Origin: Myceligenerans pegani
Lineage (GTDB): Bacteria; Actinomycetota; Actinomycetes; Actinomycetales; Cellulomonadaceae
Direction of reading: 5' to 3'
Assembly: GCF_014892515.1 (NCBI RefSeq)
Contig: NZ_JADBGR010000051.1
Span: 1-39,885, forward strand
Length of the DNA stretch: 39,885 bases
Below, piece by piece: positions 1 through 39,885 of this stretch (the first letter of the stretch is position 1; the number at the start of each line of letters is the position of its first letter). The position numbers and the translations under genes were made by a program. The notes below the pieces were generated by a model. It was not told the origin of the DNA. It saw nothing but the letters and a program-made list of their open reading frames with translations, and made no database searches.

Positions 1-357
1 GGCGTGGTGACGCCGGTGGGCCGCGACGAGAAGGTGGCGCCGCGCGGCGGACGCCTGGGCACCGGGCAGCCGGAGCCGACCGAGACGCAGCCGATGCCCG
101 TCCTCCAGGCTCGTGGACTCGAAGGGCCCCGCCGGACGCCCTTGACGTACAGTGCGCCCAGTGACGACGGCAGCGGTTCCGCCTTCGTCCAGGGACCGGC
201 GAACCGCCGTGGCCGCCGCGTCGCAGCCGGCGGGACGGAGCAGGCGTCGTCGGGTCCGGCCGACACACGGACCTTCCCGGGTACGCCGCGCAACGCGCAG
301 TGCCCCTGTGGTTCGGGGAAGAAGTACAAGGCCTGCCACGGCCTGAACGACGCGTGA
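1..357 (+). CDS. secA: C-terminal tail of a SecA-like protein (5' end outside window)
   Basis: The reading frame is open from the left edge to the stop at 357, so the gene probably begins upstream; GTG codons at 4 and 7 could be starts but have no visible context. The last ~20 residues carry a SEC-C zinc motif of the form [14 protein letters not shown] (codons around 298-342), known at the C-terminus of SecA, where it binds zinc and contacts SecB or ribosomes. Before it lies a stretch around residues 38-70 (ARGLEGP, then [11 protein letters not shown], then NRRGRR) that resembles the C-terminal linker of actinobacterial SecA, the ATPase motor of the Sec translocon. No helicase or ATPase motif lies inside the window, so I cannot tell an intact secA from a fragment or another SEC-C protein. 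The position directly before hom is unusual for secA. Confidence 0.55.
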
Positions 358-373
358 GGAGACACGAGTACCG

Positions 374-1657
374 ATGACCGGACCCCGACCCTTGCGCGTC
401 GCCCTGCTCGGTTGCGGAGTCGTCGGCACCCAGGTCGCCAAGACGCTCCTGTACGACCAGGAGGACCTCTCGGCGCGTGTCGGGGCGCCGCTGGAGATCG
501 CCGGCATCGCCGTGCGCAACGTCCACGCGGCGCGGGACGTGGCGATCCCTCGCGAACTGTTCACCGAGGACGCCGAGGCCCTGGTCGACCGGTCGGACGT
601 CGTCGTCGAGCTGATGGGCGGACTCGAGCCCGCGCGGTCGCTGCTGCTGCGGGCGATCGAGGGCGGGGCCGCCGTGGTCACCGCGAACAAGGCGCTCCTG
701 GCCGACGACGGCCCGTCGCTCTACGAGGCGGCCGACGCCGCGGGTGTCGACATCCACGGCGAGGCGGCCGTGGCCGGGGCGATCCCGATCGTCCGGCCGC
801 TGCGCGAGTCCCTCGCCGGCGACGACATCACGCGCGTGCTCGGCATCGTCAACGGCACCACGAACTACGTGCTCGACCAGATGACGACGCAGGGGCTGGA
901 GCTCGAGGTCGCCCTGAAGCAGGCGCAGGAGCTGGGTTACGCGGAGGCGGACCCCACCGCCGACGTCGAGGGGTACGACGCCGCCGCCAAGGCCGCCATC
1001 CTGGCGAGCCTCGCGTTCCACACCCGGGTCCGGATGAAGGACGTCTCCTGCGAGGGCATCTCCGGCGTCACGGCGGAGGACGTGGAGTGGGCCGACCGCA
1101 CCGGCTACTGCGTCAAGCTGCTGGCGATCGCCGAGCGGACGTCCGAGGGCGTCTCCGCGCGCGTCCACCCGGCGCTCGTCCCGAAGGACCACCCGCTGGC
1201 CAACGTCCGCGGCGCGTTCAACGCGGTCTTCGTCGAGGCCGACGCGGCCGGCCCGCTCATGTTCTACGGCCAGGGTGCGGGCGGACGCCCGACGTCGTCG
1301 GCGGTGCTGGGCGACATCGTCTCCGCGGGCCGGCACCGGGTCCTCGGCGGCAAGGGGCCGCAGGAGTCCACGTACGCCGCCCTGCCGGTGCTGCCGCAGG
1401 ACGCCGCGGTCACGCGCTACCAGGTCCGGCTCGAGGTGGCCGACCGTCCCGGCGGGCTCGCCGAGGTGGCCGGCGTGCTCGGCGACCACGGCGTCTCGAT
1501 CGAGACCGTCAGCCAGACGGCCGCCACCAGCGGGAGCGCCACGCTCGTCCTCACGACGCACGCCGCGCGCGAGGCTTCCCTGGCGGCCACGGTCGCCGCG
1601 GTGGACGGGCTGGAGTCCGTCCGCCGGATCATGTCGGTCCTGCGAGTCGAGGGATGA
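374..1657 (+). CDS. hom: Homoserine dehydrogenase
   Basis: Catalyses NAD(P)H-dependent reduction of aspartate semialdehyde to homoserine, the branch-point step toward threonine and methionine, in the cytoplasm. The 427-residue protein has an N-terminal Rossmann fold ([12 protein letters not shown], residues ~12-23), the catalytic-domain signature around [14 protein letters not shown] with [26 protein letters not shown], and a C-terminal ACT domain (from ~345, [27 protein letters not shown]). The ACT domain is typical of threonine-feedback-regulated Gram-positive enzymes. The ATG at 374 follows a GAGGAG-type ribosome site at 354-360. The stop overlaps the thrC start, so hom and thrC are translationally coupled. 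Length and domain order are normal for the family. Confidence 0.97.
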
Positions 1658-2760
1658 AGATGACCGTCGCTGCACCCACCGCCCACCAGTGGCGCGGTGT
1701 GATCCACGAGTACGCCGACCGCCTCCCCGAGCACGTCACGACCCACGTCGTGACGCTGGGCGAGGGCGGTACGCCGCTGATCCCCGCCCCGGCGATCGGT
1801 GACCGCGTGGGCGCCGAGGTGTACGTCAAGTTCGAGGGGATGAACCCGACAGGCTCGTTCAAGGACCGGGGCATGACGACGGCGATCTCGGCGGCCGCCG
1901 CCCGGGGAGCGAAGGCGGTCGTGTGCGCCTCGACGGGCAACACGTCGGCGTCGGCCGCCGCGTACGCCACGCGCGCCGGCATGACCTGCGCCGTGCTCGT
2001 GCCGGACGGCAAGATCGCGATGGGCAAGCTGAGCCAGGCGATCGCGCACGGCGCCCAGCTGCTGCAGGTCGACGGGAACTTCGACGACTGCCTCGTCGCG
2101 GCCCGCAAGCTGGCCGAGTCCTACCCGGTCGAGCTCGTGAACTCCGTGAACCCGGACCGCATCGAGGGGCAGAAGACCGCCGCGTTCGAGGTCGTCGACG
2201 CGCTGGGCGACGCCCCCGACATCCATGTCCTGCCGGTGGGGAACGCCGGGAACATCACGGCCTACTGGAAGGGTTACACCGAGTACGCCGACCCGTCCGC
2301 CGGCCCGGTGGGGGCGTCGCGGACCCCGGCGATGTGGGGCTTCCAGGCCGCGGGTGCCGCGCCGATCGTCAAGGGCCACCCGGTGGACCAGCCGGAGACG
2401 GTCGCCACCGCCATCCGGATCGGCAACCCGGCCTCCTGGCAGCAGGCGGTCGAGGCCCGGGACACGTCCGGTGGCGTGATCGAGGCCGTGTCCGACGAGG
2501 AGATCCTCGCCGCGCACCGGATCCTGTCGGCCGAGGTCGGCGTGTTCGTCGAGCCTGCGTCGGCCGCCGGCGTGGCAGGCGTGCTGGCGCGCGGCGAGCG
2601 CGGCCTGGTGCCGGCGGGAGCGCGCATCGTGATCACGGTGACCGGGCACGGGCTCAAGGACCCGGACTGGGCGTTGCGCACGCCGGACGGCGGCGAGGTC
2701 GCGCCCACCAGGGTCGGGGCGGACGTCGTCACGATCGCCGCGGCGCTCGGGCTCGACTGA
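1654..2760 (+). CDS. thrC: Threonine synthase
   Basis: PLP enzyme converting O-phosphohomoserine to threonine. The PLP lysine is expected in the GSFKDRGM motif (Lys70 counting from the ATG at 1654). A glycine-rich phosphate-binding loop ([15 protein letters not shown]) and the second loop (PVGNAGNI) follow, as in the compact actinobacterial ThrC of ~360 residues. Two in-frame ATGs (1654 and 1660) are possible. The first overlaps the hom stop as ATGA and gives 368 residues; the second gives 366. It is the second gene of a hom-thrC-thrB operon, so all three enzymes of the homoserine-to-threonine branch are together. Confidence 0.97.
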
Positions 2761-2842
2761 GGAAGCGACGATCGGGCGCCGGGCTCCCGGTGAGCACCCG
2801 GCGTGTGAACGACGGACCGGAATGATCCAGAAGGCAGACCAG

Positions 2843-3817
2843 ATGCAGCTCGGTGCCGACCACGTGGTGGTCCGGGTGCCCGCGACGAGCGCCAACCTCG
2901 GTCCCGGGTACGACGCCCTGGGGCTCGCTCTCGCGGTCCACGACGAGGTCGAGGTGCGCCTCGTCGCGGCCGACGAGGTGATCGTCGACGTCGAGGGCGA
3001 GGGCGCCGGGGAGGTGCCCCTCGGCGAGGACCACCTCGTGGTGCGCGCCCTGCGCAAGACGCTGGACCTCGCGGGGGCGACGCCCACCGGGATCCACATG
3101 ACGTGTCGCAACGTGATCCCGCACGGGCGGGGCATGGGGTCGTCGTCGGCCGCGGTCGTCGCCGGGATCGTGGCCGCGCGCGCCCTGCTGGCCGACCCTC
3201 GTGCCATCGACGCTGCGACCGTGCTGCGGCTCGCGACGGAGTTCGAGGGGCACCCCGACAACGCCGCGCCGGCCATCGCCGGTGGTGCCACCGTGGCGTG
3301 GACGGGCGACGACGGGCCCCGCGCCGTGGACCTGGAGGTGGACCCGGCGATCGAGGCGACCGTGATCGTGCCCGAGGCGCGCCTGGAGACCTCGCGGGCG
3401 CGGGCCGCGTTGCCCGCGCGCGTCAGCCACGCCGACGCGGCCTTCACCGTGGGCCGTGCCGCGCTGCTCGTCGAGGCGCTGGCGCGCCGGCCGGAGCTGC
3501 TCCTGGAGGCGACCGAGGACCGGCTGCACCAGTCCTACCGCGGCGCGGTGCTGGGGGAGTCGAGCGAGCTGCTGCGTTCGCTGCGGGCGGAAGGGCTCGC
3601 GGCGACGATCTCGGGTGCGGGACCCTCGGTGCTCGTCCTCGCCGCGGGCCAGGACGCGGAGCGACGGGACGCCGTGCTCGCCTCGGTCGTCGACGAGACG
3701 GCGGGCTGGCGCGTGCTGCGGCCCGGGATCGACACCGCGGGAGCGCGGGCGAGGAGACTCGCGGGCCACGCCGATGCGTTATCGTCCGTGCCGGCGACTC
3801 GGGAAAAAAGGGCCTGA
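2843..3817 (+). CDS. thrB: Homoserine kinase
   Basis: GHMP-family kinase that phosphorylates homoserine with ATP to give the ThrC substrate. Visible motifs are the N-terminal VRVPATSANLGPGYDALGLAL, the ATP-binding GHMP loop PHGRGMGSSSAAVVAG, and the C-terminal glycine-rich motif AATISGAGPSVLVL. I chose the ATG at 2843 because AGAAGG lies 8 nt before it and the product then begins MQLGADHVVVRVPATSANLG, the usual family N-terminus (324 residues). An in-frame ATG at 2822 would add seven residues but has only a weak ribosome site. About 80 nt separate it from thrC, with no terminator visible. Confidence 0.95.
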   Translation: MQLGADHVVVRVPATSANLGPGYDALGLALAVHDEVEVRLVAADEVIVDVEGEGAGEVPLGEDHLVVRALRKTLDLAGATPTGIHMTCRNVIPHGRGMGSSSAAVVAGIVAARALLADPRAIDAATVLRLATEFEGHPDNAAPAIAGGATVAWTGDDGPRAVDLEVDPAIEATVIVPEARLETSRARAALPARVSHADAAFTVGRAALLVEALARRPELLLEATEDRLHQSYRGAVLGESSELLRSLRAEGLAATISGAGPSVLVLAAGQDAERRDAVLASVVDETAGWRVLRPGIDTAGARARRLAGHADALSSVPATREKRA

Positions 3818-4113
3818 GTTTCCAGATACCAAGCCTTGACGAGGTGGTAGGATGCAGTGAGCCTTTCGGGATTGAAAGCGGCATCATGTGAGTCATCACG
3901 CCGCGAACCCCGTGAGCAAGGCCGAACCACCACCGCCCACACTGTGTTCGTGTGCGCGAGTTCGTTCGGCCGCCGCATCTCAGGCCGACAACTGCCCCCG
4001 TCAGCCGACGTCGTACCACTGATGCGAGGTTTTCAGCGCCCGTTCTCATCTGGGCGCACCGCCCATGCGGCCTCCCAGAAGCAGGCCGCAGTTCCGAGGG
4101 GGAAGGGTCCTTC
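3818..4113 (+). promoter_or_regulatory. rho promoter region and long structured 5' leader
   Basis: This 296-nt gap separates thrB from rho. A plausible -10 hexamer TAGGAT lies at 3848-3853, which would leave a leader of about 250 nt. I see no good -35: TTGACG at 3836-3841 is only 6 nt from the -10. Two perfect hairpins lie just before the start: GCGCCC (4036-4041) with GGGCGC (4052-4057), and TGCGGCCT (4066-4073) with AGGCCGCA (4083-4090). The ribosome site (GAGGGGGAAGG, ~4096-4106) follows directly. Long leaders that allow autogenous attenuation are known for rho genes; that this leader works so is inference. Confidence 0.45.
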
Positions 4114-6030
4114 GTGACAGACACCACCGATAACGCCAAGCCGGCAAGCGGCGCGCTGAGCGCCATGCGTCTGGCGGAGCTCCAGTCGCTCGCCTCCGAG
4201 CTCGGCGTCAAGGGCATCTCGAAGATGCGCAAGAGCGATCTCGTCGAGGCCATCCGAACCACCACCGGTGAGCCCGCCTCCGGCGGCGGCGCAACGGCGC
4301 GTCGTCGGTCCGCACAGCAGAGGACGAGCGCACCGCAGTCGGCGGAGCCCGCAGCTCCCGCGGCCGCGACGGCCACGCCCGTGGCGACCGCCGTCGCGCC
4401 CGCGACGGGGAGCGCGCCCGCCGACGGCGCCCCGTCCGAGGAGGACCGCGCCGCTCGCCTCGCCGAGCTCGCCGAGGCCGTCGCGCAGCCGCGCTCGCGG
4501 CGTGCGGCTCGTGACCAGGGCGCCCCCGCCGACGAGAGCCAGCTGAACGGCGAGACCGCCGCCGGCCGTCAGGGCCAGACGCGGCCGGGCAAGCAGGACC
4601 GCCCGGCCACCGCGCCCACGCGGGACGGCGGCGGCCGGGACGGGAGTGGTGGCCGCGGCGAGGCACGCCGCGACACCCGCCAGCGGGACAACGGGCCGCG
4701 CACCGAGGGTCCGCGCGCCGACGGCAACCGGGACGACGACCGCGGCTCGCGCCGCCGCCGGGGCCGGGACCGCGGGCGGGACCGCAAGCGTCGCGGCCGC
4801 GGTCAGGGCCCGGACGTGGACCTGGAGAGCGTCGAGCTCACCGAGACCGACGTGCTGCTGCCCGTCGCCGGCATCCTCGACATCCTGGACAACTACGCGT
4901 TCGTCCGGACGTCGGGCTATCTGGCCGGACCGAACGACGTGTACGTGTCGCTGAACCAGGTGAAGAAGTCGGGCCTGCGTCGCGGTGACGCGATCACCGG
5001 CGCGGTGCGCCAGCCCCGCGAGGGCGAGGAGCCGCCGTCGGGCAAGAACGCGCGGAACAAGTTCAACGCGCTCGTCCGGCTCGACACGGTCAACGGCATG
5101 ACGCCGGACGAGGCCAAGGGCAGGCCCGAGTTCGGCAACCTCACACCGCTGTACCCGCAGGAGCGCCTGCGTCTGGAGAACCCCGAGGCCACGAAGCTCA
5201 CGCCGCGCGTGATCGACATCGTGGCACCGATCGGCAAGGGGCAGCGCGGCCTGATCGTCGCGCCGCCCAAGGCCGGCAAGACGCTGATGATGCAGCAGAT
5301 CGCCAACTCGATCACCAGCAACAACCCCGAGGTCCACCTCATGGTGGTGCTCGTCGACGAGCGGCCGGAGGAGGTCACCGACTTCTCGCGGTCGGTGCAG
5401 GGCGAGGTCATCTCCTCGACGTTCGACCGCCACGCCTCCGACCACACGCTCGTCGCGGAGCTCGCCATCGAGCGGGCCAAGCGTCTCGTGGAGCTGGGCC
5501 AGGACGTCGTCGTGCTGCTGGACGGGATCACCCGCCTGAGCCGTGCGTACAACCTGGCGGCCCCTGCCTCGGGTCGCATCCTGTCCGGTGGTGTGGACGC
5601 CGCGGCCCTGTACCCGCCCAAGAAGTTCTTCGGCGCGGCGCGCAACATCGAGAACGGCGGCTCGCTGACGATCCTCGCCACGGCGCTGGTCGAGACCGGC
5701 TCCAAGATGGACGAGGTCATCTTCGAGGAGTTCAAGGGCACCGGGAACATGGAGCTGCGGCTCTCGCGTTCCCTGGCTGAGAAGCGCATCTTCCCGGCGA
5801 TCGACGTCAACGCGTCGAGCACCCGCCGTGAGGAGATCCTCATGTCGAAGGAAGAGCTCTCGATCGTCTACAAGCTGCGCCGCGTCATGGGCGCGCTCGA
5901 CACGCAGCAGGCCACCGAGCTGCTGCTGGGCAAGCTCAAGGAGCACCGGTCCAACGTCGAGTTCCTCATGGAGGTGCAGAAGACGACCCCGGGCAAGCTG
6001 GCGGACGAGACGCCCGGAGAAACGGTGTAG
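4114..6030 (+). CDS. rho: Transcription termination factor Rho
   Basis: Hexameric RNA-dependent ATPase that terminates transcription. The start is the GTG at 4114 after a strong GAGGGGGAAGG site, giving 638 residues against ~420 in E. coli. Residues ~15-55 are a Rho_N helical domain ([30 protein letters not shown]). Residues ~60-235 are a low-complexity insertion, first Ala/Pro-rich and then Arg/Asp/Gly-rich, of the type known in high-GC Rho proteins, where it adds RNA affinity. The S1-like RNA-binding domain follows ([17 protein letters not shown]), then the ATPase with P-loop PPKAGKT (Lys389) and the Walker B/DERPEEV region. The R-loop region ([10 protein letters not shown]) is intact. A longer frame extends upstream to 3952, but it lacks a ribosome site and Rho similarity. 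Confidence 0.97.
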
Positions 6031-6108
6031 TCCGAGCCGCCGGGCTCAGCCCTGCGGACGCCGGGGAGGTCATCCCCGACGTCCTCGGGCGCACGTCGCA
6101 TCTCACAC

Positions 6109-6139
6109 GACCGCGGCCTCCACGGAGGCACCCGCGGTC
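6109..6139 (+). terminator. Strong hairpin after rho, before rpmE
   Basis: GACCGCGG (6109-6116) pairs with CCGCGGTC (6132-6139), and an inner CCTCC/GGAGG stem (6117-6121 with 6124-6128) closes on a 2-nt loop; only CAC at 6129-6131 is unpaired. No T-run follows, so it would be a GC-type terminator or processing site. A weak -10 (CAGAAT, 6143-6148) just after it may start the rpmE transcript. Confidence 0.5.
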
Positions 6140-6220
6140 TGGCAGAATAGATCCTCGGCCTGCCGCTTCACGGCCCGCAGACAGCGGGGCGACCCGGCAG
6201 CATCTGAGCAAGGAGCACTC

Positions 6221-6436
6221 ATGAAGTCCGGTATCCACCCCGAGTACGTCGTCACCGAGGTGACCTGCACGTGCGGGAACACCTTCGTGACCCGCAGCAC
6301 CGAGACGTCCGGCAAGATCAACGCCGACGTGTGCAGCGCCTGCCACCCGTTCTACACGGGCAAGCAGAAGATCCTCGACACCGGTGGCCGCGTGGCCCGG
6401 TTCCAGGCGCGCTACGGCAAGAAGACCGCCAAGTAG
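6221..6436 (+). CDS. rpmE: Large-subunit ribosomal protein L31 (zinc-binding type)
   Basis: Small 71-residue ribosomal protein. It keeps the four zinc-ligand cysteines of the C+ type: a CxC pair (TCTCGN, residues ~16-18) and a CxxC pair ([14 protein letters not shown], residues ~37-40). C+ L31 is the zinc-replete form that can be swapped for a cysteine-free paralogue under zinc limitation; no such paralogue is in this window. The ATG at 6221 is preceded by AAGGAG (6210-6215). Its place between rho and prfA is the standard actinobacterial order. Confidence 0.97.
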
Positions 6437-6658
6437 CACCACGCAGCGCCGGCGGACCCGCACCGACAACCTCTCCAGGGGCAGTCGGAGCGCGGGACCG
6501 TCGGCGCTGCTGTTTGTCGATCGCACGGCCGGCCGGTCGGTCGTTCCGTGAGTGATCGGCAGAACGACCGACCGACCATTCACGCACGGACCGACCGGAG
6601 CGCCCAGTTCGCTCAGCGCCCGGCAGGCCCGCCCGCAACCCGAACCCGAGGTGACGCC
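6437..6658 (+). promoter_or_regulatory. rpmE-prfA spacer with a 13-bp perfect inverted repeat
   Basis: The 222-nt spacer has no gene. CGGTCGGTCGTTC at 6534-6546 is perfectly complementary to 6562-6574, with a 15-nt loop. GACC/GGTC units recur on both sides. A longer-range pair is GCAGCGCCG (6443-6451) with CGGCGCTGC near 6503-6511. The repeat could be the rpmE terminator, a leader structure for prfA, or a protein site. No convincing promoter is seen. Confidence 0.45.
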
Positions 6659-7759
6659 GTGACCGAGCAGTTCTCCGCCGTCGGACCGCTGCTCGAGGAG
6701 CATGCCGAGATCGAACGGGCGCTGGCCGATCCCGGCGTGCACGCCGACCAGGGGCGGGCGCGGAGCCTGGGACGGCGGTACGCGGAGCTCAACCAGGTGG
6801 TGTCGGCGCACCGCGCCTACGAGCGCGCGCGGGAGGACCGCGAGACGGCCGAGGAGCTCGCCGCGCTCGAGGACGGCGGGGATCCGGAGTTCGCCGACGC
6901 GCTCCCCGCGCTGCGGGCCGCCGAGGCGGAGGCCGCCGAGCGCCTGCGGCGCGTCCTGATCCCGCGCGACCCGGACGACGGCCGGGACGTCATCCTCGAG
7001 ATCAAGGCCGGTGAGGGCGGCGACGAGTCCGCCCTGTTCGCGGGCGACCTGCTGCGCATGTATCTCCGCTACGCCGAACGTCGCGGCTGGTCCACCCAGC
7101 TGCTCGACGAGAACCGCACCGAGCTCGGCGGCTACAAGGACGTGCAGGTGGCGATCAAGGCGAAGGCCGCGGAGGACCCGTCCGAGGGAGTGTGGGCCAA
7201 CCTCAAGTACGAGGGCGGGGTGCACCGCGTGCAGCGCGTCCCGGTCACCGAGTCGCAGGGGCGCATCCACACGTCGGCCGCGGGCGTGCTGGTCTTCCCC
7301 GAGGTGGACGACCCGGGCGAGGTCGAGATCGACCAGAACGACCTGCGCATCGACGTGTACCGCTCCTCCGGTCCCGGCGGGCAGTCGGTCAACACGACCG
7401 ACTCCGCGGTCCGCATCACGCACGTGCCCAGCGGCATCGTCGTGTCGATGCAGAACGAGAAGTCGCAGCTGCAGAACCGCGAGGCCGCGATGCGCGTGCT
7501 CCGGGCCCGCCTGCTCGCCGCGCGGCAGGAGGCGGCCGCCGCCGAGGCCGCCGATCTGCGTCGTTCCCAGATTCGTACCGTGGACCGGTCCGAGCGGATC
7601 CGGACGTACAACTTCCCGGAGAACCGGATCGCGGACCACCGCACCGGCTACAAGGCCTACAACCTGGACCAGGTCCTGGACGGGGACCTGGAGCCGGTCG
7701 TCCGCTCGGCGATCGAGGCCGACGAGGCCGCCCGCCTCGCGGAGGCGGGGGAGGCATGA
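6659..7759 (+). CDS. prfA: Peptide chain release factor 1
   Basis: Recognises UAA and UAG stop codons and triggers peptide release. The 366-residue protein has the GGQ loop ([13 protein letters not shown] at 240-242) and the RF1-type tripeptide context [18 protein letters not shown]. The latter matches the PxT stop-codon reader and marks RF1 rather than RF2 (SPF). The start is GTG 6659, five bases after GAGGTG (6648-6653); the frame is open upstream to 6548, but that part is not RF1-like. The gene is followed at 91 nt by prmC, whose product methylates the GGQ glutamine. Confidence 0.96.
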
Positions 7760-7850
7760 GGCTCGTGGCCCGGCGCGCGGGCGCCTGCGCGCCCGGTCCC
7801 GAGGTGCGGCCGGCCCCGTGCCGTGGCGCCGGACCCGCGGCGCGGCACGC

Positions 7851-8768
7851 ATGACCGACGCGCCCGTCGAGGTGGGCGCCCTGCTGCTGCGCGCCACGCG
7901 GACCCTGTCCGACGCCGGTGTGGGTTCCCCGCGCGTCGACGCCGAGCTGCTCCTGGCCCACGTCCTCGGTGTCGACCCCGGCGACGTGCGCCGCCGCGCG
8001 ATCCTCGGCACGCGGGTGCCCGACGACGCCCGGTCCCGCTTCGAGGAGGTCGTCGCACGCCGTGCCACCCGCGAGCCGCTGCAGCACCTGACCGGCGTCG
8101 CCCATTTCCGCCACCTCACCCTGGCGGTGGGTCCCGGCGTCTTCATCCCCCGCCCGGAGACCGAGCAGGTCGCCCAGGTCGCGATCGACGAGGCCCTCCG
8201 CCTGCGAGGGCCCGGGCCCCGCCCGCCGGTCGTCGTCGACCTCTGCACCGGATCCGGGGCGATCGCGCTCTCGGTCGCGACCGAGGTGCCCGGCAGCCGG
8301 GTGTACGCCGTGGAACTGGACGCCCGCGCCCACGAATGGGCGGCCCGCAACATCACCGCCGTGAGTGCCATCACGCCCGTCCGGCTCGTCCGGGGCGACG
8401 CGCGAACCGCGCTGCGCGAGCTGCAAGGCGTGGTCGACGTCGTCGTCTCCAATCCCCCGTACGTGCCGCACGGCGCCGTACCGCGCGATCCCGAGGTGGC
8501 CGAGCACGACCCGGCCGTCGCACTGTACGGGCTCGGCGCGGACGGGCTCGAGGTCCCGCGCGGGATCGCCGCCGCCGCCGCGCGCCTGCTGCGGCCCGGT
8601 GGGCTGTTCGTCATGGAGCACGCCGAGGCGCAGGCCGCGGCGGCGCGGGCGGTGGTGGACCTGGCGGGGGCGTTCGACACCCCGGAGACCCGCGACGACC
8701 TCACCGGCCGGCCCCGCATGGTCGTCGCGCGCCGACGGGACCGGCACGAGCAGACATCCGACTCGTGA
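7851..8768 (+). CDS. prmC: Release factor glutamine N5-methyltransferase
   Basis: SAM-dependent methylase (HemK family) that modifies Gln of the GGQ motif in release factors. The N-terminal helical substrate-binding domain (residues ~1-85) is followed by the class I methyltransferase fold. It includes PRPETEQV, the SAM-binding motif VVDLCTGSGAIALSVA, an acidic VELDARAHEWAARN, and the catalytic NPPY (residues 201-204). The 305-residue length is slightly above the ~280 typical of the family. The ATG at 7851 lacks a clear Shine-Dalgarno; no better start is visible, and the prfA-prmC spacer does not look coding in another frame. Confidence 0.95.
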   Translation: MTDAPVEVGALLLRATRTLSDAGVGSPRVDAELLLAHVLGVDPGDVRRRAILGTRVPDDARSRFEEVVARRATREPLQHLTGVAHFRHLTLAVGPGVFIPRPETEQVAQVAIDEALRLRGPGPRPPVVVDLCTGSGAIALSVATEVPGSRVYAVELDARAHEWAARNITAVSAITPVRLVRGDARTALRELQGVVDVVVSNPPYVPHGAVPRDPEVAEHDPAVALYGLGADGLEVPRGIAAAAARLLRPGGLFVMEHAEAQAAAARAVVDLAGAFDTPETRDDLTGRPRMVVARRRDRHEQTSDS

Positions 8769-8781
8769 AAGACTGAGACCC

Positions 8782-9447
8782 GTGACCGTACCTGTACGTC
8801 CCGCGCTCGATGCCACGGACCCGCAGACCTGGGGGCCGGCGATCGACGAGGCGGTCAACGCGATCTCGCGGGGCAGCCTCGTGGTGCTGCCGACCGACAC
8901 CGTCTACGGCATCGCCGCCGACGCCTTCGACTCCGCGGCCGTCGCCGCCCTCCTCGCGGCCAAGGGCCGCGGCCGCCAGATGCCGCCGCCGGTGCTGATC
9001 GGCGACGTCGCCACGCTCGACGGGCTCGCCGTCGACGTGCCCGACGAGGCCCGTGACCTCGCCGAGGCGTTCTGGCCGGGCGGCCTCACCATCATCCTGC
9101 GGGCCCAGCCGTCCCTGCAGTGGGACCTGGGGGAGACCCACGGCACGGTGGCGCTGCGCATGCCGGACCATCCCGTGGCCCTCACGCTGCTGCGCCGCAC
9201 GGGACCGCTCGCGGTGTCGAGCGCGAACCTGTCGGGCCGGCCCGCGGCGATCGACGTCCACGAGGCTCAGGAGCAGCTCGGCGACTCGGTGTCGGTCTAC
9301 CTGGACGGCGGCGCGGCGCCCGGCGGGACGGCGTCGACCATCGTCGACGCCACGGGCGAGCGGTTGCGCGTGGTACGGTCCGGGGCCGTCGGGCCGGCGG
9401 CGCTGCGCGAGGTGGTGCCCGTGCCGGGCCTGGAGGAAGACGCGTGA
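8782..9447 (+). CDS. tsaC: L-threonylcarbamoyladenylate synthase (YrdC/TsaC-type)
   Basis: Makes threonylcarbamoyl-AMP from threonine, bicarbonate and ATP, the donor for t6A37 of ANN-decoding tRNAs. The 221-residue product is the YrdC-domain-only form, without the extra C-terminal Sua5 domain. Recognisable segments are RGSLVVLPTDTVYGIAADAF, the AAKGRGRQMPPPVLIGD region, FWPGGLTIILRA, and the conserved SANLSGRPAA. The GTG at 8782 lies 13 nt after the prmC stop. Its last codons overlap the next gene (GTGA), so it is coupled to the transferase. The prmC-tsaC-wecA-type order is the usual actinobacterial one. Confidence 0.94.
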   Translation: MTVPVRPALDATDPQTWGPAIDEAVNAISRGSLVVLPTDTVYGIAADAFDSAAVAALLAAKGRGRQMPPPVLIGDVATLDGLAVDVPDEARDLAEAFWPGGLTIILRAQPSLQWDLGETHGTVALRMPDHPVALTLLRRTGPLAVSSANLSGRPAAIDVHEAQEQLGDSVSVYLDGGAAPGGTASTIVDATGERLRVVRSGAVGPAALREVVPVPGLEEDA

Positions 9448-10697
9448 GGGTGTACCTGCTGCTGATGCTCGTGGCCGCCGCGGTCACGTTCCTGACCACG
9501 CCCGCCGCCCGGTGGGTCGCGCTGCGGACCTCGGCCATCTCCGCCGTCCGGGCCCGCGACGTGCACTCGGTGCCGACGCCGCGTGCCGGTGGGCTGGCGA
9601 TCATGCTCGGGATCGTGGTGGCGGTGCTGCTGGCGTCGCGGATGCCGTTCCTCGAGGACGTGTTCTCGGATCGGCAGGTCCTCGGCATCGTCGGCGGCGC
9701 GCTCATCGTGTGCCTGCTCGGCTGGGCCGACGACGTCTGGGACCTGGACTGGCTGACCAAGCTCGCGGGGCAGGTCCTCGCCGCCGGCTTCATGGCGCTG
9801 AACGAGGTCCAGCTCGTCACCATCCCCACGCCGGGCGGCCTGACGATCCCGTCGTCGCGCCTCTCGCTGATCGCCACCGTGCTGATCGTCGTGATCGCGA
9901 TGAACGCGGTGAACTTCGTGGACGGGCTGGACGGTCTGGCCGCGGGCATCATCGCCATCGGCGGTGCGGCCTTCTTCCTGTACACGTACCGCCTCACGGC
10001 CGAGGACACACCCGACAACTACGCGTCGCTCGCGGCCATGATGATGGCCGTGCTGGTGGGGGTGTGCGTCGGCTTCCTGCCGCACAACTTCTTCCCGTCG
10101 CGGATCTTCATGGGGGACTCCGGCTCGATGGTGCTCGGCCTCGTGATGGCCGGCGCGGCGATCACGGTGACCGGCAACGTCAAGCCCGACGTCATGACCG
10201 GCGTCGCCGCGATCCCCGCGCTGTTCCCGCTGCTGCTGCCCGTCGGCGTGCTCATGCTGCCGCTGACCGACATGGCCATGGCGGTGGTGCGCCGCCTCGC
10301 CGCCGGGAAGTCACCGATGGCGCCCGACCGCCTGCACCTGCATCACCGGATGCTCGCGCTCGGCCACTCGCACCGCCGCGCCGTGCTCATCCTGTACGTG
10401 TGGACGGCGGTGTTCGCCTTCGGCGCCGCCGCGCTCGTCGAGTGGAACTGGCGGATCGTGATGTCCTGCACGGCCGTCGCCGTCCTGCTGGCGCTCGTCG
10501 TGACGATGGGCCCGCTGCGGCACCGCGGCCGGTTCCTCGACGACGACGCCGCGCTGCAGCGGGCGAGCCAGGACCGGGCGCCGGAACCCGGCTCGGGCGC
10601 GCTGCGGCAGGTCGCGGCGGTCGCGGAGCGGCCGGTCGTCACGACACAGGCGGCGGCCACCGGGCGCGTCGCGAAGAACGAGGAGAGCAATGTCTGA
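9444..10697 (+). CDS. WecA/MraY-family undecaprenyl-phosphate sugar-1-phosphate transferase
   Basis: Polytopic membrane enzyme (417 residues, about ten or eleven hydrophobic segments) that transfers a sugar-1-phosphate, usually GlcNAc-1-P, from UDP-sugar to a polyprenyl phosphate, starting a cell-wall glycan. Family motifs are visible: VPTPRAGGLAIMLG near the N-terminus, the Asp-rich WADDVWDLDW, NAVNFVDGLDGLAAG, the FMGDSGSMVLG metal-site loop, and the cytosolic HLHHRML motif (PDRLHLHHRML). In mycobacteria the gene at this position begins arabinogalactan linker synthesis; the substrate here is not shown by sequence. The GTG start overlaps the tsaC stop, and its end overlaps the next gene by 8 bp. 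Confidence 0.9.
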   Translation: MRVYLLLMLVAAAVTFLTTPAARWVALRTSAISAVRARDVHSVPTPRAGGLAIMLGIVVAVLLASRMPFLEDVFSDRQVLGIVGGALIVCLLGWADDVWDLDWLTKLAGQVLAAGFMALNEVQLVTIPTPGGLTIPSSRLSLIATVLIVVIAMNAVNFVDGLDGLAAGIIAIGGAAFFLYTYRLTAEDTPDNYASLAAMMMAVLVGVCVGFLPHNFFPSRIFMGDSGSMVLGLVMAGAAITVTGNVKPDVMTGVAAIPALFPLLLPVGVLMLPLTDMAMAVVRRLAAGKSPMAPDRLHLHHRMLALGHSHRRAVLILYVWTAVFAFGAAALVEWNWRIVMSCTAVAVLLALVVTMGPLRHRGRFLDDDAALQRASQDRAPEPGSGALRQVAAVAERPVVTTQAAATGRVAKNEESNV

Positions 10698-11112
10698 GAC
10701 GTCTGACATCCACCGCACCGAGCGCGCGGTCCTGCGCACGGCGCTGCGCGACGGCGGTCTGCTGGTGGCGGGCCTGGCCGTGCTCGGGTCCGTGGTCGGC
10801 TTCCTGGTGGCCGGGACCGCCGGGGTGTGGGGTGCACTCCTGGGAGCCGCCCTGGCGGCGTTCTTCTCGGGCGTGACGGTCTGGTCGATGGCGCAGACCA
10901 TCGGCAAGCCGCCGGCGACGATGGGCGCCGTCGTGATGGGTAGCTGGCTCGGCAAGATGGTCGTGCTGGTGGTGGCGCTCGTGGTGCTACGCGGCCAGGA
11001 CTTCTACGACCGCGTCGTGCTGTTCGTCGTGCTTCTCATCGGTGCCGTCGGCTCGGCCCTCCTGGACTACCGCGCGGTGCGTGCGGGCCGCGTGCCGTAC
11101 ACCGATGCGTGA
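10690..11112 (+). CDS. atpI: AtpI-like small membrane protein of the ATP synthase locus
   Basis: A 140-residue protein with about four hydrophobic helices (GGLLVAGLAVLGSVVGFLVAG; WGALLGAALAAFFSGV; WLGKMVVLVVALVVL; VVLFVVLLIGAVGSALLDYRAV). This is the usual layout of the gene just before atpB in actinobacteria. AtpI proteins are thought to help assemble the c-ring or support Mg2+ supply; sequence similarity among them is low, so the assignment rests on topology and position. The ATG at 10690 lies inside the end of the transferase gene, with GAGGAG just before it (10679-10685). Confidence 0.75.
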   Translation: MSETSDIHRTERAVLRTALRDGGLLVAGLAVLGSVVGFLVAGTAGVWGALLGAALAAFFSGVTVWSMAQTIGKPPATMGAVVMGSWLGKMVVLVVALVVLRGQDFYDRVVLFVVLLIGAVGSALLDYRAVRAGRVPYTDA

Positions 11113-11233
11113 CGCGACCTGACATCCCATTGCGCAATTCGTCACAAGGGGCCCGCAGACTGCCCTTCGGGGGCTCTGAAGGCGGCAAACATGGGTTAGG
11201 CTACTCGCGAATCCATGACGGCCAGGCCCGACG
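11113..11233 (+). promoter_or_regulatory. Probable promoter region of the ATP synthase genes
   Basis: A 121-nt spacer before atpB. A good -10 hexamer TAGGCT lies at 11197-11202, predicting a start near 11209; no TTGACA-like -35 is evident. A small CCC-TTC-GGG hairpin at about 11163-11171 could end transcription from the preceding genes. Assignment is by eye only. Confidence 0.35.
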
Positions 11234-12121
11234 GTGCGCCCGTTCCGCCAATCGGTGAATGCGCGCCGGGCCTCTGACCACCTGGGAGTCCTCCTGTCCA
11301 CGTTAGCGACGTCCATGATCCTTGCCGCCGCCGAAGGCCACGAGGACGCGGGCGGCTTCCACGCGCCGTCGTTGTCGGACTTCTTCCCGTCCGCCATCGC
11401 GTTCGGCGACACCATCTTCCAGATCGACCGCGTCTGGATCATCCGCATCGTCGCGACGATCGTGCTCCTGACGGTCTTCGTCGTCGCCGCGCGGCGCGCG
11501 AAGGTCGTCCCCGGCCGTTTCCAGGCCGCCGTCGAGTACCTGCTCGACTTCGTGCGGGTGCAGATCGGCGAGGAGATCATGGGCAAGGAGCGCGCCAGGC
11601 GCTACGTGCCCATGCTGACCACGATCTTCTTCACGATCCTCGCGTTCAACCTCACGGGCGTCATCCCCGGCCTGAACCTGGCCGCGACCTCGCGGATCGG
11701 CGTGCCGCTGCTGTTGGCGCTCTGGGTGTTCGTGACCTACTGGTACGCCGGCATCCAGAAGCACGGCCTGGGCGGCTACCTGAAGGCGAACCTGTTCCCG
11801 CCCGGGGTCCCGTGGCCGATCTACTTCATCCTGACGCCGATCGAGCTGCTGCAGATCCTCGTGATCCGCCCGGGCTCGCTGATGGTCCGGCTCGTGGCCA
11901 ACATGGTCGCCGGTCACATCATGCTGGTGCTCTGCTTCGCGGCGACGCAGTTCTTCCTGATCGACTCCGCGGGCACCGGCCTGATGGCCTTCGGCGTGCT
12001 GACCCTCCCGGCCGGCATCTTCGTGACGCTGTTCGAGGTCCTGGTGGCCTTCCTGCAGGCGTACATCTTCGCCCTGCTGGCCGCGGTGTACATCAACATG
12101 TCGCTCGAGGAGGAGCACTGA
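11234..12121 (+). CDS. atpB: F1Fo ATP synthase subunit a
   Basis: Membrane half-channel subunit that passes protons to the c-ring. The protein has five or six hydrophobic helices and the key C-terminal signature RPGSLMVRLVANMVAGHIML, in which the Arg before LxxN corresponds to the essential stator arginine. The C-terminal helix (FEVLVAFLQAYIFALLAAVYINMSL) is also typical. The start is uncertain: the frame opens with GTG 11234 (295 residues), another GTG is at 11255, and an ATG at 11315 starts just inside the region that looks conserved (LLSTLATSMILAAAEGHE). No start has a clear ribosome site. It heads the B-E-F-H-A-G-D-C order. Confidence 0.95.
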   Translation: MRPFRQSVNARRASDHLGVLLSTLATSMILAAAEGHEDAGGFHAPSLSDFFPSAIAFGDTIFQIDRVWIIRIVATIVLLTVFVVAARRAKVVPGRFQAAVEYLLDFVRVQIGEEIMGKERARRYVPMLTTIFFTILAFNLTGVIPGLNLAATSRIGVPLLLALWVFVTYWYAGIQKHGLGGYLKANLFPPGVPWPIYFILTPIELLQILVIRPGSLMVRLVANMVAGHIMLVLCFAATQFFLIDSAGTGLMAFGVLTLPAGIFVTLFEVLVAFLQAYIFALLAAVYINMSLEEEH

Positions 12122-13103
<982 letters not shown>

Positions 13104-13104
<1 letters not shown>

Positions 13105-13916
13105 TGCGGGGAACGAGCGGAGCATCGCTGGCGGCGGCACAGGAGCGGTTCGAGCCGGTCCTGCGGGCCGCGGGTGCGGACGCCCTCACGCTCGGCGAGC
13201 AGCTGTTCGCCGTCGTCGAGGCGCTGGACGAGTCGGGCGCGCTGCGCCGCTCGCTCTCCGACCCGTCCCGCGCCGGCGAGGACAAGGCCGGCCTGGTGGC
13301 CGGGCTCCTGGGCCGGTTCGACGGCCGCGTGGTCGATCTGCTCTCCGGCATGGTCCGGTCCCGCTGGTCCGGTGAGGCCGACCTGGTGGACGGCATCGAG
13401 CGGCTCGCGGTGGACGCGACGCTCGCCGCCGCCGAGTCGCGCGGGGTGCTCGAGACGGTCGAGGACGAGCTCTTCCGGGTGACGCGGGTGCTCGTCGGGC
13501 AGCGCGAGGCACGCCAGGCGCTGTCCGACACCACCACGGACGCCGCCCGCCGGCGCGCCCTGGTCGACGCCCTGCTGGGCGGCAAGGTCGACCCGGTGAC
13601 GCAGGCGCTCGCGCAGCGGGCGACCGCGCACCCGCGCGGCCGTCGCTTCGTGGCCGCGCTCACCTGGTACGGCGAGGTCGCGGCCGAGCGCCGCCGGCGT
13701 CTCGTCGCCATGGTGACCTCGGCGACGGTGCTGACCCAGGCCCAGATGGACCGCCTCGGCGCGATCCTCGAGCGGTCGTACGGGCGCGCCGTGCAGCTGA
13801 ACGTCACCGTCGACCCCGTCGTCGTCGGTGGCCTGCGCATCCAGGTCGGCGCCGACGTCGTCGACTCCACCGTCCTGTCGCGCCTGGCCGACGCGCAGCG
13901 TCGCCTGGCCGGCTGA
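13104..13916 (+). CDS. atpH: F1Fo ATP synthase subunit delta
   Basis: Connects the top of the F1 head to the b stalk. The 270-residue length is longer than the ~180 of proteobacterial delta but normal for actinobacteria. The N-terminal helical domain (SLAAAQERFEPVLRAAGADALTLGEQLFAVVEAL) and the conserved C-terminal VTSATVLTQAQMDRLGAILERSYGRAVQLNVTVDPVVVGGLRIQVGADVVD are clear in the translation. A very good AAGGAGG site (13093-13099) precedes ATG 13104; GTG 13101 immediately before it is an alternative. Translation is coupled to atpF. Confidence 0.95.
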
Positions 13917-13973
13917 ATCACGTGAGTACAACCCTTCCGCCGCGCCCGACCGCGGCACGACAGGAGAAGAGCA

Positions 13974-15599
13974 ATGGCTGAGCTGACGATCCGGCCGGAC
14001 GAGATCCGTGCCGCGCTGGACAGCTTCGTGAAGTCCTACGAGCCCGACGCCGTGGCGGCCGAGGAGGTGGGCCGCGTCGTCTTCGCCGCTGACGGCATCG
14101 CCCGCGTCGAGGGTCTGCCCGGCGCGATGGCCAACGAGCTGCTGCGTTTCGAGGACGGCACGCTCGGCCTCGCGCTGAACCTGGACGTCCGTGAGATCGG
14201 TGTGGTCATCCTCGGTGAGTTCACCGGCATCGAGGAGGGCCAGGAGGTCCGCCGTACGGGTGAGGTCCTCTCGGTCCCGGTGGGCGAGGGCTACCTCGGC
14301 CGCGTCGTCGACCCGCTGGGCAACCCGGTCGACGGTCTCGGCGAGATCGACACGGAGGGCCGCCGTGCCCTGGAGCTGCAGGCGCCCGGCGTCATGCAGC
14401 GCAAGTCCGTGCACGAGCCGCTGCAGACCGGTATCAAGGCGATCGACTCGATGATCCCGATCGGGCGCGGCCAGCGTCAGCTGATCATCGGCGACCGCCA
14501 GACCGGCAAGACGGCGATCGCGGTCGACACGATCATCAACCAGAAGGCCAACTGGGAGTCGGGCGACCCGGCCAAGCAGGTCCGCTGCATCTACGTCGCC
14601 GTCGGCCAGAAGGGCTCGACCATCGCCTCCGTGCGCGGTGCGCTCGAGGAGGCCGGTGCCCTGGAGTACACGACGATCGTCGCGGCTCCGGCGTCCGACC
14701 CTGCGGGCTTCAAGTACCTCGCCCCGTACACGGGCTCGGCCATCGGCCAGCACTGGATGTACGCCGGCAAGCACGTGCTGGTCATCTTCGACGACCTGTC
14801 GAAGCAGGCCGAGGCCTACCGCGCCGTGTCGCTGCTGCTCCGCCGCCCGCCGGGCCGCGAGGCCTACCCGGGCGACGTCTTCTACCTGCACTCCCGCCTG
14901 CTCGAGCGCTGCGCCAAGCTCAGCGACGACCTGGGCGCGGGCTCGATGACCGGCCTGCCGATCATCGAGACCAAGGCGAACGACGTCTCGGCGTACATCC
15001 CGACGAACGTCATCTCCATCACGGACGGCCAGATCTTCCTGCAGTCCGACCTGTTCAACGCCGACCAGCGCCCGGCGGTCGACGTCGGTATCTCGGTCTC
15101 CCGGGTCGGCGGTGACGCCCAGGTCAAGGCCATGAAGAAGGTCTCCGGAACCCTGAAGCTGGAGCTGGCGCAGTACCGCTCGCTCGAGGCGTTCGCGATG
15201 TTCGCGTCCGACCTCGACGCGGCGTCCCGCGGCCAGCTGCGGCGTGGCGCGGCGCTCATGGAGCTGCTCAAGCAGCCCCAGTACTCGCCGTACCCGGTCG
15301 AGGAGCAGGTCGCCTCCGTGTGGGCCGGCACCAAGGGCAAGCTGGACGACGTCCCGATCGAGGACATCAAGCGCTTCGAGGCGGAGATGCTCGACCACCT
15401 GCGTCGCAAGTCCGACGTGCTGCAGAGGATCGCCGAGACGGGCAAGTGGGACGACGAGACCGAGGCCGCGCTGCAGGCCGGCGTCGAGGAGTTCCGCAAC
15501 GGCTTCGTCAAGAGCGACGGTGCCGCCCTGGTCGGTGGCGGCGACGGCGAGCCCGTCGACGTCGAGCAGGAGCAGATCGTCGTCAAGAAGAAGGCCTGA
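13974..15599 (+). CDS. atpA: F1Fo ATP synthase subunit alpha
   Basis: Non-catalytic nucleotide-binding subunit of the F1 hexamer, 541 residues. It has the beta-barrel N-terminus, the P-loop [10 protein letters not shown] (Lys179), the alpha/beta signature around [17 protein letters not shown], and a C-terminal helical domain. The C-terminal tail ([18 protein letters not shown]) is an extension like those seen in other actinobacterial alpha subunits, where it can restrain ATP hydrolysis. ATG 13974 follows GGAGAAGAG. The gene uses more GGT and CGT codons than its neighbours, as expected for high expression. Confidence 0.98.
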
Positions 15600-15602
15600 G
15601 AC

Positions 15603-16505
15603 ATGGCCGGAGGCTCCCAGCGCATCTACAAGGCGCGGATCAAGTCGACACAGTCGCTGAAGAAGATGTTCCGCGCGCAGGAACTCATCGCGGCGTCGCG
15701 CATCGGCAAGGCCCGTGCGCGGACCGCCGCGGCGGCTCCCTACGCCACTGCCGTCACGCGCGCCGTGTCGGCCGTGGCGGCGCACGCGAGCATCGACCAC
15801 CCGCTGACGACCGAGCGGAAGCAGCCCACGGGCCGCGCCGCGGTGTTCGTGGTCGCGTCGGACCGCGGCATGGCGGGGTCGTACTCGGCGTCGATCATCC
15901 GCGAGACCGAGCGGCTGATCGACCAGCTCCAGGCGGACGGCAAGGAGGTCCGGCTGTACGCGGCCGGCCGCCGGGCCATCGCCTACTACTCGTTCCGTGG
16001 TCGTGACCTCGCGGGCGAGTGGTCGTACGGTTCGGACGCCCCGACGGCGGAGGTCTCGGACGAGATCGCCGACACCCTCCTGGGCGCCTTCCTGGCGCCC
16101 GCCGAGGAGAGCGGCGTCGACGAGCTGCACGTGGTGTCCACGCAGTTCGTGAACATGGTGACGCAGCGCCCGCGCGTCGTGCGGATGCTGCCGCTCGAGA
16201 TCGTCGAGGGCGTCAGCGTCCCCGGCGAGGGCGAGGCCATGCCGCTGTACGACTTCGAGCCGTCCCCGGAGGCCGTACTCGACGCCCTGCTGCCCCGGTA
16301 CGTACGGTCCCGGATCTTCGCGGTCCTGCTCGACGCCGCGGCGTCGGAGCTCGCGGCGCGTCAGCGTGCCATGCACACGGCGACCGACAACGCGGAGGAC
16401 CTGATCCGTACGTACACGCGCCTGGCGAACCAGGCGCGACAGGCCGACATCACCCAGGAGATCAGCGAGATCGTCTCGGGTGCCGACGCCCTGGCATCCG
16501 CCTGA
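15603..16505 (+). CDS. atpG: F1Fo ATP synthase subunit gamma
   Basis: Central rotor shaft, 300 residues. Terminal coiled-coil helices are evident: N-terminal [32 protein letters not shown] and C-terminal [46 protein letters not shown]. The central Rossmann-like domain includes the [19 protein letters not shown] segment. ATG 15603 follows the atpA stop by 3 nt, so the two are probably coupled. Confidence 0.97.
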
Positions 16506-16539
16506 ACCCGACCCCGCCGGAGGGATCCTCCGGGCATGA

Positions 16540-18021
<1,482 letters not shown>

Positions 18022-18040
18022 GGCACCGTTCTCCCCGTAC

Positions 18041-18074
18041 GGGACGCCGCCGGGTCTCGGCCCGGCGGCGTCCC
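18041..18074 (+). terminator. Perfect 14-bp hairpin between atpD and atpC
   Basis: GGGACGCCGCCGGG (18041-18054) is exactly complementary to 18061-18074, with the 6-nt loop TCTCGG. No T-run follows (GCCCGAACTATCG). It could be a partial terminator, an RNA-processing or stability element, or a structure tuning epsilon translation. It lies 28 nt before the atpC start, partly before its GGGAGG ribosome site. Confidence 0.6.
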
Positions 18075-18102
18075 GCCCGAACTATCGAGAGGGAGGCCCT
18101 GA

Positions 18103-18363
18103 GTGGCTGAGCTGAACGTGGACCTCGTGGCCACGGACCGCAAGGTCTGGTCCGGCACGGCCAGGACGGTCGTCGCGCCGTCGGTGGAGGGCGAGATCGG
18201 CATCCTGGCGGACCACCAGCCGCTGCTCGCGGTGCTGCGGCCGGGTAAGGTCACGGTACGCACGGACGACGGCGTGGCGGTCGAGGCCCAGGTCGACGGC
18301 GGGTTCGTCTCCGTGGACGAGAACCTGGTCACGATCGTCGTCGACGAGATCGAGCAGGTCTGA
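18103..18363 (+). CDS. atpC: F1Fo ATP synthase subunit epsilon (short form)
   Basis: Inhibitory and coupling subunit of the rotor, 86 residues. Only the N-terminal beta-sandwich is present (LNVDLVATDRKVWSGTARTVVAPSVEGEIGILADHQPLLAVLRPGKV). The usual C-terminal helical pair is missing, as in several actinobacterial epsilon subunits, giving 86 instead of ~130 residues. Such short forms would lack the extended inhibitory conformation. The GTG start at 18103 follows GAGAGGGAGG (~18087-18096). Confidence 0.95.
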   Translation: MAELNVDLVATDRKVWSGTARTVVAPSVEGEIGILADHQPLLAVLRPGKVTVRTDDGVAVEAQVDGGFVSVDENLVTIVVDEIEQV

Positions 18364-18375
18364 GGGAGGGGGACG

Positions 18376-18786
18376 GTGCCGGGCGTCGTCTGGATCGCGC
18401 TGGCGATCGTGGCCGCGATCGCACTGGTCCTCGGCGTGGGCGCGTCCCGCCTGCACACCCTGTCCCGCCGGGTCGGATCGTTCTCCTGCAACGCGCGGGC
18501 GGCCGGGCAGGACTCCTGGACGGCCGGCATCGCGCAGTACGCCGTCGGCCGGATCGAGTGGTGGCGCTGCTGGTCGCTGTCGCCTCGGCCTGCCCGCACC
18601 TGGTACCGGGACCGGCTCGAGCTGGTCGGCCGCGAGGAGTTCGACGACGACGGACCGGCGCACTATCTCGTCCGGTGCCGCTACGAGGGCCTGGACTTCG
18701 AGCTGGACCTCGCGTCGGGCGACTACTTCGGGCTGGCCTCGTGGCTCGAGGCGGCCCCGCCGGGCCGCCGCGACCTGGTCCTGTAA
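18376..18786 (+). CDS. DUF2550 membrane-anchored protein
   Basis: A 136-residue protein with one N-terminal transmembrane helix (VVWIALAIVAAIALVLGVGA, residues ~4-23) and a basic, tryptophan-rich soluble domain (GSFSCNARAAG, GRIEWWRCWSLSPRPA, YLVRCRYEGLDFELDLASGDY). This pattern and the position directly after atpC match the actinobacterial DUF2550 family, whose function is not known. The GTG at 18376 follows GAGGGAGGGGG by a few bases and lies 12 nt after the atpC stop, so it is probably cotranscribed with the ATP synthase genes. Confidence 0.88.
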   Translation: MPGVVWIALAIVAAIALVLGVGASRLHTLSRRVGSFSCNARAAGQDSWTAGIAQYAVGRIEWWRCWSLSPRPARTWYRDRLELVGREEFDDDGPAHYLVRCRYEGLDFELDLASGDYFGLASWLEAAPPGRRDLVL

Positions 18787-18802
18787 CCGCTGAGGAGAAT
18801 CC

Positions 18803-19498
18803 TTGCGTCTTGTCGTCGCCGACTGTTCCGCCCGGTACACCGGGAGACTCACCGCACACCTGCCGCTCGCGACGCGGCTGATCGTGGTCAAGGCCGACGG
18901 GAGCGTGCTGCTGCACTCCGACGGCGGTTCGTACAAGCCGCTGAACTGGATGAGCCCGCCGTGCACGCTGACGGAGGCGGTCCCGGGCGCCGAGGCCGCG
19001 GAGCGTGGCGTCGCGCAGGTCTGGACGGTACAGCACAAGAAGTCCGACGACCGCCTCGAGATCGACCTGCACACCGTGCACCACGACTCGGCCCACGACC
19101 TCGGCGTCGACCCCGGGCTGGTCAAGGACGGCGTCGAGGCGCATCTGCAGGAACTGCTCGCGGAGCAGATCGGTCTGCTCGGCGAGGGCAGCACGCTGAT
19201 CCGGCGGGAGTACATGACGGCGATCGGCCCGGTCGACATCCTGGCCCGCGACGCCACGGGAGCCACGGTGGCGGTCGAGATCAAGCGTCGCGGCGAGATC
19301 GACGGCGTCGAGCAGCTCACGCGGTACCTGGAGCTCCTCAACCGCGACCCGCTGCTCGCGCCGGTCCGAGGAGTCTTCGCCGCGCAGGAGATCAAACCCC
19401 AGGCGCGCGTGCTGGCGACCGATCGCGGCATCGGCTGCCTGACCCTGGACTACGACGCCATGCGCGGCGTCGACGACGCGGAGTCCCGTCTGTTCTGA
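18803..19498 (+). CDS. nucS: Mismatch-specific endonuclease NucS
   Basis: NucS (EndoMS) cuts both strands at mismatches and replaces MutS/MutL mismatch repair in most actinobacteria. The 231-residue protein has the N-terminal DNA-binding domain and a C-terminal RecB-like nuclease domain. The catalytic residues are visible: Asp145 in GPVDILARD and the ExK pair Glu159/Lys161 in [21 protein letters not shown]. The TTG at 18803 is the chosen start because GAGGAG lies 6 nt upstream and the product begins [16 protein letters not shown], the family N-terminus. The DUF2550-nucS pairing after atpC is conserved. I cannot see the terminal beta-clamp-binding peptide with certainty. Confidence 0.94.
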
Positions 19499-19512
19499 GG
19501 CAGGATGGGGGC

Positions 19513-20763
19513 ATGCCGGAGAAGACTTCCACGGTCGTCCTGCGAGGACGAGTGCTCCTGCCCGAGGCGATGATCGACGACGGTGTCGTGGTCGCCCGGG
19601 GAGATCGGCTCGCCTTCGTCGGCACGGCCGTCGAAGCCCGGGACGCGGGCTTCGACGCACAGCTCGGCGAGGTGCCGCCGTCGTACGACTACCTGCTGCC
19701 AGGGCTCGTCGACCTGCACAACCACGGCGGGGGAGGCGTCGGCTTCCCCGACGCCGCGAGCCCTGGCGAGGCGTTGCGCGCCGTCCTCGAACACCGGCGG
19801 CACGGTACGACGACGATGCTGGCCTCCCTCGTCACGGCCGACCCGCACACCCTCGCCGCACAGGCGGCGATGCTCGCCGATCTCGCCGACGCCGGCGAGA
19901 TCGCGGGGATCCACGCCGAGGGACCGTTCCTCTCGCACGAGCGTCGCGGCGCGCACAACCCTGCCTACCTGCGCGACGGCGACGCCGCCGTGGTCCGCGA
20001 CCTCGCGAAGGCCGCGCGCGGGCACCTGGCGACGATGACCGTGGCGCCGGAGGTTCCCGGAGTCGCGGGTCCGGGCGGCGCCGCGACGGCGCTCATCGAG
20101 GCGGGGGCCATCCCGTCGCTCGGCCACACGGACGGGACGACGGAAGCCGCGGAGGCGCTGATTTCCCAGGTCACGGCGGGTCTGCGGCTGGCCGCGGAGG
20201 TGGCGGGGGTCGGCCACCGCGAGATGACGGCCACGCACCTCTTCAACGGCATGCGTCCGCTGCACCACCGGGCGCCGGGCCCGGTCGCCGCGTGCTTCGC
20301 GGCCGCCGCCCGCGGCGACCTCGTGGTGGAGCTCATCGCGGACGGTGTCCATCTCGACCCGGCCACGGTGCGTACGGTGTTCGGGACGGTGGGCGCCGAC
20401 CAGGTGGCCCTCGTCACGGACGCGATGTCGGCGGCCGGGATGGCGGACGGCTCCTACGACCTGGGCCCGATGTCGGTCACGGTGCGGGACGGCGTCGCGC
20501 GCCTCGTGGATCCCGGCGACCCGGACGCCGGGGCGATCGCCGGCGGCACGGCTCACCTGATCGACGTCGTGCGCCACACCGTCGCGGCCGGGGTCCCGCT
20601 CCTCGACGCGGTGCGTTCCGCCTCGGCCGTGCCGGCCCGGGTCCTCGGACTGGGCCGGGAGCTCGGCACGCTCGCCCGGGGGCTGCGCGCCGACGTGCTC
20701 GTGGCGGACGAGGACCTGCGGCCACGGCGAGTCCTGCGCGGGGGCGCCGAGATTCCCGGGTGA
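19513..20763 (+). CDS. nagA: N-acetylglucosamine-6-phosphate deacetylase
   Basis: Amidohydrolase that removes acetate from GlcNAc-6-P, feeding amino sugars from chitin or cell-wall recycling to glycolysis. Metal-site residues can be placed: His69 and His71 (LVDLHNHGGGGVGF), Glu136 (GIHAEGPFLS), SLGHTDGTTEAAE, ATHLFNGMRPLHHRAPG, and the catalytic Asp303 (LVTDAMSAAGM). The 416-residue length is normal. ATG 19513 lies 14 nt after nucS; CAGGAT at 19501-19506 could be a -10 for a leaderless transcript, though no -35 is seen. No other amino-sugar gene (nagB, PTS) is nearby, and nothing links it to the glycosidase locus downstream. Confidence 0.93.
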   Translation: MPEKTSTVVLRGRVLLPEAMIDDGVVVARGDRLAFVGTAVEARDAGFDAQLGEVPPSYDYLLPGLVDLHNHGGGGVGFPDAASPGEALRAVLEHRRHGTTTMLASLVTADPHTLAAQAAMLADLADAGEIAGIHAEGPFLSHERRGAHNPAYLRDGDAAVVRDLAKAARGHLATMTVAPEVPGVAGPGGAATALIEAGAIPSLGHTDGTTEAAEALISQVTAGLRLAAEVAGVGHREMTATHLFNGMRPLHHRAPGPVAACFAAAARGDLVVELIADGVHLDPATVRTVFGTVGADQVALVTDAMSAAGMADGSYDLGPMSVTVRDGVARLVDPGDPDAGAIAGGTAHLIDVVRHTVAAGVPLLDAVRSASAVPARVLGLGRELGTLARGLRADVLVADEDLRPRRVLRGGAEIPG

Positions 20764-20802
20764 CGGGCACACCCACGCCATTTCCCGGCAACGCGCCGCT
20801 GT

Positions 20803-20815
20803 TACCGTGCGGGCC
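20803..20815 (+). promoter_or_regulatory. Probable -10 for a leaderless DUF402 transcript
   Basis: TACCGT at 20803-20808 fits the TAnnnT -10 pattern. The ATG at 20816 is 7 nt after it, where transcription would begin. No ribosome site precedes the ATG. Leaderless mRNAs are common in actinobacteria. The -35 region is not convincing. Confidence 0.4.
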
Positions 20816-21433
20816 ATGACGACACCCTTCGAACCGGGCGCCACGGTCGTGCGACGCGAGATCATGCGCGGCGAGCCGTGGATCGCGATCCCGCAGATCT
20901 GCGTGCACGACGACGGCGAACTGCTCGTCACCTACACGCCCGGCGGCTCCCCCTTCGGATATCCGGAGGACGGGACGTTCCCCGTCGGCCGCCATCCGTG
21001 GCTGCTCGCCGGCAGCACGCACTGGCGCGGTCACGGCCGCCTCGAGCTGCACTGGACGGGCGTCGAGCACTCGGTCTTCCTGTTCTGGGCGGGTGAGGAG
21101 CGCGAGTTCCAGGGCTGGTACCTCAACCTGGAGGACGCGCCGCGGCGCACGCCGATCGGCTTCGACACCCTCGACCACGAGCTCGACATCTGGTGGCCGG
21201 CCGACGCGGAGACCTACGAGTTCAAGGACGTCGAGGAGTTCGAGGAGACCGGCCCCGCGCGCTACCCCGGCCGTATGGCCGAGATCCGGGCCGAGGGCGA
21301 CCGCATCGCCGCCCGGCTGGACGCCGGCGACCTCTGGTGGGACAAGTCCTGGGCGGACTGGACCCCGGACCCGTCCTGGACGCCGCGCGACCTCCCACCG
21401 GACTGGGCGACGCTACCGTACGAGTCCCGCTGA
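20816..21433 (+). CDS. DUF402 protein (possible nucleotide phosphatase)
   Basis: The 205-residue protein matches the DUF402 fold. Conserved-looking pieces are WRGHGRLELHW, the core REFQGWYLNLEDAPRRTPIGFDTLDHELDIWWPAD, and a C-terminal helix with acidic residues. Some DUF402 proteins in other bacteria hydrolyse nucleoside di- or triphosphates; the acidic cluster (FDTLDHELDI) suits a metal site, but function here is inferred from family only. ATG 20816 is preferred over GTG 20807, which lies inside the likely -10. It stands alone between nagA and the GH3 promoter, with a likely terminator after it. Confidence 0.8.
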   Translation: MTTPFEPGATVVRREIMRGEPWIAIPQICVHDDGELLVTYTPGGSPFGYPEDGTFPVGRHPWLLAGSTHWRGHGRLELHWTGVEHSVFLFWAGEEREFQGWYLNLEDAPRRTPIGFDTLDHELDIWWPADAETYEFKDVEEFEETGPARYPGRMAEIRAEGDRIAARLDAGDLWWDKSWADWTPDPSWTPRDLPPDWATLPYESR

Positions 21434-21435
21434 GG

Positions 21436-21475
21436 CGCCGGCGGTCACCCGTGCCCGCGGACTTGCCCGCCGGCG
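21436..21475 (+). terminator. Possible terminator after the DUF402 gene
   Basis: CGCCGGCGG (21436-21444) is complementary to CCGCCGGCG (21467-21475), a 9-bp stem with a 22-nt loop, starting just after the stop codon. There is no T-run. It fits a boundary between the housekeeping block and the glycosidase locus. Confidence 0.4.
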
Positions 21476-21566
21476 TGGCGTGTGGAACGAGCCGACCGGT
21501 CGTGCGGCGGCGATGCCTTGCGGCGCGATCCGCCGAGACGGGGTAGCGCTTCGGGCCTCGGCCGGG

Positions 21567-21590
21567 TACCGTCCATCGAAGCGCTTCGAC
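21567..21590 (+). promoter_or_regulatory. GH3 promoter -10 and LacI-type operator O1
   Basis: The -10 TACCGT (21567-21572) is followed after 2 nt by ATCGAAGCGCTTCGAC (21575-21590), which matches the perfect palindrome found upstream of the ABC importer at 15 of 16 positions. A weaker copy centred on AGCGCT at 21545-21550 (window 21540-21555, 11 of 16) overlaps the -35 region. Binding at the start point would block transcription of the GH3 gene. The rest of the 238-nt gap (21434-21671) holds the terminator described separately and nothing else clear. Confidence 0.65.
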
Positions 21591-21671
21591 TGATCGCCGG
21601 CAGAGAGCGTCACCCTGCCGCGCACCGGTCGCATCCGAGCCGCACCGTCGCGGCACCCGAAGGAGGAACCC

Positions 21672-24197
21672 ATGGACGTGTCGCCCTTCCGCGATCCCGC
21701 GCTGCCCATCCCCGTGCGCGCCCGTGACCTGCTCGGCCGCCTCACCCCGGAGGAACGGGTGGCGATGCTGCACCAGCATCAGCCGGTCGTGGACCGGCTG
21801 GGGCTCGGCCCGTTCCACACCGGGTGCGAGGCGCTGCACGGCGTCGCCTGGCTGGGCCGCGCCACGGTGTTCCCGCAGCCGGTCGGCCTGGCCGCGACCT
21901 GGGACCCGGAGCTGGTGCGCCGCGTCGGCGACGTCGTCTCCACCGAGGTCCGCGCCAAGCGCGCGGGAGACCCGTCGGTGAGCCTGAACGTCTGGGCGCC
22001 GGTCGTGAACACGCTCCGGCACCCGGCCTGGGGCCGCAACGAGGAGGGGTACTCCGAGGACCCGCACGTCACCGCGCACCTCGCCACGGCCTACTGCCGC
22101 GGCCTGCGCGGGGACCACGAGCGGGTCTGGCGGACCACGCCCACGCTCAAGCACTTCCTCGCCTACAACAACGAGACCGACCGCTCGTCCACGAGCTCGA
22201 ACCTCACCCCGGTCACGCTGCACGAGGAGGAGCTCCCCGCCTTCCGCGAGCCGATCGAGGCGGGCGTGGCCGCGGGTGTCATGCCCGCGTACAACCAGGT
22301 CAACGGCACCCCGGCGCACCTGCAGGCCGAGCTCTTCGCCGAGCTGCGCTCCTGGACCGGAGGGTCGGTCGCGCTCGTGTCCGACGCCGCCGCCCCGATG
22401 TTCGTGGTCACCGTGCAGCGCGCCGCGGAGGATCGCGCCGCCGGGAACGCCGCGCTCGTCCGCGCCGGTGTCGACTCGTTCACCGACGACGACACCGACT
22501 CCGCCCCCACCGTCCGGCGCCTCCAGGAGGCCCTGGACCATGGCCTGCTCACCCTGGACGACGTCGACCGCGCCGTGCTGCGCCTCCTCGAGCTGCGCCT
22601 GCGCAGCGGCGAGTTCGACGGCGACGCCGACCCGTACGCCGGCATCACGCCGGACCACCTCGACCTGCCCGAGCACCGCGTCCTCGCGCGGGAGGCGGTG
22701 GCCCGCTCCGTGGTCGTGCTGCGCAACGACGCGGGCGTGCTGCCCCTGCCGGCCACGGGCTCGGTCGCCGTCGTCGGGCCCATGGCCCAGGCCGTGCTCA
22801 CCGACTGGTACTCGGGCACCCCGCCGTACGCGGTCACCCCGGCGGACGGCCTGCGCGCCGTACTCGGCGCGGACCGGGTGGTGATGGCCGACGGCGCCGA
22901 CGTCGTCGCCCTGCGCGCGACGAACGGGCAGTACGTCTCCGTCACCGCGGACGGCGCGACGGTGGTCGCGGACTCGGCCGGGGCCGGCCGCGGCGCACGC
23001 CTGTCCGTCACGGACTGGGGCGGGGGAGTGCTCACGTTGCGCTCGGGGGCGTCCGGCCGCCTGCTCACCGGTGGCGCCTGGCCGCTGCGGGCCGACGCCG
23101 AGCGGGTCGGGGGCTGGGAGGTCCAGGAGAGCTTCCGCCGGCACGTGCACGACGACGGTTCGTGGTCCCTTCTGCACCTCGGCTCCGGCCGGTGGGTGCG
23201 CGTCCAGCGCGGCACCGGTCTGGTGTGTGCCGACGGGCACACGCTCGCGGATGCCGAGCGGTTCGTGGCGCGCGTCCTGGAGTCCGGCGCGGCGCGGGTG
23301 GCCGAGGCCGCGGCGGCGTGCGACGCCGTCGTCGTCGCCGTCGGGAACGACCCGCACCTGAACGGGCGCGAGACACAGGACCGGCCCGATCTGTGGCTGC
23401 CCGACGCCGCCGTGGAGACGTGGCGCGCCGCCGTCGAGGCCAACCCGCGCGCCGTGCTCACGATCGTGTCGAGCTACCCGTACGTGCTCGGTCCGGGCGT
23501 CGCCGACGCCGCCACCGTGGTGTGGAGCAGCCACGGCGGCCAGGAGCTCGGGCACGGCCTGGCCGACGTGCTGACGGGCGCCGTCGAGCCGTCCGGACGC
23601 CTCGCGCAGACCTGGCCCGCGCGCCCGGAGCAGGCCGGCGACCTCTTCGACTACGACACCCGGCGCCAGCAGGCGACCTACCGGCACCTGCCCGACAGCG
23701 ACGCAGGGGTGCCCGCGTTCGCGTTCGGGCACGGCCTGACCTACTCGGCCGTGTCGTACGGGCGGGTCGCCCTGTCCGTGACCGAGGTCGCGGCCCCCGC
23801 GCCGACGCGTGACCACCCGCCGCTGACGCCGCGCGACCCGGCGGGCCCGGGCGTGGTCACGGCCTCGGTGACGGTGCGCAACACCGGCGACCGGCCCGCC
23901 GAGGAACTGGTGCAGGTGTACTCGCTCGGCGCCCCTGGGACGGACTCGCCCGTGCGGCTCCTGCTCGGCTACCGTCGCGTCCGGCTCGACCCCGGCGAGA
24001 CGGCGTCGGTGGCGGTGCCCTTCGACGTCGCGCGCCTGGCGCTGTGGCACGAGGCCGCGGCGCCGTCGGGCGGGGTGCCGGGCCTGCTTGACGGCGACCT
24101 CCGGGTGCCGGTGGGGACGTACACCGTCGCCGCCGGGGCGTCGAGCGTGGACCTGCCGGTGCGCGGCGAGCTGACCGTGACCGGCCGGGCCGGGTGA
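21672..24197 (+). CDS. GH3 glycoside hydrolase with an internal beta-trefoil-like insertion
   Basis: Cytoplasmic-looking (no signal peptide) exo-beta-glycosidase of 841 residues. The N-terminal TIM-barrel domain carries the GH3 substrate-binding KHF (residues 160-162, TLKHFLAYNNE) and the expected nucleophile Asp238 in LVSDAAAP. The alpha/beta sandwich domain has the VVVLRND start and ETQDRPDLWLPD, which matches the usual acid/base-region motif. A C-terminal fibronectin-III-like domain follows (VTVRNTGDRPAEELVQVYS). Residues ~414-522 interrupt the second domain with repeats such as LRATNGQYVSVTADG, LTLRSGASGRLLTGG and LLHLGSGRWVRVQRG that look like a fascin/beta-trefoil module, where many GH3 enzymes carry PA14. 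Substrate (beta-glucoside or beta-xyloside) cannot be read from sequence. A GGAGGA ribosome site precedes ATG 21672. Confidence 0.9.
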   Translation: MDVSPFRDPALPIPVRARDLLGRLTPEERVAMLHQHQPVVDRLGLGPFHTGCEALHGVAWLGRATVFPQPVGLAATWDPELVRRVGDVVSTEVRAKRAGDPSVSLNVWAPVVNTLRHPAWGRNEEGYSEDPHVTAHLATAYCRGLRGDHERVWRTTPTLKHFLAYNNETDRSSTSSNLTPVTLHEEELPAFREPIEAGVAAGVMPAYNQVNGTPAHLQAELFAELRSWTGGSVALVSDAAAPMFVVTVQRAAEDRAAGNAALVRAGVDSFTDDDTDSAPTVRRLQEALDHGLLTLDDVDRAVLRLLELRLRSGEFDGDADPYAGITPDHLDLPEHRVLAREAVARSVVVLRNDAGVLPLPATGSVAVVGPMAQAVLTDWYSGTPPYAVTPADGLRAVLGADRVVMADGADVVALRATNGQYVSVTADGATVVADSAGAGRGARLSVTDWGGGVLTLRSGASGRLLTGGAWPLRADAERVGGWEVQESFRRHVHDDGSWSLLHLGSGRWVRVQRGTGLVCADGHTLADAERFVARVLESGAARVAEAAAACDAVVVAVGNDPHLNGRETQDRPDLWLPDAAVETWRAAVEANPRAVLTIVSSYPYVLGPGVADAATVVWSSHGGQELGHGLADVLTGAVEPSGRLAQTWPARPEQAGDLFDYDTRRQQATYRHLPDSDAGVPAFAFGHGLTYSAVSYGRVALSVTEVAAPAPTRDHPPLTPRDPAGPGVVTASVTVRNTGDRPAEELVQVYSLGAPGTDSPVRLLLGYRRVRLDPGETASVAVPFDVARLALWHEAAAPSGGVPGLLDGDLRVPVGTYTVAAGASSVDLPVRGELTVTGRAG

Positions 24198-24216
24198 GGA
24201 CGGCAGTGTGCAGGGC

Positions 24217-24258
24217 GTGAGGACCAGGGTGTGAGGACCACGGCATGAGGACCACGGC
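24217..24258 (+). repeat. Three 14-bp tandem repeats before the DUF624 start
   Basis: Units 24217-24230, 24231-24244 and 24245-24258 are near-identical copies of (G/A)TGAGGACCACGGC, and a fourth partial copy begins at the ATG of the next gene. Each copy carries a start-like ATG or GTG and a GAGGA purine tract, so the array repeats a miniature ribosome site. Because 14 is not a multiple of three, only the last ATG is in frame. Confidence 0.8.
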
Positions 24259-24906
24259 ATGAGGATCGACCCCGACAGCCGGAGCGTGCAGGGGCTGACG
24301 ACGTTCCTGCAGTTCGTCGTGCTCAACGTGCTGTACATCGTGGCCTGCCTGCCGGTGGTGACGGCCGGGGCGGCGACCGCCGCGCTCTACGAGGTGGCGC
24401 TGCGGTACGCCGACGAGGAGCGGGGATATCTGATCACGGGGTTCTTCGTCGCCCTGCGCCGCAACCTGTGGCGGGGTACCGCCGTCGGGCTGCTGCTGGG
24501 TGTGCCGGCCGCGATGGCGGCCTTCGCCGCGATCTTCTGGCTCGCGTCCGGCACCGCCCTCGGGTCCGCCGCCGGCACGGTGGCGGTGCTGCTCGTCGGC
24601 TACCTGGTGGCCGCCCTGCTGTACGGTCTGGTGCTGGTCGCCCGGTACGCCGACCCGCTGGGCCGGACGCTGCGCAACGCCCTGCTGCTGCCGCTCGCCG
24701 AGCCGCTGCGCACGCTCGCCCTGCTGGTGCGTCCGGCCGCCACGGTGAGTCTGCTGTACGTGTTCCCGCCGACGGTGGTGCTCGTCGCGACCATCGGATT
24801 CTCGGTGGGCGCCTACGTGGACGCGCTCGTGCTGCACAGCGTCTTCCGGCGGCGGGGCGGCGATCCCACGGCGCTCGACCCGGTCAGCCCGCACTCCGGC
24901 GAGTAG
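24259..24906 (+). CDS. DUF624 (YesL-type) membrane protein
   Basis: The 215-residue protein has five or six hydrophobic helices (FLQFVVLNVLYIVACLPVVTAGAATAALY near the N-terminus). Its sequence pattern around ALRYADEERGYLITGFFVALRRNLWRGT is typical of DUF624. Such genes very often sit beside LplABC-type oligosaccharide importers and glycosidases (for example yesL in Bacillus subtilis), but their role is unknown. Here it follows the GH3 gene by 61 nt on the same strand and faces the importer operon. It is therefore probably expressed from operator O1. The start is fixed by frame at ATG 24259. Confidence 0.85.
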   Translation: MRIDPDSRSVQGLTTFLQFVVLNVLYIVACLPVVTAGAATAALYEVALRYADEERGYLITGFFVALRRNLWRGTAVGLLLGVPAAMAAFAAIFWLASGTALGSAAGTVAVLLVGYLVAALLYGLVLVARYADPLGRTLRNALLLPLAEPLRTLALLVRPAATVSLLYVFPPTVVLVATIGFSVGAYVDALVLHSVFRRRGGDPTALDPVSPHSGE

Positions 24907-24961
24907 GAGAAGGTCGCGCGGGCAGGCGCTGCCGTCGGCCGCACCTCGCGCGATCCTGAGA

Positions 24962-25004
24962 CGCGACAAGGCCCGGGCGATCCGATCGCCCGGGCCCTCT
25001 CGCG
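24962..25004. terminator. Bidirectional terminator between convergent operons
   Basis: GGCCCGGGCGAT (24970-24981) pairs perfectly with ATCGCCCGGGCC (24985-24996), closing on CCG. Outer arms CGCGA (24962-24966) and TCGCG (25000-25004) extend the stem across small internal loops. It lies between the ends of the DUF624 gene (+) and the solute-binding protein gene (-). There is no T-run, as is usual in very high-GC genomes. Confidence 0.75.
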
Positions 25005-25031
25005 TGCCGTCCTACCGGTCAGGAGTCCGGA

Positions 25032-26783
25032 TCAGCCGAACTCGTTGGCGACCGCGACGCGGGCGTCGTTCTGTGCCCGGGCGTTGGCCATGTCGACCTC
25101 GAGGACCTTCTCGTAGCCCAGGCCGTTCACCGTCTCCTGCATCTCCGCGAGCAGCGACTCGAACTCGGCGTCGTCCTTGGCGAAGGACATCTTCCAGGAG
25201 TACTCGACGATGCTGGCCTTGATCTGGTTGCGGGCCGTCTCGATCTCCGACTCGTCCGTCGGGGTGATGAAGCTCGCGCCCGGGGCGACCAGCAGCATGT
25301 CGTTGGCCCGCAGGTACTCCATGGTCGTCGTGGCGCCGCCCATGTGCTCGGACCAGTCCTCGGTGAGCGGGTTGGCCGTGGTCTCCTGGTAGCTCGGCCA
25401 GAGCTTGTAGTTGTACGGGTAACCCGTGGTCGGGTCCTCGTCGATCGGCAGGACGGCGGAGAAGTTCAGGGTCGAGACGCCGTCCTTGTACGCGCCGCCG
25501 CCCCAGTCGGCCGGCACGTCCGCGCCGCCCTCCAGGATGGCCTTGCGGCCGAAGTCGGTGAGCTCCGGCCCGTCGGGGCCGTTCTCCCAGGTCAGGCCCA
25601 CAGGACCGGCGGCACCCATGGTCTCCGACGCGCTGGCCTGCACGCCCTCCGGGGAATACAGCCAGTCGATGAACGCGGCGATACGCGCCGGGTCCTCCGC
25701 CTGCGAGCCGATGGCGACCACCTGCTCGCCGCCGTACACCTCGGCGCCGTAGGCGAAGACCTTCTGATCCTGCAGCGGGGCGATCATGAAGCCCTTGCCC
25801 TCGGCCATGTTCTGCTCGGTGTTGTACGCGGACTGGCCGAGCCACGGCCACCAGGACAGCAGCACCTGGCCGTTCTGGTACTTGGTGAACATCGTGTCGT
25901 AGTTCTGCGTGGTCGAATCGGGGTCGACGAGGCCCATTTGGTTTGCCTCGTAGTAGAAGCGCAGGGCGCGCACGTACTGCGAATCCGAGTCGATGATGCT
26001 CTGGTAGTCCGAGCCGTCGGCCTTCGCGAGCACGAACCCCATCTCGTCGTAGCCGTAGAGGGTCGTCGGCTGCTTGCCCATCACCATCATGTTGCCGTCC
26101 CAGTCCTTGAACAGGGAGATGGCGTAGGACGGCTTGCCGTTGTCCGCCTCCGGGTGGGCGTCCTGCATGTCCTTCAGCACCGGCAGGAGGTCCTCGAGGG
26201 TGCCGATCTCCGGGTAGCCGAGCTCGGCGTAGTAGTCCCAGCGCAGGAAGGGACCGAACGTCGGGTCGACATCGTCGTTCGGCTCCGTCGGCTTGACCGA
26301 CGAGAGCTGGGTCGGGAAGCCGTAGACGCCGTCCTTGGACTCGTTGAGGGTCTGGATCGCGGCGTCGTACTTCGGCAGGTGCTCCATGGACTCGTAGTAG
26401 GGCGACATGTCATGGAGCAGCCCACCCTCGACGAGTTCGTCCAGCTTCTCGCCCTTGTCGGTGACGATGAGGTCACCGAGGTCGCCGCCCGACACGCGGG
26501 TGTTGTAGAGCGTGTCACCGCCGCCCGCGACGTTCGGGGCGATGATGTTCAGCTCCATGTTGAACTTGTCCTTGACGATCTTGCCGAACCACCCGCCCTG
26601 GATGCCCTGGTAGTTGGCGAGGCCGTCGAAGACGTCGATGGTGATCGGATCCGCCGCCGACCAGTCCTGGTCGAGTGACGCCGCCTCGGGGTCCTCCGAC
26701 GTCCCCGTTCCCGAGCATGCAGCGAGGGACAGTAGTCCGAGCAGCGGGGCCACCAGCACCGCTACGGCTTTGCGTGATCTCAT
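25032..26783 (-). CDS. Sugar ABC transporter solute-binding lipoprotein (LplA/YtcQ class)
   Basis: Extracytoplasmic oligosaccharide receptor anchored by a lipid. A basic start and hydrophobic stretch (MRSRKAVAVLVAPLLGLLSL) end in the lipobox LAAC with Cys23. The 583-residue length and segments such as DVFDGLANYQGIQGGWFGKIVKDKFNMELN and SPYYESMEHLPKY place it with the large LplA-type family-1 receptors rather than the ~430-residue MalE-like ones. It is the last gene of a permease-permease-receptor operon read leftward. AAGGAG (complement of 26788-26793) lies just before the ATG. The ligand is unknown. No ATPase gene accompanies it. Confidence 0.93.
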   Translation of the reverse strand: MRSRKAVAVLVAPLLGLLSLAACSGTGTSEDPEAASLDQDWSAADPITIDVFDGLANYQGIQGGWFGKIVKDKFNMELNIIAPNVAGGGDTLYNTRVSGGDLGDLIVTDKGEKLDELVEGGLLHDMSPYYESMEHLPKYDAAIQTLNESKDGVYGFPTQLSSVKPTEPNDDVDPTFGPFLRWDYYAELGYPEIGTLEDLLPVLKDMQDAHPEADNGKPSYAISLFKDWDGNMMVMGKQPTTLYGYDEMGFVLAKADGSDYQSIIDSDSQYVRALRFYYEANQMGLVDPDSTTQNYDTMFTKYQNGQVLLSWWPWLGQSAYNTEQNMAEGKGFMIAPLQDQKVFAYGAEVYGGEQVVAIGSQAEDPARIAAFIDWLYSPEGVQASASETMGAAGPVGLTWENGPDGPELTDFGRKAILEGGADVPADWGGGAYKDGVSTLNFSAVLPIDEDPTTGYPYNYKLWPSYQETTANPLTEDWSEHMGGATTTMEYLRANDMLLVAPGASFITPTDESEIETARNQIKASIVEYSWKMSFAKDDAEFESLLAEMQETVNGLGYEKVLEVDMANARAQNDARVAVANEFG

Positions 26784-26793
26784 GACACTCCTT

Positions 26794-26843
26794 TGTGTTG
26801 TTGCTGAACTGTGTTGTCGCTGAACCTTGTGTTGTCGCGGAAC
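26794..26843. repeat. Three tandem 16-bp repeats in the permease-receptor spacer
   Basis: Copies at 26794-26809, 26810-26825 (plus CT) and 26828-26843 share TGTGTTGT(T/C)GC(T/G)GAAC. They fill nearly all of the spacer between the permease stop and the ribosome site of the receptor gene. They are markedly less GC-rich than the surroundings. In the transcribed strand they read as ACAACACA-rich units with little secondary structure. Confidence 0.8.
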
Positions 26844-26847
26844 GCTG

Positions 26848-27771
26848 TCAGCCCTTGACCGCGCCGAGCATGATGCCCTTGACGAAGTACCGCTGGAACA
26901 GCGGGTAGACGAAGATGATCGGCAGCACGACGATCACGGCGATCGTCATGCGGATCGACGTCGGCGTCTGCGTCGTGGCGGCGGACGCGATCGCGCCGAG
27001 GTCGCCCTGCGCGTTCTGTGCCGCCTGAGCCAGGCTGTTGGCCTGGTTGAGATACGTGTAGAGCCTGTACTGCAGCGGGTAGAGCCGCTGGTCCGTGATG
27101 TACAGCAGCGTGTCCTGGAACGAGTTCCACTGGGCCACCGCGGAGAAGATCGCCACGGTCGCGAGGATCGGCGTCATGTTCGGGAGCATGATCCGGAAGA
27201 AGATCGTCACGATCCCGGCTCCGTCGATCTCGGCGGCCTCCTGCAGCGACGCCGGGAGCGACTCCACGTACGTCTTGACGAGGATGATGTTGAACGGCTG
27301 CACGATCGCCGGGAGGATGTAGACCCAGAAGTTGTTGGTCAGCCCCAGCGTGTGGATCGTGACGTACACCGGGATGAGGCCGGCGTTGAAGTACATCGTG
27401 AAGATGACCAGCCGGTACCAGAGGGAGCGATGCCGCAGGCGCTCCTGCGTGAACATGAAGCCGAGGAACGCCGACGCGAGGACGGTGGCCCCGGTGCCGA
27501 TCACGGTGCGGGCGATCGAGACCAGCAGCGAACCCGTCAGCCCCGGCAGGCCGAAGATCTGTGTGTAGTTCTCGAGGTGGATCCCCGTGGGGAACAGGCG
27601 CACGTCGCCGAGCGCGCTGAGATCGTTCGCGCTGATCGAGTTGATGATCAGGTAGTAGAACGGGTAGCCGCACACGAGCGCGAAGAGCACGAATCCGGCG
27701 TAGTTGACGATGGCGAACGCGACGTCGCCGCGCGCGTGGCGCCATGGCGTTCCGGTGTCCTTGGTGGTCAC
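26848..27771 (-). CDS. Sugar ABC transporter permease (LplC/YtcP-like)
   Basis: Inner-membrane channel subunit of a CUT1-type importer, 307 residues with six predicted helices. The conserved cytoplasmic EAA loop for ATPase docking is visible (LPASLQEAAEIDGAGIVTIFFRIMLPNM). So is the subfamily C-terminus QRYFVKGIMLGAVKG. GTTCPTGI-type periplasmic segment (LFPTGIHLENYTQIFG) is also typical. It lies 15 nt after its partner permease and is followed by the receptor gene. The start is the ATG at 27769-27771 with GGAAAGG upstream. Confidence 0.94.
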   Translation of the reverse strand: MTTKDTGTPWRHARGDVAFAIVNYAGFVLFALVCGYPFYYLIINSISANDLSALGDVRLFPTGIHLENYTQIFGLPGLTGSLLVSIARTVIGTGATVLASAFLGFMFTQERLRHRSLWYRLVIFTMYFNAGLIPVYVTIHTLGLTNNFWVYILPAIVQPFNIILVKTYVESLPASLQEAAEIDGAGIVTIFFRIMLPNMTPILATVAIFSAVAQWNSFQDTLLYITDQRLYPLQYRLYTYLNQANSLAQAAQNAQGDLGAIASAATTQTPTSIRMTIAVIVVLPIIFVYPLFQRYFVKGIMLGAVKG

Positions 27772-27786
27772 GACGTCGGTCCTTTC

Positions 27787-28803
27787 CTAGATGATCGACG
27801 TGCCGCGGACGCGCTTGGCGATCGCATTGGCGGACATCAGGAGCGCGAGCGAGATGAGGCTCTTGAGCATGCTGAGGACCGTCGCCAGCGACAGGCTGTT
27901 CCCCGTCATGCCGATGTTGTAGACGTACAGGTCGAGCACCTGGATGTACTCCCTGTTGAACGCGTTCTGGAAGACGTAGTACTGCTCCATGCCGTTGTTC
28001 AGGATGTTGGCGATGGAGAGGATCAGGAGCACCACGAAGGTCGGCAGGAGGTGCGGGAACGTGATGTAGCGCATGAGCTGGAAGCGGCCCGCGCCGTCGA
28101 TCCGCGCCGACTCGTACAGTGCCGGGTCGATCCCCGAGATGGCCGCGAGGTACATGATCGCGCCCCAGCCCACGCCCTTCCAGAGGCTCCAGGCGAGCAT
28201 GGTCAGCCACACGTGCTGGTCGGTGTCCAGGAACTTCATCGGGACGGTGATCAGGCCCCAGTCGTGCAGCGTGGTGTTGACCAGGCCCGACGTCGAGAAG
28301 AGCGAGAACGCGATCATGTACACGAGCACCCACGAGATGAAGTTGGGGAGCGTCGTGAGCGTCTGCACCGTGTTCCGGAACCAGGTGGCCCGGATCTCGT
28401 TCAGGAACATCGCGAAGAAGAGCGGGAGCAGCGACGTCGCGATGCCGAGGAAGCTCATGGCGAGGGTGTTCACCATGACCTGGCCGATCTGCTCGAGCTG
28501 CGTCCTGGACGAGACGAGGATCTCGAACCACTGCAGCCCGACGAACTCGCTGCCGCCCAGACCGAGTGCCGGCTTGTAGTCGTAGAGCGCGGTCACCCAG
28601 CCGAGCAGCGGCAGGTACGAGAAGACGAAGACGAGTACGAGGAACGGACACACGACGAGGAACATGTACGGCGAGGTCTTGCCGTGGGGCTTGGCACCAC
28701 GACGTCTGCCGCGACCACCGCCCGTCAACGCGCCGGCCGGGCCGGTGCCTGGCGGCACGCGCGCGCCGAGCACCTCCCGCGGCGCTCCCTGGGTGAGGCT
28801 CAC
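27787..28803 (-). CDS. Sugar ABC transporter permease (LplB-like)
   Basis: First gene of the leftward importer operon, 338 residues. A basic, Gly/Arg-rich cytoplasmic N-terminus of about 45 residues (GGGRGRRRGAKPHGKTSPY) precedes six helices beginning MFLVVCPFLVLVFVFSYLPLLG. The EAA loop reads IDPALYESARIDGAGRFQLMRYITFPHL. LplB-type permeases pair with LplC and LplA receptors for complex oligosaccharides. The start at 28803 lies about 75 nt after the predicted transcription start inside operator O2. Confidence 0.94.
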   Translation of the reverse strand: MSLTQGAPREVLGARVPPGTGPAGALTGGGRGRRRGAKPHGKTSPYMFLVVCPFLVLVFVFSYLPLLGWVTALYDYKPALGLGGSEFVGLQWFEILVSSRTQLEQIGQVMVNTLAMSFLGIATSLLPLFFAMFLNEIRATWFRNTVQTLTTLPNFISWVLVYMIAFSLFSTSGLVNTTLHDWGLITVPMKFLDTDQHVWLTMLAWSLWKGVGWGAIMYLAAISGIDPALYESARIDGAGRFQLMRYITFPHLLPTFVVLLILSIANILNNGMEQYYVFQNAFNREYIQVLDLYVYNIGMTGNSLSLATVLSMLKSLISLALLMSANAIAKRVRGTSII

Positions 28804-28867
28804 CTGTCACTCCCTCGTGATCGGCCACTTCGATGTGGCGCGAGCGGCGGATCGGAGGCGCCGATCC

Positions 28868-28883
28868 GTCGAAGCGCTTCGAC
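28868..28883 (-). promoter_or_regulatory. LacI-type operator O2, perfect 16-bp palindrome
   Basis: GTCGAAGCGCTTCGAC is its own reverse complement, and the central AAGCGCTT is a classical LacI-family core. It begins 1 nt after the -10 of the leftward importer promoter, so it covers the expected transcription start. The three other copies in the locus are variants of it. Confidence 0.8.
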
Positions 28884-28884
28884 A

Positions 28885-28914
28885 TTGATACCAGACGTAC
28901 GCCTTGCCGTGCAA
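28885..28914 (-). promoter_or_regulatory. Promoter of the LplABC-type importer operon
   Basis: Read on the minus strand: -35 TTGCAC (28909-28914), an 18-bp spacer, and -10 TATCAA (28885-28890), leading into the operator. It is the most canonical promoter of the locus. Confidence 0.6.
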
Positions 28915-28940
28915 TGACCGGCGGTTCACGGTTCGGCAAC

Positions 28941-28990
28941 GGATGCCCCGGGCATCGATGGTGGACGCCCGGGCATCCGGTCGCGACCGG
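28941..28990. terminator. Inverted-repeat cluster downstream of lacI
   Basis: GGATGCCC (28941-28948) can pair with GGGCATCC (28971-28978), giving an 8-bp hairpin that may terminate the leftward lacI transcript about 100 nt after its stop. An overlapping perfect 14-bp palindrome CCGGTCGCGACCGG lies at 28977-28990. The rest of the 28915-29082 gap has a direct repeat GGCGGTGGGGCG at 29044-29055 and 29068-29079, and nothing gene-like. Confidence 0.4.
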
Positions 28991-29082
28991 CGAGACCGCC
29001 GATGGCGACGGGCGACCCTGCGGACGGGGGCGACCTCGCCGACGGCGGTGGGGCGACCACTGCGAGTGGCGGTGGGGCGTCC

Positions 29083-30099
29083 TCAGTCGTCGTCGGCGGC
29101 GGGCCCCGGTGCCGAGCTCTCCCGCTCGGTGAGCACGGGGGCGAGGAGCCTCGTCTCGGACGGCTGCTCGCCGTCGAGCCGGGCCATCACCATGTCGACG
29201 GCGACCCTGCCGATGTCCTCGGCGGGCAGATCGATGCTCGTCATCGCGATGCGCTGGGAGAGGGCGACGTCCGTGGGGCACACCGCGACCACGGACATGT
29301 CGGCGCCGACCACGATGCCCCGGTCGGCCAGCCGGGACAGGACGTGGGGGAGCGCGGCCTCGTTGTGCACGATGATCCCCGTCGTGTCGGGCGCGGTCGC
29401 CAGGAGCGTGTCGACGGCCTCCGACGCGCCCGCCGGCGAGGCGTCGCACGCCTCCACCTTGACCGTCACGTCGGAGGCCTTGGCCTGACCGCGCAGTCCG
29501 CGCATCAGCCGATCGGCGTACGACGTGTGCCGCAGCAGCACCTCGGGCGGGGAGCCGATCAGCGCGACATCGGTGTGCCCCGCCGCCGCGAGATGCCGGA
29601 CGGCGAGCCGGCCGGCGGCCTCGAAGTCGAGGTCGACGCAGCTGAGCCCCTCAGGGTCCTCCGGCAGGCCGATGAGCACGGTCGGCTGCTTGGCGGCGGC
29701 CACCACGGGCACGCGGGGGTCGTCCGCCTCGATGTCCATCATGACCAGGGCGTCCACCATGGAGCCGCCGGTCACGCGGTCGAGGCCGCTCACGTCGTCC
29801 TGGGTCAGCAGCAGGACGTCGTGGTCGAAGTCCCGCGCGCGGGTGACCACGCCCGTGACGAACTGCATGATGACCGGCACGTTCACGCCGACGCGCAGGG
29901 GTGCCATCAGCGCGATGACATTGGTCCGGGCCGAGGCCAGGGCGCGCGCCCCGGCGTGCGGCCGGTAGCCGAGCTTCTCGATCGCGCGCTCGACACGTGC
30001 GCGAGTGGGCGCGGAGATGGGACGCTTGCCCGACAGCACGTAGGACACGGTCGAGGCCGAGACCCCCGCTGCCTTCGCGACGTCGTCGATCGTAGCCAC
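29083..30099 (-). CDS. LacI-family transcriptional repressor
   Basis: A 338-residue regulator with an N-terminal LacI helix-turn-helix (VATIDDVAKAAGVSASTVSY, residues 1-20) and hinge helix (LGYRPHAGARALAS). A periplasmic-binding-protein-like sensor domain follows, with RTNVIALMAP, DALVMMD, the GHTDVALIG strand and MTSIDLPAEDIGRVAVDMV. I placed the start at the GTG complementary to 30097-30099, because AGGAGG lies 6 nt before it and the family N-terminus begins there; a longer frame reaches 30186. It sits between the two operons whose promoters carry the GTCGAAGCGCTTCGAC site and has a copy in its own promoter, so local control and autoregulation are likely. The inducer is not known. Confidence 0.94.
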   Translation of the reverse strand: MATIDDVAKAAGVSASTVSYVLSGKRPISAPTRARVERAIEKLGYRPHAGARALASARTNVIALMAPLRVGVNVPVIMQFVTGVVTRARDFDHDVLLLTQDDVSGLDRVTGGSMVDALVMMDIEADDPRVPVVAAAKQPTVLIGLPEDPEGLSCVDLDFEAAGRLAVRHLAAAGHTDVALIGSPPEVLLRHTSYADRLMRGLRGQAKASDVTVKVEACDASPAGASEAVDTLLATAPDTTGIIVHNEAALPHVLSRLADRGIVVGADMSVVAVCPTDVALSQRIAMTSIDLPAEDIGRVAVDMVMARLDGEQPSETRLLAPVLTERESSAPGPAADDD

Positions 30100-30184
30100 G
30101 GTGTTCCTCCTCGGTCCGGTACCGCGGCGCCCTGTGCGGCGGCAGGTCGTGCGCCCGGCATGTGCCGGCACATCAGTGTGCCGC

Positions 30185-30205
30185 ATGCTAGGGAAGCGCT
30201 TCGAT
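30185..30205 (-). promoter_or_regulatory. lacI promoter -10 and operator O3
   Basis: On the minus strand, TAGCAT (30185-30190) is a good -10. The operator variant at 30190-30205 (ATCGAAGCGCTTCCCT on the minus strand, 12 of 16 positions) lies directly upstream of it, in the -35/-10 spacer. This placement differs from the other three sites and suggests autoregulation. No convincing -35 is seen. Confidence 0.5.
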
Positions 30206-30238
30206 GGAAGGCTAGCTCAATTCGTCTGACCAGGACAC

Positions 30239-30284
30239 TGGACACAAGGCCCTGCAGCGGACTAGCGTGTTGAATCGCTTCGAC
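30239..30284 (+). promoter_or_regulatory. GH42 operon promoter and operator O4
   Basis: The -35 TGGACA (30239-30244), an 18-bp spacer and -10 TAGCGT (30263-30268) are followed immediately by GTTGAATCGCTTCGAC (30269-30284), which matches the perfect palindrome at 14 of 16 positions. The left half is the degenerate one. The arrangement mirrors O1 and O2. Confidence 0.65.
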
Positions 30285-30336
30285 GATCTCGAATTTCGAT
30301 GAGCCGGACGCGGGTGTCCGGCGGGCCAGGAGGGCG

Positions 30337-32457
30337 ATGATGCCGGGTACCGACGGGTTCGCCGCGCTGGTGGCCGACGGCGGGATCTGCTTCGGCGGGG
30401 ACTACAACCCCGAGCAGTGGTCCCGTGAGGTGTGGCGCGAGGACGCACGCCTCATGCGGGAGGCCGGCGTCAACCTCGTGACCGTCGGCGTCTTCAGCTG
30501 GGCGATGTACGAGCCCACGCCCGGCGCGCGCGAGTTCGACTGGCTGGACGAGGTGCTCGAGGTGCTCCACGGGCAGGGCATCGGCGTGGACCTGGCGACT
30601 CCCACGGCGTCGCCGCCGGCCTGGCTGGGCGTGCGCCACCCCGAGACCCTGCCCGTCGACGCCGACGGGGTGCGGCTCGTGGCCGGCTCCCGCAACCACT
30701 TCAGCCCGGCCTCGCAGGTCTACCGCGACGCCGCGCTCGCCATCACGCGCGACCTCGCCCGGCGGTACGCCACCCACCCGGCGGTGCGGATGTGGCACGT
30801 CGGCAACGAGTTCGGCCAGGTCTGCCACGGGGACGAGGCCGCCGGGCGGTTCCGCGCCTGGCTGCGTGACCGCTACGGCGACGTCGACGGCCTCAACGAA
30901 GCCTGGGGCACCGCGTTCTGGTCGCAGCGCTACGCCTCGTTCGACGAGGTCCTGCCGCCGCGCCGGATGCCGTACCACCCCAACCCGACACAGTCGCTGG
31001 ACTGGCGCCGCTACTCGTCCGACCTGCTGCTGGGCGTCTACCGCGAGCAGCGCGACGCGATCCGCGCCATCGACGTCAGCCGCCCGATCACCACCAACTT
31101 CATGGGCTTCTTCCCGCTCGTGGACTACACGTCCTGGGCGGACGACCTCGACGTCGTCGCCGACGACGCCTACCCCGACCCGGGTGACCCGCACGCCCCG
31201 TCGTCCTCGGCCTTGCGACAGGACCTGATGCGGTCCCTGCGTGGGGGCGAGCCATGGATCCTCATGGAGCAGGCCGCCGGCGCGGTGAGCTGGCGGCCGC
31301 ACAACCTGCCGAAGTCGCCCGCGCGGTCACGGCTGGAGTCGCTGCAGGCGGTGGCCCGCGGCGCGGACGGCATCTGCTTCTTCCAATGGCGCGCATCGCG
31401 CGCCGGAGCCGAGCGCTTCCACTCCGCGATGCTTCCCCACGCCGGACCCGAGACCCGCGTCCACCAGGGGATCCGCCGACTCGGCGCGGACCTCGCGCGC
31501 CTGCGGTCCGTCACGGGCGCACGGGTCCGCGCGCGGGTGGCGCTCCTGTGGGACTGGTCGTCCTGGTGGGCCGCCACCGAGGTGGCCCGCCCGACCGATC
31601 GGCTCGACCCGCTCGAGCAGCTCCGCGCCTGGCATCGCGTCCTGTGGGCCGACGGCGTCGCGGCCGACGTCGTGCACCCCGGGACCGACCTCTCCCGGTA
31701 CGACGCGGTGCTCGTGCCCAACCTGTACCTCATGGAGCCCGCGGATGCCGAGGCACTGACCGCGGCGGTGGAGCGGGGCGCGAGTCTCGTCGTCGGGCCG
31801 TTCAGCGGAGTCGCCGACGCGAACGCCCAGGTGCGCCCCGGCCGCTTCCCCGTCCTGCTCGCCGGCCTGCTCGGCGTGAGCGGCGAGGAATGGGCCCCGC
31901 TGCCCGACGACGGCGTGGACCTGATCCCCTCCGGCGCGTCGCCCGTGGACGGCGCGGGTCCGGCACGGCCGCGCGCCGCCGTCCTGGGCGAACTCCTCCG
32001 GGCCGACGGCGCCGACGTGCTCGCCACGTTCGGCCCGGGACACCTCGAAGGCGCCCCCGCGATCACGCGGCACGCCCCGCACACCGGCGCGCCGGACGAG
32101 GGCTCCGCCTGGTACCTCGGCACGGTGCCCGACGACGACACCCTCGCCGCGGTGCTCCGCGCGGCGCTCGACGCGGCCGGCGTCGAACCCGCCCTGCCCG
32201 GGCGGCCCGGCCGCGACACGCGGCGAACCCCCGGGGACGACGTCGAGGCGGTCCGCCGCGGCGACGTCCTGTTCCTGCTGAACCATTCCGGCGAGCCGGC
32301 ACGCCTCGACGTGCCGGGGAACTGGACCGACCTGCTCACCGGCACGCCCGTGTCGGACGAGGTGACGGTCGGGCCGACCGACGCGGCGGCGCTGCTGCCC
32401 GCGGAGGCCGGGCATCGAGCCCCAGCCGGGCTCGCGAACCAAGGAGATAGGCAATGA
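30337..32457 (+). CDS. GH42 beta-galactosidase
   Basis: Retaining exo-beta-galactosidase acting on short oligosaccharides; 706 residues, no signal peptide, so cytoplasmic. The TIM barrel opens with FGGDYNPEQWSREVWREDARLMREAGVN. The acid/base is Glu158 in WHVGNEFGQ, and the nucleophile is Glu311 in ILMEQAAGAVSWR, both in the standard family context. A trimerisation domain (YDAVLVPNLYLM, GASLVVGPFSGVAD) and a C-terminal beta domain follow. AGGAGGG precedes ATG 30337; a second ATG is the next codon. Its stop overlaps the receptor gene (ATGA), so enzyme and importer are coupled. GH42 substrates include galacto-oligosaccharides; a role on galactosylated xyloglucan fragments is inferred from context. 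Confidence 0.94.
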   Translation: MMPGTDGFAALVADGGICFGGDYNPEQWSREVWREDARLMREAGVNLVTVGVFSWAMYEPTPGAREFDWLDEVLEVLHGQGIGVDLATPTASPPAWLGVRHPETLPVDADGVRLVAGSRNHFSPASQVYRDAALAITRDLARRYATHPAVRMWHVGNEFGQVCHGDEAAGRFRAWLRDRYGDVDGLNEAWGTAFWSQRYASFDEVLPPRRMPYHPNPTQSLDWRRYSSDLLLGVYREQRDAIRAIDVSRPITTNFMGFFPLVDYTSWADDLDVVADDAYPDPGDPHAPSSSALRQDLMRSLRGGEPWILMEQAAGAVSWRPHNLPKSPARSRLESLQAVARGADGICFFQWRASRAGAERFHSAMLPHAGPETRVHQGIRRLGADLARLRSVTGARVRARVALLWDWSSWWAATEVARPTDRLDPLEQLRAWHRVLWADGVAADVVHPGTDLSRYDAVLVPNLYLMEPADAEALTAAVERGASLVVGPFSGVADANAQVRPGRFPVLLAGLLGVSGEEWAPLPDDGVDLIPSGASPVDGAGPARPRAAVLGELLRADGADVLATFGPGHLEGAPAITRHAPHTGAPDEGSAWYLGTVPDDDTLAAVLRAALDAAGVEPALPGRPGRDTRRTPGDDVEAVRRGDVLFLLNHSGEPARLDVPGNWTDLLTGTPVSDEVTVGPTDAAALLPAEAGHRAPAGLANQGDRQ

Positions 32458-33758
32458 AGCACAAGCGGACGATGACCGTCGTGGCGGCCGCGATGACCGG
32501 ATCCCTGGCCCTGGCCGGCTGCACCGGCCAGACCGCCGGCGGCGGCGACACGGACGACAGCACGCTGACGATCTGGCACTACGAGAACGACGACTCGGCG
32601 ATGGGCCAGGCCTGGGCCGAGGCCATCCGGATCTTCGAGGAGGAGAACCCGGACGTCACCGTCGAGGTCGAGAAGCAGACGTTCGAACAGATCCAGAAGA
32701 ACGCCAAGATCGTCCTCACCGGCGACGACGTGCCCGACGTCATGGAGTTCAACAAGGGCAACGCGACCGCCGGCCAGCTCGCCGCCCAGGGCCTGCTGAC
32801 CCCGCTCACCGACCAGGCCGCCGAGCGCGGCTGGGACGAGACGCTGACCGGCTCGCTGGCCACCACGGCCAGGTACGACGAGCAGGGCCTCATGGGCTCC
32901 GGCGAATGGTACGGGGTCCCCAACTACGGCGAGTTCGTCGGCGTCTACTACAACAAGGACATGTTCGCCGAGCACGGCCTCGAGGAACCCACCACCCTCG
33001 AGGAGTTCGAGGACGTCCTGGCCACCTTCCAGGAGGAGGGCATCACCCCGCTGGCCGAGGCCGGCGCCGAGTACCCGCTGGGCCAGCTCTGGTACGAACT
33101 CGTGCTCGCCTACGGCGACCGAGCTCTCGTGGACGACTACCAGCTCTTCGCGAACGACGTCGACTTCCACGGCGAGGCGATGACCCAGGCCACCGAGAAG
33201 CTCGACGAATGGATCGAGAAGGGCTACATCGCCTCCGACTCCGCGGCACTCACGGCCGAGGACATGGGCGTCTCGTTCATCGACGGGACCTACCCGATCA
33301 TGGTCAGCGGCTCCTGGTGGTTCGGCCGCCTCGCGACCGAGGTCCAGGCCGACTGGGGTCAGTTCAACTTCCCCGGCAACGAACTGCACCCCGGATCGTC
33401 GGGCAACCTCTGGGTCGTCCCGGCGAACGCGGACTCCCCGAGCCTGGCCGAGGAGTTCATCGACATCACGCTGCGACCCGAGGTGCAGAACGTCCTGGCC
33501 GCCGAGGGCGGCCTGCCCGTGGCCGGCGACGCGTCGGTCATCGACGACGAACGCACGCGCGAGCTCACCGAGAACTTCCAGGCGATCCTCGACGACGACG
33601 GTCTCGCGTTCTACCCCGACTGGCCGGTGCCCGGCTACTACGACGTGATCGTCAGCCAGCTCCAGTCCCTCGTGAACCGGTCCAAGACGCCCAGCGAGGT
33701 GCTCGACGGCCTGCAGAGCGCGTACGACGAGGGCAAGGCCGACCTGCTCGATGGCTGA
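32454..33758 (+). CDS. Sugar ABC transporter solute-binding lipoprotein (MalE-like class)
   Basis: A 434-residue receptor whose signal sequence ends in the lipobox LAGC (Cys23), so it is a membrane-anchored lipoprotein. Family-1 features are TLTIWHYENDD at the mature N-terminus, VEKQTFEQIQKNAKIVLTGDDVPDVMEFNKGN, YGVPNYGEFVGVYYNKDMFAEHGLEEPTTLEEFEDVL and a C-terminal AYDEGKADLL. It overlaps the GH42 gene by 4 bp and the next permease by 8 bp. It belongs to a different receptor class from the one in the leftward operon, so the two importers probably bind different ligands or ligand sizes. Confidence 0.94.
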   Translation: MKHKRTMTVVAAAMTGSLALAGCTGQTAGGGDTDDSTLTIWHYENDDSAMGQAWAEAIRIFEEENPDVTVEVEKQTFEQIQKNAKIVLTGDDVPDVMEFNKGNATAGQLAAQGLLTPLTDQAAERGWDETLTGSLATTARYDEQGLMGSGEWYGVPNYGEFVGVYYNKDMFAEHGLEEPTTLEEFEDVLATFQEEGITPLAEAGAEYPLGQLWYELVLAYGDRALVDDYQLFANDVDFHGEAMTQATEKLDEWIEKGYIASDSAALTAEDMGVSFIDGTYPIMVSGSWWFGRLATEVQADWGQFNFPGNELHPGSSGNLWVVPANADSPSLAEEFIDITLRPEVQNVLAAEGGLPVAGDASVIDDERTRELTENFQAILDDDGLAFYPDWPVPGYYDVIVSQLQSLVNRSKTPSEVLDGLQSAYDEGKADLLDG

Positions 33759-34725
33759 CGGCACCAACATCCTCACGGCACGGCGCTCGCGGGCGGAGCA
33801 GCGCCCGCGAGCACCGCGCCGCCGCCGGGCGGCCTGGGTGGGCTACCTGCCCTACCTGCTGCCCGGCGCGGTCGCGTTCGCCGTCGTGATCGGATACCCG
33901 CTGCTCACGAACGTGTACTTCAGCCTGTTCAAGTGGCGCGGGGGCATGGCGCCGCTGCGCTGGAACGGGCTCGGCAACTACGCGGACCTGCTGGGCGACG
34001 ACCAGTTCTGGACGTCGTTCGCGAACTCGGTGGCCATGATCGTCGCGATGGTGCTCGTGCCCACGCTCGTCGGGCTGGTCCTCGCGGCGGTGCTGTTCGA
34101 CTACCTCGGACGGCGGTTCGGCGCACGGGTCTCGTCGGTCCTGCGAGCCACGTACTACCTGCCGCAGATCCTTCCCGTCGCGGTGGCCGGCGTGCTGTGG
34201 AACTGGATCCTGAACTCCCAGACCGGCGCGCTCAACACGATCCTGCGCGGCATGGGCATCGACTCCCCGCCCAACTGGCTCGGCGATCCCGCCACCGCGC
34301 TGCCGTCCGTGATGCTCGTGCTGATCTGGGTCCAGATCGGCTACCCGGTGGTCATCTTCATGGCCGCCCTGCAGCGCGTGGACCCGGAGCTCTACGAGGC
34401 GGCCGAACTCGACGGCGCCGGGTGGTGGCACCGGTTCCGGGCCATCACCGTGCCCCAGATCCGGCCGGAGACCTTCGTGGTCACCTTGACCTGCACGGTG
34501 GCCGCGCTCAAGGTGTTCGCGCCGATCTACGTGCTGACGCGCGGCGGCCCGGAGAGCTCGACCCTCGTACCGAGCTACTACTCCTTCCTGAGCTTCTTCG
34601 ACAAGTCCCAGGTCGGGTACGGAGCCGCGATCGCCACGGTGCTCACGCTCGTGATCGTGGGGGTGGCCGTGATCATCCTCGGCCTGCAGGGCCGGGCGGA
34701 ACGACGCGAGCGAGAGGGGATCTGA
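33751..34725 (+). CDS. Sugar ABC transporter permease (MalF-like)
   Basis: CUT1 importer membrane subunit, 324 residues. A basic cytoplasmic N-terminus (RRSRAEQRPRAPRRRRAAW) precedes six helices starting YLPYLLPGAVAFAVVIGYPLLTNVY. The EAA loop is VDPELYEAAELDGAGWWHRFRAITVPQI. It starts inside the end of the receptor gene (8-bp overlap) and is followed 1 nt later by its partner permease. Confidence 0.95.
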   Translation: MADGTNILTARRSRAEQRPRAPRRRRAAWVGYLPYLLPGAVAFAVVIGYPLLTNVYFSLFKWRGGMAPLRWNGLGNYADLLGDDQFWTSFANSVAMIVAMVLVPTLVGLVLAAVLFDYLGRRFGARVSSVLRATYYLPQILPVAVAGVLWNWILNSQTGALNTILRGMGIDSPPNWLGDPATALPSVMLVLIWVQIGYPVVIFMAALQRVDPELYEAAELDGAGWWHRFRAITVPQIRPETFVVTLTCTVAALKVFAPIYVLTRGGPESSTLVPSYYSFLSFFDKSQVGYGAAIATVLTLVIVGVAVIILGLQGRAERREREGI

Positions 34726-34726
34726 C

Positions 34727-35611
34727 ATGGCAGTCGCCACACCGACGCGCGCGCCCGAGGTGCGCCGCACCGCCGTCGACTCCCGCTACCGCCGTGGCGC
34801 CGGCCGTTGGCTGGTGCTGGCCGCGGCCGTCGTCGTCGGGCTCGCGATCCTCGCGCCGTTCGGGATCATGCTGCTCAACGCGGTCAAGTCACCGCAGGAC
34901 TACTCGGCCAACGGGCCGCTGTCCCTGCCGACCGGCATCTACCTCGACGGGGTGCTCGCCTTCTGGGAGCGCACCGAGTTCCCGGTGAAGCTCTGGAACT
35001 CCGTGTTCATCTCGGCCGTCGTCGCCGTGCTGGGGGCGCTGCTGTCGCTGCTCAACGCCTACGCGATCGGCATCGGCCGGGTGAAGGGGCGGCTGTGGAT
35101 CGTCACGCTCTTCCTGCTGGCGAACATGCTGCCGCAGGAGGCCCTGATCTACCCGCTGTTCACGATGGCGCAGTCCGTGGGCCTGTCGAACTCGCAGTGG
35201 TCGGTGATCATCATCTTCACTGTCATCCAGTCGGCGTTCGGCACCTACCTGCTGGCCTCCGTGCTGGGTACGTTCCCGCCAGCACTCCTGGAGGCCGCGG
35301 CGCTCGACGGCGCGAGCCGGTGGCGCATCCTCTGGCAGGTCGTGTTCCCGATCGTGCGGCCGACCCTGTCGGTCCTCATGATCTTCTTCTTCATCTGGAC
35401 CTGGAACGAGTTCTTCATCCCGCTCGTCATGCTGACCACCAACGACACCCAGACCATCCCGATCGCCCTGGCCTCCCTGCAGGGGGACCGGATGATGGAC
35501 GCACCCACCATCAACGCGGGGACGCTCGTCTCCCTCGTGCCCGCCGTCGTGTTCTTCCTCATCTTCCAACGCACCCTGACCCGGGGCGTGACCGCCGGGG
35601 CGGTCAAGTGA
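34727..35611 (+). CDS. Sugar ABC transporter permease (MalG-like)
   Basis: Second membrane subunit, 294 residues, six helices. The EAA loop reads FPPALLEAAALDGASRWRILWQVVFPIVRPTLS, and the end (FQRTLTRGVTAGAVK) is the usual MalG-family terminus. No ATP-binding gene lies in the operon or anywhere in the window. In actinobacteria one MsiK ATPase often serves several CUT1 importers, so this pair probably uses such a subunit from elsewhere. Confidence 0.95.
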   Translation: MAVATPTRAPEVRRTAVDSRYRRGAGRWLVLAAAVVVGLAILAPFGIMLLNAVKSPQDYSANGPLSLPTGIYLDGVLAFWERTEFPVKLWNSVFISAVVAVLGALLSLLNAYAIGIGRVKGRLWIVTLFLLANMLPQEALIYPLFTMAQSVGLSNSQWSVIIIFTVIQSAFGTYLLASVLGTFPPALLEAAALDGASRWRILWQVVFPIVRPTLSVLMIFFFIWTWNEFFIPLVMLTTNDTQTIPIALASLQGDRMMDAPTINAGTLVSLVPAVVFFLIFQRTLTRGVTAGAVK

Positions 35612-35666
35612 TCGCGCGCACTCCGATGGACCACGACCCCGAACACGATCAAGCGAGGTATCAGCC

Positions 35667-38039
35667 ATGAAGTTCACCGACGGCTACTGGCAGCTGCGGC
35701 CCGGCGTCGACATGCTTCGCCCCCGCGACATCGACTCCGTGGAGGCCGGCACGGACACCCTGACCGTGTACGCGCCCACCGCACCGATCACCCGGCGCGG
35801 CGACACCCTGAACCGCCCGGTCGTGACCGTCACGTTCGACGCCCCGGCGGACGACGTGATCGGCGTGCGCATCGAGCACCACCAGGGCCGCCGCGATCCC
35901 GGGCCGCACTTCGCGGTCCACCGGGAGCCGGGCGTGGTCAAGATCGTCGCGCCCGACACCCTGGGCGACGGCCCCGCGGAACTCACCTCGGGCGGCCTCA
36001 CCGCCCGCGTGGCCACCGACGGCCCGTGGCAGGTCGACTTCGTGGCCGACGGCGAGGTGCTCACCTCGTCGTCGGCCCGGAGCATCGGCATCGCGACCAC
36101 GCCCGAGGGCGACTTCGTGCACGAGCAGCTCGCGCTCGGCGTCGGCGAGTACGTCTACGGGCTGGGCGAGCGGTTCGGCGCCTTCGTCAAGAACGGCCAG
36201 AGCGTCGACATCTGGAACGAGGACGGCGGCACGGCGAGCGAGCAGGCCTACAAGAACGTGCCGTTCTACCTGACCAACCGCGGCTACGGCGTGTTCGTCG
36301 CCCACCCCGAGCGGGTGTCGTTCGAGGTGGGATCCGAGGTGGTCAGCCGCACCCAGTTCGCGGTGCCGGGCCAGTCGCTCCAGTACTACGTGATCCACGG
36401 GCCGACCCCGGCCGACATCCTCCGCCGCTACACGGCGCTCACCGGGCGGCCCGCCGTCGTCCCTTCCTGGTCCTACGGCCTGTGGCTCTCGACGTCGTTC
36501 ACCACGAACTACGACGAGGAGACCGTCAACAGCTTCATCGACGGCATGGCCGAGCGCGACATCCCGCTGTCGGTGTTCCACTTCGACTGCTTCTGGATGC
36601 GCCAGTTCCACTGGTGCGACTTCGTGTGGGACCCGGCCACCTTCCCCGACCCCGAGGGCATGCTGGCCCGGCTCCACGAGCGCGGGCTGAAGGTCAGCGT
36701 CTGGATCAACCCGTACATCGCCCAGCGCTCCCACCTGTTCCGCGAGGGCAGGGACAAGGGTTACCTGGTGACCACGCCCGACGGCGACGTCTGGCAGTGG
36801 GACAAGTGGCAGGCCGGCATGGCGCTGGTCGACTTCACCAACCCGGAGGCCACCGCCTGGTACCAGGACAAGCTGCGCGTACTCCTGGACCAGGGCGTCG
36901 ACTGCTTCAAGACGGACTTCGGCGAGCGCATCCCCACCGACGTCGTCTGGCACGACGGGTCCGACCCGCAGCGCATGCACAACTACTACACCTACCTGTA
37001 CAACGACGCGGTCTTCGAACTGCTCGAGCAGGAGCGCGGGCACGGGGAGGCCGTGGTGTTCGCGCGCTCCGCGACCGCCGGCACCCAGTCCTTCCCCGTG
37101 CACTGGGGCGGCGACTGCGAGTCGACGTTCGTCTCCATGGCGGAGTCGCTGCGGGGCGGCCTGTCGCTGTCGTTGTCCGGGTTCGGCTACTGGAGCCACG
37201 ACATCGGCGGGTTCGAGGGCACACCCGACCCGGCCGTGTTCAAGCGCTGGTCCGTCTTCGGCCTGCTGTCCTCGCACTCGCGCCTCCACGGCTCCGACTC
37301 CTACCGCGTGCCGTGGGCGTTCGACGACGAGGCCGTCGACGTGCTCCGCCGGTTCACCCGGCTGAAGATGTCCCTCATGCCGTACCTGGGCCAGGCGGCC
37401 GCCCAGGTGCGGAGCGACGGCACGCCCGTCATGCGCCCGATGCTGCTGGAGTTCCCGGACGACCCCGCGGCGCACACGGTCGACACCCAGTACATGCTCG
37501 GCGACAGCCTGCTCGTGGCCCCCGTGTTCCGCGCCGACGGGCGAGTGAGCTACTACGTTCCCGAGGGCGGGTGGACCCCGGTCCTGCCGGCGCTCGCCGC
37601 CGGGACGCCCCCGCTCGGGGAGCCCGGGCAGGAAGCGGGCGCCGACGGAGGCGGCGGCGCGTCCGCCGCTGATGCCCGGGGCGTGGCGGCCGGGACGATC
37701 CGCGGCTCCAGGTGGATCACCGAGGAGCACGGGTTCGACTCCCTGCCCCTGCTCGCCCGCCCGGGCTCGGTCGTGCCCGTGGGCGCACGCGACGACCGGC
37801 CGGACTACGCCTGGGCCGAGGGCGTCACCCTGCACTGTTTCGAGCTCCCTGACGGGTACGAGCGGGACGTCGTCGTACCCGGTGGGACCGGCGCGTCCGC
37901 GCACTTCACGGTACGGCGGACCGGTGACGCGGTGCACGTGAGCTCCGCCGACGCGCCCGCCGCGTGGGGTGTTGAGATCGCCGGGCGGAGCGTCGGGGCG
38001 GACGGCCCCGGCGAGGTGGTGATCGCCGTGGCCGGATGA
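35667..38039 (+). CDS. GH31 alpha-xylosidase (YicI type) with a Gly/Ala-rich insertion
   Basis: Retaining alpha-glycosidase of 790 residues without signal peptide. The nucleophile region reads KTDFGERIPTDVVWHDGSDP (Asp417), which is the alpha-xylosidase (YicI) form. The acid/base is Asp483 in HWGGDCESTF. The upstream block FHFDCFWMRQFHWCDFVWDP and the downstream SLSLSGFGYWSHDIGGFEG also match YicI, which releases xylose from isoprimeverose-type ends. Residues ~642-677, between YYVPEGGWTPVLP and IRGSRWITEEHGFDSLPLLARP, form a Gly/Ala/Pro-rich low-complexity insertion absent from the usual fold at this point. It ends the GH42-importer operon, 55 nt after the last permease. Confidence 0.94.
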   Translation: MKFTDGYWQLRPGVDMLRPRDIDSVEAGTDTLTVYAPTAPITRRGDTLNRPVVTVTFDAPADDVIGVRIEHHQGRRDPGPHFAVHREPGVVKIVAPDTLGDGPAELTSGGLTARVATDGPWQVDFVADGEVLTSSSARSIGIATTPEGDFVHEQLALGVGEYVYGLGERFGAFVKNGQSVDIWNEDGGTASEQAYKNVPFYLTNRGYGVFVAHPERVSFEVGSEVVSRTQFAVPGQSLQYYVIHGPTPADILRRYTALTGRPAVVPSWSYGLWLSTSFTTNYDEETVNSFIDGMAERDIPLSVFHFDCFWMRQFHWCDFVWDPATFPDPEGMLARLHERGLKVSVWINPYIAQRSHLFREGRDKGYLVTTPDGDVWQWDKWQAGMALVDFTNPEATAWYQDKLRVLLDQGVDCFKTDFGERIPTDVVWHDGSDPQRMHNYYTYLYNDAVFELLEQERGHGEAVVFARSATAGTQSFPVHWGGDCESTFVSMAESLRGGLSLSLSGFGYWSHDIGGFEGTPDPAVFKRWSVFGLLSSHSRLHGSDSYRVPWAFDDEAVDVLRRFTRLKMSLMPYLGQAAAQVRSDGTPVMRPMLLEFPDDPAAHTVDTQYMLGDSLLVAPVFRADGRVSYYVPEGGWTPVLPALAAGTPPLGEPGQEAGADGGGGASAADARGVAAGTIRGSRWITEEHGFDSLPLLARPGSVVPVGARDDRPDYAWAEGVTLHCFELPDGYERDVVVPGGTGASAHFTVRRTGDAVHVSSADAPAAWGVEIAGRSVGADGPGEVVIAVAG

Positions 38040-38062
38040 GCCGTGCGGACCCGCGCAGCCTC

Positions 38063-38302
38063 CTACCCGGCCGGCGCGTCCAGGTCGGCGCCGCCGCGCA
38101 GCACGGTGGCGCCGGCCGGGGCGCCCGGCGGACGTGGGGGACCGGCAGGTACGTGCAAGGACACCGGAGGCACGACGACGTCGTACCGGGTGCCGAACTC
38201 TGTGCGTGCCGAGTGCGTGGCGTCCCCGCGCAGGTACGTGACCTCCGGTGTGGTCAGTACCGCATCGATCGCCGCGGCCAGTGCCGCTTCCACTGCTGAC
38301 AT
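38063..38302 (-). CDS. Small hypothetical protein, orphan
   Basis: A 79-residue frame on the minus strand, convergent with the GH31 gene. Support for it being real: GGAGGT lies 8 nt before the ATG (complement of 38300-38302), codon third positions are mostly G or C, and TACTAT (complement of 38343-38348) could be its -10. The N-terminal half predicts a helix (SAVEAALAAAIDAVLTTPEV) followed by beta-like YDVVVPPVSLHV. The second half is Pro/Gly/Ala-rich. I do not recognise it. An overlapping plus-strand frame (38043-38333) has poorer codon use. It could also be a decayed remnant. Confidence 0.5.
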   Translation of the reverse strand: MSAVEAALAAAIDAVLTTPEVTYLRGDATHSARTEFGTRYDVVVPPVSLHVPAGPPRPPGAPAGATVLRGGADLDAPAG

Positions 38303-38483
38303 CCTTGCGCACCTCCGTCACCCACAGTCGTAAACATGTTCGATAGTACTCCCGCACCTCCATCCCCACCACCCGATTTCGCCGCCACGGCGGCAGCGGG
38401 TGACGATAGACCCGGTGGCCGACATCCGCAGTGGTGCCGGTACCGGAACGACGCTGTCCGACATCGATTTCACGGAGAGACAC
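38303..38483 (+). promoter_or_regulatory. Upstream region of the GH1 gene
   Basis: About 180 nt between the small minus-strand gene and GH1. I see the palindromes AACATGTT (38333-38340), GCCGCC-AC-GGCGGC (38381-38394) and CCGGTACCGG (38437-38446). There is no copy of the GTCGAAGCGCTTCGAC operator. TAGACC at about 38407-38412 is a weak -10 candidate. GH1 is therefore probably controlled separately. Confidence 0.35.

Positions 38484-39885
<1,402 letters not shown>

Follow-up and report, generated by a model that had tools for sequence, protein, structure and literature searches.

A candidate LacI-family repressor and its 16-bp operator in a predicted xyloglucan regulon of Myceligenerans pegani

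Genes, promoters and operators of the locus

The window, by which we mean the whole 39,885-nucleotide stretch of M. pegani DNA that was analyzed, contains a predicted LacI-family repressor gene, two ABC importers (A and B) and genes for GH3, GH42 and GH31 enzymes (Table 1). The GH31 protein is predicted to be an alpha-xylosidase, matching NF007940 with 1233 bits (cut-off 606) and YicI structures with 963 bits. For GH3, all NCBIfam matches were under cut-off, the best PDB matches are named beta-xylosidase and the PDB search also returned the isoprimeverose-producing enzyme 5yot, which suggests a weak assignment with no clear choice at the enzyme level. The DUF624 gene starts 61 bp past GH3, with which it is probably cotranscribed, and its product matches MusI_fam with 85.9 bits, below the cut-off of 160. 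The importer-A binding protein had 9pmy as its only PDB profile match (E 5.7e-4), that is, Athe_2052, a binder of xyloglucan oligosaccharides; a single-sequence PDB search with the same protein gave no match. The importer-B binding protein could be assigned weakly.

The LacI protein consists of an N-terminal helix-turn-helix (HTH) domain (64 bits, cut-off 27) and a periplasmic-binding-protein-like effector domain (PF13377; 90.7 bits, cut-off 26.5). Coding score and the match limits of orthologs indicate that its gene probably starts at GTG 30099 instead of the first ORF start at 30186. The recognition helix, VSASTVSYVLSG, carries the triad A-S-Y.

Table 1. Genes, promoters and operators in the window
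Feature	Position	Strand	Evidence or detail
Operator O-GH3, ATCGAAGCGCTTCGAC	21575-21590		15/16; 2 nt after -10 TACCGT (21567-21572); sequence
GH3 beta-glycosidase, regulon member (predicted)	21672-24197	+	Pfam PF00933/PF01915
DUF624/MusI-type membrane protein	24259-24906	+	Pfam PF04854
Large solute-binding protein, importer A	25032-26783	-	PDB profile match 9pmy
ABC permease, importer A	26848-27771	-	Pfam PF00528
ABC permease, importer A, first gene	27787-28803	-	Pfam PF00528
Operator O-importer A, GTCGAAGCGCTTCGAC	28868-28883		16/16, perfect; 1 nt after -10 TATCAA (28890-28885, minus)
Importer-A promoter, -35-like TTGCAC	28914-28909	-	18-nt spacer to -10; sequence
LacI-family repressor (predicted)	29083-30099	-	Pfam PF00356 + Peripla_BP_3
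Imperfect lacI operator, AGGGAAGCGCTTCGAT	30190-30205		12/16; one base shared with -10-like TAGCAT (30190-30185, minus)
GH42-operon promoter	30239-30268	+	-35 TGGACA (30239-30244), 18 nt, -10 TAGCGT (30263-30268)
Operator O-GH42, GTTGAATCGCTTCGAC	30269-30284		14/16; 0 nt after -10 TAGCGT; sequence
GH42 beta-galactosidase	30337-32457	+	Pfam PF02449, 471.6 bits
Solute-binding protein, importer B	32454-33758	+	Pfam SBP_bac_8/SBP_bac_1
ABC permease, importer B	33751-34725	+	Pfam PF00528
ABC permease, importer B	34727-35611	+	Pfam PF00528
GH31 alpha-xylosidase, YicI type (predicted)	35667-38039	+	NCBIfam NF007940 + YicI structures

The original prediction had placed palindromic sites at 21575, 28868, 30269 and 30190, three of them (at GH3, importer A and GH42) 0-2 nt past the -10 hexamer; direct reading of the window confirmed the coordinates, the match scores and the gaps (Table 1). 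The perfect site is an even palindrome with a central CG, in agreement with the rule given for LacI-family operators in PMC4052901. The window sites have the form (G/A)T(C/T)GAA...TTCGAC and the lacI site reads AGGGAA...TTCGAT. This imperfect site is a candidate for autoregulation, with apparent counterparts in relatives; autoregulatory sites are reported for 72% of the LacI regulators studied in PMC4052901. Scanning the window with up to three mismatches gave 4 matches versus 0.69 expected, a number reached by 1 of 100 shuffles. The lacI site, with four mismatches, falls outside these, and the fourth match, at 30921 inside GH42, is probably due to chance and was left uncounted as an operator. 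Upstream of GH3 (about 21543-21554) lies a sequence resembling a half-site, GTAGCGCTTCGG, which the related locus L063 does not retain in this form; it was set aside.

Conservation of the operator beside LacI orthologs

The original prediction had marked the pairing of this LacI with the palindrome as inference and had proposed comparing orthologous loci for conservation of the site. We collected 80 loci by LacI homology alone and found the operator with at most one mismatch in 73 and with at most three in 79, L089 being the sole locus without a site at that threshold. The loci with an operator span several actinobacterial genera, and 151 of the 153 scored sites were intergenic. Exact sites numbered 83 in the 80 loci, whereas 60 shuffled palindromes averaged 0.017, and the 23 genomes holding a LacI locus contained 79 sites versus 9 for the reversed pattern. 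Homologs of GH31 were present in 74 of the 80 loci and those of the importer-B binding protein in 54, gene calls in the relatives coming from a simple codon-position script, not annotation. In a phylum sample, 13 of the 15 exact sites outside the M. pegani genome lie next to a gene for a LacI homolog, the importer-B binding protein or GH3, and two of these 13 come from outside the class; the remaining two of the 15 (L279, L280) are coding. The S-Y of the recognition triad was constant in all 74 of the 80 orthologs that were readable, and the other six gave no triad. With 79 of the 80 ortholog loci and 13 of the 15 phylum-sample sites in agreement, this comparative evidence makes the pairing of this LacI with the 16-bp palindrome well supported.

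The promoter arrangement was conserved in part. Among the 45 loci L061-L105, 33 have a site in the stretch scanned at the GH42/importer-B promoter; TAGCGT is present in 18 of these 33, and 15 show TGGACA-N17/18-TAGCGT followed after 0-1 nt by the operator. The importer-A promoter of the window recurs in L063 and L066, and the GH3 promoter with its operator in L063. The -10-adjacent geometry is not universal: at 93 one-directional sites, the most common TANNNT start lay 22 nt upstream (20 of 93), and 19 of these 20 belong to L106-L140, which contribute 59 of the 93 sites. There, the operator thus begins about 16 nt past the -10.

In 9 of the loci L061-L105, a counterpart of the weak lacI site with an intact core lies 78-79 bp away from the GH42-side operator, and a tenth, L072, has one with a changed core. 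Operator pairs spaced 89, 90, 208 or 251 bp were found in seven more, and no pair was seen in the stretch scanned in the remaining ones; the scan used fixed coordinates, which misfit L077, L082 and L083, where lacI lies elsewhere. Paired operators between lacI and the GH42/importer genes at a fixed 78-79 or 89-90 bp may form a repression loop.

Unlinked operators and alternative assignments

The regulon had been called local, which is contradicted by operators in the M. pegani genome before two unlinked genes, one for a GH74 xyloglucanase and the other for an enzyme of the GH5-CBM46 type. The products of both genes are probably secreted. The GH74 protein matches PDB xyloglucanases (6p2o, E 2.9e-286), and the intergenic region holding its operator also borders a divergent gene. 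In relatives, the unlinked sites among the matches listed fall at 36 places (G004:C32:609 left out), 9 coding and 27 intergenic, and 20 of the 27 adjoin GH74 (4), GH5 (5), GH3 (5), GH12 (5) or GH42 (1). All 19 intergenic places with an intact core among these matches adjoin GH74, GH5, GH12 or GH3. The core is changed at the GH42 place (L188) and at the other seven intergenic places among the matches listed (L206, L210, L213-L217), which lie by a GDSL lipase, a pectinesterase, a CE2-type esterase, other genes or none. At 10 of the 19 (L184, L185, L192-L194, L196, L201, L202, L204, L207) an opposite-facing gene is also found within 500 bp; there and at the M. pegani GH74 site the target named is a choice, because the sites lie between divergent genes. 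The GH12 label of L204 was given by likeness to L201, which was scanned. Many of the unlinked sites belong to closely related bacteria and should not be counted as separate events. The GH3 and GH5 families also act on other beta-glucans.

In a motif-blind test, a site with at most three mismatches was present upstream of 9 of 10 GH74 genes, that of M. pegani included, and absent upstream of the copy L240; the GH74 piece L241, a continuation of L222 without upstream sequence, was kept outside the ten. We consider xyloglucan, a sugar that the original prediction had not named, very probably the substrate, because the GH31 is a YicI-type alpha-xylosidase and the set of GH31, GH3, GH42 and ABC importer is known for xyloglucan. 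By homology the window holds the alpha-xylosidase, beta-galactosidase, GH3 and importer families of a xyloglucan system, their specificities being predicted. A regulon for galactosides only is unlikely given GH31, GH74 and GH5-CBM46. A real regulon could also serve another alpha-xyloside or beta-galactoside, as in isoprimeverose scavenging or use of galactooligosaccharides, instead of polymeric xyloglucan: GH42 and GH3 are broad families, and neither the GH3 enzyme nor the importer-B binding protein has a firm assignment. We find this improbable, however, as the same operator stands at GH74 in several genomes and at GH5-CBM46 and GH12 too, and the importer-A binding protein has a xyloglucan binder as its only PDB profile match.

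Random scattering of the motif across the genome, named in the original prediction as a point against it, was not seen for near-exact sites, whereas the counts with three mismatches (118 versus 129 for the reversed control) and of the bare 10-bp core GAAGCGCTTC (16 versus 25) showed no excess over reversed controls. Among 15 of the 16 core sites (C100:21387 left out), 6 are coding and 9 intergenic, 6 of the latter being in the regulon. The other three lie away from xyloglucan genes, one at a GH6 cellulase, so the core alone fails to separate regulators.

This bears on whether the sites belong to CebR/CelR (cellulose/cellobiose) or to another LacI paralog, the locus then being a general beta-glucoside regulon. 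The genome encodes 44 LacI-type HTHs, A-S-Y being unique to this LacI (six paralogs missed by the first HTH pattern had their triads read by eye); CebR/CelR sites, TGGGAGCGCTCCCA, also have a central GCGC (PMC5332605), and the M. pegani GH6 gene has ATGGAAGCGCTTCCAG, with an identical 10-bp core. According to PMC3377646, CelR presumably controls a xyloglucanase in A. mirum. The nearest paralog, L037, has the triad R-S-Y, and one of its upstream sites, TGTGAACCGGTTCGAC, shares its right half with this operator. Yet the sites upstream of L037 are centred on GAACCGGTTC, no TGGGAGCGCTCCCA-type site was found at the window promoters, and the operator accompanies the ortholog of this LacI in nearly all loci. 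The GH6 cellulase genes further separate the two motifs: 4 of 7 have TGGnAGCGCT(T)CCA-type sites and none of the 7 has this operator within three mismatches, the reverse holding at 9 of the 10 GH74 genes. Ownership of the sites by CebR/CelR or a paralog therefore appears quite improbable. A candidate before a second GH31 gene, GTCGAACCGGTTCGAC at C72:16112, was left uncounted because its CCGG centre is that of the sites before L037. Chance or a high-GC feature, to which the modest excess in the window and the genome-wide counts below reversed controls could point, is a negligible explanation given the strong enrichment of exact and near-exact sites, which lie between genes and, across orthologous loci, keep their positions at the promoters.

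Proposed control of xyloglucan use and known systems

We consider it highly likely that this LacI represses a xyloglucan regulon, made up of the window promoters and the enzymes in trans, and is released by a breakdown product. In the absence of the sugar, LacI would bind GTCGAAGCGCTTCGAC-type operators at or just past the -10 and block initiation at the GH3-MusI, importer-A and GH42-importer-B-GH31 promoters, and it would limit its own gene; the operators in trans would place the GH74 endo-xyloglucanase and GH5-CBM46 under the same repressor. A xyloglucan breakdown product, possibly an oligosaccharide, isoprimeverose or a released sugar, would then release LacI. Secreted enzymes would cut the polymer, the ABC importers would bring in oligosaccharides, and GH42, GH31 and GH3 would take them apart inside the cell. 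On whether this is a widely shared actinobacterial xyloglucan regulon with one near-invariant 16-bp operator, in which importers and GH3 were exchanged, repressor and operator stayed fixed and GH74, GH5 or GH12 enzymes were recruited in trans, our judgment is evenly balanced.

Xyloglucan is a major hemicellulose of plant walls, and a soil actinobacterium appears to control its xyloglucan toolkit by one repressor and one 16-bp site. LacI sugar regulons are known as a kind and this one is a further case, of which we found no description in the literature searched; there, the xyloglucan regulators named for Gram-positives and Thermotoga are a clostridial two-component system and a predicted Thermotoga LacI. 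For soil actinobacteria, the analysis names candidates for the regulator, its operator and the genes under it. It also points to a sugar for importers and hydrolases that would otherwise be generic, and makes about 80 natural repressor-operator pairs available for studies of LacI specificity.

The set of GH31, GH3, GH42 and ABC importer was shown experimentally to serve xyloglucan in Ruminiclostridium cellulolyticum (PMC4780118), which likewise has an ABC importer and a cytoplasmic GH31 alpha-xylosidase, GH3 beta-glucosidase and GH42 beta-galactosidase; its xyloglucanases, including Xgh74A, are described there as extracellular. Its regulator XygS/XygR, as cited in PMC10766802 and PMC8579813, is a positively acting two-component system, whereas we infer a LacI-type repressor here. 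The alpha-xyloside locus of Caldicellulosiruptor bescii similarly combines an ABC importer, AxuABC, with a cytoplasmic alpha-xylosidase, XylS, but the two regulators predicted in PMC8579813 are of the AraC family, not LacI. Closer in regulator type is GloR of Thermotoga maritima, which belongs to the LacI family and is predicted to regulate an ABC importer of xyloglucan oligosaccharides together with cel74 (PMC3750489), although that system is a prediction for a local glo locus in another phylum and is likened here by description alone. Among actinobacteria, CebR/CelR are LacI-family proteins with a central-GCGC palindrome at an importer and hydrolases (PMC3377646, PMC5332605). They differ, as described in these sources, by a 14-bp site, cellobiose as inducer and cellulases as targets, whereas GTC...GAC flanks and xyloglucan-type genes are found here. 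A motif in PMC3377646 shares the AA-N-CG-N-TT core near polysaccharide hydrolases, but where it has A or T the operator has G (T, A or C in variants); it is tied in that account to cellulases, without a regulator assigned.

Conservation of the operator across LacI loci

The four operator sites (at GH3, importer A, GH42 and lacI) agree in coordinates and match counts with the sequence read directly. By itself, the window shows a modest excess, 4 matches with at most three mismatches vs. 0.69 expected, and the case for the operator thus rests on comparison. Scanning named genomes for the LacI protein gave 289 relatives, and we used the best 80, chosen without regard to the motif, from Myceligenerans, Promicromonospora, Cellulomonas, Oerskovia, Isoptericola, Microlunatus, Actinoplanes and others. 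In these best 80 of 289, the operator was exact in 49 loci, within one mismatch in 73 and within three in 79, L089 alone having no site at that threshold. The 80 loci hold 83 exact operators in 1,601,861 bases, compared with a mean of 0.017 and a maximum of 1 for 60 palindromes with shuffled half-sites in the same bases. Scored sites (at most one mismatch, or two with the central 10-bp core intact) were intergenic in 151 of 153 cases; the figure was 184 of 195 when the count also took in the window, two loci of the own genome and 36 unlinked stretches retrieved because they carry the motif.

By tblastn, GH31 is found in 74 of these best 80 loci, GH3 in 58, the importer-B binding protein in 54, GH42 in 28 and importer A in just 6; 33 have, beside the same LacI, permeases less than 45% identical to importer A, and one locus, L066, has both. 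Perfect operator pairs, spaced 24 to 61 bp, lie 5' of the importer-B binding protein gene in L106, L107, L109, L111, L113, L116 and L136, and importer-A binding protein genes stand in tandem, two each, at L063:13320-16855 and L066:17182-20763.

In a sample taken across the phylum, 12 of 296 genomes (own included) contain the exact operator. Beyond the own genome it occurs at 15 places. Thirteen of these are next to a LacI homolog (43–50% identical), the importer-B binding protein or GH3, and two of the 13, L288 and L289, come from outside the class; so do the remaining two places, which are coding.

Genes of the window and proposed own-genome targets (domain searches for window genes)
Feature	Position	Context
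GH3	21672-24197	
DUF624/MusI-type membrane protein		
Importer A	25032-28803 (-)	583-residue binding protein
Inverted repeat GGCACA-N4-TGTGCC	30167-30182	between lacI promoter and start codon
LacI repressor	29083-30099 (-)	followed by GH42, importer B, GH31
GH42		
Importer B	32454-35611 (+)	
GH31		
GH1-family gene	38652-39884	~600 bp after GH31; reaches contig end
Operator copy	C72:37817	between divergent transporter-like and GH74-CBM2 protein genes
Operator copies	C46:24231, 24344	113 bp apart, 5' of GH5-CBM46 protein gene

A pattern search located the inverted repeat in the lacI leader, a possible second operator or leader hairpin, in 9 of the 45 loci L061-L105 as well as in the window.

TGGACA-N17/18-TAGCGT, followed after 0-1 nt by the operator, is kept at the GH42/importer-B promoter in 15 relatives; the window's importer-A promoter recurs in L063 and L066 and its GH3 promoter in L063. 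An alternative placement is common elsewhere, with TANNNT starting at -22 in 20 and TTGA at -46 in 19 of 93 one-directional sites, the former nearly all in L106-L140. Both placements would suit a repressor; for C. bescii, all 12 LacI/DeoR-family regulators are described with sites that lie in 5' UTRs or overlap promoter elements (PMC8579813).

Proposed targets outside the locus

The original prediction described a local regulon, a term that proved too narrow, as operator copies also lie at GH74 and GH5-CBM46 genes elsewhere in the genome. GAAGCGCTTC cores are rarer there than the reversed control (16 vs. 25); among 15 of the 16 examined, nine are intergenic, six in the proposed regulon set and three near glmM-like, GH6 and unrelated genes. 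The GH74-CBM2 protein matches PDB xyloglucanases (6p2o, E 2.9e-286) and the GH5-CBM46 protein GH5_4-type cellulases and xyloglucanases; xyloglucan is a target of CBM46 enzymes.

In 23 whole genomes holding the LacI locus, the motif is not scattered at random: within one mismatch it occurs 79 times, its reversed control 9 times. Unlinked places were retrieved in 36 cases, of which 27 lie between genes. Nineteen of the 27 keep the core intact, and every one of these is next to a GH74 (4), GH5-CBM46 (5), GH3 (5) or GH12 (5) gene. Several are orthologs, so they do not amount to 19 independent events; at 10 of the 19, another gene is oriented the opposite way. A motif-blind test on close relatives agrees: among 10 GH74 genes of nearly full length, the own one counted, 9 have a site within three mismatches, located 150-227 bp ahead of the match start, compared with 0 of 7 GH6 cellulase genes. 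Four of those seven carry TGGnAGCGCTTCCA, two with the same 10-bp core, and in the own genome ATGGAAGCGCTTCCAG lies 5' of a GH6 cellulase gene (L144:9511; G000:C52:177510); such sites likely represent a separate cellulose regulon.

Repressor specificity

LacI-family specificity is set by three recognition positions. Among the own genome's 44 LacI-type helix-turn-helix domains, all read, this LacI alone has A-S-Y, and one other, the closest paralog L037, has R-S-Y. The 74 readable orthologs all share S-Y at the second and third positions, while their first residue is A, T, P, V, M or N. L037 has three GAACCGGTTC-centred sites ahead of it (L037:1316, 1444 and 1461; G000:C56), suggesting an influence of the first residue on the central operator bases. 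A GTCGAACCGGTTCGAC copy lies 5' of a second GH31 gene (L143:6113; G000:C72:16112); together with the L037 sites it perhaps marks a sister regulon whose operators differ in the central bases.

Substrate and known systems

Activities of the regulon hydrolases are assigned by homology. GH31 scores above the alpha-xylosidase model cut-off (1233 bits vs. 606), and its match to structures of E. coli YicI reaches 963 bits. The importer-A binding protein had no Pfam match in the domain search, and a profile of eight such proteins, searched with an E limit of 1, matched a sole PDB chain, 9pmy (E 5.7e-4). A 2025 preprint identifies this as Athe_2052 and describes it as the first xyloglucan-oligosaccharide ABC binding protein to have its structure solved (PMC12710961).

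The full-text literature searched, with figure motifs and most subscription papers outside its reach, contained neither a description of the regulator and motif nor the exact operator string. The mechanism is that of an ordinary LacI regulon, and as far as searched, its assignment and breadth are new. Precedents are XygS/XygR, the predicted Thermotoga GloR system (PMC3750489) and CebR/CelR (PMC3377646, PMC5332605). The xyloglucan system of R. cellulolyticum, as described in PMC4780118, shares the window's gene families: an ABC importer takes up xyloglucan oligosaccharides, which cytoplasmic GH42, GH31 and GH3 enzymes then degrade.
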